A DNA stretch of 64,000 bases from Cupriavidus sp. D39. Lineage in GTDB: Bacteria > Pseudomonadota > Gammaproteobacteria > Burkholderiales > Burkholderiaceae. Made by a program: the position numbers and the translations under genes. Positions 1-64,000 of this stretch are shown here, in pieces. Below the pieces are notes generated by a model. It had not been told where the DNA came from, did no database searches, and saw nothing but the letters and a program-made list of their open reading frames with translations. Where the stretch lies: assembly GCF_026627925.1 (NCBI RefSeq), contig NZ_JAPNLE010000011.1:146123-210122 (forward strand), written 5' to 3'. How positions within the stretch are numbered: position 1 is the first letter of the stretch; each line of letters starts with the position of its first letter.

Positions 1-767
1 CCCTTCGCCTCGATCACTTCGAGATGGCGGTCTCGCTGGGTGGGAGGGCCGGGCTCGCCGCTGCGCACCGCCGTCGAGCGCGGCGGAATCACGATCATAA
101 TGCCCTCGCCATATTGTGCGATCGTCTGATACGTCGGCGCGCCGTCATAGGCCCCATCGGCGGTGACCTTTGCGATTTCGCCGTCGATCTGATCGAGCAG
201 TGGCGCTACCTGTGACGGATCATCGCCGTCCTGGTCCGTGAGCGTCTGCGCCACGATCATGCCGCTGTCGGCATCGACCGCCAGATGCAGCTTGCGCCAG
301 CCCCGGCGGGATTTTGCTCCGTGTTTGTCCTGCAGCCACTGTCCCGCGCCGAATACCTGCAGCCCGGTGCTGTCGATCAGCACATTCAGTGGCCCGTCGG
401 GCAAACGGGGCCGGCTAACAGCCGGGCGCTTCTTCGCACGACGGCTCATGGTCGTATGATCAGGGACCGGCACCGTCAGTCCCATCAGCGCGATCACCGA
501 GCCCATCAGGCCTTCGGTCTGGCGTAGCCGCAGTTTGAAGGCGCAGCCCAGCATGAGCGTGGTTTCTATCGCCAGATCCGAATACCGTGCCTGTCCACCG
601 CGCGTCGTGCGCGGTTCGGCCTGCCACTGCACTACGGCTTCGGGCGTCATCCAGAGTGTCAGACTGCCCCGGCTGCGAAGGCCCGCTTCATAGGCAGACC
701 AGTTTGTCACCCGGTGCGGCATCTTCGGGATGTGATGCCGCCCAGCGGCGTTGTGCTTGTTCGGCAT
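1..767 (-). CDS. IS5-family transposase, cut by window edge
   Basis: The minus strand reads openly from an ATG at 767 to the window edge, so the C-terminus is missing. It starts MPNKHNAAGRHH and carries IDSTGLQVFG and VTADGAYDG, the first two parts of the DDE catalytic triad in the IS5-type DDE domain; the final Glu lies outside the window. No frameshift is visible in this part. The element sits about 95 bp beyond the stop codon of the giant adhesin gene and does not interrupt it. I could not define terminal inverted repeats because only one end is in view. The family call is confident; the subgroup is not. Confidence 0.85.
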   Translation of the reverse strand, partial: MPNKHNAAGRHHIPKMPHRVTNWSAYEAGLRSRGSLTLWMTPEAVVQWQAEPRTTRGGQARYSDLAIETTLMLGCAFKLRLRQTEGLMGSVIALMGLTVPVPDHTTMSRRAKKRPAVSRPRLPDGPLNVLIDSTGLQVFGAGQWLQDKHGAKSRRGWRKLHLAVDADSGMIVAQTLTDQDGDDPSQVAPLLDQIDGEIAKVTADGAYDGAPTYQTIAQYGEGIMIVIPPRSTAVRSGEPGPPTQRDRHLEVIEAK

Positions 768-861
768 GCCTCTGCAGCGAAGGGAGGGATCCACCACTTT
801 ATCCTCAATCCTTTCAAATCGCTATCCATGCACCAATGCCGCTGCTGCCTGTACTGATTAT

Positions 862-3800
862 TTATTGTAACTCTCCTGAGTTGGTCGAGTTGACGTTCGA
901 CAGATTCATCACGCTTGTCGTATTGGCATCAACCAGCAGTGTCAGCGTCCGTTCGATCAGCGTGATTGAGGAAAGCTGCCGCTGTGCCGCAACATCCAGA
1001 CTCAATGGAGCAGACAACATGCCACTGGTCAAACGATCGCTGCCCCCGATCAACTGCTGCTTTCCTGTTGAGGCAATCGAGGTGAGTACCAGGCTCGATT
1101 GACCTTGCGTCACGCCCGAGAGCTGCGTCAATATCGTGTTGTCATTCGGTACCGTCATGTTCGACAGCGTCGTGTTACTTACTGTGCCGTTGGTTACATT
1201 GGATTGCGTTGAGTTGCTTTCCGAGATCTTCGTTACGGTCAAGTTGCCCGCGCTTACTCCTGTAACAATTGCCGCGCCATTAGAGGCAATAGTCACATTT
1301 ACGGTGCCATTCAGCGTGTTGTTCGAACCGCTGAGCACCACACTGCCATGGGCAGCCGTGAACGTTGCGGCACCACTCACGTTCAATGAGCCGTTGGTAG
1401 CCTGAGCGACGCTGCCTGTCACACTGGTCAGTGTGGCGTTCGTTGCCGTCACATTGGCCAGCGTCAGGTTCCCTGCGCTCGCCAGATTCACCGTATTGCC
1501 AGCCGTCGCCGTCACCGTGCCCAGCGCGCTGCTCGCGTTCGCCACCGTGATCGACCCATTGCCCGCCACCAGCGTCGTCGCGCCGCTCACGTTCACCACG
1601 CCCGTGTCCGTCACGCTGCCGCTCGTGCTCGACAAGCTCAGGTTCCCCGCGCTCACGTTACTCAGCACCACGTTGTTGTTCGCGCTCAGGGTCGCGTTGC
1701 CGCTCACGTTCACCGTGCCGCCCGCGGTCTCCACCACGCTGCCACCCACGCTCGTGAGCGTCGCGTTGCCTGCCGTCACACTGGCCAGCGTCAGGTTCCC
1801 CGCGCTCGCCAGGCTCACCGTATTGCCAGCCGACGCCGTCACCGTGCCCAGCGTGCTGCTCGCGTTCGCCACCGTGATCGACCCATTGCCCGCCACCAGC
1901 GTCGTCGACCCGCTCACGTTCACCACGCCCGTGTCCATCACACTGCCCGTCGTGCTCGACAAGCTCAGGTTCCCCGCGCTCACGTTACTCAGCACCACGT
2001 TGTTGTTCGCGCTCAGGGTCGCGTTGCCGCTCACGTTCACCGTGCCGCCCGCGGTCTCCACCACGCTGCCACCCACGCTCGTGAGCGTCGCGTTGCCTGC
2101 CGTCACACTGGCCAGCGTCAGGTTCCCCGCGCTCGCCAGGCTCACCGTGTCGTTGGCCGACGCCGTCACCGTGCCCAGCGTGCTGCTCGCGTTCGCCACC
2201 GTGATCGACCCATTGCCCGCCACCAGCGTCGTCGACCCGCTCACGTTCACCACGCCCGTGTCCATCACACTGCCCGTCGTGCTCGACAAGCTCAGGTTCC
2301 CCGCGCTCACGTTACTCAGCACCACGTTGTTGTTCGCGCTCAGGGTCGCGTTGCCGCTCACGTTCACCGTGCCGCCCGCGGTCTCCACCACGCTGCCACC
2401 CACGCTCGTGAGCGTCGCGTTGCCTGCCGTCACACTGGCCAGCGTCAGGTTCCCCGCGCTCGCCAGGCTCACCGTGTCGTTGGCCGACGCCGTCACCGTG
2501 CCCAGCGTGCTGCTCGCGTTCGCCACCGTGATCGACCCATTGCCCGCCACCAGCGTCGTCGACCCGCTCACGTTCACCACGCCCGTGTCCATCACACTGC
2601 CCGTCGTGCTCGACAAGCTCAGGTTCCCCGCGCTCACGTTACTCAGCACCACGTTGTTGTTCGCGCTCAGGGTCGCGTTGCCGCTCACGTTCACCGTGCC
2701 GCCCGCGGTCTCCACCACGCTGCCACCCACGCTCGTGAGCGTCGCGTTGCCTGCCGTCACGTTGGCCAGCGTCAGGTTCCCCGCGCTCGCCAGGCTCACC
2801 GTGTCGTTGGCCGACGCCGTCACCGTGCCCAGCGTGCTGCTCGCGTTCGCCACCGTGATCGACCCATTGCCCGCCACCAGCGTCGTCGACCCGCTCACGT
2901 TCACCACGCCCGTGTCTGTCACGCTGCCCGTCGTGCTCGTCGCGCTCAGGTTCCCCGCGCTCACGTTACTCAGCGCCACCGCGTTGGCCGCGCTCAGCGT
3001 CGCGTTGCCGCTCACGTTCACCGTGCCGCCCGCGCTCTCCACCACGCTGCCACCCACGCTCGTGAGCGTCGCGTTGCCTGCCGTCACGTTGGCCAGCGTC
3101 AGGTTCCCTGCGCTCGCCAGATTCACCGTATTGCCAGCCGTCGCCGTCACCGTGCCCAGCGCGCTGCTCGCGTTCGCCACCGTGATCGACCCATTGCCCG
3201 CCACCAGCGTCGTCGCGCCGCTCACGTTCACCACGCCCGTGTCCGTCACGCTGCCGCTCGTGCTCGACAAGCTCAGGTTCCCCGCGCTCACGTTACTCAG
3301 CACCACGTTGTTGTTCGCGCTCAGGGTCGCATTGCCGCTCACGTTCACCGTGCCGCCCGCGCTCTCCACCACGCTGCCACCCACGCTCGTGAGCGTCGCG
3401 TTGCCTGCCGTCACACTGGCCAGCGTCAGGTTCCCCCGCTCGCCACGTTCAGCGTATTGCCAGCCGTCGCCGTCACCGTGCCCAGCGCGTTGCTCGCGTT
3501 CGCCACCGTGATCGACCCGTTGCCCGCCACCAGCGTCGTCGATCCGCTCACGTTCAACACGCCCGTGTCCGTCACGCTGCCCGTCGTGCTCGACAAGCTC
3601 AGGTTCCCCGCGCTCACGTTACTCAGCGCCACCGCGTTGGCCGCGCTCAGCGTCGCATTGCCGCTCACGTTCAACACGCCGCCCGCGGTCTCCACCACGC
3701 TGCCACCCACGCTCGTGAGCGTCGCGTTGCCCGCCGTCACACTGGCCAGCGTCAGGTTCCCCCGCTCGCCACGTTCAGCGTATTGCCAGCCGTCGCCGTC

Positions 3801-6800
3801 ACCGTGCCCAGCGCGTTGCTCGCGTTCGCCACCGTGATCGACCCATTGCCCGCCACCAGCGTCGTCGACCCGCTCACGTTCACCACGCCCGTGTCTGTCA
3901 CGCTGCCCGTCGTGCTCGTCGCGCTCAGGTTCCCCGCGCTCACGTTACTCAGCGCCACCGCGTTGGCCGCGCTCAGCGTCGCGTTGCCGCTCACGTTCAC
4001 CGTGCCGCCCGCGCTCTCCACCACGCTGCCACCCACGCTCGTGAGCGTCGCGTTGCCTGCCGTCACGTTGGCCAGCGTCAGGTTCCCCGCGCTCGCCAGA
4101 TTCACCGTATTGCCAGCCGTCGCCGTCACCGTGCCCAGCGCGCTGCTCGCGTTCGCCACCGTGATCGACCCATTGCCCGCCACCAGCGTCGTCGCGCCGC
4201 TCACGTTCACCACGCCCGTGTCCGTCACGCTGCCGCTCGTGCTCGACAAGCTCAGGTTCCCCGCGCTCACGTTACTCAGCACCACGTTGTTGTTCGCGCT
4301 CAGGGTCGCATTGCCGCTCACGTTCACCGTGCCGCCCGCGCTCTCCACCACGCTGCCACCCACGCTCGTGAGCGTCGCGTTGCCTGCCGTCACACTGGCC
4401 AGCGTCAGGTTCCCCCGCTCGCCACGTTCAGCGTATTGCCAGCCGTCGCCGTCACCGTGCCCAGCGCGTTGCTCGCGTTCGCCACCGTGATCGACCCGTT
4501 GCCCGCCACCAGCGTCGTCGATCCGCTCACGTTCAACACGCCCGTGTCCGTCACGCTGCCCGTCGTGCTCGACAAGCTCAGGTTCCCCGCGCTCACGTTA
4601 CTCAGCGCCACCGCGTTGGCCGCGCTCATCGTCGCATTGCCGCTCACGTTCAACACGCCGCCCGCGGTCTCCACCACGCTGCCACCCACGCTCGTGAGCG
4701 TCGCGTTGCCCGCCGTCACACTGGCCAGCGTCAGGTTCCCCCGCTCGCCACGTTCAGCGTATTGCCAGCCGTCGCCGTCACCGTGCCCAGCGCGTTGCTC
4801 GCGTTCGCCACCGTGATCGACCCGTTGCCCGCCACCAGCGTCGTCGATCCGCTCACGTTCAACACGCCCGTGTCCGTCACGCTGCCGCTCGTGCTCGACA
4901 AGCTCAGGTTCCCCGCGCTCACGTTACTCAGCGCCACCGCGTTCGCCGCGCTCAGCGTCGCGTTGCCGCTCACGTTCACCGTGCCGTTCGCGCTCTCCAC
5001 CACGCTGCCACCCACGCTCGTGAGCGTCGCGTTTCCCGCCGTCACACTGGCCAGCGTCAGGTTCCCCGCGCTCGCCACGTTCAGCGTATTGCCAGCCGTC
5101 GCCGTCACCGTGCCCAGCGCGTTGCTCGCGTTCGCCACCGTGATCGACCCATTGCCCGCCACCAGCGTCGTCGATCCGCTCACGTTCACCGTGCCGCCCG
5201 CGGTCTCCACCACACTGCCACCCACGCTGGTGAGTGTCGCGTTGCCTGCCGTCACACTGGCCAGCGTCAGGTTCCCTGCGCTCGCCACGTTCAGCGTATT
5301 GCCAGCCGTCGCCGTCACCGTGCCCAGCGCGTTGCTCGCGTTCGCCACCGTGATCGACCCATTGCCCGCCACCAGCGTCGTCGATCCGCTCACGTTCACC
5401 GTGCCGCCCGCGGTCTCCACCACGCTGCCACCCACGCTCGTGAGTGTCGCGTTGCCTGCCGTCACACTGGCCAGCGTCAGGTTCCCCCGCTCGCCACGTT
5501 CAGCGTATTGCCAGCCGTCGCCGTCACCGTGCCCAGCGCGCTGCTCGCGTTCGCCACCGTGATCGACCCGTTGCCAGCCACCAGCGTCGTCGCGCCGCTC
5601 ACGTTCAACACGCCCGTGTCCGTCACGCTGCCGCGTCGTGCTCGACAAGCTCAGGTTCCCCGCGCTCACGTTACTCAGCGCCACCGCGTTGGCCGCGCTC
5701 AGCGTCGCGTTGCCGCTCACGTTCACCGCGCCGCCCGCGGTCTCCACCACGCTGCCACCCACGCTCGTGAGCGTCGCGTTGCCTGCCGTCACGTTGGCCA
5801 GCGTCAGGTTCCCCGCGCTCGCCAGGTTCAGCGTATTGCCAGCCGTCGCCGTCACCGTGCCCAGCGCGTTGCTCGCGTTCGCCACCGTGATCGACCCGTT
5901 GCCCGCCACCAGCGTCGTCGCGCCGCTCACGTTCAACACGCCCGTGTCCGTCACGCTGCCGCTCGTGCTCGACAAGCTCAGGTTCCCCGCGCTCACGTTA
6001 CTCAGCGCCACCGCGTTCGCCGCGCTCAGCGTCGCATTGCCGCTCACGTTCACCGTGCCGCCCGCGGTCTCCACCACACTGCCACCCACGCTGGTGAGTG
6101 TCGCGTTGCCTGCCGTCACACTGGCCAGCGTCAGGTTCCCTGCGCTCGCCAGGTTCAGCGTATTGCCAGCCGTCGCCGTCACCGTGCCCAGCGTGCTGCT
6201 CGCGTTCGCCACCGTGATCGACCCATTGCCCGCCACCAGCGTCGTCGATCCGCTCACGTTCACCGTGCCGCCTGCGGTCTCCACCACGCTGCCACCCACG
6301 CTCGTGAGCGTCGCGTTGCCCGCCGTCACACTGGCCAGCGTCAGGTTCCCCCGCTCGCCACGTTCAGCGTATTGCCAGCCGTCGCCGTCACCGTGCCCAG
6401 CGCGTTGCTCGCGTTCGCCACCGTGATCGACCCGTTGCCCGCCACCAGCATCGTCGCACCGCTCACGTTCACCACGCCCGTGTCCATCACACTGCCCGTC
6501 GTGCTCGACAAGCTCAGGTTCCCCGCGCTCACGTTACTCAGCGCCACTGCGTTCGCCGCGCTCAGCGTCGCGTTGCCGCTCACGTTCACCGCGCCGCCCG
6601 CGGTCTCCACCACGCTGCCACCCACGCTCGTGAGCGTCGCGTTGCCCGCCGTCACACTGGCCAGCGTCAGGTTCCCCCGCTCGCCACGTTCAGCGTATTG
6701 CCAGCCGTCGCCGTCACCGTGCCCAGCGCGTTGCTCGCGTTCGCCACCGTGATCGACCCGTTGCCCGCCACCAGCGTCGTCGATCCGCTCACGTTCAACA

Positions 6801-9800
6801 CGCCCGTGTCCGTCACGCTGCCCGTCGTGCTCGACAAGCTCAGGTTCCCCGCGCTCACGTTACTCAGCGCCACTGCGTTCGCCGCGCTCAGGGTCGCGTT
6901 GCCGCTCACGTTCACCGCGCCGCCCGCGCTCTCCACCACGCTGCCACCCACGCTCGTGAGTGTCGCGTTGCCCGCCGTCACACTGGCCAGCGTCAGGTTC
7001 CCCCGCTCGCCACGTTCAGCGTATTGCCAGCCGTCGCCGTCACCGTGCCCAGCGCGTTGCTCGCGTTCGCCACCGTGATCGACCCATTGCCCGCCACCAG
7101 CGTCGTCGACCCGCTCACGTTCAACACGCCCGTGTCCGTCACGCTGCCGCTCGTGCTCGACAAGCTCAGGTTGCCAGCACTCACGTTGCCTACCGTCAAA
7201 TCTCCCTTCGTGCTCAGCCCCAGCGTTCCTGATATCGTCAACGTTCCATTGACTCCAGAAATACTGCCATTCGTGCTGTTGAGCAGCACGTTGTCCGCCG
7301 ACAAGTTCCCCATCGAAATGTTGTTCGACGCGCTCAGATTCAAGGTCTCGTTCGCATTCAGGTACTGCCATGAGACAGAGCCATTCGTACTCACAACGCT
7401 GATATTGCCTGCGCTAACGGTCCCGAGCGCCAAGTTGCCTGCTTGCATTAGGCTCAAGTTTCCGCCTACATTCAAATCTAGGCTACCGCCAATCCTCGAA
7501 ATGCTGCCATTCGCGCTCGAGAGCATCAAGTTGTAGCTGGACACATTCGCAACGGTCAAATTACCGCTGTTCGCCAGCGCTACTGTTCCACTTGCGCTAT
7601 TCGTCGACACGGTCACCGTGCCATTCAGGTTGTTGCTCGTGCTATCCAGCACCACGCTGCCGTTGGCCGCCGTCAGCGCCGTATTGCCGCTCACGTTCAC
7701 CGTGCCGCCCGCGGTCTCCACCACGCTGCCACCCACGCTCGTGAGCGTCGCGTTGCCTGCCGTCACGTTGGCCAGCGTCAGGTTCCCCCGCTCGCCACGT
7801 TCAGCGTATTGCCAGCCGTCGCCGTCACCGTGCCCAGCGCGTTGCTCGCGTTCGCCACCGTGATCGACCCGTTGCCAGCCACCAGCGTCGTCGATCCGCT
7901 CACGTTCAACACGCCCGTGTCCGTCACGCTGCCGCTCGTGCTCGACAAGCTCAGGTTCCCCGCGCTCACGTTACTCAGCGCCACCGCGTTCGCCGCGCTC
8001 AGCGTCGCGTTGCCGCTCACGTTCACCGCGCCGCCCGCGGTCTCCACCACGCTGCCACCCACGCTCGTGAGTGTCGCGTTGCCTGCCGTCACACTGGCCA
8101 GCGTCAGGTTCCCCGCGCTCGCCACGTTCAGCGTATTGCCAGCCGTCGCCGTCACCGTGCCCAGCACGTTGCTCGCGTTCGCCACCGTGATCGACCCATT
8201 GCCCGCCACCAGCGTCGTCGATCCGCTCACGTTCACCGTGCCGCCCGCGGTCTCCACCACACTGCCACCCACGCTGGTGAGTGTCGCGTTGCCTGCCGTC
8301 ACACTGGCCAGCGTCAGGTTCCCTGCGCTCGCCAGGTTCAGCGTATTGCCAGCCGTCGCCGTCACCGTGCCCAGCGCGCTGCTCGCGTTCGCCACCGTGA
8401 TCGACCCATTGCCCGCCACCAGCGTCGTCGATCCGCTCACGTTCACCGTGCCGCCTGCGGTCTCCACCACGCTGCCACCCACGCTCGTGAGCGTCGCGTT
8501 GCCTGCCGTCACACTGGCCAGCGTCAGGTTCCCCCGCTCGCCACGTTCAGCGTATTGCCAGCCGTCGCCGTCACCGTGCCCAGCGCGTTGCTCGCGTTCG
8601 CCACCGTGATCGACCCGTTGCCCGCCACCAGCGTCGTCGATCCGCTCACGTTCAACACGCCCGTGTCCGTCACGCTGCCCGTCGTGCTCGACAAGCTCAG
8701 GTTCCCCGCGCTCACGTTACTCAGCGCCACCGCGTTGGCCGCGCTCATCGTCGCATTGCCGCTCACGTTCAACACGCCGCCCGCGGTCTCCACCACGCTG
8801 CCACCCACGCTCGTGAGCGTCGCGTTGCCCGCCGTCACACTGGCCAGCGTCAGGTTCCCCCGCTCGCCACGTTCAGCGTATTGCCAGCCGTCGCCGTCAC
8901 CGTGCCCAGCGCGCTGCTGGCGTTCGCCACCGTGATCGACCCATTGCCCGCCACCAGCGTCGTCGCACCGCTCACGTTCAACACGCCCGTGTCCGTCACG
9001 CTGCCGTACGTGCTCGACAAGCTCAGGTTCCCCGCGCTCACATTCCCCGACAGCGACACCGCGTTGTTCGCACTCAGGGTCGCGTTGCCGCTCACGTTCA
9101 ACACGCCGCCCGCGGTCTCCACCACGCCGCCACCCACGCTCGTGAGTGTCGCGTTGCCCGCCGTCACACTGGCCAGCGTCAGGTTCCCCCGCTCGCCACG
9201 TTCAGCGTATTGCCAGCCGTCGCCGTCACCGTGCCCAGCGCGTTGCTCGCGTTCGCCACCGTGATCGACCCATTGCCCGCCACCAGCGTCGTCGATCCGC
9301 TCACGTTCACCGTGCCGCCCGCGGTCTCCACCACGCTGCCACCCACGCTCGTGAGCGTCGCGTTGCCTGCCGTCACGTTGGCCAGCGTCAGGTTCCCTGC
9401 GCTCGCCAGATTCACCGTATTGTCAGCCGTCGCCGTCGCCGTCACCGTGCCCAGCGCGCTGCTCGCGTTCGCCACCGTGATCGACCCATTGCCCGCCACC
9501 AGCGTCGTCGCGCCGCTCACGTTCACCACGCCCGTGTCCGTCACGCTGCCGCTCGTGCTCGACAAGCTCAGGTTCCCCGCGCTCACGTTACTCAGCGCCA
9601 CCGCGTTCGCCGCGCTCAGCGTCGCGTTGCCGCTCACGTTCACCGCGCCGCCCGCGGTCTCCACCACGCTGCCACCCACGCTCGTGAGTGTCGCGTTGCC
9701 TGCCGTCACACTGGCCAGCGTCAGGTTCCCCCGCTCGCCACGTTCAGCGTATTGCCAGCCGTCGCCGTCACCGTGCCCAGCGCGTTGCTCGCGTTCGCCA

Positions 9801-12800
9801 CCGTGATCGACCCATTGCCCGCCACCAGCGTCGTCGATCCGCTCACGTTCACCGTGCCGCCCGCGGTCTCCACCACACTGCCACCCACGCTGGTGAGTGT
9901 CGCGTTGCCTGCCGTCACACTGGCCAGCGTCAGGTTCCCTGCGCTCGCCACGTTCAGCGTATTGCCAGCCGTCGCCGTCACCGTGCCCAGCGCGTTGCTC
10001 GCGTTCGCCACCGTGATCGACCCATTGCCCGCCACCAGCGTCGTCGATCCGCTCACGTTCAACACGCCCGTGTCCGTCACGCTGCCGCTCGTGCTCGACA
10101 AGCTCAGGTTCCCCGCGCTCACGTTTGCAAGGACAAGACTACCCGATTGGGTCAGGCTCAACGTTCCAGCCACATTGAGCGACCCACTCACGCCGTTGAT
10201 GCTGCCATTCGTGCTCCACAGATAAACGTTAGCCGCAGCTACGTTGGCCAGCGTTAGATTGCCTACGCTCGCCACGTTCAGCGTATTGCCAGCCGTCGCC
10301 GTCACCGTGCCCAGCGCGTTGCTCGCGTTCGCCACCGTGATCGACCCATTGCCCGCCACCAGCGTCGTCGACCCGCTCACGTTCAACACGCCGCCCGCGG
10401 TCTCCACCACGCTGCCACCCACGCTCGTGAGTGTCGCGTTGCCCGCCGTCACACTGGCCAGCGTCAGGTTCCCTGCGCTCGCCACGTTCAGCGTATTGCC
10501 AGCCGTCGCCGTCACCGTGCCCAGCGCGTTGCTCGCGTTCGCCACCGTGATCGACCCATTGCCCGCCACCAGCGTCGTCGACCCGCTCACGTTCACCACG
10601 CCCGTGTCCGTCACGCTACCGGTCGTGCTCGTCGCACTCAGGTTCCCTGCGCTCACGTTGCCCGATAGCGCCACCGCGTTGGCCGCGCTCAGCGTCAGGT
10701 TCCCGCTCACCGTCACCACCCCACCGGCGGCCTCCATCACCACACCACCCGTACTCCACAGCGTCACATTGCCCGCCGTCACGTTGGCCAGCGTTAGGTT
10801 GTTTGCACTCGTCAGATTCAGCGTTCCGCTCGAGTTCACCGTCGCGCTCACCGTGCCCAGCGCGTTGCTCGCGTTCGCCACCGTGATCGACCCATTGCCC
10901 GCCACCAGCGTCGTCGATCCGCTCACGTTCAACACGCCGCCCGCGGTCTCCACCACGCTGCCACCCACGCTCGTGAGCGTCGCGTTTCCCGCCGTCACAC
11001 TGGCCAGCGTCAGGTTCCCCGCGCTCGCCACGTTCAGCGTATTGCCAGCCGTCGCCGTCACCGTGCCCAGCACGTTGCTCGCGTTCGCCACCGTGATCGA
11101 CCCATTGCCCGCCACCAGCGTCGTCGATCCGCTCACGTTCACCGTGCCGCCCGCGGTCTCCACCACGCTGCCACCCACGCTCGTGAGTGTCGCGTTGCCT
11201 GCCGTCACACTGGCCAGCGTCAGGTTCCCTGCGCTCGCCACGTTCAGCGTATTGCCAGCCGTCGCCGTCACCGTGCCCAGCACGTTGCTCGCGTTTGACA
11301 GCGTCACCGACCCGTTGCCAGCCACCAGCGTCGTCGATCCGCTCACGTTCACCGTGCCGCCCGCGGTCTCCACCACGCTGCCACCCACGCTGGTGAGTGT
11401 CGCGTTGCCTGCCGTCACGTTGGCCAGCGTCAGGTTGCCACTATTTATCAGGGTCAGTGTATTACCCGCTGTCGCCGTCACTGCGCCTCCCAGTGTCCCA
11501 GACGCCGTGATGCACTGTGCTGCTGTGATCGCCGTCGATCCATTCACGTTCAATGTGCCGAAGATATGCACGTCACTGGCGGTGGTCGTAGCACTGAAGT
11601 TCCCCCAACCGTTACATTAACGATTGGAATGCCCGTCTGAGCCGACAGCGTCATGTTGCCAGTCGCAATCCAATTGCGAGGACCACTTCCAGTTGCTGTT
11701 ATGCCGGATCCAGTGCTCGTTACATTCAAATTGTTAGCTGAAATGCAGTTAAGGATGATCTGTTGAGCAGCGGTCAGATTCGCATCGCCGCTCACGTTCA
11801 CCGTGCTATTCCCGTTCGCCGTGATCCATCCCGACGCGCTCGTGATCGTCGCGTTGCCCGCCACCACGTTGGCCAGCGTCAGGTTCCCCGCGCTCGCCAC
11901 GTTCAGCGTATTGCCAGCCGTCGCGCTCACCGTGCCCAGCGCGTTGCTCGCGTTCGCCACCGTGATCGACCCATTGCCCGCCACCAGCGTCGTCGATCCG
12001 CTCACGTTCACCGTGCCGCCCGCGGTCTCCACCACACTGCCACCCACGCTGGTGAGTGTCGCGTTGCCTGCCGTCACACTGGCCAGCGTCAGGTTCCCTG
12101 CGCTCGCCAGGTTCAGCGTATTGCCAGCCGTCGCCGTCACCGTGCCCAGCGTGCTGCTCGCGTTCGCCACCGTGATCGACCCATTGCCCGCCACCAGCGT
12201 CGTCGACCCGCTCACGTTCACCACGCCCGTGTCCGTCACGCTACCGGTCGTGCTCGTCGCACTCAGGTTCCCTGCGCTCACGTTGCCCGATAGCGCCACC
12301 GCGTTGGCCGCGCTCAGCGTCAGGTTCCCGCTCACCGTCACCACCCCACCGGCGGCCTCCATCACAACACCACCCGTACTCCACAGCGTCACATTGCCCG
12401 CCGTCACGTTGGCCAGCGTTAGGTTGTTTGCACTCGTCAGATTCAGCGTTCCGCTCGAGTTCACCGTCGCGCTCACCGTGCCCAGCGCGTTGCTCGCGTT
12501 CGCCACCGTGATCGACCCATTGCCCGCCACCAGCGTCGTCGATCCGCTCACGTTCAACACGCCAATGTCCGTCACGCTACCGTACGTGCTCGTCGCGCTC
12601 AGGTTGCCCGCCGTTACGTTTGCAAGGACAAGACTACCCGATTGGGTCAGGCTCAACGTTCCAGCCACATTGAGTGACCCACTCACGCCGTTGATGCTGC
12701 CATTCGTGCTCCACAGATAAACGTTAGCCGCAGCTACGTTGGCCAGCGTTAGATTGCCTACGCTCGTCAGATTCAACGTTCCGCTCGAGTTCACCGTTGC

Positions 12801-15757
12801 ACTCACCGTGCCCAGCGCGTTGCTCGCGTTCGACAGCGTCACCAAACCGTTGCTCGCCGTGAGCGTTGTCGATCCGCTCACGTTCACCACGCCCGTGTCC
12901 GTCACGCTGCCGTACGTGCTCGACAAGCTCAGGTTCCCCGCGCTCACATTCCCCGACAGCGACACCGCGTTGTTCGCACTCAGCGTCGCGTTGCCGCTCA
13001 CGTTCAATACGCCGCCCGCGCTCTCCACCACGCTGCCACCCACGCTCGTGAGTGTCGCGTTGCCTGCCGTCACACTGGCCAGCGTCAGGTTCCCCGCGCT
13101 CGCCACGTTCAGCGTATTGCCAGCTGTCGCGCTCCCCATGCCCAGTGCGTTGCTTGCGTTCGCCAGCGTCACCGACCCGTTGCTCGCCACCAGCGTCGTC
13201 GACCCGCTGACATTCACCACGCCCCAGCCCGTCACGTTACCCGTCGTGCTGGTCACGCTTAGGTTTCCCGCTGTGACGTTGCTGTAGAACATCACATCGC
13301 CATTACTCGTCACAGTGGCACTGCCAACGTTCAAATCTCCTGGCCAGAAGGTGACGCCCCCATGTAGGGCAGTCAACGTGAGATTCTGCACCGTCAGCGG
13401 TACGGTATTTGAATAGGCAATAGCGCCGCCACTACTGCTACATCCAACAATCGCAAGATTGACTGCCGATATATTGACGCCATTTGAAATGAAAACCCCA
13501 TCGGTAGAGCTGCTGTACCCGATTAACGCCATAACCCCATTAGTCTGAGTAATGTTCGTAGCAATATATATACCTCGAGCAGAACTCGAATTTCCAAATA
13601 AGCTTATATATCCACCCCCCGTTTGATTAACATCTCTTATAAATATTCCATTTCCCGACACAGAATTTCCAATTAGGGAAATACTTCCATTGCCGTTCTG
13701 AATTAACGACGAACCCCCTTGATCGAGGCCAATTCCATTTCTGCCAGAACCGCTGGTACACCCATAAATCGTTAAGTTTCCTCCGCCATTCTGGATAACT
13801 GCTGCCGAAGTCTGTATCCCTGCCGACGACGTAGCCGTTCCATTTATTGACAGTGAACCAGCACCAGATACAGTAAGATTACTTCCAATCGAAACCCCTG
13901 CCGGGGAAGACGAGATTACTCCAGTTCCACCCGATAAATTAATTGAGCCCGCCGCGCCACTAAATTGAATCCCATAACCGTTGCCAATCACCCCCTGCGG
14001 TTATATTTAAATTTCCACCATTAGTGTTAATGACAAAACTATCAAGCTCTACCCCCGCTAGGCGCCAGCATGCTCACATTGAGCTGGTTGCTCGACGAGG
14101 TAATGTTGCCCTGGTTGTAATAGATGTTGCGATCGGCAGTCAGCGTCAGGCTGGCATTGCCACCGCTGCTCTTAACGATGTCGCTGCTGATCGTGATGTT
14201 GCCGGCCGCGCTCCCCCGCTGGTCGTACTGATCGTCACCGACGTACCGCTATTCAGGTCGCTCGCGATGCTGGCATTGTTGATCACGGACGCGGCGTTCG
14301 TCACCGTCCAGGTCCCGCTACTGTCCGTCGCATTCGACGTGGCACTGCTGCTGATGACCACATTTGTCGGATCCAGTAGCCACTCGCCGCCTTTCCCTGC
14401 GGCGCACTCGCATCTACGGACCCAAATGCTTGAAGGTGATTGTGGCTCGAGGTCTCCACAAATCCTCCATCACCCCTTGCGCACCGCCCCGCGCCGTGAT
14501 CGTCCCCTCGAAATCCGTGGACGCGTCCGACCACACCGCTACATTGCCGCCCCGCCCGATTTGCGTGGCCGAAGCATCGATGCGGGAGCTCGCATCCAGG
14601 ATCGTCATATTGGCGTTCGTCACGTTCGCGTCCGTGCCGTGGAAGCTTCCACCCACCAACACCGTCCCTCCGCCAGTGGCCCCGTTCGCATTGATCTCGC
14701 TGCCGTTAAAGAGCCCCACATACTGGCCCATTACCGTCACGTTCCCGCCCTGACCCGTTTGGCTCGACACATCGATCGTCGCACCCGTGAGGTTCACCAC
14801 CCCTTGCGCGCCGCCATCCAGCGTGACTTGGCCACCATTGGACGCATTGATCACCCCGCTCAGGTTGATCACATTGTTCAGCAGCGCGTTGGCCGACTTC
14901 GCGCTGAGCAGCACCTGACCACCCTGCGCATCGATTTGACCGGCGTTCTCCACCAGCGCGTCAGCCGACGCCGCATCCAGTGTTACCCCAGCCAGCAGCC
15001 CGTTATTGAGCACCACCGTCGCACGGTCCCCAGCCAGCAGCACCACCTTCCCGCCGTTGGCCTGGATCGTTCCCGTGTTACGCACCTGGTCCCCCAGCAG
15101 GACCACATAGCCGCCGGGCGCGTTAATCGTCCCGTCGTTCTGCACCAGGCCCGTCGTATTGCTCGAGCGCAGCAGCGACAGCGTCGCACATCCGGCCATG
15201 AAGGCGTCCGTGTTGATATCCTTGGTCGACGCAAGAATGCTCCCAACATTGATCACCGCGCCGTGTCCAAACATCACCCCGTACGGGTTAACGATGAACA
15301 CTTGGCCGTTGGCCGTCAGGCTGCCCAGGATCTGCGTCGTGCTGCCCGACACCACCCGGTTCAGAATCTGCGACGTGCTGCCCGGCTGGATGAACTGCAC
15401 CGCGTTGCCTGCGCCAATATCGAAGGAATTCCACTGCACCACCGCACGGCCGGACTGCTGAACAATCTGCAACTGTTGCGCACTTGGTTGCGTCACCGTG
15501 ACCTGGCCTGCGACGACATTGGCCCCGCTTGGCAGCGAACCGGCCGACATTGCGCCAAGCGGCCACGCCGTCCCCGCGGCCAACGACGCGCCCAGCGCCA
15601 CCCATTTCACCCGGCACAGCCACACCTGTGCCTGCCGCGCGAGCATCGCTCCACCCTCGCCCGGTTGGTTCTTCTTGCAGCTGACCACCGTCTCGGCCAC
15701 GGCCACAGTCATCCCGCGCTTCTTGTCGAATACCAGGCGATAAAGGTTCTTGTTCAT
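862..15757 (-). CDS. Giant two-partner-secretion adhesin (TpsA, HMW1/FHA-like), frame broken many times
   Basis: About 4,960 codons if the breaks are ignored. The N-terminus (MNKNLYRLVFDKKRG) is an extended signal peptide of type V secretion, followed by the TPS/haemagglutination-activity domain with NPYGVMFGHGAVINVGSILA, equivalent to the NPNGI region that engages TpsB. Residues from about 450 onward are mostly 109-residue units rich in N-X-S/T. The C-terminal 100 residues are non-repetitive, with no anchor motif that I recognise. The reading frame is lost at 14473-14476, 14395-14397, 14213-14217, 14052-14056, 13991-13995 and 11602-11606, and at 13 identical places in the repeats; nearly all are C4/C5 runs on the plus strand. 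A compensating insertion sits near 5633. The protein should be glycosylated in the cytoplasm, secreted through the transporter upstream in the same operon (15844-17618) and act in surface attachment. TPS identity is firm; whether the gene is functional depends on the breaks being sequencing errors. Confidence 0.85.
1430..13290 (-). repeat. 327-bp (109-residue) adhesin repeat array
   Basis: The body of the adhesin is a patchwork of a 327-bp unit. Identical landmarks recur 326 bp apart in several places (3426, 3752; 4405, 4731; 6341, 6667, 6993; 8524, 8850). The unit encodes segments beginning TAGNATLTSVGGSVVE, TVNVSGNATLSA, VVLSNVSAGNLSL, TTLVAGNGSITVANAS and AGNLTLANV. Some units are shortened by dropping the middle segments, for example 5180-5470. 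Neighbouring units are nearly identical at DNA level, which implies recent homogenisation or expansion. A divergent island without the standard unit lies at about 7170-7680, and another at 13270-13980. Each full unit has 9 to 11 N-X-S/T sequons. Confidence 0.9.
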
Positions 15758-15843
15758 TTTGGTATAACTCGTGTGGTATTAAAGCAAAACAGCCCGCAGC
15801 AATGCTAAACGGGCAGAGTTCGGTGTCTCGGGGCAAGGAAGCC

Positions 15844-17618
15844 CTAAAATCGGTATCCGAGCGTCAGCCAGACATGCGCTCCGGCGTTCGCGGGATCGTT
15901 GATCGCGCTGCTACTTGTCGCAAAGCGCCTGGACCAGGACAGGTTCAGCAACAGCCGGTGCGGGCTGACCCAGTCGATGCCGATGCCGTAACCGGCCAGC
16001 ACTCGATGGTTACTCAATGTGCTGTTTCGATAGCCGCTCAGGCTCTGCCAGCTCGCGTAAGCGCTGTGATTGGCATAGCCATTCACGTAGTCAATGAACA
16101 GGTTCGGCGCGAGCTGATCGCCTGTACTAAAGGTGAAGCGCCGAGCCAGCGCCAGCGTCGCCAACACGCCTTCATCGAGGGAACCTTCCCCGCCGCCGAA
16201 CGCGCGCACGCCTGTGGCTCCACCTACGCCCAGCTTCTCGTACCCGTCCATGTTGCCGCTTGTGAGCTGGCCGCGCGCCCGCATCAGCAGGTACCACTCC
16301 CCGCCTGTCGTCAGATTCTGCTTGCGCAGCGCATCATACGAGAGCTTGGCGTAGTGTCCGAGCTGGTGGCCTGGATCGGCCAGTGCCGCGCCGTCGCGCA
16401 CGTCTCCCATGAGCAGCGACACACTGCCCGACCAGTAGCTGTTGCCACCCTGAATGGCGCGATCCCCCGAGTCGCCGGTGATTGAGAGCTGGCCAGCATA
16501 TAGACTCTTGTTTGACGTGTTGATGCCCAGCATGTCGACGCTCGAATGCACGGCCTTGCCATCGAGCACCGCCACCCAATTACTGTCCAGCGAGCGAACC
16601 AGCGGATACGCGATCCCCAGTGTCCCCACATCCGCCTTGCCATCGGCACTCGTGCTCGGCAGCGTATAGAGCGTATGCGCGACGCTACTTGTCCAGCGCA
16701 ACCCTCGAGATCCCAGCGGCGCACTCACGCTCAACTGCCCCGTCGTCTGCTGGCGGCTGCTCTCGAACGCCGACAGATTGATCACGTCCCCCCATGAAAG
16801 AGGTTCGTCGCCGTGCCGGTCACGCCCAGCCGGTTGTGACCGGTCGCCGAGACGCCACCGTTGTCTACGCTAACAAATCCCGAGAACAAGCGGTCCTTCT
16901 GCTGCACCTCCACTACCAGCTTCGTCTGCCCTATGCCCACGCCCTGCGCGGAAAACTCTGGCGCACCAATCTGCACGCCCGGCGTGTCGCGCAACAACTG
17001 CAATGCCCTCTCTAAGTGCGCTGCCGTCAACGCGCATGCAGCACTCGCGTCCGGACACAGCGCGCTCGTCACCACCTGCCGCAGATGTTCTGTACTCACC
17101 CGTGAGCTGTTCCTAATTTCGATATCGCCCACTTCTCCCGCAAACAGCGTGACCTTCAGCTGTCCCGTCTTGAGGAACCGCTCCCGCTCGCTTGGCCTCA
17201 CGATCGCTACCGCGACCAGATAACCGGCCCGTCGCAATGCCAGTGTCAGGTCTGACTCCAACTGCGCGAGCGATGCCGTGTCCAGAATTCGCCCCATCAG
17301 CGCCTGGCGTTGCTGCTCCATGACGCCCACCAGGCCCCGATGTTCGCCTTGGATCTCCCACTCTACCTCCTGCACGCTTACGCGCTGGCTCGGCTCACCT
17401 TGCAATGTATTGGGTTGCGCTCCCGCCTCCCTAGGAGGTGGGCCCAGTACCATCAACATCAGTAGCACCGCTCCTGCAATCTGCGTCCGCCATACCTTCG
17501 TCTGTCCGCCTTCGGTTTGCAAGCTAGATCTCCGCTTTCTCTGCCGCTGTAACATATCGTTCGAGTTCTTTTTAGCTTCGGCCGCCGCCAGCGGGCGCGC
17601 CCGGATAGGAAATACCAT
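15844..17618 (-). CDS. TpsB outer-membrane transporter (ShlB/FhaC/HMW1B family), one frameshift
   Basis: About 590 residues when rejoined. A hydrophobic signal segment (GAVLLMLMVLG) is followed by a POTRA region (about residues 75-230, starting VSVQEVEWEIQGE) and a beta-barrel. The barrel contains VRAFGGGEGSLDEG, matching the conserved VRGY/F loop-6 motif of the Omp85/TpsB superfamily, and ends in TLGYRF with a terminal Phe as expected for a Bam-inserted protein. The frame breaks at a C6 run (plus strand 16788-16793); one more base restores HGGDVINLSAFES. I chose the ATG at 17618 because GAAGG lies just upstream; an ATG at 17555 is the alternative. The gene lies 86 bp upstream of the adhesin in the same direction, so the two are likely one operon. 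Confidence 0.88.
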
Positions 17619-18334
17619 CAGCCTTCAGGCACGAAAATACCGGGCGCGCGCCCACGGAAGACTTACATTTCCCCACCAAAGGCTCGGATCTAAGGCAACC
17701 CCTTGAAGACCCTTTGTCCATCACCAGCCCGCAGCAGAAAGAAGAACTCGGCCCCGGCATCCATTCGGCGTGCGCCGCTGGACCTACCAGACCGGAACGC
17801 AGGTGCACGTGCCAGGAATCGAAAAACTAAAGGTCAGCGCCGACGTAAACCTCACCCACAGTGGAGTGAACCGGTCATCTGGGCAGATGGCCGGCGCGCG
17901 CGGATGTTGAACATCAGCAAAAAACTGGGGCCACTCGTGCCTGGACATCGAATCGGGCTTCCCGCTCGACAAACGCCCGCGTCGCGCGCACGCTAAAGTA
18001 GTTGCACCGCTCGGAATTTTGAGGTGCCGTGTCGCAACTGCGCGAATCGCTATGCCGTTTTGCCTGCCGGAGCGCTCGCAGTAGGCTTTGTCTTGGTATC
18101 GTTCCTCGCGGCCCCCAAGAAATGTAAGTCATCTGCGAGTGCGTTTCAGTTAGCCTCCAAGTGGCTCGAAGCTGACCCGCCTGAGGGCAAGAAAACGTCG
18201 GCTGGCAACAAGAACCCCTGACGCAGGACGACATAACGATCAAAGCAGCACTGAGGCGACAATGCCGAAGGTGTATCCGAACGCAGCTAAACATGAATAG
18301 CGCATCCCCCGCTGGATGACGACTGAGGTGTACG
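17619..18334. promoter_or_regulatory. Divergent intergenic region between tpsB and the glycosyltransferase
   Basis: About 715 bp separate the start of the transporter gene (minus) from the start of the HMW1C-like gene (plus). No convincing gene is seen; the short open frames on both strands lack family features. Both transcription units must start here, so it should hold two promoters and probably any shared regulator site. I see no clear -35/-10 pair or operator that I would defend. Confidence 0.5.
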
Positions 18335-20226
18335 ATGAGCTTCAATCTAGAAAGATTCGAGTATTGGGTCTACAACCACCGGTACGAGGAAGCAGGCCGA
18401 GAATTGCTCGTATTGTTGCAATCACTTGACGGCCAATATGGGTCGCTGGACGGTCAGTTCGAGGCCGTGGTGCAGTCGCCGGCAGCTATTGATGCCGTGG
18501 ACGATCACTTGCTAAGCCGACTTGCCGGGGCGGTGACGACGCTGGTCGTGGATCCCGCGTTTCAACTCTCCGATGTCGGATTTGCGACCACCTTAAATAT
18601 GCACCGATGGCTCTCGGCGCTATTTGCCGCAAGTCCCTATCGCAACGCGGATCATATTCTGCGCGCGCTTAATCAAGATGGTGCCGGTGCAACCACCATA
18701 CGGGTGGCCTATCGGGATCTCCGGAAATTCGCGTTATTCTATCTGACGGAATCAGAGCTGCCGCTGGACATCAATGAACTATGGGGGTTCGACAAGAAAC
18801 TGATGGCCGGGTTGGCTATGACGCTGATTTCGCCTCGCTTTCTGGGTACGCCCGCGGCACATGGCAAGCGGGAGGCACTACTCCAATGGTTGTCTTCCCA
18901 TCTCGCAGAGGTGGATCTGGACGACCTGCCTGGCGGAATCTTGCACGACGTCTACATGCACTGCAGCTACGCAGACTATGCCGGCAAGCATGATATTAAA
19001 AAACCGTTGAACGAGCTGATTCGCCGCAAGCTACACGCGCGCGGGCTAGAGGACTTGCGCTTTGGAGCGCAACGCCCAAAGCCGGGCCAAAAACCGACAC
19101 TACTGGTTGTGCTCGAATGGTTTACAGAAAATCATTCCATCTACCGTACCCACTCGCTGACCATCGAGGGGATGAGGCGGCATTTTCATGTCATTGGAAT
19201 TGGCTACGCCGACCGCGTCGATACCGTCACGCGACAGGTCTTCGATGAGTTCGTTGAACTCGCGGAAGCCGATGTTTGGCACAGTGTGGCTCGCATGAGA
19301 GACATCTGTATAGATCGCGATGTGCAGGTTTGTTATATGCCAAGTGTCGGGATGTTTCCGCTGACCATGGTCCTGTCGAATCTGCGGGTCGCCCCGTTAC
19401 AGTTGATGGCATTGGGGCATCCAGCCACAACACACTCGCACGCCATCGACTTCGTCGTGGTCGAGGAAGACTATGTGGGGGATCCGACGTGCTTTGGTGA
19501 GCCACTTTTGACCTTGCCTAGGGACGGCATGCCGTACCGGCCGCCGGCCGGCATGAAGGCGCTGGAGTTAAAACGCACACGCGATGACGATGCACATGTG
19601 GTGCGGATTGCTGTGGCTGCGACGACAATGAAACTAAATCCTGGTTTTTGGAAGCGTGTGCAAGAATCGCTGAACGGGCGCAGGCGCCGGTGCAATTCCA
19701 TTTTCTGATCGGACAAGCCATTGGACTGGTGCTGCCACAGGTCCAGCGTCTGATCAGGCGCTACCTGAGTGACAAGGCCATCGTCTACGGGCATCAAGCA
19801 TACGCGGACTACATGCGTGTCATCGCCAACTGCGACATGTTCCTGAACCCGTTCCCGTTTGGCAATACCAACGGGATCGTGGACACGGTCTTTGCAGGAC
19901 TTGTCGGTGTGTGCAAAACGGGGCCCGAAGTGCACGAGCATATCGATGAAGGAATGTTTGGGCGACTAGATTTTCCACGGTGGCTAGTCGCAGACACGGT
20001 GGATAAGTATGTCGAGGCAGCCCTGATATTGATTGACGACGCCGGCGAGAGGAAGACGCTCGCGCAAAACCTTGCAGGGCCAGCCGCCATCAACAAGGTC
20101 ATCTTCGCCGGCCGTGCCGAGATACTTGGCGACAAAATCGAGGCTCTTTGGAAGAGCAGACTCTCGCAGCATGCCGCCCCGGCAGCCGCCAAGACAGGTT
20201 CGCTCGGAACGGTGATGGAGGTCTAA
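18335..20226 (+). CDS. HMW1C-type cytosolic N-glucosyltransferase (GT41), one frameshift
   Basis: About 630 residues when rejoined, close to the usual HMW1C length (about 620). Family signatures are plain: HSIYRTHSLTIEGMR, YMPSVGMFPLTMVLSN, LMALGHPATTHSHAIDFV, EEDYVGDPTCFGEPLL, AATTMKLNPGF (with the Lys used for the nucleotide sugar), NPFPFGNTNGIVD and VGVCKTGPEVHEHIDEG. Enzymes of this family transfer glucose or galactose from UDP-sugar to Asn in N-X-S/T of an exported adhesin, in the cytoplasm and without a lipid carrier. The frame is lost at a T5 run (19645-19649); a sixth T gives NPGFLEACARIAERAQ and the rest of the domain. A GAGGTG ribosome site precedes the ATG. The next gene starts 3 bp after its stop. 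Confidence 0.93.
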
Positions 20227-20229
20227 GCA

Positions 20230-22053
20230 ATGCGCGAAGCGGATAAGGCAGCCCGGCGGAGATTGCAGGAGCGCGTGTTTGTCGAGCGCTACTTCGTCGG
20301 CACTGGCATCGATATCGGTGCCGGCGAAGCACCTTTGTCCAGTTATGTTGGCAAGTTCAACCGCATGAAAAGCGTTAGAGCTTGGGACATTGGCGATGGT
20401 GATGCTCAGTTAATGATCGGCGTTGCCGACGAAGCGTATGACTTTGTACATTCAAGCCACTGTTTGGAGCATCTGGAGAACCCAAGTATCGCGTTGCGGA
20501 ACTGGCTGCGCATTCTCAGACCAGGCGGATACTTGATCGTCACGGTACCTGACGAGGATTTGTACGAGCGCGGCCATTGGCCGTCCCAGTTCAATTCGGA
20601 CCACAAGTGGAGCTTTACGCTATGTAAAGCAAATAGTTCTCTGCCTCGCTCTGTGAACGTAGTCTCATTGCTGCATGAGTTTGCTAACGAGGTACAGTGT
20701 GAGCGGATTATCCAGTTGCGCGATCAGTACGACGAGCGTGTGGCGAGTACCGTTGACCAAACTCTAGGTGATGCCGAGTGTGCAATCGAATGGGTGTGGC
20801 GGAAAGTTGATCCGAACGTGACGGTCCGTGTCGAGAAATCGACTGGCCAGTGGCTACACGAAGGCATTGTTGCAGAACATCAAGCGAACGATGATCAGAC
20901 GGCGGAACATGCCTATCGTGCTGCAGTGGCTGCACAGCGCCCATCGCTTGACGCCTATAACGCGCTCGCACACTTGCTGACGCGGCTGGCGCGCTACGAC
21001 GAAGTAGAGGCACTTTGGAGCAACGCTGCGCAGCGTTTGCCAAATGCGCAGACGCGCATATTTCAGGCGCTATTCCTATTACAGCTCGGCAAATTCAGGG
21101 AAGGATTCCGAGTCCGGGAGGCGAGTGTCTCTGATACCCGCCGCACGCCGACTCTACCCGAAGTCCCATATCCACGTTGGCAGGGCGAACGCTTGGAAGG
21201 CAAATCCATCGTGATATGGACGGAGTTTGGTTTCGGTGACGAAATCATGTTTAGCCGCTTCGCGCTGGATCTGAAAACGCACCTGAATGCCGATCGCGTG
21301 ACCGTACTTTGCCAGGACGCGCTCTATCCGCTATTGCGAGATGCGCTGATCGGTGCCGATTTGGTGATGCCCGTTTCGCGTCGAGCGGATTTGCCCCTCC
21401 ACGACTATTGGGTGTTTCCACACTCGATCCCAGTCTATAGAACGCTCTCGGAGCATTCGATCCCGGGAGCACCGTATTTGCACGTAGCTGCGATCCGAGA
21501 AATGGAGATCGAACGCGGCTGGCGTTGGACAGACAATCGGTATAAGGTAGGCTTGGTTTGGCACGGTAACCCGACGCATGAAAACGATGCAAACCGCTCA
21601 TTGTCGTCACTTGCTCTGTTGCAAGACGTCCTGAGTGTGCAGAACGTGACCTTTGTAAGTCTGCAGAGCGGCAAAGGAGAGGAAGAGGCCAGGCAACGAG
21701 CGCGTACTGACCCAAAGTTCTTCGCGCTTGGACATCGATTTAGCGATTTTAGGCAGACAGCTGCCGCAATCGCAAACCTGGATCTTGTGATTTCGGTCGA
21801 TACAGCTGTCACTCATTTGGCCGGGGCGATGGGAAAGCCCGTCTGGTTGTTACTGCCCACTGTCTGTGACTGGCGTTGGATGCTCGAACGACAAGACAGT
21901 CCCTGGTATCCGGCAATGCACATTTTTAGACAAGAACGGCTTGGACAATGGCAACCGGTCCTGAGTCGGGTTGCATTCGAGCTCTCACGATGGCGCGACA
22001 GAGCTAAGATACCACGTAACTTGCGTCGCGACCGTCACGCTTCGTTGAAATGA
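20230..22053 (+). CDS. Methyltransferase-TPR-glycosyltransferase fusion protein
   Basis: 607 residues, intact. Residues about 20-140 are a class I SAM-dependent methyltransferase-like domain (GIDIGAGEAPL, later HSSHCLEHLENP and LRPGGYLIVTVPDED). Residues about 215-300 resemble TPR helices. The C-terminal part (about 310-600) resembles the tetratricopeptide-linked GT9/heptosyltransferase-like fold: GKSIVIWTEFGFGDEIMFSR, KVGLVWHGNPTHENDANRS, SVDTAVTHLAGAMGKPVWLLL. GGAGG precedes the ATG, and the gene follows the N-glucosyltransferase by 3 bp, so the two are co-translated. I infer that it extends or modifies the first sugar on the adhesin; the sequence does not show acceptor or donor. An unrelated role in surface polysaccharide is possible. 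Confidence 0.75.
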   Translation: MREADKAARRRLQERVFVERYFVGTGIDIGAGEAPLSSYVGKFNRMKSVRAWDIGDGDAQLMIGVADEAYDFVHSSHCLEHLENPSIALRNWLRILRPGGYLIVTVPDEDLYERGHWPSQFNSDHKWSFTLCKANSSLPRSVNVVSLLHEFANEVQCERIIQLRDQYDERVASTVDQTLGDAECAIEWVWRKVDPNVTVRVEKSTGQWLHEGIVAEHQANDDQTAEHAYRAAVAAQRPSLDAYNALAHLLTRLARYDEVEALWSNAAQRLPNAQTRIFQALFLLQLGKFREGFRVREASVSDTRRTPTLPEVPYPRWQGERLEGKSIVIWTEFGFGDEIMFSRFALDLKTHLNADRVTVLCQDALYPLLRDALIGADLVMPVSRRADLPLHDYWVFPHSIPVYRTLSEHSIPGAPYLHVAAIREMEIERGWRWTDNRYKVGLVWHGNPTHENDANRSLSSLALLQDVLSVQNVTFVSLQSGKGEEEARQRARTDPKFFALGHRFSDFRQTAAAIANLDLVISVDTAVTHLAGAMGKPVWLLLPTVCDWRWMLERQDSPWYPAMHIFRQERLGQWQPVLSRVAFELSRWRDRAKIPRNLRRDRHASLK

Positions 22054-22631
22054 TCGAACGCCGGTCATCCGGTTTCACTTTGATTGGGAGCGAGCATGCC
22101 GTGCCCATCGCAGGGCTGAGTTCTCGCAACTGCCTGTTCGGTCTTTAAGAGCACCGATCTCCTATTCCTCAAGGCACTGCGCGCGCGCATCCAGTGGCCT
22201 CCCTGATGATCGTCGTTCCCCAATTCGCTAACGGTGGCAACACTCCGAGCGTTGTGCATGGGCTTCATTCCACTGTGCGACGCCTGGATTTGGGTAACAA
22301 CGCCATACCAGAAGCCTAGTTGGCGCGCGCTTTTACTAAGATGGCGCCGGCATGGGATGCGCCGAAACCCTCAATCGGAACGCACGATATCGGTCAGCTC
22401 ATGACACGACTTTCGCCATCCGCAGCATGTCTTTAGGCAAAAGTAAGCCAAAGGCGGGGCATCGTGCAATAGCCTAAATATTCTAATCGCTATCGCCCAG
22501 CCAAGTGGTTTCCGCAATAGACGAATAAGGATTCCTGATTTCGCAGGACCATGTCCGCGAGTTGTGTATTTTTACTCACTTGGCGGCTGGACACGGACGC
22601 TACCTGTAGCACGAAACGAAAAGGAATGTTG
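22054..22631. other. Intergenic stretch, no gene seen
   Basis: About 580 bp between the glycosyltransferase fusion and the next gene. Short frames on either strand show no family feature. GC content falls here relative to the upstream locus, marking the transition into the lower-GC signalling region. Confidence 0.5.
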
Positions 22632-24146
22632 GTGACCACGACAAAACCCCTGATACTAGACCAGGATGCCCTACCGCCGGCTGAGATTGATTGCGCACAG
22701 ACGGAATGGTCGACACTCACGAGTCTGCGCTGTTCGCTGGAGGGCGTCGCCAAGTTCGGAAGTGATTCGGTCTACTGCGTAGAGTCAAGCCGTGAGCTGC
22801 TTTCGCACGTCACGAGCGCACTTCAGGCCATTGAGGCGTTGTGGTATGAGTGCGGAAATGTCTGCCAGGAAGATTCGTTTCATCGCATTTGTGCTAGTGC
22901 TGACCTTCTGAGTGGCTGGTTACTGAACGCGGTTGTCCCGCATGTTCAGAAACTTGAACGTGGCATGACAGAAGGTCTGTTTCCCACATGGAATACCCTG
23001 CTCACGTCTACCATGAGCATTGCTCGCTGGAACGCTCGGTGGTCTTGGCTGCGCTATAAGCAGCCATCTATCCGCTTTTGGACGATGGCATCTTACCTCT
23101 ACGAGGTTGCGGAGCGCTGGAGCAAGGAACAAAAAAATAGGTCGCTCGTGAATGACCAAGGACTATCTGTGTCCACGGAGCGAGAGTATGTAAGGCTTCT
23201 TTTTGGTCAGTGGGTAGCGCCCGCGTCGCTCTCGCCTGCCGCACAGTTCTTGATGGAAACACTGCTCGCTGGTTGTATGGGGAATCTAAGGATCGCCAGC
23301 CTAGCCGACGCAGGTACCCAAGAGCAGTTGGACCTATGCAGTGGTTTGATTGTCTTGCAGACCGCCCACAACATTCCTCGTGATCGCGTGCGTTACATCT
23401 CGCTGAGTCCACTTCGGGATCAGGTTTGTACAAAATTGTCCGATCTTATCGCCTCAGGCCAAGTGCAGGCAGATAGCGCATCGGAACTATTTCGGACGGT
23501 GGTTGGACGCCGGACACGTTATCTTGTGCGCATGGGACGGCGCACGGAGACCATGCGTATGGCTCGCGCATGCGTAGGATACCAGCGAATCTTGGGAAGC
23601 GTTCACGGCAAGCCATCGGCGGCAAGCCACGCGGCTATATTCGAATCCCTAGCTTGGTCCGACTGTCTTGTACTCGATCGCAGCGTCGACGGTTGCCGCC
23701 TCAGCCTACCAAAGCACGCAGATAATGCATTATGTGTTGGCGCACTGGTTGGCCTAAACAACGTTTACGACAATGAGTACTGCGTTGGCATGGTTCGCTG
23801 GTTGCGCCGAACCGACGCGGATGGCTGGGAGGCTGGTGTTTGGATGATGCGCGGGCAAATATCTGTGCAACGGATGCGCGTTGACGGCGGGGTGTGGCCT
23901 TCCCAGAATATCAGTGAGGTCGTCATCACAGTGGTCGATGCTAGCAAGACCTCAATGCACCAAGTGCTGGCTATACTTCCCAAACATAGTTCCCGTGCAA
24001 TCAAGAAGATTGATGCCGAGACTCACAACGTACAATATACAGTCCGGCTTTGCCTTCACCCCGGCGCGGATTTCGATCTCGTCATATTAGATCAGATGGA
24101 ACCGACAATTTATAAACTATCGCCAGCGGAATCGTTGCCTCACTAA
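22632..24146 (+). CDS. Unrecognised 504-residue protein
   Basis: I do not recognise the family. The start is placed at the GTG at 22632 because AAAAGGA lies about 6 bases upstream; in-frame ATGs at 22551 and 22626 are alternatives. No signal peptide or membrane segment is visible, so it is probably cytoplasmic. The N-terminal two thirds look helical and Trp-rich. The C-terminal 150 residues look beta-rich, with VGMVRWLRRTDADGWEAGVW, which recalls the beta-barrel of PilZ-like proteins, but the RxxxR and D/NxSxxG motifs that bind c-di-GMP are not seen. It lies just before an EAL-domain gene and after the glycosylation genes, so a link to signalling or envelope biology is possible but only inferred. 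Confidence 0.6.
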   Translation: MTTTKPLILDQDALPPAEIDCAQTEWSTLTSLRCSLEGVAKFGSDSVYCVESSRELLSHVTSALQAIEALWYECGNVCQEDSFHRICASADLLSGWLLNAVVPHVQKLERGMTEGLFPTWNTLLTSTMSIARWNARWSWLRYKQPSIRFWTMASYLYEVAERWSKEQKNRSLVNDQGLSVSTEREYVRLLFGQWVAPASLSPAAQFLMETLLAGCMGNLRIASLADAGTQEQLDLCSGLIVLQTAHNIPRDRVRYISLSPLRDQVCTKLSDLIASGQVQADSASELFRTVVGRRTRYLVRMGRRTETMRMARACVGYQRILGSVHGKPSAASHAAIFESLAWSDCLVLDRSVDGCRLSLPKHADNALCVGALVGLNNVYDNEYCVGMVRWLRRTDADGWEAGVWMMRGQISVQRMRVDGGVWPSQNISEVVITVVDASKTSMHQVLAILPKHSSRAIKKIDAETHNVQYTVRLCLHPGADFDLVILDQMEPTIYKLSPAESLPH

Positions 24147-24345
24147 GCAGACCACCAGCAATAGTAAGGGGCGCGTGGTATGGCTTTCTTGTGACACGGC
24201 TTCCCGGACTAGAAGGGCTGAGCGGTGTGAGAAGCCGTTTTCGTTCGAAATACAACCACCAAAATAGAACGATAATTGCGGCGCTCTATCGTATCGCCTT
24301 CTATGACATATTTCTCTCCCGCTTCGATCTTTCTCGCAAAATGAA

Positions 24346-26004
24346 ATGACTGCTGCACACTCAGTAGACCCAGGCGTTCTAGAGTTAATTCGAGAGGGCG
24401 TCATTATCCTCGGACCGACCGGTCGAATCAGCCATATGAACTCTGCGGCATCCCGCTTGACGGGCTGGAAGCTGCAGGAGGCCCAAGGGAAAATCATCAA
24501 CCAATTTCTACATTTCTACGATCCAGTAGGGAAACCGGTTGTTCTAGAGCCTTATCGCAATACGCCGATACAGCGCGATTTGGTGCTAGTGAGACGCGAT
24601 GGTCGCATGGTACACGTTTCGTGCCGGTTCTTGGAGTTTCCTTCGTCTGTGGAGGCTAACAGCCAAGCATTGGTGCTACGCGACCGACGCCGAGTGGAGC
24701 GCATGGCTCGTCATCTTTATAATCTAAGTTCTATTGACCCTCTAACAGGACTGATCAATCGAAGGGCCTTCATTCGTGAGATAGAGAAACGGCGGCTTCT
24801 ACCTGAGCAATGGGTTATGGAAATTCACGTCGACTGGATCGGCGCGACATATTCTTTAGCTATCGGCGAGTCTTTTGATGGATTGATGAAGAGAGTTGCT
24901 GAACTTCTAGAAATCTACTCGGCTATCAGTAAATCCGTGGTGGCCAGGTTGGGAGAAAGTACTTTCGGCGTTGCGTTCTCGGCGGACACGCAAGCGATTG
25001 CGCTTACTTGGTGCTCTCGCCTTCAAGAGCTTCTATCGAGTTTTGAGCATCAAAAGGATGATCGCGCGCTTGAACTTATACCTGCCGTTGGACTGGTCCA
25101 AATCACTCCTTTGTACGGTGCCAGCTCGATCTTGGACGCCGCTCACGTGGCTAGCCTCATAGCCAGAGGCAATGGCCAACCTTCCATATACGTCGTAGAA
25201 CCAAACGACATCGTAGTTCAACGGCATTACGAAAGAGCCAACGTTCACAGTCAGGTCAGTGACGTGCTACGAACAGAGAAGATTGAACTATTCTATCAAC
25301 CTATCGTTCCTCTACTCGAGCCCGAGACGGAGCCCGGAGACCGCTTCGAGATGCTGTGCCGGATAGCTGATGATCAGGGTAGGAATATTTCTGCGTTCGG
25401 TCTTATCTCTGCTGCCGAGAATCACAACTTGGTCGGCAGGTTGGACCGACTCATCGTCAAGCACGCGTTCTCCAGTCTAGCACAGGTTTATTGCGACTCT
25501 CTGGCCCGAACTCTTGTCAGCGCATCTATAAATTTATCTGCAAGTTCTCTTGGTGACGAAACGCTCCTTCAACTAATTCTGACAGAGTTTGATCTAGGAT
25601 TAATTAAACCTCAGCAGATATGCTTTGAAATTACCGAATCTTCTTCGATTAAAGACTTTGCCGAAGCGCGATCTTTCATAGCTCAGCTACGAAATATTGG
25701 ATGTTCGTTTTCATTGGACGACTTTGGGAGCGAGAGCGCATCGCTTATTCGGTTAGTAGAACTTGGCGAGCTCGACTACTTGAAGATAGATGGGGCTCTT
25801 ATCCAACGGCTAGACCAAGACCCCGTGGCCATAGACGTTGTCGCAGCGATCAGCCAGATAGCCGCGCGTCTGAACATGAAAACCGTTGCGGAGTTTGTTG
25901 ACCGTGATCCACTCTTAGCTCCATTGCGGGAGATCGGGATTGACTACATCCAGGGTTATTACGTCGGAGAGCCGCGATCGCTAAGCAGTATCAGGTATGG
26001 ATGA
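24346..26004 (+). CDS. PAS-GGDEF-EAL c-di-GMP signalling protein
   Basis: 552 residues, soluble. A PAS domain occupies about residues 8-105 (ILGPTGRISHMNSAASRLTGW). The GGDEF domain (about 125-290) is degenerate: the signature reads RLGESTFGVAF, so GGDEF is replaced by GESTF and cyclase activity is unlikely. The EAL domain (about 310-545) has EML in place of EAL, keeping the catalytic Glu, and retains SINLSASSL, FEITES, LDDFGSE, LDYLKIDGALI and IDYIQGYY. It therefore probably hydrolyses c-di-GMP, with the PAS and dead GGDEF domains acting as sensors. No strong ribosome site is seen before the ATG. It is monocistronic or follows the unrecognised gene after a 200-bp gap. Confidence 0.9.
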   Translation: MTAAHSVDPGVLELIREGVIILGPTGRISHMNSAASRLTGWKLQEAQGKIINQFLHFYDPVGKPVVLEPYRNTPIQRDLVLVRRDGRMVHVSCRFLEFPSSVEANSQALVLRDRRRVERMARHLYNLSSIDPLTGLINRRAFIREIEKRRLLPEQWVMEIHVDWIGATYSLAIGESFDGLMKRVAELLEIYSAISKSVVARLGESTFGVAFSADTQAIALTWCSRLQELLSSFEHQKDDRALELIPAVGLVQITPLYGASSILDAAHVASLIARGNGQPSIYVVEPNDIVVQRHYERANVHSQVSDVLRTEKIELFYQPIVPLLEPETEPGDRFEMLCRIADDQGRNISAFGLISAAENHNLVGRLDRLIVKHAFSSLAQVYCDSLARTLVSASINLSASSLGDETLLQLILTEFDLGLIKPQQICFEITESSSIKDFAEARSFIAQLRNIGCSFSLDDFGSESASLIRLVELGELDYLKIDGALIQRLDQDPVAIDVVAAISQIAARLNMKTVAEFVDRDPLLAPLREIGIDYIQGYYVGEPRSLSSIRYG

Positions 26005-26447
26005 TTGCTCTAGCCGCCGGCCGCTTGCCACTGCACGATCTTGTCGCGCCAAGCGCCAAGCCTCCTGCGGCGACATGCAACTAGACGGCAGCGGTGCCGC
26101 CGTGCTATCGCGGCTAAACTGCTCAGCGAGTTGGGCTCGATGGGCAATGGTGTCGCGATAAGGTATTGCGATAACATTCTGTCGATAATAATTGGCAACT
26201 TCGACGATGGCCAGGACGACGAAGACGCTCCGAAAGACACTGGCGCTTGGCATAGTCAAGGTCTTGAAACGTAAGCGTCAGCGGAACCCGTCTGGCGAGT
26301 AGCGGGCATCGATGAGAAGGCAACGGATTCACGGTAGGCGGGAGTGGAGCGATGGCCGGTACGAGCGGACGAGCAAAGGCAAGGCATGACCGACACGGTA
26401 TGAATCCCGCCGTAAGCCGCTCGATCATCTGCCTCCGCCCCTCAAAC
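26005..26447. other. Flank of the IS4-type element, no confident gene
   Basis: About 440 bp between the EAL gene and the insertion sequence. A 90-residue minus-strand frame (25981-26259) is open but shows no family feature and overlaps the end of the EAL gene. The last 9 bp (26439-26447, CCCTCAAAC) are the left target duplication of the element. Confidence 0.4.
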
Positions 26448-27932
26448 CATGCGGTTATACACAACTGTCTCCATCATCGACGGATCGTAACCCTCGCAAA
26501 GTCTTCGCAGCGACATGAACTTCTTTCAGGCCAAGCCAAATCGTCTTCACGCCGGGCTCGCCATCGCTCTTGCGGCCGAGGAAGCCGCCAAGTCGTGCAA
26601 TCAGGCGAAGCACTTCATTCAGCGTTGGCTTGGCAGGCTGTTTGACACGGGTCAGCAGGTAGGCGCCTCGTATTTCATCCGGGTCGAAGAACAAGTCAGC
26701 GTCCAGATCCGGACAAGTGCGTCCGAGTCGCATCAGATGCGCTATGCGCCAAGCGACGACCATGAACAACGCCAAAGCGCGCTCAAGACGTTCTATTGCC
26801 GACAACTGGAGCGCTTCAACGCGACAGGCGTTCTTCAGGATGTTGAACAGCGTCTCTATCTCCCAGCGCGCGCGGTACCAGTCAATAAGCTCTCTCGCAT
26901 CGTCCAGACCGGCTGCACTGCGATTTGTCAGGAGGCGCCACTCGATTGGCTTGACGCCGGCAGGCGCATCAAACTCACGTGCAACGATGCTCGTCGCCGC
27001 GACCGTCTTGCCCTTACCTGCAGGCAGATCAACCCGTTGCACCCAGAGTTGCTGGCGCACGGTGCGGGCTTTGATGCCATGGCGCGATCCCATTGTGAAA
27101 GCGATCTCGCCAATGGGCTTGCCGCTGACCGTGCGTTGCCACAGCTTCTCGCCATCCGGCAGGCAGCGATTGTGGGTAGCACGAATAAGCCAGTCAGCGG
27201 GCGTACCGAGTTCTTGGGTACGCAGCATCAACGCCATCAAATCTGCTTCACGGTCAGCGACGTAGACCAAGCGTGTGCTGGGCAGCTCCACGGCCATTTC
27301 GGCAATGCGCTCGTAACCTTCAATCCAACGCAAGCTTTCCTTTGGGCCGCCGCGTTTGCCGAATTTATCCCGCTTCTCGCGCGCCCACATCCATGCGTCC
27401 AGCACACCAAGTGGTTCGCGTTGCGGCGTGACGGCGTAGGTAGCGATACATACCCCGCTGCGCCTCATAGCTAAGCGGCCCCAGTCCGGTCGCCCCTTGA
27501 CCGTTAAAATCAAGTTCCGTTGTATCCTGCAAGCACAGCACGACTGGTTCAGCCCCCATTCTCTGCTGAGTCTGCTGCCAGTGCGGCGTCAGAATATCGC
27601 GCCAGTCAACGCTGTCGTTGCCAAAGAAGCGATACGCTCCCATGGTCTCGCTCCAGCCGTGGCACGCCTTCGGTACGCTGGCCATCGGATCGGCCGCAAA
27701 TCGCTCCATCAACATCCTCGCTCGCTTGTCGAGGCGCGCATCACCGAGATCCAGGTGGGCAAACTCAGTCGCTGCCCAGTGTGTCGATTCAATCGTCAAC
27801 GCGTCACCCAAAATGCGACAGTAAACGCGAGACTTAGAGAGTTTACAAGTGCCGCTTCAAGTCGTTGAAAGTAAACGTTTTTCGTAGGCGCTTCAGTCGC
27901 TTGGGAGTGTCAAAGATGTGTAAAACCGCATG
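26448..27932 (-). mobile_element. Complete IS4-family (IS50-like) insertion sequence with 9-bp target duplication
   Basis: The ends are 19-bp inverted repeats: CATGCGGTTATACACAACT at 26448-26466 and, on the other strand at 27914-27932, the same with two mismatches. They resemble the TTATACACA core of IS50 ends. CCCTCAAAC occurs directly outside both ends (26439-26447 and 27933-27941), a perfect 9-bp duplication of the size typical for this group. The intact duplication suggests insertion by ordinary transposition, not long ago. Its transposase is frameshifted. Confidence 0.92.
26455..27811 (-). pseudogene. IS4-family Tn5-type transposase, frameshifted
   Basis: The N-terminal part (MGDALTIESTHWAATEFAHLD, from 27811) is the transposase DNA-binding domain. 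It includes CLQDTTELDFNGQ with the first catalytic Asp and GLGPLSYEAQRGMY. The remainder is in another frame (26455 to about 27440) and includes YVADREADLMALM with the second Asp and WYRARWEIETLFNILKNACR with the YREK-like motif and catalytic Glu. The frames part just after GMY near 27445, where a few bases seem missing before TYAVTPQREPLGVL. All three catalytic residues are present, so only the frame break stops activity. The stop codon lies inside the inverted repeat. Confidence 0.9.
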
Positions 27933-27994
27933 CCCTCAAACAGGTACGGATAGATCACCTTTCGATTCTCTTTAATCTAAGCGAAAAACCCATT

Positions 27995-28889
27995 GTGACA
28001 GTGCCAGACTTCTTTCTTCAAAACAATATTGATAACCTTTCTAAGTCCGCGACCACGCTATCGAAGCTCGGTATCTTTGCCGGCGGCGTCTGTATCACTT
28101 TCTATTCCTTAGAAATTGGCTACTTTCCGCAGGAACTCTCGGTCGGCGACGGAGTGCTTTTTTGATGGCCGCTGGGTGTTTTGGTATCGTTTACGCACTC
28201 TTCGTTACTGGCCTTGTCTCGTTAGGCATATTCTTCTCCCCAGTTATCCGTAGGCTCTTCGGTTTGCTTGCTTGGGGCATCAATCGATTCAGCAGGCATC
28301 CAAAGAAACCTGAATATGACCTTGCGCCGTTTGCGTGGGTTAGTGCCGTGCTGTCCATATTCGCGTTGACTGTAATCGTTGCGATTGGGACGCGGGAAAC
28401 CACTGCCTACTGGAATCTTCCTCTGCTGTCCCTGGGATTATATCTATTCTATTCGATTTACCTTTCGGCCGGAAAAAAGCTGAAAAAGATTGAATCTGTC
28501 CAGAAAGCCGTCGTGCACACGACGAGAAGGAGAAAATCGCGAAAATAGGAGATCCGGAACGACTCAGACGGGCCCAGTTGGCCAGTATGTTAACAATACT
28601 GCTCATGCCGCTACTCCTTGGACGCGTTTCTGGTCAGATTCTCGATGCAGCCATGCGGTTCGCCAAGGTCCGGCTGGAGCATCCGGCAATCTTTGTCAAA
28701 TCGCCGTACGCACTAATGTTACCTAATAACCTGGTCTCAAAGGAGCACGGAAGTCTAGCGGAATATACAAGATTTGACGGCACGGTCGTGCTCTTCAACG
28801 GCTTCGGCAAGAACACGATCGTCTCCTTCCCTGACGGGGAAACGACCCGCACACTCAAAATTCCGAATGACCAGATAATAGTTGAATAG
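27995..28889 (+). CDS. Unrecognised inner-membrane protein, two frameshifts
   Basis: Three frames join into one protein of about 298 residues. The first runs from a GTG at 27995 (VTVPDFFLQNNID) with a TM segment near LGIFAGGVCITFYSL. At a T6 run (28158-28163) one more T continues the frame into LMAAGCFGIVYALF. A second one-base shift near 28518 joins QKAVVHT to HDEKEKIAKIGDPERL and the last segment. About five hydrophobic segments are visible, then a soluble tail of about 70 residues ending NDQIIVE. No motif identifies a function. The start is uncertain. It lies directly after the insertion sequence. Confidence 0.5.
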
Positions 28890-29172
28890 CCTTGAGTTGA
28901 GCACGCTCTTTGACTCGCAATCTCGGGTCCACCCTAGTAGGGGTCATCGTACTTTTTTCCAAAACCTGGCGGTCGGTGGCTGGAAAGCCTGGCGCAGCAA
29001 GGGTTAGTCGTTGCTGACCAACTGTGATATATCACTAAACACAAGCTTTTGAATTACATAGCCTTTTCGATGCAATCCGCCAGAATTCGCACAAAAAGTA
29101 CGATGACCCCGATTACCGCGCAACTGTCCCGACCACAAAAATTTCGCAAAAATGAATCGAGTCGGACAGCGA

Positions 29173-31995
29173 TCATGATGCCCGTTGCAACGGAAATTTG
29201 ACCGTAAACTTCGTTTTTCCTTGATAACTTTCTGCCTGAACGGCACCACGATGAAGTTTCGCGATTTTACTAACAAGATAGAGCCCCAGCCCGGATCCGG
29301 GGAACAATTTTCCCTCCCTACCTCGGTAATTCTTTTGAAATAGCATTGGTAACTCATTTTCCGCAATCGGGTTTCCCTCATTCACTACGCTAATCTCGAG
29401 CTCCTCGTTTATGTTGAGCGTGACCGAGACGCAAACTGGTCGTCCCGGATATGAGTGCCGTATAGCATTGGCGATCAGATTCCGAATCGCTATCCGTAAC
29501 AACTCTACGTCACAGGAGCAAAGTGGAACAGCCGTTGGCACATCCAGCAACATTCGGTCCTCGGGCCACTCTGCCACAAGGTCCTGCAGCAACGTAATCA
29601 CAGAGCACCGGTCGAATCGGCGCGCGTCGAAGGAATTAGCTCGATCTAGCGTGAGATAGTCATCCATCATGATACGCATACGCTGCACTGCAGCACGAAT
29701 ATTTTGATGTCGCTGCTGATCCTTGACGGACAATACTTCCATACTCTCGGATAATCTCTGCATGAGGATGTCGATCACCGCCAAGGGGGCGCGAAACTCA
29801 TGCGAGACCATTGCGACAAGTTCTCTATATTCTCGATTGGAGGTCCGTTCTTCTTGCAACGTGACATTCACTTCGTCGACGAGATCCCGCAGGCCCTCCT
29901 CCAGGATCTCGCGGATATCCAATTGGGAGGATATGAGCGCGTTTCCTTTCGCTATTGGCACTGCGCTTATGGCATTGTCTTGAATATCCAGCTCCGGTTG
30001 GACCTGGCGTTCGCCTATACGCCGCGAGAGAGCAAGATTAGCGGCGCCGAGCGCCAGGTATGTCAATGCCATCGCTTCCAACGCGATCTCACGGACGGAC
30101 TCCATTGAGCCCACGAACGGAACATCGATAAACTGTGAGAGCAAGATCAAACTGTAGGCAGCGTGCGCAACCAGAAAGTATCCTAGCCATCTCCGCCGGC
30201 TTCTCAAATAATGGATAGATCTCAGAAGCAAAAGAAGAATAGCAACTCCGGTGGTCTGAATCAGGACCATCTCCTCGGTCTCATGATGGCCCGATCGTTC
30301 CGCTAATATGCCGAGCACGCATGCAATGACAGCGAAACTGGCATAGCATCGCCAGTACCTTGTGGAGTGTGACATCTGCCCGTAAAGCCCCAGGAAACTT
30401 ATCGCCGCAACGGCCTGCCAAATCAGCCACAGCATACATGGGCTTGTTTGGGAAAAGAAATTCGCGCTGCCAAGCGACGGCATCAATAAACCCAGCAGAC
30501 AAGCATGTATTATTAGCAGCGAAGCGGCATTGAAGACGACAGAAGAGACGGCATGATCACCCATGCCACGCCAATATAGAAGCTGGAAGAGTAGTAATCC
30601 CAATCCACTGGCGAAGAACAGGCTATAATATAGCGAATCCGCAGACCAGCGGGAGTTGATTTGTGCAACTGGAATAAGCCTTAGCCGTAGATGACCGGAG
30701 GATGCAGACGTAAATCGTAGCATATCCAATTGGGAGGATATGAGCGCGTTTCCTTTCGCTATTGGCACTGCGCTTATGGCATTGTCTTGAATATCCAGCT
30801 CCGGTTGGACCTGGCGTTCGCCTATACGCCGCGAGAGAGCAAGATTAGCGGCGCCGAGCGCCAGGTATGTCAATGCCATCGCTTCCAACGCGATCTCACG
30901 GACGGACTCCATTGAGCCCACGAACGGAACATCGATAAACTGTGAGAGCAAGATCAAACTGTAGGCAGCGTGCGCAACCAGAAAGTATCCTAGCCATCTC
31001 CGCCGGCTTCTCAAATAATGGATAGATCTCAGAAGCAAAAGAAGAATAGCAACTCCGGTGGTCTGAATCAGGACCATCTCCTCGGTCTCATGATGGCCCG
31101 ATCGTTCCGCTAATATGCCGAGCACGCATGCAATGACAGCGAAACTGGCATAGCATCGCCAGTACCTTGTGGAGTGTGACATCTGCCCGTAAAGCCCCAG
31201 GAAACTTATCGCCGCAACGGCCTGCCAAATCAGCCACAGCATACATGGGCTTGTTTGGGAAAAGAAATTCGCGCTGCCAAGCGACGGCATCAATAAACCC
31301 AGCAGACAAGCATGTATTATTAGCAGCGAAGCGGCATTGAAGACGACAGAAGAGACGGCATGATCACCCATGCCACGCCAATATAGAAGCTGGAAGAGTA
31401 GTAATCCCAATCCACTGGCGAAGAACAGGCTATAATATAGCGAATCCGCAGACCAGCGGGAGTTGATTTGTGCAACTGGAATAAGCCTTAGCCGTAGATG
31501 ACCGGAGGATGCAGACGTAAATCGTAGCATGAAGCGTGAAGATCCCGAGGCAGTCGTCCCGATCTGCAAAGCTGGCTTCCAATGTTCAAACTCGCGAACA
31601 TGCGGTCTCCCATCTTGCCGCTCTTCTAACAGCCCATTATAGCTAACCGCATAAAGATGTATATTGCTCACGAGCGGCTGGGAGAGTTCAATCAACGACT
31701 CCTCAATCCGTTGGCCTGGCTGTAGAGCGAGTTCAAAGCTCACCCATGTTGTTCCAGCCCGATAGGATATACCCTTTGAATTTTGGCGATGGCGGAACAA
31801 TCCGGCCAGAAGGAAGACCTGCTCCGTAGTTAGAATGCCATCATCATCGTTAAATATCGCGATTTTCTGGATGTACTCGGATTGCAGGTTTGCATTCACT
31901 GAATGTCGATAAGCGCTATAGAAACCAAATCCGATTGAAAGGAGAATGATGGTAAGGAGGAGACCAGCTTCTCGGTTGAAAATAATCCGTAACAT
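29173..31995 (-). CDS. 7TM-type sensor histidine kinase with duplicated membrane domain
   Basis: 940 residues. It starts with a TM segment and a periplasmic 7TMR-DISMED2-like domain (residues about 40-155), followed by a seven-helix membrane domain that occurs twice in tandem (269 residues each). The kinase core follows: H-box MVSHEFRAPL, N-box IRNLIANAIRHS, G-box GSGLGLYLVSKI. A normal protein of this build would have about 671 residues. It is the last gene of an apparent three-gene set on the minus strand (response regulator 33721-34425, Cache-GGDEF protein 32223-33685), 227 bp after the second gene. The likely partner is that response regulator. With the duplicate, the protein would have about 14 helices after the sensor, so function is doubtful unless the duplication is an assembly artefact. 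Confidence 0.88.
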   Translation of the reverse strand: MLRIIFNREAGLLLTIILLSIGFGFYSAYRHSVNANLQSEYIQKIAIFNDDDGILTTEQVFLLAGLFRHRQNSKGISYRAGTTWVSFELALQPGQRIEESLIELSQPLVSNIHLYAVSYNGLLEERQDGRPHVREFEHWKPALQIGTTASGSSRFMLRFTSASSGHLRLRLIPVAQINSRWSADSLYYSLFFASGLGLLLFQLLYWRGMGDHAVSSVVFNAASLLIIHACLLGLLMPSLGSANFFSQTSPCMLWLIWQAVAAISFLGLYGQMSHSTRYWRCYASFAVIACVLGILAERSGHHETEEMVLIQTTGVAILLLLLRSIHYLRSRRRWLGYFLVAHAAYSLILLSQFIDVPFVGSMESVREIALEAMALTYLALGAANLALSRRIGERQVQPELDIQDNAISAVPIAKGNALISSQLDMLRFTSASSGHLRLRLIPVAQINSRWSADSLYYSLFFASGLGLLLFQLLYWRGMGDHAVSSVVFNAASLLIIHACLLGLLMPSLGSANFFSQTSPCMLWLIWQAVAAISFLGLYGQMSHSTRYWRCYASFAVIACVLGILAERSGHHETEEMVLIQTTGVAILLLLLRSIHYLRSRRRWLGYFLVAHAAYSLILLSQFIDVPFVGSMESVREIALEAMALTYLALGAANLALSRRIGERQVQPELDIQDNAISAVPIAKGNALISSQLDIREILEEGLRDLVDEVNVTLQEERTSNREYRELVAMVSHEFRAPLAVIDILMQRLSESMEVLSVKDQQRHQNIRAAVQRMRIMMDDYLTLDRANSFDARRFDRCSVITLLQDLVAEWPEDRMLLDVPTAVPLCSCDVELLRIAIRNLIANAIRHSYPGRPVCVSVTLNINEELEISVVNEGNPIAENELPMLFQKNYRGREGKLFPGSGLGLYLVSKIAKLHRGAVQAESYQGKTKFTVKFPLQRAS
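29915..31528. repeat. 807-bp perfect-looking tandem duplication within the histidine kinase gene
   Basis: The block starting ATATCCAATTGGGAGGATAT at 29915 recurs at 30722, and the two 807-bp copies (29915-30721 and 30722-31528) look identical throughout. 807 is a multiple of three, so the frame is kept and the protein gains exactly 269 residues. No mobile-element ends are visible at the junction. Confidence 0.95.
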
Positions 31996-32222
31996 GATGG
32001 CAAAGTCGTCAAAGGATACATCTGCTAGGCACTCTCCGGAGATAAATGGGTGTTATCTCCTCCGGCGATCGGGAATCGGATCCGCCGCGGAGGCACTGCA
32101 GACCGTATGCAAGGCTCTGGTCTCAGAGCACGAAAGAATGCAGCCGCCGTCGGGCACCCCACAAGAGTCGGTGCAAAAAGCCCCCTCTCAAGGTTGGTTT
32201 AGTTCTTATAGTTCTGTAGTTT

Positions 32223-33685
32223 TCACGCAATCGCCCCCCATTTTTTAGCTTCATGCATCGCAATATCTGCGCGAGCAATGAATTTTGCTAAAGGCTCGGT
32301 TGGAATATACTGGGCGACACCAAAACTAACTGTCACTCGCTGGGAAAGCGGATTTTTGGAAAGCGATGGCTTGAGATCGCTTGACGTATTTTTTCGGCGA
32401 CCGTTACCGCCTGCACCAGATCGGAGTTTCGCAATAGGATCAGGAATTCACGTCGCCACCATCGAACTAGGAGGTCATTAGATTGAATTTCCGCTCGGAC
32501 TAGCTTGGCAAGCTTCCCCGCAATTTGATCGTCCGCTTCGCTGTTATGTCGCTCGCTCTCGTCATCTGAATTATCGATATCCAAATGGATCAGTGACAAG
32601 AAAGAGCCTTGGTCTTCTGCTTCACGCATTAGATTTGGCAAAATGGCTGACAATCCCGCTGAGCTCACTTCTCCTACCTGGATATACCCCTGGGCATGGC
32701 GGCGCCACCCATTTTGCACTTTCAATACCGCAAACAGTAAGGCCCCGAGGCAAACAAGAGCCAGTATCGTCGTTTTTGTTAGGTTGCGTGCCAACGCACC
32801 AATCGCTGTCACGAGCTCCTCATTGACATCCTGCTCTACCACCAAGTACCAGCCAAGCTCCGGGAGAAAGCGCGAATTAATAAGGAATGTACGACCGTTA
32901 GACTCATATTCGAGAGAAATAGGAGTCGTGGTACCATGCAGAATTTTATCCGCAATATCGCGCAGACCGTATAGACCCCGAATCGTTCTGTCAGCACCAG
33001 ACAATATTTTCCCCGTTAATACAATATCGCCGCTGGGTGTGACAAAATAGATATTACGATGGAACCTCTGCTGGTAAGATGCCACCATCGTCGACATCGC
33101 GTCCAGCGCGAGTCCAATACCAGTTATACCAAGGAATTCACCTCGATAGTCGTAGACACGATAATTGACAAATATTGTCATCATATTGCCGTTCGCCTGA
33201 TCACTGTCCACCTCGGTTCTGTACGGTGTTTGCATGGTCCGCGCCGAAAAGTACCAAGTGTCGTGAGGATCCTCAGCCTTTAGCCTCTTTAAGATACCAC
33301 CGGCATAATAATACTGGCGAGTTCTATCGGATATCAGATATGCGGTGAAGGCACCGTATTTGCGCTTTACTTCGGCAAGGTACTTGACCATCGAGCCCAT
33401 ATCACGCTCCCCGTCCAATATCCAATCCCGTACGAAGGTATCTTGCGCCATGAGCGATGATATTAGCACCGGCTTGAGAACATCGCGCTGAATTTCGGTA
33501 TATATATTGTCTCCGGTTAGCGGGAGCATCTGCTCGGAAAGGTAGTTATGGATAATATATTTGGATAGATTATAGGCCGATGTAATGTTTAACGGTATAC
33601 CAATAGCAAGAAATACCACAACCCACGTGAACGCGGCATGCCGCCGGGCCAGCTGCCGCCATTTCCTTGACATCTTCTCACCCAT
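32223..33685 (-). CDS. Cache-sensor GGDEF-domain protein, degenerate signature, one frameshift
   Basis: About 487 residues when rejoined. An N-terminal TM helix (AFTWVVVFLAIGIPL), a periplasmic dCache-like sensor (about residues 45-280, with TWYFSARTMQTPYR and EFLGITGIGLALD) and a second TM helix (TTILALVCLGALLFAVL) precede a C-terminal GGDEF domain. The signature reads RWWRREFLILLR, so GGDEF is replaced by WRREF and cyclase activity is probably lost. A one-base shift at 32342-32347 cuts the last 40 residues; rejoined they read TVSFGVAQYIPTEPLAKFIA and ADIAMHEAK, the normal end of this domain. The gene follows the response regulator by 35 bp. Confidence 0.82.
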
Positions 33686-33720
33686 CTTTCCCCCGCTTAT
33701 TATTCTCTAATTATTGTTTG

Positions 33721-34425
33721 TTAGTCCCTGCGCATCTCGACGGTGGCAGAGAATGTGTAACCAACGCTGTGAATTGTTTTCACGGGCAAGTCAATACCAC
33801 ACGCCTCGATGACCTTTCGGCGTAATCGTCGCATTTGGGTATCAAGGCGCCGTTGGTCATAGTCGAGGTAATCCCTCCCGAGAGCTGCGACAAGTTGTCT
33901 GCGTGTTACCGGTTGCCCGCACCCCTCGATCAATGTTCGCAAGACGATAAAATCCTGCGCACTTAACCCAATGGGTGGAATGGCTTTGCTGGATGACGGT
34001 GGAATGAGTTTCCAGTTGGTTGCATCTAAGATCCAGCTACTCACGATCGTTGTTTTCTGCGCCGTCATTCGTCGATGTAATGTGCTGACCGTCGACATCA
34101 ACTCCTCCAACTGAATTGGTTTTACCAAGTAGTAGTCGGCGCCGCCCTGCAATCCGGAAACTCTGTCCGGCAATCCTCCCCTAGCGGTGCAGACAATGAT
34201 GCCGGTCTGGTAGCCTCGATCGCGAATCTCATAAATAACTTCGGTCCCCTGTCCATCGGGGAGTCCGAGGTCGAGTATCACGATCCTGTGTATATCGGGA
34301 AGGAATATTTCCCGAAAATCAGCAATGGTTGCGGCAGAGATAACCGTGTTACCGAAGGATTCGAGATACTCGGCAATCTCGTCCCGGAGAATTTCCTCAT
34401 CCTCAAGAAAGATTATATTAACCAT
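33721..34425 (-). CDS. OmpR/PhoB-type response regulator
   Basis: 234 residues. Receiver domain with acidic pocket LEDEE near residue 8, phosphoacceptor Asp52 in VILDLGLPDG, Thr80 and Lys102 (YYLVKP). A C-terminal winged helix (about residues 140-230) ends DTQMRRLRRKV and KTIHSVGYTFSA, the usual OmpR-type DNA-recognition region. First gene of the set that continues into the Cache-GGDEF protein and the histidine kinase, which is the probable phosphodonor. Target genes cannot be read from the sequence. Confidence 0.93.
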   Translation of the reverse strand: MVNIIFLEDEEILRDEIAEYLESFGNTVISAATIADFREIFLPDIHRIVILDLGLPDGQGTEVIYEIRDRGYQTGIIVCTARGGLPDRVSGLQGGADYYLVKPIQLEELMSTVSTLHRRMTAQKTTIVSSWILDATNWKLIPPSSSKAIPPIGLSAQDFIVLRTLIEGCGQPVTRRQLVAALGRDYLDYDQRRLDTQMRRLRRKVIEACGIDLPVKTIHSVGYTFSATVEMRRD

Positions 34426-35534
34426 TTGTCTGTCTGAAAATTAATCCAGCAGGTATTTACTGCTGACGTGGCGTAAATGAAGACCTCACCGAAGGTATGG
34501 CAGCTGACGTTCTGCTTCTCTTTATTTCGAGAGAGAACCGAATTCTCCCCTTCGAAAAGATCGCCCCCAAAAATGTACGCAAGCTGCGCGAGCTTCAAGG
34601 GGGCGCCGCGGAAAGAAATGGGAGGGCCACAACACCGGCTGGATCGCGGGGGGGGACAGCGTTGCCATGGCGGTTGACGCCAGTCAAGCCAAACGCGGTC
34701 CGTTACATATTGCGGGAAAGGCACCGCATTTCGATCACTCTTAATGCCAGAATGGGCAATATTCATATTAAATAATTGTGAAACGGTCTAGAGGTACATT
34801 GCGACAAAATCCCAGCAGCCACCCACCCGGCAACTGAATACGAACGCCGACTTGCACCGCGAGGGAGTGCAAGACCCAGCTTGCTCTCCCGCTAGGGACG
34901 GCGGGAAATCCATCGAGGGTCGCCACCGACAATGTGCGACGAACCTGGCGGGCCACTATGAAATCAGATGAAAACCATATGTATCTTTTGTCGTCGATCT
35001 TGATATTGCTTGCCTCCGGTTCACCGCACTTACCCGCGACTAGCAAATGCGTCGCGCTTCAATAGCTGAATGTCTGTGGCGGATCTATGTCACCCAATTA
35101 CCTCATCTGGACCCATTGCAATAGGAACGCACCAGGCGTTTGTCAGGCCGACAGTTGTGATCAAACCTAAGACATCTAGCGAATGCTCATATGCCAAGTC
35201 GACTAAGCCAAAATCGGGAAAGTGCCTCGGTGACCATGACCATCGATCTCAAAAATTGTCAACCCACAACAAAGGGTTAGCATTCCGAGCATAGATGCGG
35301 TGGTCATGCTCACGGTTCATAAACTCACATTTCATACGAATCGGTGATCCGATATCTGAGCAATTGCGAGTACTTCTGGGTTAATTCACCTTGTGTGCGC
35401 AATCGCAATGGCAGTCTGGCCCAAGATAGGCCGCAAAATACAATTGCGATTAGCCTGCGCCTGCCCTTGACGAGCGACGAGGTTCGCGCGGCGATCGATA
35501 GTGGATCGTTTCGCCATCCCACCTTGGTTCTCAT
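34426..35534. other. Intergenic region upstream of the response regulator
   Basis: About 1.1 kb without a gene that I can support. Minus-strand frames at 34413-34766 and 34768-35046 are open but lack family features. It must contain the promoter of the signalling operon. A G8 run lies near 34650, where the base count is least reliable. The right end of the iscB element begins at its far edge. Confidence 0.45.
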
Positions 35535-35539
35535 CCGTT

Positions 35540-36787
35540 TGCACGGGAAACCCCGACCTTCAGGCCGGGGAGGGATAGCACGCGACGCGAAGCGTCGCCC
35601 CTGTGCCCGCTCTCCTTGGTAGATTGCGCTACGAGAGTAACCGTATCCGTCGCCGCGCTGCACGATTCTGCAATAGCGGTGAGAGATACCCTGGACCACC
35701 CCCAAGGTGGTCTGAATGTTGAATGATCCTGTGGCGCGGAGGGCCACCCGGCCAATATGTTATCCGACCTTTTGCCCGGTAGGGACATCGGCTCGCACCA
35801 TCTCTCCAGTCTGGAACCCAAATGCTCGCTTGCTACGCATCAGGTAGCTGCGCGGGAATCCCGTCGCCGTGAGCCTTGTGCGTTGATAAGCGCCGAGACG
35901 GGCACCACGACCCCAAAGCAGACTGAGTCGATAGCGTGCGTCTTGGCTACATCGAGGCACCGGCGGTTGTACTTCGTGCGACCACCGGACCCCGTCTCAA
36001 CCGGCAAACCAATAGCCCTTAGTACGTGGCACAGGGACCAGCGCGTCATATTGACGGCCGCGCGTCGGGAAGTGGCGCTTTCGCCCGGGCCAGGATGCGC
36101 TGTAAGCGCTCCGGATCTTTGCACAGGAACTCTGCCAAGGTCCGCGCGGCCTTCTTGCGATTGAGCACGCTGGCGAGCGTCAGATTTAAAGCTCGGTCGG
36201 AGCCACCGGCAGCCCGGGCCACGATATGCTCAATTTCGCGCGGCGTCACACGTCGGGGTCTTGCATCGCCTGCAATGTCAAAGCGCACCAACTCGGTGCT
36301 GATGGCAGTGATCGGCGCCAGCGCGCCAGGAATCTGCGCCCCCATGCCATCCTCGTGTCGACGCGGTGCTGCAGGCTGGGTGTGCCAGCCTGCACTCTGG
36401 CTTGCGACGGTTGTCGAAGCGAGTTGCGCGATAGTGCGCATGCGACCGCGCCGCGCACCTCGCATCGCCCAGCTAGCAGTCAGGCTCAGGCTGAACTGCA
36501 TGCCTAGGTGAATCAACTCGGCAAGGGAAAGTATAGCGACATGGTGAGCTGAGCCAGTGGTGTCGGACTCCACGTCACGCACGATCGCGACGCCGATGGC
36601 CTTGGTGCCCGTATCCAGTTTGAGGCGCACCGCTTGCAGGCGGCAATTGGATTGCCGGAGATCCACCAACCGAATGGCGAACGGCATCAGCCGATGCGCG
36701 CGCGCTGCGGCCAAGCAGCAATATCGGTCGCTTCACGCTACACGGCATGAGCGGTTTTCCGCTCTTGTCCGACACAATAACTCCCAC
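35540..36787 (-). pseudogene. iscB: IscB RNA-guided nuclease (Cas9 ancestor), frame broken several times
   Basis: Collinear with IscB over its whole length but spread over several frames. From a GTG at 36787, SDKSGKPLMPCSVKR is the PLMP domain. Next come VRLKLDTGTKAIGVAIV (RuvC-I with its Asp), an Arg-rich bridge helix (MRGARRGRMRTI), ELVRFDI (RuvC-II Glu), HNH with REIEHIVARAAGGSDRALNL, LPVETGSGGRTKYNR, KTHAIDSVCFG (RuvC-III His/Asp), TGFPRSYLMRSKRAFGFQTG and GSFNIQTTLGVVQGISHRYC. HNH has lost its CxxC pair (ASVLNRKK where ACxxCNxxK is usual), so that nuclease is doubtful even if the frames were repaired. Frame breaks occur near 36725, 36050, 35850 and 35755. It is either a decayed gene or partly a victim of base-count errors. 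Confidence 0.85.
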
Positions 36788-36794
36788 GGCAATC

Positions 36795-37005
36795 TCTCCT
36801 AATAGATAGATGCCCTTACGGGCTGGTGACGCCTCCCTCTCGGGAGGTCTGGTGAGTAGGCCCAAGGGATTACACCTAGCGTCTCTCGCAGGTAGGGGCG
36901 AGAACTGGCGCGCGCACCGGCAGGCGCCGGTGGTGATTCCACCGCTTTCGCGATGGCGCGCAAACCTGCAACCATGATCACGTTTCCAACTCGCCACGTC
37001 ACACG
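36795..37005 (-). ncRNA. Candidate omega-RNA of the IscB element
   Basis: IscB guide RNAs are encoded directly upstream of the gene, ending near its start. On the minus strand this interval holds nested stems: an ACCGGCGCC/CCGGTG stem near 36925, CCTCCC-GAGA-GGGAGG near 36840 and GCCC-GTAA-GGGC near 36818. These end just before the AGGAGA ribosome site and GTG of iscB. The position and the last two hairpins match the conserved 3' part of omega-RNAs. The 5' limit and guide cannot be fixed by eye. Confidence 0.6.
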
Positions 37006-37074
37006 CAGCATGCGGTATTCCCGCACTACGCCGCCGTGCCTGTAGCGGTACGAGGCACGCACGATCAGCTCGCC

Positions 37075-37165
37075 TTAATCGAGGAGCGCCTCCACGCCCT
37101 GCGCCTCGATGGCCTCGAACGTCACCCCGTCGATACCCAGAGCGCCATTGTTCTTTCTGGCCAGC
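37075..37165 (-). pseudogene. Group II intron reverse transcriptase N-terminal fragment
   Basis: The minus strand reads ALARKNNGALGIDGVTFEAIEAQ then GVEALLD and a stop; the NNGAPGIDGVTFE region is the start of the RT domain in group II intron LtrA-type proteins. Only about 30 residues remain. It is joined directly to a piece of IS5 transposase on one side and to the iscB element leader on the other. Confidence 0.75.
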
Positions 37166-37357
37166 GCATACGCTTCGCGTACAGCGCATCTTCCAGTGCT
37201 TCGTCGGACAGCCCATACCACTCCCTCGGGATAGTTCGGCTCAATCGCTGCCAAAAGCCGCTGCCATGGCACCACGCTTTCCATCTCGTCCAGGAAGTGC
37301 AGGAGACGAGTCACGCGCTTCTCGCCGTGGCTTTCCGCTTCCGCAAAACTGATCTAT
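37166..37357 (-). pseudogene. IS5-family transposase N-terminal fragment
   Basis: The minus strand reads ISFAEAES, KRVTRLLHFLDEMESVVPWQ and LLAAIEPNYPEG, then in another frame WYGLSDEALEDALYAKRM, the N-terminal segments of an IS5-family transposase. A TAG replaces an early codon (MEQ-stop), and the part between PNYP and WYGLSD is deleted. It differs from the IS5 element at the window start. Confidence 0.8.
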
Positions 37358-37534
37358 TGCTCCATATCTCACTCATCTCTTGGGCACCTACATGACAACG
37401 TTTCCAAGCCCCTCGGCGATGACTGCCACGCTGATTAAATCAGATTCGCTATCGAAGTCGGATTGGCTGTGTCTGTTGTAGATCGCTTTTATCGGCATTG
37501 CCACGTTGCAAGGGCTGTCGCGTAAGATGGCGCG

Positions 37535-37983
37535 ATGAAGAAATCAAAATCTCTCTATCACGGTTACCGCTTCCCAGCGGCGGTCATCAGTTGTGCAGTG
37601 CGCTGGTATTTCCGATTTCAGCTCAGCCTGCGAGACATCAAAGAGTTGCTGTTCGAGCGCGGCGTGATCGTCAGCTACGAGACGATCCGCAAGCCGGGCA
37701 CGACGTGGCATCTCGACGAGGTATTCGTCACGCTGCGTGGCGACCCTACCTGCTGTGGCGTGCGGTGGATCAGCACGGCGCCGAACTCGACGTCTTGCTA
37801 CAGAAACGTCGGGACAAGGCTACCGCGAAATACGTCTTCAGGTGCGTGCTGGCAACTTGTCCGGAGGCGCCGCGCAACATCGTCACGGACCAATTGCGTA
37901 GCTACCCGGCCGCCAAGGCCGAGATCCCCGAGCCCGCGCAGGTCAAACACAAGTTCGTGAAGGATCCGTCCGCCGCCTTCTGA
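37535..37983 (+). pseudogene. IS6-family (IS26-like) transposase, deleted and frameshifted
   Basis: Begins MKKSKSLYHGYRFPAAVIS and LSLRDIKELLFERGVIVSYE, the N-terminal domain of IS6-family transposases. An internal deletion joins YETIR to KPGTTWHLDEVFVTLRGDP (first catalytic Asp). A one-base shift near 37745 then leads to LLWRAVDQHGAELDVLLQKR and IVTDQLRSYPAAKAEI (second Asp). The C-terminus with the catalytic Glu is lost after KHKFVKDPSAAF. It cannot be active. Its truncated end coincides with the left copy of a 67-bp inverted repeat. Confidence 0.85.
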
Positions 37984-38036
37984 GTAGCACTCCGCTTGCC
38001 GATGTTGCGACCCGTCACCTTCAACGTGACAGCGCC
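37970..38036 (-). repeat. 67-bp inverted repeat, left copy (partner at 40206-40272)
   Basis: Read on the minus strand this segment contains GGGTCGCAACATCGGCA and GCGGAGTGC, followed by ACTCAGAAGGC. The same sequence with about seven differences occurs on the plus strand at 40206-40272. The two copies face each other across the orphan histidine kinase gene, 2.2 kb apart. Confidence 0.8.
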
Positions 38037-38137
38037 GCGTGCGCTCTTCCAGGCACTGGCCCTTGCATTCTCTGGCAACGTACCCTCGCCTTTCTGAAGT
38101 CGGATGGGCTGAATAGTTACATAACTTAAGTAAAATT

Positions 38138-40072
38138 GTGCACTCATTGTCCTCACGACCGGCCGTGCTGGCTCATGCAATAGCGGTGAATGTTCTTGCT
38201 ACCTTGGTGATCTGGGCGGCCTTGTCCCTTCCTGTCCTGGCACGCACGGTAGAAGTCACGGCAACCACAGACTTCCTGACTCTTGCACCCGTCGTTGACT
38301 ATCTCGAGGATCCGTCCGGCCAACTTACACTCGAGGACGTCGAGTCACCTTCCCAGACCCCCAGGTTCCGCCCGGCATCCAAGGATGGCCCGGAGATCAA
38401 TTTCAGCTTCTCCCTCTCCACCTATTGGCTCCGGTTCACCATCAAGCCAAGGCCAGGCATACCCCGGGACTGGCTGCTGGAAATCGCCTATCCCCTACTG
38501 GATAGGATTCAAGTTTACGTCCCCGACTCCGCCCCTATGGTCTCGGGAGACCACCTGCCCTTTACCGCACGCCCCATCGCCAGCAGAAGCTTCCTCTTCC
38601 CAGTGTATTTGAGCGGCGACGGACCGCAGACAGTCTATGTGAGTGTCGCGTCGCAAGGAGCGCTTACTATCCCTATGCACCTCTGGCGGCCGCAGGCATT
38701 CAGCCAGCACAGCCGGGACGAATACGCCTTCCTCGGCCTTTACTATGGGCTGTTGCTCAGCCTGCTTTTCCACAACATCGTCAAATTTATCTTTGTTCGC
38801 GACCTTGCGAGTATCTTCTATGTGGCAATGTGCATCAGCGTCGGCATCACGATGCTTTCGTTCAATGGATTGGGAAGCCAATACCTGTGGCCAGATTCGG
38901 CCTATTGGAACGATCGTTCGGTCCTCGTATGCGGCAGTTGTTCCGGGTTATTCGCCATCCTGTTCAGCCGCAGATTTCTGGCCACCAGACAAGTCGCACC
39001 AGGAGTCGACAGGCTGCTGCGGATCCAGCAGATCCTGTTTGCGCTCCTCGTGCCGGTCGCTCTCCTGTTCCCCTACCACTTCGTTTCGAAGATCATCACC
39101 CCCGCTCTTGCCTTATTGGGTTTTTCAATCGCGGGCGGATCCCTGCGTTGCCTATTCCTGAGGCAGCGTAGTGCCTATTGGTTTGTCTTCGGCTGGGGAT
39201 TGTTAATGGTGGGGATGGTCGTCACAAGTCTGCGCATCTACGGCTGGCTCCCCGTCAATCCATTTACCGTCCACATTGTTCAAATTGGTTCCGCCATGGA
39301 GATGCTGCTCTTCTCCTTCGCGCTGGCAGACAAACATAGAGAAGCAAAAAAATTGGCAGCCAAAGCCTTACATGAAATCGAGGCAGCACAGGCCCAGCAG
39401 AACTTTGTAGCGATCTTTTCCCATGAACTCCGCAATCCCATTGCATCCATCTGCGCCCTCGCGGACAACCTGATCAGACTCGGCGCCAGCGCACCACTAA
39501 ACATCGTCGACAAGTGTCAAAAGATTAAAGAGGTCGTGCAGCGCATCGACCTGCTAATAGAAAGCTATTTGACGGATAGCCAACTCAAGATCGGAAATTT
39601 CATCCCTCGGATGACGGCGTTCGATATCCGCGCCCTGATCACGGAACTGATAAGACAGCAATACCTACCCAGTCAACGGGTGCTGCTGAATAATTGCGAT
39701 GGCGATCCGCTGATGATGATCGGCGACCCTCATCTTCTGTACCAAGCCATTTCCAACATTCTCGACAACGCTATTAAATATTCGCCGGCCGACATGAGTA
39801 TCGAGGTTTCTGTCACTGAAATTGAAAAAGCCGCCGTAATCGAGATTCGCGATTATGGTGCCGGTGTTTATGAAAAAGAATTGGACCGCATATTCGAACC
39901 ATTTTATCGCACTGGGCAGCGGCATGACGCCAGAGGAAACGGGCTGGGTCTTTGGATCGTCAAGCGCATTCTCGATCTTCATAAGGGCAGCATCCGAGCC
40001 CGTAGAAACGACGACGGAAACGGAACAACGTTCATCGCCACACTTCCGTTGACCTCGGTCGCTGACTTATAG
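38138..40072 (+). CDS. 7TMR-DISM sensor histidine kinase (orphan)
   Basis: 644 residues from a GTG at 38138; no better start is seen. A signal peptide ends ALSLPVLA. A periplasmic 7TMR-DISMED2-like domain follows (about residues 45-185, FSFSLSTYWLRFTIK), then seven TM helices (about 190-400), a short coiled coil (AKKLAAKALHEIEAAQ) and the kinase core: H-box FVAIFSHELRNPIASI, N-box ISNILDNAIKYS, G1 RDYGAGVYEKEL, F-box IFEPFYRTG, G2 GNGLGLWIVKRIL. It has the same build as the duplicated kinase at 29-32 kb but is clearly divergent. No response regulator is next to it, so its partner is unknown. It lies between inverted repeats among mobile-element debris, consistent with transfer as a cargo gene. 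Confidence 0.92.
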   Translation: MHSLSSRPAVLAHAIAVNVLATLVIWAALSLPVLARTVEVTATTDFLTLAPVVDYLEDPSGQLTLEDVESPSQTPRFRPASKDGPEINFSFSLSTYWLRFTIKPRPGIPRDWLLEIAYPLLDRIQVYVPDSAPMVSGDHLPFTARPIASRSFLFPVYLSGDGPQTVYVSVASQGALTIPMHLWRPQAFSQHSRDEYAFLGLYYGLLLSLLFHNIVKFIFVRDLASIFYVAMCISVGITMLSFNGLGSQYLWPDSAYWNDRSVLVCGSCSGLFAILFSRRFLATRQVAPGVDRLLRIQQILFALLVPVALLFPYHFVSKIITPALALLGFSIAGGSLRCLFLRQRSAYWFVFGWGLLMVGMVVTSLRIYGWLPVNPFTVHIVQIGSAMEMLLFSFALADKHREAKKLAAKALHEIEAAQAQQNFVAIFSHELRNPIASICALADNLIRLGASAPLNIVDKCQKIKEVVQRIDLLIESYLTDSQLKIGNFIPRMTAFDIRALITELIRQQYLPSQRVLLNNCDGDPLMMIGDPHLLYQAISNILDNAIKYSPADMSIEVSVTEIEKAAVIEIRDYGAGVYEKELDRIFEPFYRTGQRHDARGNGLGLWIVKRILDLHKGSIRARRNDDGNGTTFIATLPLTSVADL

Positions 40073-40464
40073 TCTTCCGGACAGAGCAAATGGGGATTTC
40101 GTGGACCTGGGCTACGTTACCTCAGGCGGACAAGGCGACGTATAAAGCTGCAACCCAGCCTTTCCGTCGTAACATGCGAAAAATCTTCGTCGGCGTTCAT
40201 GTTAACTCGGCGCTGTCATGTTGAAGGTGGCGGGTCGCAACATCGGCAGGCGGAGTGCCACTCAGAAGGCAGTGGACGAATTTTGGGCGATGCCAGTGAA
40301 AATACGCCACGAGTCGAACCGCGCGGCAAGCTGCTTGCGATAGAGCGAAGCGCGCAGCAGATATCGCTTGAGCGCATCGGTCAACCAGAAAGTTCGCCTG
40401 TATTCGCGGGTCGGGCGCGCGCTGATTGAGCTTGCCCCCGTAAAACGAATCCCTTGCTGAGCTT
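40073..40464. other. Gene-free stretch with the right inverted repeat (40206-40272)
   Basis: No supported gene. It contains the plus-strand copy of the 67-bp repeat that also ends at 37970 and, further on, sequence of unknown origin joined to the truncated Tn3 transposase at about 40465. Confidence 0.6.
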
Positions 40465-41160
40465 AAACTGACGCAAGGAGAGATGTGTTGAAGTGCCGCC
40501 ATAGCAACGGCAGGTAGTTCTTGCCGCTGTAGGCCCGGACCTCGGCGCAGCTCTCACGCAAGGGCTCGAGGTTGCCGGTTGGCGCCAGATACTTGCGGAC
40601 CCGCGCGCCCAGTTCGGTGTCATCCTCGTGGTCATCGACGATATTGACCACGCTGTCTAGCACGTCAACGAGGCTTTCCATCTGCTCACGCTGACGTGCT
40701 TGGATTTGCGTGAGTTCTTCCTTGGCGCGCTTGTGGATCGCCCCGATACGGCGGATGAACATTTCGGCCAGGTCGTCGCGAGCCCGCACGCGCATCTGGT
40801 GCAGCAGTGCTACGACCAGCGTATAACGGCGCTCTGGCTGAATTTCCTTCAGATTCGCCGCATCCAGACTCATCGCTTGCGAAGACAGGGACCGCAGCTT
40901 CGTGGCTGGCACGTCCTCGAGCACGTTGGCGTAGTCCCCAAAGCCTTCGAGCCACGTGAAGTGCTCGATCAGCAGAGAAATGTGCTTGCGCGAGGGCCGT
41001 AGCGCGTACCGCTTGATGGTGTTGTACGCCGTCTCTGGCGCTGATTGAATTCCCGTCTTAGCAGGGGGTCCAACTGGGCCATGTCGTCGTCAGCCAGGCG
41101 CCGCGCAACACGCCGGAACAGCGCCGTTTGCGTGCGTGCGTGAACTTGGCTATTTCTGCC
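40465..41160 (-). pseudogene. Tn3-family transposase fragment
   Basis: The minus strand reads MGRNSQVHARTQTALFRRVARRLADDDMAQLD, then in another frame YNTIKRYALRPSRKHISLL, EHFTWLEGFGDYANVLEDVP and AYSGKNYLPLLWRHF. These are internal parts of the long N-terminal (DUF4158-type) half of Tn3-family transposases; the catalytic C-terminal half is absent. A frame break lies near 41040. It is truncated at about 40465 against unrelated sequence. Confidence 0.8.
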
Positions 41161-41185
41161 CATCCCCCGAAAAGTGAAAATCTCC

Positions 41186-41214
41186 CGCCAGCCCCTGCCA
41201 GGCAAGGGCTGGCG
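41186..41214 (-). terminator. Hairpin downstream of the SNF2-CcbP operon
   Basis: CGCCAGCCC at 41186-41194 pairs with GGGCTGGCG at 41206-41214, with a further TGCC/GGCA stem inside. On the minus strand it is followed by GATTTTCACTTTT, a weak T-rich stretch. It lies between the CcbP-like gene and the Tn3 fragment, so it could end the SNF2-CcbP transcript. Confidence 0.45.
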
Positions 41215-41291
41215 GAGTGCGACTTGACCTGGTAGCGGCCCCGAGCGGGCCCTGCAACCTGCGCCCGGGGGATGTCAGATCGTGCGGGAGG

Positions 41292-41705
41292 TCAGAAGCT
41301 GTAATCTTGGTCGTGCCAGTAGTGCCAGTCAGAGACGGCAAGGCGCGTGCTCTGGTCGGCGCGGACGGGAACAAGCTGGGCAAGGGGCACGACGAGTTCA
41401 CGCTGGTTGTAAAGTGCATGTACGAAGATGGCAACGCGGCACAAATGATCATGCGCGAGTCTGAGGACGGAGACTCTGTCACCTGAGCGCAGCGGGGAGG
41501 CTGCCATCGCCTGACGTACCCGCGCTTCGAATGGAAAGCTCAGACTGTCCTCGAGATGGCAGTACCACGCCATCGCGCATTCTTCTTCAGTGTACGCGTC
41601 GACCACGATCTCCATCGAGATGCGCTGTTCGTGTTGGTTGTCGCCCGGTTTTGCCATTGGGGTTCGTGCTGGTCGGACCTCGACAATGCGCCGCGGCAAG
41701 GCCAT
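41292..41705 (-). CDS. CcbP-like calcium-binding protein
   Basis: About 137 residues. The core reads MEIVVDAYTEEECAMAWYCH, LEDSLSFPFEARV and, near the end, LAVSDWHYWHDQDY, the hallmarks of the small CcbP calcium-binding family first described in a cyanobacterium. The ATG at 41705 starts 2 bases after the stop of the SNF2 gene, which argues for translational coupling; a later ATG (41657, MAKPGDN) would give the more usual length. The protein is acidic and cytoplasmic. Its role beside a helicase is not known. Confidence 0.82.
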   Translation of the reverse strand: MALPRRIVEVRPARTPMAKPGDNQHEQRISMEIVVDAYTEEECAMAWYCHLEDSLSFPFEARVRQAMAASPLRSGDRVSVLRLAHDHLCRVAIFVHALYNQRELVVPLAQLVPVRADQSTRLAVSDWHYWHDQDYSF

Positions 41706-41707
41706 TT

Positions 41708-44700
41708 TTATGTTCCCGTCCTGGTGCGGGATCGGGGCTTCGCCGCCGGTGCGACAATAGGTGGTGCGGCCGGGATCGGCTCGAAAAGAGCCTCGATGTC
41801 GTCAGCGGAGAACTTGACGGCGCCGGCGGCATCTTCCGACAGGATCGCGTTGGCAAGCGCCGCCTTCTGCTCCTGCATCGCGACGATTTTCTCCTCGACA
41901 CTGCCGGCGGTGATCAGCTTGTAGACAAACACAGGCTTGTCCTGCCCGAGACGGTGCGCGCGGTCGGTGGCCTGATTTTCTACGGCGGGATTCCACCAGG
42001 GATCGTAGTGAATGACGGTGTCGGCCGCCGTCAGGTTCAGGCCAACACCGCCGGCCTTCAAGCTGATCAGAAAAAGCGGCACCTCACCTTGCTTGAAGCG
42101 CTTGACCGGTGTGACGCGGTCGGTGGTATCCCCAGTCAGCATGACGTACGGAATCCCAGCTTTTTCCAGGGCCGCCGCAATGAGGTCGAGCATGCTGGTG
42201 AACTGCGAGAACAGCAGGATGCGACGGCCTTCCTCGATTAGTTCGGGCAGCATGTCGAGCAGTAGATCAAGCTTGGCCGATTCCTTGATCCGGGCCGCCT
42301 GTCTGATCTTGACGAGCCGCGGATCGCAGCAGACCTGGCGCAGCTTGAGCAACGCCTCCAGCACGATGATGTGGCTGCGCGCGAGGCCTTTTGCTGCGAC
42401 GGCCGCACGGACCTTTTCCTGCATGGCGGCGCGCACCGTCTCGTACAGGTCACGCTGCGCGCCTTCGAGCTCGACCGTGCGCACAATCATCGTCTTCGCG
42501 GGCAACTCGGCGGCGACCTCATCCTTGCGCCGACGCAGCATGAACGGTCGGATGCGTCGTGCGAGCAGTTCACGTCGAACAGTATCGCCGCCTTTCTCGA
42601 TGGGCGTGCGCCAGCGGCGGGTGAAGTCCTGGCGCGTACCGAGGAAGCCAGGCAGCAGGAAGTCAAACTGGGCCCACAGTTCGCCGAGATGGTTCTCGAG
42701 CGGCGTGCCCGTCAGGCAAAGGCGGTGTCTTGCACGCAGTTCGCGGATGGTTGCTGCGGATTTGGTGGCGGCGTTCTTGACATACTGCGCCTCGTCCAGG
42801 ATCAGCAGGTGAAAGTCGTGCTTGGCAAGAACTTCCTCGTCGCGCCACAGCAAGGCGTAGGTGGTCAGAATGAGATCATGCTCGCCGATCTGGTCAAAGC
42901 GCTCGTGGCGTTGGGGCCCGTGCAGATCCAGGACGCGCAGCTTCGGCGCGAAGCGCTGCGCTTCCTCACACCAGTTGTGCATGAGGGTCGTTGGCACGAC
43001 GATCAGCGCAGGCCGGTCCAGCCTGCCACGTTCCTTTTCGGTGAGGATGTGCGCAAGTGTCTGAATGGTCTTGCCAAGGCCCATATCGTCGGCGAGCACG
43101 CCGGACAGCTCGTGTTCGCGCAGGAACTGCATCCAGGCAAGCCCCTGGCGCTGGTAAGCACGCAGTTCGGCCTTCAGCCCACGCGGCACCGGCACATCTG
43201 TCACCCCAGGACCCGCCATCAGGCGTTGCGCGAGTTGCCGAATCGACGCATCGCCGTGAAATTGCCAGCGCCCGGTCTGATCCAGGGCATGGAGTCGTGC
43301 CGCATCCCACGCGGAAATGCGCATGCCGGAGCCGAGCGAGTCGAACAGGTCGATCAGCACGCGCACGACCGGCTTGAGCCGGTCGGCACGCAGGCGAAGC
43401 CGCTCGTTGCGGTCGGTTTTCAGGTCGATCACTTCGTCGTCTGCGATGGTATCGAACTTGCCCGACAGCCAGCGCTCATCGCGACGAAAGAGGTCTGCTA
43501 GCAGCGGCTCCAGGCGCACCGTGCGACCATTGACGGTAATGCCCATCTCGACGTCAAACCAGCCGTCGCCGGTCTGACGCAGGCTGCCGTCAATCGCATC
43601 GATCTCGATTACGTTGTGCCGAAATTCGTCGCTCATGACGACGCGCCAGCCGCTTGCCTGTAGTGCGGGTAGCACCAGCTTCACGAGATCCGGCCAGTCG
43701 TCGACATCTTCGGGGCCGAGGATGCCATCTGGAAACGGTTTGTAACCAAATGCACGGTTGGCCGGAATTTTTCTGAATCCGGCCTTTTGCAACTCGGTCA
43801 GACGTTTCCGCTCGAGATTGACGTCTCTTTTGATCTGGATGACCTCGCTGCCAGCAGTGCGAACGAGGGTGGTGCTGCTGTGCGCCGGGAGGCTGTGGCC
43901 TGCGTAATCAAAACTGACCGTCGCAAAATCCAGTGGCGACACTGACCAGGTCGGCAAGGTGTCAAGAGTCAGTACGGGCGTCGGTACGGTGTCGATCACC
44001 TGCACGGACGACGCGTCGGGCACGGGCGGCATGGGCAGGTCGGGGGCGACTTCACGCAACACATTGCCAACGAGCGCCGCCTCGTCCAGCGTGATGGCCG
44101 GCATCGACAGGAAATCCGTGACCTGTTCCGCTGGCCACGGCATGGCGAGTATGCCAGCTTCGCCAGAATGCGCGTCCACATACCAGCAGGGCTGGGTTGT
44201 CGTCAGCAACAGGGTGGCGGGTGGCTCGGCCTGCAAGACTGGCCGCACGCGCGTGTCGGGCTGCGCTTGCCAGGTCATCTTTGCGCCGCGCTCTGATCCG
44301 CAGTGCACCGGGCAGTGTGATCCGGGGTAGTGGGCGCCTGCGGGAGCAAAGGAAGTAAAGGCACGCCCGGTGGCGATGAGCTTTTCCAGGATGGCAGCGC
44401 CGGTTGTGCCCTGCAGAGCAAAACTACCTGTATAGGCGGCATGCGAGCGGCCCAGCCACAATCCGCGCAGGATAGACAGATCCTCCTCGGAAACAAATTT
44501 CGGCGGTTCGACCAGCGCTTTCTCGACGTTTTGCCACCGATCGTTGACCGAGCGAATCGTACCGTCCGCCCCCACGCGGGCTTTGTAGAGGGAAATCTCG
44601 CAGCCGCGATACGATTGCCCGATCACATAGGCTAGTGCATGCGTGGCCTTGGCTGGCTTTTTCTTGGAAGCGGGATTGGCTGCCGTGCGTCGAGCGCGAA

Positions 44701-45033
44701 AGTTTTCCAGCCAGGTCACCAGTTCCGCGCGCACGTCGGCGGCCGATGGCTTCGGCTGGTGGGCAAGGCCGGCGATCAGCAGCGCTGCCACGTGCTTGCA
44801 GTCAACGCCGACCGGACACGTGCATTCCCCTCCACCCACATGTCTTCGTCGATGTCGTGGAAATACGCACGCACGTCATACGGACGCGTATGGGTGCCTT
44901 GCACCAGTCCCGCCAAGGTATCCTCGTTGATCCAGCGCAACTCCGAGACAGCGCTCGCATAGGAGCGAGCCTTGGACACCGTGTGGGAGTCCAGCCATTC
45001 CGCGATTTGGCGGGGATCGTAGGAGACAGACAT
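41708..45033 (-). CDS. SWIM zinc-finger SNF2-family helicase, one frameshift
   Basis: About 1,108 residues when rejoined. From the ATG at 45033, the first 80 residues lead into a SWIM zinc finger (CTCPVGVDCKHV). The frame is lost there at a C4 run (plus strand 44827-44830); a fifth base gives WVEGECTCPVG. The C-terminal half is a complete Swi2/Snf2 ATPase: LADDMGLGKTIQTLAHI (motif I), LLILDEAQYVKN (II, DEAQ), LCLTGTPLENHLGELW (III), LLFSQFTSMLDLI (IV), GGVGLNLTAADTVIHYDPWWNP (V) and ATDRAHRLGQDKPV (VI). Such proteins are DNA-dependent ATPases, often on plasmids and islands. The CcbP-like gene starts 2 bases after its stop. Confidence 0.92.
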
Positions 45034-45072
45034 CGGCTGAGGGATTCAGAGGTTGACAACGCGGGGAGCATT

Positions 45073-46104
45073 CTACGCGGGGAGGCTCCCGGCCGGTACG
45101 GCAGCGGCTTCCGGTTCTGACCCCGCCTGAGTGGTCTGGGCATGCCGGCGGTCATCTTCGGCGTGCAAGTAGATCCCGGTCGTCTCGATCGAAGCGTGGC
45201 GAAGGTTCTTCTGGATAAAGCGGATATCGGTGCCGGCGTCAGCCTGATGCGAAGCCGCCGAGTGCCGCAGCCAGTGCGTCGAGGCCCGGCGCAGTGTGGC
45301 TGCGCCGATCGGATCGGTTGGCTCGAGTGTGTCGGCCGCCCGGCGGAACACTTCCTTGGCAATCAGGTAGATCGCCGTCGGCGTCAGGTGCCGCTTGGCG
45401 TCGCCGGCGATGCTCATGACGGCCGGCGTGCTTTCGGCCGGCAAGGGCATGGGTGCCAGATCATGGAATGCGCGGTAGCGCGCGAAGTCGGCCATGAGGG
45501 TGTCGGAGACTGGCACCTCGCCCTCGGCGCCACCCTTGCCGATGACGTGCAGCTACCAGCGGCCGCGACGCTGGAAGAAGTCCGCCGCCTGTGCGTTGGC
45601 GGCTTCGCTTGCCCGCAATGCGGTGTGGTACAGCAGCCGGATCAGCCATCGGCTGCGTTCGTAGTGCTGGCGCTCGCGGGCAGATGCCTGCGGCCAAGCC
45701 TCCATCGATTCCAGCACAACCTGCCAAAGCGCGTGATCGAGGTAACGTTCAATGCGGCGGATCCGTGCCGGCGTTGCCGAGGGCGAGCGCCGCAGCGCAA
45801 GCGGATTGCCGGCAAGGTACCCGGCGGCCACCAGGTAATTGAGCAGCCCGCAAAGGATACCGAGGGCCTGGCGCCGGCTGCGCTCGGAGAGCGGCCCGTC
45901 GAACAGCCGCCGCGTGCCCCCGCGCCGTGGCAGGACGGGATCGGCCCAGTCTGCGGACGGTGCGGCAAGAAATTGCTCGTAAATCAGGAAATCTTCGCGC
46001 GTGAGGCTCGACAGCGGACAATTTCCAGTTTGATACCGGCGGCCGGTGCGAGGCACGTGCTGCGCCAAATAGGGGGCGTTTTCGTCGGGCGCCTGGCGAT
46101 TCAC
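45073..46104 (-). pseudogene. Tyrosine recombinase with internal amber codon, N-terminus incomplete
   Basis: Two open pieces in the same frame are separated by one TAG at about 45552-45554 (RRGRW-stop-LHVIGKGG). A single base change from TGG would restore it. The catalytic domain is otherwise present: LLYHTALRASE (first Arg region), VIGKGGAEGEVPV, STHWLRHSAASHQ (HxxR) and LRHASIETTGIYLHAED (H/W and nucleophile Tyr). The N-terminal region is shorter than in the two relatives at 48-54 kb. It shares the PLSSLTREDFLIYEQFL linker with them. Confidence 0.85.
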
Positions 46105-46114
46105 CAGTCGCGCT

Positions 46115-46354
46115 TCAGCGCGCCCAGTTGTACGTCAAGGCCACGCCGGCCAACAGGCTGGAGGCAACGCAGTGGGCGAAGATGTCGTAGTGCGCCGCCG
46201 GCGAGAACCAGCCGAGCGCACGCGCGGCCAGGGTGGCGCTCAGCGGCCACGCGCTCGCCAGCGCGATGGCAACGATGCAGCGGACCAACCAGGCGACGAT
46301 GGTCGGTGTCTGGTTCATGGTAGCTTGGGTCATGCGATTCTCCATTTCTAACAT
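46115..46354 (-). CDS. Small putative membrane protein
   Basis: 79 residues from 46354. Two hydrophobic segments, TIVAWLVRCIVAIALASAW and FAHCVASSLLAGVALTYNW. No family recognised. Downstream of the broken recombinase in the same direction, 10 bp away. Confidence 0.4.
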   Translation of the reverse strand: MLEMENRMTQATMNQTPTIVAWLVRCIVAIALASAWPLSATLAARALGWFSPAAHYDIFAHCVASSLLAGVALTYNWAR

Positions 46355-46418
46355 CTTTGCTATCGGCCAGCGGTCGGTGTCGCTGCACCGCTACAGAGCG
46401 GGGGCGATTTCTCTAATA

Positions 46419-46674
46419 CTAGCCCGGTGCGCGTTGCCGCAGGTTGCCGATCAATGCCCGAGTCTGCATGTCGGTGTCGACCGCCACGTCGAAGGGCATG
46501 TCGCCCGGCAGCTCGATGCGCCAGCCGTCGGCGTGTGGCTGGGGCTAGTGACATCAGGTGACGATACCGACCCGCATCCTCCCTGACCCCATCCAGCAGG
46601 CCAGCCAGCAATTCCGCCCGGGTCACCACTGCAGGCGTACGCCGCTCGGTGCGGACTTCAGTTTGGAACCCCAT
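46419..46674 (-). CDS. Small hypothetical protein, probably frameshifted
   Basis: Starts MGFQTEVRTERRTPAVVTRA at 46674. In another frame it ends HADGWRIELPGDMPFDVAVD and QTRALIGNLRQ before a TAG at 46419. The join lies near 46555. The two halves look like one short protein of about 84 residues. I do not recognise it; it is probably plasmid accessory. Confidence 0.35.
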
Positions 46675-46735
46675 GCTTTTCTTCTCCTCGCCCCGTCGAG
46701 GCGTTTCCCGTCTTTCTACGGTCCAGGTGGCTCTC

Positions 46736-46992
46736 CTACCGGTACACCGCGCCGTCATTGCGCTTACCGATCACGTCGACATAAAGGTGGGTGTCGTCGT
46801 GGCGATAGACAATGCGGTACTCGCCGATGTCCGCGCGACGCTCCCTTCCGTGGCACCCTTCAACTGGATGGAGTCGTTCGGGCGGGGATTCGTCAGCAGA
46901 TCGATGACTTTGCGCATGATCTGCGTGTACTGCTTGGGCGGTAGCCCATTAACAAACTTTACGGCGTCATTCGTGAGGTTTAGCGTCAGCAT
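46736..46992 (-). CDS. RelE/ParE-superfamily toxin, one frameshift
   Basis: About 85 residues when rejoined: MLTLNLTNDAVKFVNGLPPK at the start, then RADIGEYRIVYRHDDTHLYV and DVIGKRNDGAVYR at the end, the fold signature of RelE/ParE toxins (GEYRIVY core strand and C-terminal basic strand). The frame is lost at a C3 run (46843-46845); one more base restores it. It overlaps the end of the antitoxin gene by 26 bp. Whether it cleaves mRNA (RelE) or poisons gyrase (ParE) cannot be told from sequence. Confidence 0.85.
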
Positions 46993-47269
46993 TCTCTTCC
47001 AGTCGGCCGATGATGGCAGCGACTTCCGTGGCAGAAGCAAAGCCACCCGCCCGAGCTTCACGCGCACGGCGTAGCCAGTCGGCGTCCTCCAGGGCCTCGA
47101 GGCGCGCTTGCATCTGCTGATACAGGCGCTCCGAAACCAGGACGCTGACAAGCCGGCCGTTGCGGGAAATCCCCACAGGGTGGGCAATGCTCTCATCGAT
47201 CACTTCCCCGAGGCGATTCTTTGCCTCCTTGGCCGTGACCGTCTTCTCAAGTACAAGAGTGGTCATCAC
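46967..47269 (-). CDS. Phd/YefM-type antitoxin
   Basis: 100 residues. The N-terminal domain reads VTAKEAKNRLGEVIDESIAH and GISRNGRLVSVLVSERLYQQ, the Phd/YefM DNA-binding fold. The C-terminal part is the flexible toxin-binding arm. It precedes and overlaps the toxin, the normal order. Just upstream (47276-47300) is a short hairpin, ACCGC/GCGGT, that may be part of an autoregulatory site. Confidence 0.9.
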   Translation of the reverse strand: MMTTLVLEKTVTAKEAKNRLGEVIDESIAHPVGISRNGRLVSVLVSERLYQQMQARLEALEDADWLRRAREARAGGFASATEVAAIIGRLEENADAKPHE

Positions 47270-47562
47270 TATCTAGACCGCACTAACGCGGTTTCCCTGA
47301 CTAATTTTGGTTACGCTGGATCTTCCCTAAAGAATGGGACCCTACCCGTCCCATTGGTTGCTACCCTCCTGGATGGCGTCCAATGCATCGCCATGGACTG
47401 GAGTATAGCCACCATAGTCAAAAGAGGCAATATAGCCAAAGTAGCTACTGTGACCCCATACATCTAATCTCTCCCCTGTCTAGAGCCTGTCGGGCTTTCC
47501 GGCCTTCCAATCGATGATGGCCTGCCAGATAATCGCGGCAACACAACCGACAGACTACCCCG
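47270..47562. promoter_or_regulatory. Promoter region of the toxin-antitoxin operon
   Basis: About 290 bp upstream of the antitoxin. It contains a small inverted repeat near 47276-47300. AT-rich sequence (47390-47470) with ATAGCCACCATAGTC and ATATAGCCAAAGTAGC could hold the promoter of the next element. No gene supported. Confidence 0.35.
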
Positions 47563-48350
47563 ATGAGCCGCTTCGTTCCCGTTGATCGAGACACTGCGTA
47601 CTTGCTGCCGCCGTCGGGGGACCCAAGTGCGAGCTGGGTGAGTTTCTCGACGGGAGTCTGCCGCGCCTGTCGTGTTTGCCGGGCTGCGCGTTCACCGGCC
47701 AGGCCTTCCATCGTGTCGCGCAGCAGGTGACCGATGAGCAGTTGGAGCAGGCGCAGGTGGCCATAGCGAAGGCGGCCATCGCCCGCTTCGAGCTGTCCGC
47801 GGACGTGCTCGCGTTCGATACGACAAACTTCGATACCCACATCGACACACAGACGCCCGGCGAGCTGGCCCGGCGAGGACACGCCAAGAGCAAGAGAAAG
47901 GACCTGCGCGTGGTAGGGCTTGGCCTCCTGGTCAGCGAGACGGGTCATGTGCCGCTGTTGTATCGGACGTATCCCGGCAACGGCTCGGACCAGGCGGTGC
48001 TCGCGGCGTGCCTTGCTGGGTTGGCGCAGTTGCATGAGGCGCTCGACAGCGGTGAGGGTCGCAAGCAGCCGGCGCAGCGCACGGTGGTACGGGACGGCGG
48101 GTTCTGGAGCCCGCAACTGGAACTCGATCTCGATGCCGCCGGCTACTACAGTCTCATCTCGTTGCCGCTGGGGCACAAGGCCGCGCAAGAGGCGCTGCAG
48201 ATGGCGGCGCAGCGCGGTGCGATGAAGCCGCTGTCGGGCAAGCTGAGCGAAGTGCGGGCGGCGCGGGTTAGAACCACCGTTGGCGAGTTGGACCGCACGC
48301 TCGTGGTGGTAGAGAGCCAGGAGCTGCTCGAGGGTCAAAAAGGGGTCTGA
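47563..48350 (+). pseudogene. Fused fragments of IS1182 and IS1634 transposases
   Basis: 47563-47620 encodes MSRFVPVDRDTAYLLPPS, the start of IS1182-family transposases. It is joined at about 47620 to an IS1634-family fragment (KCELGEFLDGSLPRL, then FDTTNFDTHIDTQTPGELAR, GLGLLVSETGHVPLLYRTYP and VRDGGFWSPQLELD) running to 48350. The IS1634 part keeps its central DDE-domain region but lacks both termini. The junction is a deletion or recombination scar, not a frameshift. Confidence 0.75.
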
Positions 48351-48429
48351 CCAAGATTCGACCAAATTGCTATCATAAGCCTTGCGGTTATGAAACCGTC
48401 GCGCCTTATTCCGTTGACGCATAAGCGAT

Positions 48430-50102
48430 TCAGGCTGTGAACGCCTCACCGAACTGCCGCGCTCGCTTGACATCATCGGTATGCAAGTAAATGGACGTGG
48501 TCGAAATCGAGGCGTGGCGCAGGTTGTCGCGCACAGCGCTGAGCTCGACGCCCTTGGCCAGCGCGTGGGTCGCGTGGGTGTGCCGCATCCAGTGAGGAGT
48601 AGCCCGTCGCAGCTTCTCAGCCAACGCCGGATGGTCGCCTTCGATGACGTCGGCCGCGAGCCTGAAGAATCGGCGCATGACTTCCCACAGGCGCAGGGGC
48701 GTGATGCCGGCCTCGCCACCGTCGAGGCTGCCGACCAAGGGCGTAGCGGGGTTCCAGCGGGCGCGGCTGACAGGTAGCCCGCGTTCCTGCAGATAGCGCT
48801 CCAGCGCCACCCGAGCCAAGGGAGTCAAGGTCACCTTGGCGGGCTTGCCACCTTTACCGACCAGATGCAGCCAGTGATCGCCGGCGGCATCGACTTCGAG
48901 ACTACGCAACGCGGCATTGGTCAGTTCGCTGATCCGCAGTCCCGTGGCGTAACCAAAATCCAGCAGGAAGCGAAGTCGTTGCGCGGCTGCGGCTTGCCAG
49001 CCATATGACCACTCGAGCCCGTTGGCGATGGTGCGCGCCAGCAGCCACTCTCCTTCGGTGAAGGCGTGCGTGGTTTCCACGGCCATGGCACGCTGGCTGC
49101 CGCGCACCTTGATGCCCGCGAAGGGGTTGGCCAACACATAGCGCTGCTCCACCAACCAGCGGAACAGCGCGCTGAGCACGGCCAGCGCATGCGCAACCGA
49201 GCGCGCCGAGAGGTTATCGACGAACGGGCGCCAGTCCGGCGACGTGCGCGGCCGCGGTGGCCCGACCCAGCGCTCGCGCGGCGTGGGTCGGCGCAGGAAT
49301 GCCCGGTAATCGGTCGCATCCTTGGTGGTCAACGACGACAAAGCCTTGCCGCGCGCGACAATGGCCCAGAGGATCAGCCGCTCGGCTTCCTTGCGGTAGG
49401 CGCGCTGCGTGGCTGTGGATTCATGCAAGGCCAGCCAGGCCTGAATGGCCTCGTAATCGTTGTCCACGCCCAGGATGCAGGTTGATGGCGGCGCGCGGAA
49501 GGCGCCGGCGGAACCGTCAACCTCGTGCGGCAGCCGCAATTGTTCCCACGGCGTCACGATAGACCGGTGATCGGTGACGATTAGAGCGCGGGCGCGCTCG
49601 GTGAGCGCCGGGTGTGCGGCAAAGAATGCCTCGATCTGGCGGGCGCTCGCGCGCCCGAGTCCCGGGATGGCGGTCCACCACTGTCGTCGGCGGGGGATAC
49701 GCACGGTGAGGTTGGCCAGCGTGGTGATGCCAGCGGCCTGTAGGGCGCGCACCGCGCGCGCCGGCAGCCACTGCTCCACCGCATCGCTGATCTGGGGGCA
49801 GGTGCGGGTGCCACGCGCAGCCGCTCGATGGCTGATGCGGCCGCGCGCGCGTGGCGCACGCGCTGCGAGGTCGGGCAGGCAAAGATGTCCGCCAGGTCGA
49901 GCCGCCGGTGTTGGTAGGCGTACTGAACGAGCTGGCGCCGGATCTCGCCGATGAGACCGCGTGCCGACTGGCCATGGTCAAGCCGATCGCGCAGGTAGCG
50001 ATCGGCCGCGTCACGTGAGGAAGCACCCTCGTACCAGGCGCGCAGCGCGGCGAGCGCCGCGGCATCGGGTAAGCCGTTGGGTATAGGTAGGCGTCGGGGC
50101 AT
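48430..50102 (-). CDS. Tyrosine recombinase with N-terminal HhH-like domain, one frameshift
   Basis: About 557 residues when rejoined. It starts MPRRLPIPNGLPDAAALAAL at 50102 (a DUF3701-like N-terminal domain). The frame breaks at a G5 run (49794-49798); a sixth base leads into QISDAVEQWLPARAVRAL and a helix-hairpin-helix-like segment (IPGLGRASARQIEAFFAAH). The core-binding domain includes TQRAYRKEAERLILWAIVAR. The catalytic domain keeps FGYATGLRISEL (Arg), LVGKGGKPAKV (Lys), PHWMRHTHATHAL (HxxR) and LRHASISTTSIYLHTDD (His and Tyr). Probably active in site-specific recombination if the frame is intact. It is divergent from the recombinase at 51538. Confidence 0.9.
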
Positions 50103-50213
50103 TTCGTGCGGAGCGAGTTACGTACCTGAATGATAGTACAAGGATAATATAAGTTATCTCTGTAGTGACGATGAAAGAGGATCTCGCCGAACTGCGGTGA
50201 CTGGCGTTTCCGG

Positions 50214-50395
50214 TCAGATGGCCTGCAAGACCTTGCTCACAAAGTCAGCCTGCGGCGAGATCTTGGCGGTCAGCAACCGGATTTGCTCCCTGATCCATGC
50301 AGGATCGATGCCGGCGTGAGTTGCCGCCTGCATGGTCGCACGGCCGGCATCGAGTACGTCTAGACCGGTGATCTCGTAGCCGTAGCCGCCAACGA
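50214..50395 (-). pseudogene. C-terminal remnant of an unrecognised gene
   Basis: The minus-strand frame ends YEITGLDVLDAGRATMQAAT, IDPAWIREQIRLLTAKISPQ and FVSKVLQAI at 50214. It looks like real protein sequence, but the preceding part runs into an IS66 fragment on the other strand at about 50393, so the gene was cut there. Family not recognised. Confidence 0.35.
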
Positions 50396-50578
50396 TGTCA
50401 ACCCGTACGAATATCTGACCGACGTGCTCGCGCGAATCAACGACCACCCCATCAACCGGATCGAGGATTTGGCGCCCTACAACTGGAAGCCATCTGGTGC
50501 AGCGGGGCCGGCATCGACTGTGGCGTCAACGTCGTCCTTGCCGGTTGCGGCCTCGGCGACGCGGCACTGAACTGCGGC
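50393..50578 (+). pseudogene. IS66 transposase (TnpC) C-terminal fragment
   Basis: The plus strand reads NPYEYLTDVLARINDHPINR then IEDLAPYNWKPSG, the end of IS66-family TnpC proteins, where the last domain normally closes with a W-x-P motif before a short tail. Upstream parts are missing. Confidence 0.75.
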
Positions 50579-50603
50579 TCGCGCATCAAGCGGCAACGAA
50601 ACG

Positions 50604-51026
50604 ATGAACAAAGCAAGCGCGGGCAAGGCCGAGCGCAAGATCTCCGCAACGATTCTGGAATTCGGCGAGCCATTTCTGTCCGAGGCCATTACCGAAAACA
50701 CGCCGATCGTGGTGGTGCGCGAGACATACAAACTGGTGGTGCTTGTCTGGAACGCGCATGTCTCAGCCACGCCCCGCTGGGGAAATCCCGGTCCTCTGCA
50801 GATGCTGCGACAGTTGGCCGCCGGGCCGCAGATGCCACCGGAAGGACGTGCCTGCATCGAGATGCTCTCGCGCCGATGGCGGGAGAAGTTCTCCGACGCG
50901 AAATACTGTGTTGGAGAATGGCACGTCAAGATCAGGCATGACGATACCCTGAGCTTTTTTGCGACGCACGGGAAGCACCGGGGCGGTAGTCCGTCCCCGC
51001 GCGCACTGTTCTCACGACACGGGTGA
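50604..51026 (+). CDS. Hypothetical protein, 140 residues
   Basis: Starts MNKASAGKAERKISATILEF. The sequence is well formed, with coherent codon use: EAITENTPIVVVRETYKLVV, EMLSRRWREKFSDAKYCVGE. It looks like a small cytoplasmic protein. I do not recognise the family. It follows the IS66 remnant by 25 bp and may be a passenger of that element. Confidence 0.5.
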   Translation: MNKASAGKAERKISATILEFGEPFLSEAITENTPIVVVRETYKLVVLVWNAHVSATPRWGNPGPLQMLRQLAAGPQMPPEGRACIEMLSRRWREKFSDAKYCVGEWHVKIRHDDTLSFFATHGKHRGGSPSPRALFSRHG

Positions 51027-51280
51027 GATCGCCGCGCATCCGCCGATGGGGCCAACACCCAGCGCTCTCCCCAACAGCTCCAGAGTTTCCGCGAAATCGC
51101 CAGCACACGCTACCACGGGGATTCTCGGGCGGATACGTCGAAACTGCATCAACACCATCGGAAGGGGAAGTCCCTCGGTTTTCGCGACTGAGCCAACAGC
51201 GCAAGCCATTGCCGGTTTCGTGGAACACACCAAGTGCGTCTCGCCGACGTGCTGTCCCTCGCCTCCGCAGCTTCGGTGTA
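51027..51280. other. Short gene-free stretch before the triple repeat
   Basis: No supported gene between the hypothetical protein and the repeats at 51281. Open frames on both strands here are shadows without family features. Confidence 0.4.
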
Positions 51281-51345
51281 CCCATTAACTTTGAGAATCT
51301 AACCCACTAACTGTGAGACAAAACCCATTAACTTTGAGACGTGAC
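51281..51345. repeat. Three direct repeats of 21-22 bp, iteron-like
   Basis: CCCATTAACTTTGAGAATCT (51281), CCCACTAACTGTGAGACAAA (51303) and CCCATTAACTTTGAGACGTG (51324) lie head to tail at two-helical-turn spacing. The shared core is CCCAYTAACTKTGAGA. Such spacing is typical of iterons bound by an initiator or of repressor sites. No initiator gene is adjacent. Confidence 0.75.
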
Positions 51346-51415
51346 AACAAAAAGTGCCTCATGATGTATAAAAATTCGACGGAACATTCAATTAGTATTT
51401 CATGCAACACTTATT

Positions 51416-51449
51416 TCTGTTCTTGATAATCTTTCTTATCAAGAACAGA
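51416..51449. repeat. Perfect 14-bp inverted repeat with 6-bp spacer
   Basis: TCTGTTCTTGATAA (51416-51429) is the exact reverse complement of the 14 bp at 51436-51449; the spacer is TCTTTC. It is AT-rich within a GC-rich region and lies about 90 bp upstream of a tyrosine recombinase gene. The geometry fits a recombinase core site. A terminator is possible, but no T-tract follows. Confidence 0.7.
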
Positions 51450-51537
51450 GAAAATAAGGTACGCGTCACGCAACCTGACTCACAGCCTCTCGGATAGAAT
51501 GTGACGTATCGCCCGCCAACCGGCGCCAGGCCTCGGT

Positions 51538-53763
51538 TTGCGGCGCGTTTCGACCCCTTTTCGAACCCCGGAGCCAGCTCTCTTGCCCGACTTCGTTGAT
51601 CTCGCCGCCGCCATGCCGGCCGACCTGCCAGCGTTGCTTCCCACCCCCGGCGCCACGCTGGCCAATCCGTCGACCCAGCCCACTGCGCCCCGGCGCCGCC
51701 GACGGGCCGTCATCCGCCGCCACCTGCACCGCGGCCACTTCGGTTTCCTGCGCGCGGTCATCCAGGGCCTCAACGCCCGCCCCATGTGGGAGCGCTACCT
51801 GGCCGAGGAAGGTGAGATTGAGTCTGAGGAGGAAGCCAGCAGCGCACAGGCGGCGACGAACCGCGAGGCCACTGCACGCGCCTTCGCCGGGCACCCGAAA
51901 GTCCGCCGTGTGACGGCCTGGCTGCGCGCGGAACTGGCCGCCGCCGCCAGCCGCGCCGAGCGTTACGGCATGGCCCGGCTGGTGCGGGTGGATTTCCGCC
52001 AGATCGGGCGTCTGGGCGAGGGCCTGCCCTCGTTGGAAGACTTCGCCGCCAGCGAGGGGCTGGACGGCTTCAGCCAGGCCGAGCAACTGGACGCCTACCG
52101 CGCCCGCTTTGGCAAAGCGATGGAACGCGAAACCAAGCGGGCCAAGCTAATGCGCCAGCAGCTGGAAGCCGTGGATTGGCTGGAAGCGAAGTACGCACAG
52201 CCGGTCCTGATCGAGGATGGCTGCCGCGCCTGGCTGGCCGACACGCTGGCCGGCCGGCTCGAGTCGGCGGGGGTGACCACCGTCGGCGACCTGGTCGACC
52301 GCATCAACAGCCTGGGTGCCGGCTGGAGCCGCGCGGTCGCTGGCATCGGAATTGGCAAGGCGCGCGCGATCGAGGCATTCCTGCAGGCCCACGCCGACAC
52401 GCTGGCGCGGCGCATTGGCCAGCACGTGGCGGTACCGCGCCGGCAGCGCTACGCGCACGAGCTGGCGCGAGTGGTTCCCCGCGGCACCGGCCTGGTTCCA
52501 CTCGAAAAGCTGGTGGTGCCAGCCGAACTGGATGGCCGCGCCGGCAGCTACCGGCGCCCGCAAGCGCAGTGCCTGCTGTCGGCCCACAATGACTACGAAG
52601 CCGTGCTGGCCTGGCTGCGGGCCAAGCCCGGCCTGCCGCCGGGCGAGGTCGCGCGGCTGCGCGCCGGGCGCCGCGACATGGCGACCGTGCCGGGCCCGCT
52701 TGACTGGCTGCAGACGCTATCGCACACACAACGCGCCTACCGAAAAGAAGCCGAGCGGTACCTGCTATGGGCCATCCTGGTGCGCGGCAAGCCGCTGTCG
52801 TCCATGTCGCACGAGGATTGCGTGGCGTACCGTGATTTCCTGGCTGCGCCACCAGCGGACTGGTGCGCCCCGCGCTCGCGCGAGCGCTGGAGTCCGGTGT
52901 GGCGCCCGTTCGAGGGTCCACTGACGGCGCGGGCGCAGGCCTATGCCGTCGGCGTGCTCAACAACCTGTACCGGTTCCTGGTGGACCAGAACTACCTGAT
53001 GGGCAATCCCTGGCATGGCGTCCACGTAGCGCGGGAGAGCAAGCCCAAGCTCGACGTGGGGCGCAGCCTGACCGAGGCCCAGTGGGATTTCGTGCGTGGG
53101 CGCCTGGCGGCCCTGCCTCCCACCTCCCGCAATCAGCGCCTACGCTTCGCGCTTTCCCTCCTCTACGCCACCGGCCTGCGCCTGTCGGAGATCGTCGCGG
53201 CCACTACGGACCACCTGGAATGGGTGAGCCTGCCCCGTCCGGGGACCGACTCACACGTGGAAGGCTGGTGGCTGGAGGTCCTGGGAAAAGGGGCGAAACT
53301 ACGCCGGGTGCCGGTGCCGCCAGCGGTAATAGCCGAGTTATCCGAATATCTGGCTTCGCGCGGCCTGGCACGCGAGCCTGGTGCGTGTCGCGGCGTCGCG
53401 CTACTGGGACATGCCCTCGACACCAACGAGTTGGCACCCTGGTCGGCTGCAGCTCGCGCCGTTGATACCGCGGCCGGAATTACACCCGATGCACTCTACA
53501 AGCAGGTGAAGGGATTTTTTCTGAATGTGCGACCGCGCTGGGGTCCGACGATCCGCGCGGAGCGGCGCGGTTGGAGGCAGCCAGCACCCACTGGATGCGG
53601 CACACGCACATTTCGCACTCGCTTGCGGCCGGGGCGCCGCTGGAGGTGGTACAGCAGAATGCCGGCCACGCGTCGCTCGATACCACCACGCGTTACGTGA
53701 CCACCGAGGCGGCGCGGCGCATGGCAGCGATGCAAGCGGTGTGGGATACCGGCAAGGGCGACT
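51538..53763 (+). CDS. Large tyrosine recombinase with HhH-like domain, one frameshift
   Basis: About 741 residues when rejoined. The start is uncertain: TTG at 51538 opens the frame and an ATG at 51613 is the first good alternative. An N-terminal DUF3701-like region contains a helix-hairpin-helix-like part (LESAGVTTVGDLVDRI, AGIGIGKARAIEAFLQAH). The core-binding domain includes HTQRAYRKEAERYLLWAILV. The catalytic domain has LLYATGLRLSEI (Arg) and LGKGAKLRRVPV (Lys). The frame then breaks at a T6 run (53515-53520), after which another frame carries STHWMRHTHISHSLAAGAPL (HxxR) and NAGHASLDTTTRYVTTEAAR (His, Tyr). Rejoined, all catalytic residues are present. It lies 1.4 kb from a related, divergent recombinase. 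Confidence 0.9.
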
Positions 53764-53800
53764 GATCGCCCGGCCCCAGATCCTGCCACCTTTCCGTTTC

Positions 53801-54709
53801 TCAGGAGCTTGCACGTCTGACCAGTCCCAAAATCTCTGTCACTAGCCCTGCTGCGTAGCGTTGTTCGCGGATGCGCTCGTCCTCGTCCCCATCCTTGCCG
53901 AGGTGAAACGTTGCAAACGCCACCGATCCGTTGCGGAGATACCCTTCGACGCCATCGCCATCGCAAAACCGGCGCTCTAGGGCTCGCAAGCCCTCGTCGA
54001 TTGCCTGCGCATGTAGGCCCGATGCCATCTTGGCGAGGATCTGCTGAGCAATCGCCTCTGGCGTTCCCGCATACCTTAGTACATGGATCAGGTCACCAGC
54101 ATCTTTGGATGCTCCACGATCATCAAAAGCGAGCGCCTTGAGGACAATGAATGCAGTCACGTCGGCATACCGAACGGTCTCAGTAGAATAGCCGGCCCCA
54201 TCAAGCAGTTGGACTGTCAACTCCTTCTCCAGGTACCAGTCGTGCACGATGTCGGCATGATTAATCGCCAGTGCGGATACAGCCTCTCCATCTACGCTGG
54301 CCACCTTCCCCGCCGGCGTGGCTTCGGTGGAACCCTGTAGAAACTCGACTAAAACATATTCGTGTTCCGAGACTTGACGCAGCCAGCGCCATTTGCTGAC
54401 CTTACCTTCGGCGTTCGTAAATCGCTCAAACTTCCGAGCCTTGAGTTGGGCCGCCAGTGAATCGTAGCCGTCGCCCTCCGCTATCACCTGCAGATTTAAC
54501 ACAACATCCACATCGGAAGTGCCGAAATGCGCGGGAACGTCTGGCGGCGCCTCAGGTGTGAGATAACGTGGCACCAAACCGCCAACGAGGCGGATGGTGC
54601 TCTTCAGTGTGCCGAAGGCACCTAGCATCGTGACCAGCACGCGCTCGCATGCCAGGGTGTGGTCGGCATCGTAGCCGTCGACGGTTTCAGGTTTGGGTTC
54701 AATCGCCAT
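53801..54709 (-). CDS. AbiEii-like nucleotidyltransferase (type IV toxin-like)
   Basis: 302 residues. LVGGLVPRYL followed by HFGTSDVDVVLNL is the G-x-x-x-R and D-x-D region of the minimal nucleotidyltransferase fold used by AbiEii/JHP933-type proteins. A further conserved stretch is INHADIVHDWYLEKE, and KALAFDDRGASKDAGDLIHV resembles the K-x-x-x-D pattern of this group. It starts 2 bp after the stop of the AbiEi-like gene, the usual order for AbiE systems. These act as phage-defence or plasmid-maintenance toxin-antitoxin pairs; the toxin is thought to transfer nucleotides to RNA. Confidence 0.75.
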   Translation of the reverse strand: MAIEPKPETVDGYDADHTLACERVLVTMLGAFGTLKSTIRLVGGLVPRYLTPEAPPDVPAHFGTSDVDVVLNLQVIAEGDGYDSLAAQLKARKFERFTNAEGKVSKWRWLRQVSEHEYVLVEFLQGSTEATPAGKVASVDGEAVSALAINHADIVHDWYLEKELTVQLLDGAGYSTETVRYADVTAFIVLKALAFDDRGASKDAGDLIHVLRYAGTPEAIAQQILAKMASGLHAQAIDEGLRALERRFCDGDGVEGYLRNGSVAFATFHLGKDGDEDERIREQRYAAGLVTEILGLVRRASS

Positions 54710-54711
54710 AT

Positions 54712-55830
54712 TCAGATCTTGAGGATGTCGTGGCGCAATTGCGCGGCCAGTTCGGCGTTCCGCCCCCGTTCGTCTAGAAGGTCGAGGTATAGGACAAACG
54801 GGCTGGCAATCCAGGACGGGTTGTCGGAATGGAGGCGACGGAACAACATGCTTGCGCCCGAGCGCTCGACCAAGGTTACGTTCGAACCCTTTTCGGCCCG
54901 CTTCAGGCCGATGGCCTCGGCGTACTGTTCCGCGGAGTCTGGCGGTACTATCACTTCGGCCGTCTCCGTGCGCGTCAGGAGAGGCGACACGGTATTGGCG
55001 GCGGCGGTGCCCGTGAATGCCCAGTCGCGGAGTTCAGCGGACTCGAACTTTGCAGTCAGCCCGGCCAGGATGGCGTTAGGGTTCGCGCTATAGAAGTGCC
55101 AGCGCGACTTGCTCTCCTTCCGGTCCCGCCAGGCGTTGGCCCAGGCATCGAGCAAAAGGCCCGGTTTGGTGAGCCGGCGACGCAACGTGCGTCCGCTACC
55201 TTGGGACTCGACCCACTCAAGCCGGTCCAACTCGTGCAGGACGGTCGACACTGTGTAAGCGGACGTCTCTGATTCATCTGCAAGCTGGAGGCCGGTGCGC
55301 CAGTGTTGCTCAGCATGTAGCAGCGCGTGGATGACCTTCTCGCGTGCACCTTTGAACAAGTCAGGAGTATGGCGTGTAGCGCCGGGCTTTGATGGCCTAT
55401 CGATATTGATCAGCCACTTTCGGTGCCTCAGGAAAAGCGTTCCGCTGGAATCGAAATAGCCTATCCCCTGCTGGCGAAGATCCTCACGTGCGCCAGAGCT
55501 CAGGTGATCCGCGACTACCACTGGAATCAGGTCGGGTGGCGTTGCGGAATCGTGACGATAGTCGAGATAGTCGTTGAGCTTCCAGACCACCCGCCTGACA
55601 TCGCGCGGGTACCCTTCACGAAGAAGTTCCAGCACCAACTGCCAGGTCTCGCCATCGGGCGTGGCCATTGAAAGCAGTCTGTCATTTAGCTCTGACACCG
55701 ACGACGCGCTGTCAGCCTGCGGTGTCACGTCTGCCCCGGTCGCCTCCTGAAGTGCCTGGACAAACTGGGTGACAAGCCGGGCATGCTTGCCGTCTTCGCG
55801 CCTCACTACCGGTTGTTCCTCTTGATGCAC
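54712..55830 (-). CDS. AbiEi-like winged-helix antitoxin/regulator
   Basis: 372 residues from a GTG at 55830 with AAGGAAA about 8 bases upstream. The middle part (PVVVADHLSSGAREDLRQQG, GYFDSSGTLFL) resembles the restriction-endonuclease-like fold of this group. A winged helix follows (about residues 175-240, AYTVSTVLHELDRLEWVE). AbiEi proteins bind inverted repeats in their own promoter and repress the operon; two matching sites lie upstream at 55858-55938. First gene of the pair with the nucleotidyltransferase. The assignment rests on gene order and fold-level resemblance, so moderate confidence. Confidence 0.7.
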   Translation of the reverse strand: MHQEEQPVVRREDGKHARLVTQFVQALQEATGADVTPQADSASSVSELNDRLLSMATPDGETWQLVLELLREGYPRDVRRVVWKLNDYLDYRHDSATPPDLIPVVVADHLSSGAREDLRQQGIGYFDSSGTLFLRHRKWLINIDRPSKPGATRHTPDLFKGAREKVIHALLHAEQHWRTGLQLADESETSAYTVSTVLHELDRLEWVESQGSGRTLRRRLTKPGLLLDAWANAWRDRKESKSRWHFYSANPNAILAGLTAKFESAELRDWAFTGTAAANTVSPLLTRTETAEVIVPPDSAEQYAEAIGLKRAEKGSNVTLVERSGASMLFRRLHSDNPSWIASPFVLYLDLLDERGRNAELAAQLRHDILKI

Positions 55831-55857
55831 TTGGCATTTCCTTTTTGCATTTCGTCT

Positions 55858-55938
55858 AGTTTAGCTGTACAGATAAATAACGGCAAAAACAAAAACGAAA
55901 CTGCTCGAGCGCGGTTAGTTTAGCTGTGCAGCTAAACT
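55858..55938 (-). promoter_or_regulatory. Paired operator sites upstream of the AbiE-like operon
   Basis: AGTTTAGCTG-TG-CAGCTAAACT at 55917-55938 is a perfect palindrome with 10-bp arms. A second, half-degenerate copy, AGTTTAGCTG-TA-CAGATAAA, lies at 55858-55877, 59 bp away in the same orientation. Together they bracket the probable promoter just upstream of the GTG at 55830. This fits negative autoregulation by the AbiEi-like protein. Confidence 0.75.
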
Positions 55939-56400
55939 AACTGTAATCCATAAAGGAGGGGTGATGCTCGCGCGGCTCAATCCTCCGGGTGCCTCCGACA
56001 CGTCACTCAGGGCCGCCGCCGGCGAGGAGCACCTCGGCTCTCCTCTTAAACCGATCGTGAGCTGATCACTATCAAACCATTCTGCGAAGGACCTACTGCG
56101 CCTAAGCGCCATGATCGATTTCTGGCTTCTTTCCCTATCCGTTCCTTTCATCGCCAGTTGGTGCTTGCGCGGGTCCTCAAAGTGCCCCTTAAGTGCTCCA
56201 CAAGAAGCTCATGTCGCACCCTCCTGGGCTCATAAGTGGCCTCACAAACGGCCCATTGTGGTCCCAGCATGGACCGCCAACTGCCCACCGTACCAACCCG
56301 CCGCACACGTTGTAGGCTTTGAGGGCCACTGGCTTCGGTTTGCGACAGGCCTAAACGGAGCCTCGTACCCGGCGCAGGAAATTCAGTATATAAACCTGGC
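55939..56400. other. Intergenic stretch between AbiE-like operon and rep
   Basis: About 460 bp. A 78-residue minus-strand frame (55915-56151, MKGTDRERSQKS) is open but shows no family feature and overlaps the operator. I support no gene here. Confidence 0.4.
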
Positions 56401-57667
56401 TCAATACCCTGCAGCCTCTCGGAACCCTCCCCTTAGACCAACGAGAGCGCGCAAGCCCTTGAGGTGGTCCACGATGGCACCGCTCGTGGCCTTGTCCGCC
56501 TTCCGCACGGTTGCCGGCGCTGGAGTGCACTCGCCCCGATGGTGCAAGGTATCCATCATCAGCAGCCAATCCAGGCCTTGTTCGTGAGCCGCTGCTCGTC
56601 GCTGGCCGTTCGGGCTTGTGATGACAATCGAAGCGGAATCCACTTCAAAGACATTCCCCTGGGCATCTACAACGCGCTTGCCTCGATATCGTTGGACCAA
56701 ATCTTGGACCTGGTTGGCGCGGGCTGCAGCATCGCGTTCGGTGGCGAGGCGTTGCTCCTGCTCTGTTTCCTTTGCCTTGGCCACGTGGGCGTAGTCCACA
56801 GGCTTTACAAGCAAGCTTCTGACGTAGGCAAAAAGCCACTTGCCCTTGAGTTCCTTGATGGCATGCTCGGCCGCGGAGACCACGTTGGACAGTCGGTGGC
56901 CAGCTTTCCGTGCTTCCGCCATGAGGAGGAAAAGCGCTGGCACTTGGAGGCTGTTCTTTTGCACCAGCCAGGCAAGATCGCTAGGCACCGCTTTGTCGGC
57001 GATTCTGACAAAAGCCCCCGTGCGGGTTGTCTCTTCAAAGAAGACTGTGGTTTACCACCGTTTACGTCACGCACCGATGCAAGTGCTGGCCCGTAACCCG
57101 TTGATTCATAAGGATTACCCTCCACAGTACCTTGCACGCCGTCATTGGTGATCTTTACGGCACTTTTTGGGAGACCCCCAGAAAGGTAAGCAACTTCTGC
57201 GTGAACGCAATCCGCCCTACTACTTCGAGTTTGAATCGCGTCCGATTTTGCTTCTCTCGCGCAATTAGCCCTTCTGTCTCCAGAGTTGTCAGGCCTCTGT
57301 AGATCGTCGCTTCGCTAACGTTGAGATGCTTTGCGATCGTTGTTTTCTTGACGTACGCAAGTGCACTCGGAGTGCTTTGATTAAGTGAGAAACGAATCAA
57401 GGCAGCTAGAATTTGCCGATGAGTGATATGTAGAGAAGCAAATTGCTCGGATTCATACGCAAGCGCAATAGCTCGCAGAACAACGTTAGGAAGCGTCGCT
57501 GTTCGATTAGTGATAGATGATTCGTTCTTATCACCTTCGTGCGAGACGACATCAGGCGCACTCGGAATCTTGCGATTCAAGTGTGTAGCATCTCGTTCAT
57601 TCAAGTGATCCGCTTCTTCTGTCTGCCGGACAATAGGGAGGCCGGCGAAGCCCGAAATATTTTTCAT
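56401..57667 (-). CDS. Putative plasmid replication protein with winged helix, two frameshifts
   Basis: Three frames join into one protein of about 422 residues. The first (57155-57667) has a helix-turn-helix, TTIAKHLNVSEATIYRGLTT. At a C5 run (57175-57179) one more base replaces the apparent end VSQKVP by GLPKSAVKITNDGVQGTVEG. A second one-base shift near 57049-57053 gives TVFFEETTRTGAFVRIADKA, then FAYVRSLLVKPVDYAHVAK. The build (HTH at the N-terminus, GLPKSAVKITNDG, a helical C-terminal part) resembles helix-turn-helix replication proteins of plasmids and genomic islands (STY4528-like). It stands beside parA/parB and a palindrome array, which supports a replication role. Moderate confidence in function, good confidence that it is one gene. 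Confidence 0.6.
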
Positions 57668-57723
57668 CTTCGATGTTTTGCTCTCAGTTTTCAGATGAGC
57701 ATTGACAGCGAAGCGTTGGATTC

Positions 57724-57753
57724 CTAAACTCAGTTTGCGAAGACGGAGTTTAG
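57724..57753. promoter_or_regulatory. Inverted repeat upstream of rep
   Basis: CTAAACTC at 57724-57731 and GAGTTTAG at 57746-57753 are exact inverted repeats 14 bp apart, about 60 bp upstream of the rep start. A likely binding site for an autoregulator. Confidence 0.5.
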
Positions 57754-57783
57754 ATGTCGCTTCGGCATCAATACTTCACACAA

Positions 57784-57812
57784 AGCCTGGAGCGCCAACT
57801 CCAGGCTTTTTT
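57784..57812 (+). terminator. Rho-independent-type terminator
   Basis: AGCCTGGAG-CGCCAA-CTCCAGGCT followed by a T6 tract on the plus strand. It would stop rightward transcripts before the palindrome array. Confidence 0.75.
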
Positions 57813-57860
57813 CTTTGGTTAGGCGGCCATGGTCGTTCTCCAATGAAATCGATGAGCCCA

Positions 57861-57898
57861 AAAGAAAACGCCCCGGGGAGCCGGGGCGTTTTCTTTTG
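57861..57898. terminator. Strong bidirectional terminator
   Basis: AAAGAAAACGCCCCGG-GGAG-CCGGGGCGTTTTCTTT is a near-perfect hairpin with A-rich and T-rich flanks, so it can act in both directions. With the terminator at 57784 it insulates the palindrome array and partition operon from rep. Confidence 0.85.
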
Positions 57899-57955
57899 GT
57901 TGATCGTGTGTGGATCGCTTAACTCGTTGGCGATGCCAACTGGGCGGCGGTGTTT

Positions 57956-58237
57956 CGTTCGACCGGTCGAACGGCACCGGGACGCAGTCGCTCGGGCGGT
58001 CAAAGGGAGTCGAGGCGATCTCGTTCGACCGGTCGAACGGCGCCGGAGCGTGGTCGCTCGATCGGTCAAACGGTGATGAGGCAATATCGTTCGACCGGTC
58101 GAACGATATCGGAGCATAGTCGCTCGGGCGGTTAAACGGATTCGACGCAGTCTCGTTCGACCGGTCGAACGGCGCCGGAGCGCGGTCGCTCGATCGGTCA
58201 AACGGTGATGAGGCAGTCTCGTTCGACCGGTCGAACG
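57956..58237. repeat. Nine-unit palindrome array in 33-bp phase, candidate partition or replication site
   Basis: The perfect 18-bp palindrome CGTTCGACCGGTCGAACG occurs at 57956, 58022, 58088, 58154 and 58220, exactly 66 bp apart. Midway between them, at 57989, 58055, 58121 and 58187, lie degenerate copies of the type CGCTCGATCGGTCAAACG. The overall period is thus 33 bp, about three helical turns, so all sites face the same side of the DNA. The array lies just downstream of parB and upstream of rep, flanked by terminators. It is probably the centromere (parS) of the ParAB system or an origin iteron set. The 33-bp period keeps a minus-strand frame open (57819-58358, FDRSN repeats), which I treat as incidental. 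Confidence 0.9.
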
Positions 58238-58364
58238 ATTGCGAATCCTTCATCGTCAGAAGCAAATGCAGTTTTATCTGATTAAAATCGCGAACGAAAT
58301 CTTCCCTGTTTGATTTAACAAACATTGTAAAGACTTCAGATTTCGCGATATAGTGCATTAAGGA

Positions 58365-59602
58365 TCACATGTCCAATGGGGGGATAGCCTCGGCAGCGGC
58401 GATTCGCTCAAGGACATCCTTTCGCAGGTCCGCCGAACCGCTGTTCAACGCCGCAACAGTGGCTTCGAGAATCTGCATCAAACCTTGCCGGCTCGCATCA
58501 TCGAGCGCGCCTGTAGGTTGAAGCTTCAACTCAACACCGCCATTGCTGTAGCTCCTGAGCGCGCCGTATTGCACTGCGCCCGCCTTGATAGGTACGTTCA
58601 CCTGGGCAGACTTACGAACTCGCTTTTCCGAGGAATCGCGAGAGTAATGTTTCACAAGCGCGTCAATGCCGCGGCGGGAGACATTCTCTTCAACAATCTT
58701 GGTGGCGAGAGAAAGCAGGTCTTCCTCAGGGAAAGTCTCGATGTTGCCAACGCTACGGGCCAGCTCGTGGGCGATTGAGTAGGGGAACGAGTCGCTGTGT
58801 TCCGCCATGTACTCGACCACCTTTGGTGGAAATTTCGCGTAGGACAGCATCGCGCTGATCGTCGACTTGCTTCTGCCAAGTCGCTCCACGAGCCAATCGT
58901 AGGAGGCATGTCCTGCGCTAACCAATGCGGCCCAGCGAATACCCTGGTCAACATGGGAGATCGGATCTGTCGCTGCGGTTCGCTCGAAAGACGTTGCGTA
59001 GAACTCCTTCGGCTCTTTCGGATCGACTTTGATTTCTCTCGACCAGATTGTCGGCCAGTTCAGCTTTGCCGCTGACTTCCACCGCGTCTCGCCATCCACC
59101 ACAAACCAGGTGCCTGGTTGCTCAGGATCGCGTGCAACCAGAATTGGGGCGAGCTGCCCATTGGTCAAGAGATCCATGCCAAGGTCACGGATGCGCGATG
59201 CTTGGCGATGAACCCGGGCGTTCCAGGGTGCGACTTCAGGCTGCTCAGCGCAAGATGTAGATCTGGTGCAGAGTCGCCTGGGCCGGCAACGATTGGTCCT
59301 GCCGCCTGCAAGCTCACCGGCGCATCTGTATCCGCAGCCCCTATTTCTGCCAGCCCCGCGTCGGCGCCCGCTATCCTGGCCAACGCATCAGCAGGCGCTG
59401 GCGTGAGGCCGACAGACGGAGGCACCGTGCCCTCAATCGCCGGGGTTGCTACGTCAATGTCGGCGCGAGAGCTAGTATCCACCGCCGCGAGTGTGGTCGG
59501 CTTCGGAAACCGGGGAATCTTAAAGCCCCCCGGGGATCGGACCTGCTCGCTGTGTATCTGCAGCGGGTACAGGCGGCGGTTGAAAAGATCGTTTCGTAGC
59601 CA
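58365..59602 (-). CDS. parB: ParB-family partition protein, two frameshifts
   Basis: About 413 residues when rejoined. It begins MATKRSFQPPPVPAADTQRA at 59602. The frame breaks at a C6 run (59526-59531), restored by one base to GGGFKIPRFPKP, and again near 59195, giving IRDLGMDLLTNGQLAPILV. Conserved parts are the ParB box-like WFVVDGETRWKSAAKLNW and a helix-turn-helix YDWLVERLGRSKSTISAML, and a C-terminal helical part for dimerisation. It starts 2 bp after the parA stop, the usual operon. The palindrome array 130 bp downstream is its likely binding site. Confidence 0.9.
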
Positions 59603-59604
59603 TA

Positions 59605-60747
59605 TCAGTTCGCTACCTTCCTTTCGCCGCCACCATCCTCATCAAAGAGGCTTCCCGACTCTCCGCTAGCTAGCGTATCCTCAGCGATCTTCAGAACAAA
59701 TTTCGAAACGGCTCGAATCTCCTCGTGCTGCCGTTCTGCAGCACGCGTCCACGAGTCGTAAGTAACTGGAAGCACCTCTTCAAGCTCGCGGCCCTCGTCG
59801 GCCATCAGCGAGCGGGGAAACCGCTCGCTTTCACCAATGTGAGGGGCAATCGGAACTTCGTCCCCAAACGAACGTTGCAACGCGCCCATGACTCGTGCGG
59901 AGCGGTTGTTGTTGGCTTTGAAGTAATTCGGCACTGCAATGACCTGCGGGATCGGTAGTTCCGATTCATTGAGGTTGGTTAGTTCGTTAGCCAAGAAGCC
60001 AAGGGACTTAACCGTAAGCGCATCAAGTCGGACTGGAATCAGCAAGAGATCCGCAGCGACAATGGAGGCGCGTGAAACCACCGACGTTGAAGGGGCATTG
60101 TCGATGAGGACAATATCGATATCACGGAGCTCCGTCGATTTCTGGGATGCTATCCAATTCCGAATGAACCGTTCACGATTGGGCTGGTTGGCCAGCCTGT
60201 ACCCCAGTTCGCCCAGTGTAATGTCCGCTGGAACGAGCTTCTGCCCATGCTTTCCATATGGCTGCTCGATCACTTCTGACAATGGGATCGGATTCTTCTC
60301 CCCACTTTTGGGATAGAGAGCGCTGAGGAATGTATGCTTGACTAGCCAGTCGTTCGACTTGCCCTGGTCCGGCACCTCATCTGGTTGGTAGCCGTTCATG
60401 ATGCTGAGTGACGCCTGGTCGTCCAAATCGATTGCGAGCACGTTGTAGCCCTGCAATGAGAATTCGCAGGCGAGCTCGTTCGTAAGAGTGGACTTTCCTA
60501 CTCCGCCCTTCGGCACATACACCGCGATAACGAGAGGGCGTTTGAATTGCAACTTGGCCTTGTGCCGTTTCGCTTTGGCGAGCTGAAGCACTTGGTCAAT
60601 TGAGTAGACGGGTCGAGTGGAATTCCCAGCCGGGATACGTTCGGCCACAATCCCGTGTTCCTCGATCATCCGACGAACAGTCGCCTCGCTTACGTCGAGC
60701 ATCGGCACAATGTCAGCTAGGCGGTATTTGATGGTCTTGATTGGCAC
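59605..60747 (-). CDS. parA: ParA-family partition ATPase (type Ia, with N-terminal HTH)
   Basis: 380 residues from a GTG at 60747; a CAGGA ribosome site lies about 8 bases upstream. The N-terminal 60 residues hold a MerR-like helix-turn-helix (LADIVPMLDVSEATVRRMIE), as in type Ia ParA proteins that repress their own operon. The ATPase domain shows the deviant Walker A VYVPKGGVGKSTLTNELA, the A' motif VLAIDLDDQASLS and Walker B DIVLIDNAPSTS. Intact frame. Upstream of parB in one operon. An open frame continues upstream to 61173 but lacks ParA features there. Confidence 0.93.
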   Translation of the reverse strand: MPIKTIKYRLADIVPMLDVSEATVRRMIEEHGIVAERIPAGNSTRPVYSIDQVLQLAKAKRHKAKLQFKRPLVIAVYVPKGGVGKSTLTNELACEFSLQGYNVLAIDLDDQASLSIMNGYQPDEVPDQGKSNDWLVKHTFLSALYPKSGEKNPIPLSEVIEQPYGKHGQKLVPADITLGELGYRLANQPNRERFIRNWIASQKSTELRDIDIVLIDNAPSTSVVSRASIVAADLLLIPVRLDALTVKSLGFLANELTNLNESELPIPQVIAVPNYFKANNNRSARVMGALQRSFGDEVPIAPHIGESERFPRSLMADEGRELEEVLPVTYDSWTRAAERQHEEIRAVSKFVLKIAEDTLASGESGSLFDEDGGGERKVAN

Positions 60748-63700
60748 GATGACATCCTGAAAGGGTATTTGCCAGAAAAGCGGCCTTTTCCCTATCATAG
60801 CAAAAAATAAGAATAACGCACAAAATTCTGTGCAGAGTGTTTGTTGCGGCGCAGAACAGATATAGAGGCAAAGATGCTGCGCTATGTCTGCACCACAGTT
60901 CCGCTGATGGCAAATTGGCACCGTAAGTGGTGTTTGGACAACTTTTCGTCGCTTGGCACCCATCGTATTGGGTAAAATGCTCGCTCCATCGGTTAGGGGA
61001 TGCGCCAGGTCGTTGCCACACTGACCGAAAGAAATGCGGTAGTGCTCGGCTCGAGACCTCGTAGGACGAGTGACCTTGCGTGGCCACCAACTGCAACGAT
61101 GGTGGACTCCAAGCGATCCTTCTTGAGAGCCGGCGGAGCCTAAGAGGCAGATCAAGAGGTGCATTCGCCACAATCGGATTGGAAGCCGGTGCGGGGGTGC
61201 GCTTAACAGCGGGTTGCCACACCATCCCCAACTGTTCTAGCCGCGCTGTCCGCTCGGGGTGCAGCCGCCCGGCTCGGAATGTGCTGCGCTGCGCAAAAAT
61301 CCATTGACCGAGCCAGAACCCGTCAGGACTACGCGCCTTGGGCGGAGCATTGCAAGTCCCGTGGATGCGGAACCAGGCCTGCGCACAGGCAAACGCCCGT
61401 TCCCAGGCTTGTTCGCCGCGCGTTGCGCGGAGATCCCAGTGCATTCCAATGCTATCTAGCTTCTTTACTCGCGCTGGATCCAATTCCCCGGACGCTCTCG
61501 CGCGACGTTGATTAACCAGCCACCTTCCCAAGTCGAAGGCGTGCGGTTGGTTCTCTGGCCAAACGGCCTCTTGGGGAGCGTTACAGTCGCCGTAGACAAT
61601 CGCTCTGGCAGCCGCCGCGGAAAACCCCTCATCCCAGCGAGCATCCCTCCTGCGCCAGTTGATACCGAGAGCTTCCAGCCGTCGTTGACGCTCTTCTGAC
61701 AACCTTTCATTGGCGTAGGAAACGCGAACACTCTTAATCCAGGCCCCCAGCCTAAAGCCATCCACATCGCCCTGAGGCCACGTCGCAGACTCCGGTGCGT
61801 TGCAATTCCCGTGTAAGACGTGCCATGCCTTAGCGCAACTGAAGCCCTGCTCAAAGCTGTCATCAAGCGGCGCCCAGGTGAAGCCTGCCGCAGTCAACCG
61901 CTCTACGCGCTCAGGTGACAAGGTGCCAGATCTCCACGCGCTACGTTGCTCATTCGCCCACGAGCCCACGGCAATGACTGTCCCATCTTCCCTGGTCCAT
62001 TTTGCGTGGGTTGGTATGGTGCCGCGCCCGTGTTGAGCAATCCACTCACGCGCACCATCGAAGGCCACTTGCCAACGAGCATCCCTAAGGCTCCAAACGA
62101 TGCCTATCGCCTCGAGCTGTTGCCCACGGTACTGCGAGAGATGTCCCCGATTTCGCTCGCGGCGTTGCGCTGACAACCACTCTCCAAGCGGAAAGCCATT
62201 CGGATCCTTCGAAGGCCAGCGCTCGCCATGACTAGCGTTACAGTCGCCCATCGCGGCAGCCCGTGCCCGCGCGGCTTGAATGCCGGCGTCCCACGTGCTA
62301 GTCAGCTCCGCAACGACAACGGGACGCAAGGCGTCCGCAATCTTCAACACGTTGCCAGAACCAAAAAATGCACCTTGGCAAAAGGGTCAGAGCCGGAATT
62401 CGAGATGCCAGCCCCGGCATTCCTTGCATCCACTAAGGAAGAAGCAAGTTCATCGTCATGAGATCGAAGGGCACTGAGTACATTCCAGATCGCTCGGAAG
62501 TCGGTGTTCTGGATGACATCAGAAGCCGAGTCGCCTCGCCCAAGAAAGATGGGCAAGACGATGGTACCGAGGATCTTGCCTTCATGTCGTCTCAGCGCAC
62601 GGCCCAGTGCCTGCACAATGTCGATCTCACTGCTACGGGGATCGATGAAGGCTATGCCATCGACGCTAGGAACATCAACGCCTTCTGTAAGGCAGCGAGC
62701 ATTTGTAATGACACGGCGCGTGTCCGGTGAGGCGAAACGGAAGTCAGCCAGCTTGGCCCTCCTGACATTAGCCTTCATCGCGCCAGACAAGAAGTCCACA
62801 TGCAATGACGCCGAACAACTTTCGGGGCGACGCAATGACTTCGAGACTCCGACTAGGTCGTCCCGGAAGCGGGATGCGTTACCCAATGAGCGATGGAAGG
62901 TGATGACTTTGCGCAACTCGAATTGTTCGATAGCTTTGTGCAGGCCAATCGCCGCGGCACGCATCATCGGCTCAGAGCTTTCGGCCGGCCGCTTCTCACC
63001 GCTGCTTTCCACAACAGTGCGAACCTCCTCGTCATCGGAAAGAACCACGACGACTTGGTAGTCGCAAAGCAGGCCAAGCTCAATCGCACGGCGGAAGTCT
63101 AGAGTATGGAAGCGCGGCCCAAATAGGCCAACATTCCCCATATCTGCAAGAACCTGCTCACGATCTCCGGTCTTTCTAGGACGGCGATAAATCCGTGGCG
63201 TCGCCGTTGCGAACAGCCGCTTTCTCGCCCGGATCCTATCCTGGTACAGAACGGTGGAGAATACTGAAGAAGTACCCGCCGCGCACTTGTGCGCCTCATC
63301 GGCAACCACGATGTCAAACGCTGGAACACCAATGCTGGACTGCGCCGTGGCAACAAGGTGCGACGACTGATAGGTGGAGAAGATGACGCGCCGACCCGCA
63401 CCAAGCATGAAATCGACTATTGTCTGAGGGTCGGATGCAACCGAAAGGCCATCCGCCTGTAGGTCTTGCGCCGTTACCTCTAATGCGTCCATCGACGCGG
63501 TCAGGGTTTCGTCAGAGCACACGCAGAGGTATTCAAAGCTGTGCAGTGGACTCGCATTTGTACGCCACTCCGCAGCAAACTGATCAAGAAGAGCGATGGA
63601 CGGCACCAAAACGAGCGTAAGACGCGCATTCATATCTTCGACGACCCATCGAGTGGTCAGAGTCTTTCCTGTACCGCACGCCATGATTAGCTGGCCCCGG

Positions 63701-63771
63701 TCATGATCTTCGAAGCCAGAGATGACGTCCCGTACGGCGGCAATCTGGTGTGGCCTACGTGAATGAATCAT
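60713..63771 (-). CDS. DEAD/DEAH-box helicase with five helicase-associated repeats, one frameshift
   Basis: About 1,020 residues when rejoined. From 63771 (MIHSRRPHQIAAVRDVISGF) a superfamily 2 helicase core: LIMACGTGKTLTTRW (motif I), VVADEAHKCAAG (II), FATATPRIY (III), VITNARCLTEGVDVPSVDGI (V) and QALGRALRRHEG (VI). The frame breaks at an A6 run (plus strand 62363-62368); one more base gives VHFFGSGNVLKIADALRPVV and five helicase-associated (HA) repeats of about 65 residues, each with a YGDCNAP-like turn and ending GI-x-W. The true C-terminus is unsure: the frame runs past the last repeat to 60713, overlapping the parA start, so a further break near 61000 is likely. HA repeats are thought to bind nucleic acid. 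Confidence 0.85.
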
Positions 63772-63879
63772 TGTTCTATTTGCTCGTTCCTGTTATCCAT
63801 CTTTCGAGCGTACAAGCCAGAAATGGATGTAAAGGACGGAGGTTGCGCGTTGGGTGGAAATCGTGAAGTTGTCGAGCTT

Positions 63880-64000
63880 CTATCCAAGGCCTGCCTCAAT
63901 GACAAACCGTGACGTCGGGTTCTTCTTCGCCGTGCTTATGAAAAGCCAGTCTTTTGCGCGTGTCAGTGCTACGTAGAACAGCCTGCGCTCTTCGGCTTCG
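63880..64000 (-). CDS. UvrD-like superfamily 1 helicase, C-terminal end only
   Basis: The minus strand enters from the window edge with EAEERRLFYVALTRAKDWLF then ISTAKKNP and stops at 63880. EE-RRLFYVALTRAK is motif VI of UvrD/Rep/PcrA-type helicases. The rest lies beyond the window. It is upstream of the DEAD/HA helicase in the same direction. Confidence 0.9.
   Translation of the reverse strand, partial: EAEERRLFYVALTRAKDWLFISTAKKNPTSRFVIEAGLG

Follow-up and report, generated by a model that had tools for sequence, protein, structure and literature searches.

Among the closest described counterparts of the locus studied here is HMW1A/HMW1B/HMW1C of Haemophilus influenzae, which combines a TPS adhesin, a TpsB exporter and an HMW1C-type N-glucosyltransferase. 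The body of HMW1 is rich in N-X-S/T sequons and its TPS part is unenriched; the relevant parts of a 2014 review report that the HMW1 pro-piece is not glycosylated and that tethering of HMW1 requires two C-terminal cysteines (PMC3983070). The same review describes HMW1C-like enzymes in TPS loci of Burkholderia, which belongs to the same bacterial family as the source of the DNA here, and neither its section 4 text nor the Fig. 2A legend names a methyltransferase-glycosyltransferase partner. EtpBAC of enterotoxigenic E. coli likewise includes a repeat-built exoprotein with dense N-X-S/T sites; in the sections drawn on here, the report on EtpA describes hexose at 133 Asn sites and names no partner like the fourth gene described below (PMC11463764). 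Second or related glycosyltransferases have also been described, at least in the excerpts cited here. In Actinobacillus pleuropneumoniae, the GT4 enzyme Agt stands beside the N-glucosyltransferase NGT and elongates its glucose (PMC12159676). FlmG of Caulobacter crescentus, a cytoplasmic protein of 596 residues, has an N-terminal TPR substrate-binding half and a C-terminal GT-B domain and acts on flagellins (PMC7591256), and TibC and BAHT are heptosyltransferase-type enzymes that modify surface adhesins (PMC4358343).

We found a locus of the HMW1 kind on a plasmid-like contig of the Cupriavidus-like bacterium D39, within a window of 64,000 nucleotides (the whole stretch of DNA analysed; Table 1). 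Family matches, contact residues, synteny and a controlled sequon test support its assignment, from sequence, as an HMW1/Etp-type TPS glyco-adhesin locus. Domain matches confirmed the gene set proposed in an earlier note on this DNA, namely a TPS adhesin, its transporter, an HMW1C-type enzyme and an extra glycosyltransferase gene (here MT-GT). The divergence of TpsA and TpsB from HMW1C and MT-GT also held, as did the three-base gap between the end of the HMW1C frame (20226) and the start of MT-GT (20230). The same note had called the locus complete, which it is not as the sequence reads: TpsA lies in at least 15 pieces, and TpsB and HMW1C in two each, leaving MT-GT as the only intact gene of the four. 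The spacer between the divergent start regions contained no promoter-like site, and a promoter and terminator scan scored near chance; no Rfam family was matched and no tRNA was found. Taken whole, the locus is probably an HMW1/Etp-type glyco-adhesin cassette in which MT-GT would serve as a second cytoplasmic glycosyltransferase.

Table 1 Features of the D39 locus, with positions in the window
Feature	Position	Strand	Description	Basis
TpsA, whole	862–15757	minus	at least 15 frame-broken pieces	
TpsA repeat body	862–13991	minus	DUF5649 repeats; 14 listed frame-broken pieces	Pfam, tandem repeats, ORFs
TpsA N-terminal piece	14414–15757	minus	447 aa; ESPR extended signal peptide and TPS secretion domain	Pfam
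TpsB piece 2	15844–16785	minus	barrel	Omp85/ShlB, both below cut-off
TpsB piece 1	16782–17618	minus	N-terminal, POTRA part	POTRA_2 and ShlB, both below cut-off
Spacer	17619–18334		716 bases between divergent TpsB and HMW1C start regions	
HMW1C piece 1	18335–19708	plus	AAD domain and first part of GT-B domain	
HMW1C piece 2	19648–20226	plus	C-terminal part that binds UDP; frame differs from that of piece 1	
MT-GT	20230–22053	plus	intact, 607 aa; methyltransferase, weak TPR, GT9-type glycosyltransferase	

The N-terminal piece of TpsA matched PF05860 (E 6e-35) and PF13018 (E 1e-7) in Pfam and adjoins TpsB, whose pieces matched TpsB proteins of relatives at 37–41% over 154–186 aa (piece 1) and at 32–36%, mostly over about 300 aa (piece 2); neither partner forms an open frame. 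In the nearest relative, Paraburkholderia sp. PREW-6R, the frames of the adhesin, HMW1C and MT-GT are open, but no TpsB was found within the 41 kb examined. Two body pieces matched PF18886, and 327-base units form several tandem arrays. At about 14.9 kb, TpsA is some three times longer than HMW1, as the earlier note held. The D39 locus further differs from HMW1 in its DUF5649 repeats, its divergent layout and its extra gene, and EtpA too is much shorter than the D39 adhesin. In contrast to the cysteine pair of HMW1, no Cys occurs within 200 residues of the end of the final adhesin piece (862–3414), although the protein's real terminus is uncertain as long as the frames are broken.

HMW1C piece 1 matched HMW1C_N (E 8e-22) and HMw1_D2 (E 6e-26), both above the Pfam cut-off, and was 46.7% identical to a plasmid-encoded enzyme of strain H10407, which we take to be EtpC. 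Both pieces matched solved N-glucosyltransferases in the PDB (piece 1, 8p0q with E 5e-105 and 3q3e with E 2e-101; piece 2, 8p0q with E 5e-50), which we counted in favour of the glyco-adhesin reading. With the NCBIfam NGTferase model, piece 1 scored 432 bits and piece 2 scored 199; neither reached the cut-off of 1000 set for the whole protein. Each piece read in its own frame, the two are identical to AaNGT at 17 of 18 residues contacting UDP-glucose and Asn-X-Ser/Thr, as listed in the portion of PMC10507012 used here: 11/11 in piece 1 and 6/7 in piece 2, where Ser495 is replaced by Gln. The expected single frame of about 620 codons is split in two here and intact in relatives. By its domains and contact residues, HMW1C is a predicted HMW1C-like NGT (GT41) that would transfer glucose to Asn.

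We then considered the likely substrate. The adhesin body, 13 pieces of 4,222 aa in all (piece 6667–7371 was left out, being half out of frame), contains 329 N-X-S/T sequons, or 2.24 times the shuffled expectation, whereas the reversed motif is not enriched (0.87). This sequon density is far above chance. The TPS-domain piece has eight sequons, near chance (shuffle 4.9 ± 2.1), which completes the pattern of an HMW1-type substrate and parallels the unglycosylated HMW1 pro-piece. Seven HMW1C-linked bodies ranged from 1.87 to 5.48, compared with 0.77–1.33 for 18 control TPS bodies that were hand-picked from the strongest TPS-domain matches with long frames and unmatched for repeat type (Mann–Whitney p 2e-6). 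Because the reversed motif was also raised in the six other linked bodies (1.23–2.40; 2.40 in L164, 2.06 in L219 and 1.91 in L226), a tendency of N to cluster with S/T accounts for some of the enrichment. The test omitted an HMW1C-linked TpsA of L013, whose 928-aa body was not enriched (0.96; a further 468-aa ORF, 0.61), TPS exoproteins about 4 kb from HMW1C in L233 and L234, also not enriched (1.19 and 1.06), and non-TPS ORFs of 1335 aa lying close to HMW1C in L230 (1.24) and L231 (1.21). Also omitted were fragments of L163 (1.87, 2.70), L215 (1.57), L223 (1.82), L015 (N-piece, 1.83), L222 (0.66) and L232 (0.99), the L015 body piece (2.54, reversed 1.95), L161 (1.84), the second ORF of L158 (1.68), non-TPS giants of L158, L159, L162 and L234 (1.59–2.05), two more in L233 (2.37, 1.95), and the broken second TPS gene of the D39 genome (1.29, 1.26). 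The sequon figures exclude short TPS pieces of L009, L010, L012 and others.

These counts bear on whether the enzymes act on other targets, such as LPS or other outer-membrane proteins, and merely neighbour the adhesin. MT-GT weakly matches LPS heptosyltransferase I, and GT9, the family of its glycosyltransferase match, includes LPS heptosyltransferases; many HMW1C loci had no TPS genes in the stretch examined, and HMW1C-like members without an adjacent adhesin modify various proteins, according to the relevant part of PMC3983070. However, sequon enrichment mostly tracks HMW1C linkage, with the other TPS gene on the D39 contig at only 1.26, and the gene set stays together across genera: all four genes are kept, in changed order, in the Polynucleobacter-like L164 and in another genus, L165. 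We therefore regard unrelated targets as quite improbable and the adhesin as the candidate substrate of HMW1C, and perhaps of MT-GT.

The broken frames might instead mark a pseudogene set in decay, in which real frame-shifts killed TpsA, TpsB and HMW1C and left MT-GT as the survivor. Breaks affect three of the four locus genes, against 1 clear case in 21 gene-like chromosomal intervals, judged against genes of relatives (recN changes frame at its start, outside the RecN domain, and was not counted). One identical shorter variant occupies 13 of 34 repeat junctions, as if one mutation had spread by unequal crossing-over; the second TPS gene on the contig is broken as well, and relatives have truncated or fused adhesins (L009, L049) or a damaged insect-symbiont locus (L072). 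Yet one repeat haplotype is found with either junction variant, the pattern expected from miscalled bases in a repeat, HMW1C retains nearly all of its contact residues, and MT-GT is fully open with its motifs intact. Moreover, a chromosomal dehydratase-like gene that relatives match as a single frame is spread over three in this assembly, so broken frames also occur outside the locus. We take decay to be a serious contender that nonetheless falls short of probable; assembly error is favoured as somewhat likelier, though unproved, and all four genes may be whole in the living cell.

MT-GT matched Methyltransf_23 (E 5e-13) and Glyco_transf_9 (E 2e-6; 28.1 bits against a cut-off of 22, over 67 residues) in Pfam and has a D-T-x-x-x-H motif. 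The methyltransferase and glycosyltransferase parts of the earlier description stand, and the TPR part is only hinted at (TPR-like ANAPC3, E 0.0064, below cut-off), being clear in the close relative P0013 (TPR_2, E 7e-9). Its profile retrieved two methyltransferases only from the PDB (E 0.001). A relationship of MT-GT to HMW1C within GT41 was rejected (hhalign probability 0.1). The gene is a conserved partner and not a local oddity: of 34 places in 398 Burkholderiaceae genomes, 22 have it within 5 kb of HMW1C and on that gene's strand, and these make up 22 of the 24 best matches. The glycosyltransferase motif is near-invariant in the family, whereas 16 of the 27 HMW1C-linked rows have lost SAM motif I; the family can do without the methyltransferase half, whose motifs are intact in D39. 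Six relatives unlinked to HMW1C form one branch, each downstream of flgK–flgL, and three of these six genomes have no HMw1_D2 match. Searches of the open-licence PMC literature found no assayed activity for MT-GT and nothing on a Burkholderia flagellin with a glycosyltransferase-TPR-methyltransferase protein.

We read MT-GT as a putative second glycosyltransferase of the cytoplasm that would modify exported surface proteins. TibC and BAHT modify autotransporters and not TPS proteins, and are not known to have a methyltransferase or TPR half. FlmG may be similarly built, and one MT-GT branch adjoins flagellar genes, but PMC7591256 mentions no methyltransferase. Alternatively, MT-GT may only elongate the N-linked glucose, as Agt does, to give a di-hexose or methylated disaccharide. 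Its adjacency to HMW1C, the three-base gap here (a four-base overlap in L015 and L016) and the NGT and Agt precedent in the excerpted PMC12159676 all fit this idea, but MT-GT matches GT9 and not GT4, and in the three genomes without HMw1_D2 the flgK–flgL branch cannot depend on glucose made by HMW1C; we find elongation as the sole role doubtful. Rather unlikely, in our estimate, is the broader proposal that the family modifies exported surface proteins directly at HMW1C-independent sites, which would give giant TPS adhesins two kinds of glycan (N-glucose and a second, possibly methylated sugar) and elsewhere modify FlgK/FlgL.

For the glyco-adhesin cassette as a whole, we propose that the HMW1C-type enzyme would act in the cytoplasm on the still unfolded adhesin body, adding one glucose, donated by UDP-glucose, at each of many Asn-X-Ser/Thr sites. 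MT-GT would use its N-terminal half to bind exported surface proteins and would add a further sugar, either on the protein directly or on the first glucose, and TpsB would export the glucose-loaded adhesin with its TPS domain nearly bare.

HMw1_D2 was matched in 66 of 398 Burkholderiaceae genomes, and among 48 HMW1C loci 26 had a TpsB match and 20 a full-length MT-GT. We found no report of HMW1C in Caballeronia or of N-glucosyltransferase TPS systems in Paraburkholderia in the open-licence PMC literature. The beta-proteobacterial setting emphasized in the earlier note is real but not new, given the Burkholderia loci in the cited part of PMC3983070; the TPS/HMW1C locus in Burkholderiaceae is an already known kind, and what is less expected is the conserved MT-GT. 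If the reading of the flagellar branch is true, FlgK or FlgL would be glycosylated in those strains. The tested HMW1C-type systems, in the sources as excerpted, are from bacteria of people and animals (PMC3983070, PMC11463764, PMC12159676); in Burkholderiaceae, the HMW1C-type locus is frequent, with very long adhesins and a conserved fourth gene.

A TPS and HMW1C locus in Burkholderiaceae has already been published (PMC3983070). We found no mention of an MT-GT partner of HMW1C in the open-licence papers and passages covered, which include text of PMC3983070 (the drawing in its figure 2 aside). Our survey sampled the Burkholderiaceae with 398 genomes, scored at most three candidates in each and gave 34 MT-GT matches at E 1e-80 or better, spread over 30 genomes; two matches were partial (G004). 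HMW1C lay on the same strand within 5 kb at 22 of these 34 places, and at 22 of the 24 scoring above 380 bits, a line drawn after the list was seen. Both genes occurred in 25 genomes, MT-GT only in 5, HMW1C only in 41 and neither in 327 (Fisher p 3e-17, relatedness not corrected for). A quick-method tree took 38 rows from the window and other loci and 59 from 120 listed proteins, 97 in all. On it, HMW1C linkage spanned deep MT-GT branches with unlinked rows nested inside, and required 5 changes, 4 of them forced, against a shuffled mean of 9.8. The window MT-GT, in which both halves are intact, grouped with two identical rows from PREW-6R, its nearest relative, and the proteins P0013 and P0022. 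The glycosyltransferase motif V-D-T-x(3)-H was present in 26 of 27 linked rows (the exception, L165, has N for H) and, exactly or as a close variant, in most other rows, whereas SAM motif I was intact in 11 of the 27 and the L-E-H/D motif in 9. These patterns indicate that selection retains the glycosyltransferase, while methyltransferase motifs have been lost in part of the family.

HMw1_D2, the domain marking HMW1C, was matched in 66 of the 398 genomes. Among 48 HMW1C loci, 26 had a TpsB match and 11 a TPS N-domain, the latter count being limited by flanks of at most 10 kb that often end within the adhesin; MT-GT was full-length in 20 and partial or split in 5. The 26 loci with TpsB comprised 18 with full-length MT-GT, 2 with partial MT-GT and 6 with none (L040, L047, L048, L051, L054 and L058). 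Two HMW1C genes, often flanking TpsB, occurred in L042, L044, L045, L046, L047 and L052. In two Caballeronia loci the adhesin repeat body is missing, through either deletion or assembly collapse, and a frame in L013 is a possible TpsB/MT-GT fusion (table).

Features at the locus, on its contig and in compared stretches (L-numbers)
Feature	Stretch	Coordinates	Observation
TpsA	window	862-15757	minus strand
TpsB	window	15844-17618	minus strand
HMW1C	window	18335-20226	plus strand, divergent
MT-GT	window	20230-22053	plus strand, divergent
531-aa ORF 3' of MT-GT	window	22551-24146	unmatched in Pfam, NCBIfam and PHROGs (E 0.001)
Signalling genes	window	24346-26004, 29173-34425, 38138-40072	PAS-GGDEF-EAL, 7TMR-DISM-type kinases, dCache-GGDEF, response regulator
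Two integrase matches, ParA/ParB-like partition genes	window	48430-49779, 51538-53700, 58365-59177, 59605-61173	
Second TPS gene, own contig	L023	14199-18502	separate frames; sequon ratios 1.29, 1.26, no clear enrichment
Galactarate-dehydratase-like gene	L018	18167-19322	three frames in this genome, single-frame match in relatives
TPS N-domain fused/abutted to TpsB (Caballeronia)	L009	16920-19931	HMW1C and MT-GT retained
TPS N-domain fused/abutted to TpsB (Caballeronia)	L049	7740-9931	HMW1C and MT-GT retained
Single open frame	L013	22130-24604	TpsB match, then glycosyltransferase half of MT-GT

The window is the terminal part of a 210-kb contig in a 7.7-Mb genome of 11 contigs. Between 48 and 61 kb it has ParA-like, ParB-like and integrase matches, which suggests that the contig is a plasmid. 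Only MT-GT is unbroken among the four locus genes; TpsA is split into at least 15 pieces, and TpsB and HMW1C into two each. An identical shorter, frame-shifting variant occurs at 13 of 34 TpsA repeat junctions (located by pattern), and one repeat haplotype is present with both shorter and longer variants. As a control we compared 21 checkable gene-like intervals, some possibly shadow frames, in two chromosomal stretches with relatives. One, the dehydratase-like gene, was clearly broken, and a frame change in recN was confined to outside its domain. Frame breaks therefore extend beyond the locus, yet are far denser inside it. Intact adhesin, HMW1C and MT-GT are present in PREW-6R, and all four genes are intact in L164 and L165. 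We consider assembly error the probable cause of the breaks; decay is a plausible though less favoured one.

The HMW1C pieces, read separately, matched the NGTs 8p0q, 3q3e and 8j30. With the 18 donor- or peptide-touching AaNGT residues described in the available text of PMC10507012 as reference, 17 were identical in the window enzyme and Ser495 was replaced by Gln. Those kept include Arg177 and Asp215; changing either to alanine is reported there to abolish activity. The earlier note named absence of active-site residues from the corrected sequence as a refutation; they are kept, and without any correction. This genome holds a single HMw1_D2 match. HMW1C enzymes add hexose to Asn in sequons of the partner TPS adhesin (PMC3983070, available text). 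We infer that HMW1C pairs with the adhesin as substrate at this locus.

Thirteen of 14 pieces of the TpsA body, pooled, hold 329 sequons in 4,222 aa (7.8 per 100), 2.24 times the shuffled expectation, with a ratio of 0.87 for the reversed motif; the repeats are not independent, and the 329 sequons represent 98 distinct 9-residue contexts. The TPS domain piece has 8 sequons against 4.9 ± 2.1 shuffled. Ratios were 1.87-5.48 in seven HMW1C-linked bodies (window, L008, L164, L165, L219, L235 and L226, the last a 1400-aa ORF adjoining TpsB, running to the contig end and lacking a Pfam match) and 0.77-1.33 in 18 controls. Of the controls, 17 were hand-picked TPS bodies without an HMW1C match in the fetched stretch; the other was PREW-6R's second TPS gene, which sits ~3 kb beyond that strain's HMW1C. 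The 7-versus-18 comparison (Mann-Whitney p 2e-6) left out, among other rows, the L013 adhesin (0.96, though HMW1C-linked), TPS exoproteins ~4 kb from HMW1C (L233, 1.19; L234, 1.06), giant non-TPS ORFs adjoining HMW1C (L233, 2.37 and 1.95; L234, 2.05) and 1335-aa ORFs near HMW1C (L230, 1.24; L231, 1.21). The reversed motif was also raised in the six other linked bodies (1.23-2.40) and not in controls (0.37-1.02), so part of the enrichment is due to N and S/T clustering together. Other giant surface proteins are also candidate HMW1C substrates: in L158, L159, L161, L162, L233 and L234, HMW1C adjoins giant sequon-rich ORFs with short or no TPS match (1.59-2.37).

We retrieved sequence around 10 of the 12 unlinked MT-GT places and identified neighbours at eight of them (L149-L156). 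Six (L151-L156) formed one branch with support 100, and upstream of all six tblastn placed flgK then flgL, in the same direction, across a gap of 0.2-1.0 kb; Pfam typed FlgK in L153 and L154 and FlgL in L153. HMw1_D2 was unmatched in three of the six genomes, and methyltransferase motifs were degenerate in all six proteins. A phosphoesterase gene lay near unlinked MT-GT in L149 and L150. The likeness to Caulobacter FlmG, a 596-residue TPR and GT-B protein described as glycosylating flagellins in the cytoplasm (PMC7591256, available text), is an analogy drawn from context, the branch adjoining flgK-flgL. This adjacency and the FlmG precedent suggest that the MT-GT acceptor may be a protein. Gene identities, contact residues, sequon enrichment and linkage of the two genes are established here; our proposals for MT-GT donor, acceptor and linkage are conjecture. 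MT-GT might glycosylate protein directly, as FlmG does, or might elongate the glucose, as in the precedent of NGT plus Agt (PMC12159676, available text); with a precedent for each, we regard the two roles as about equally likely.
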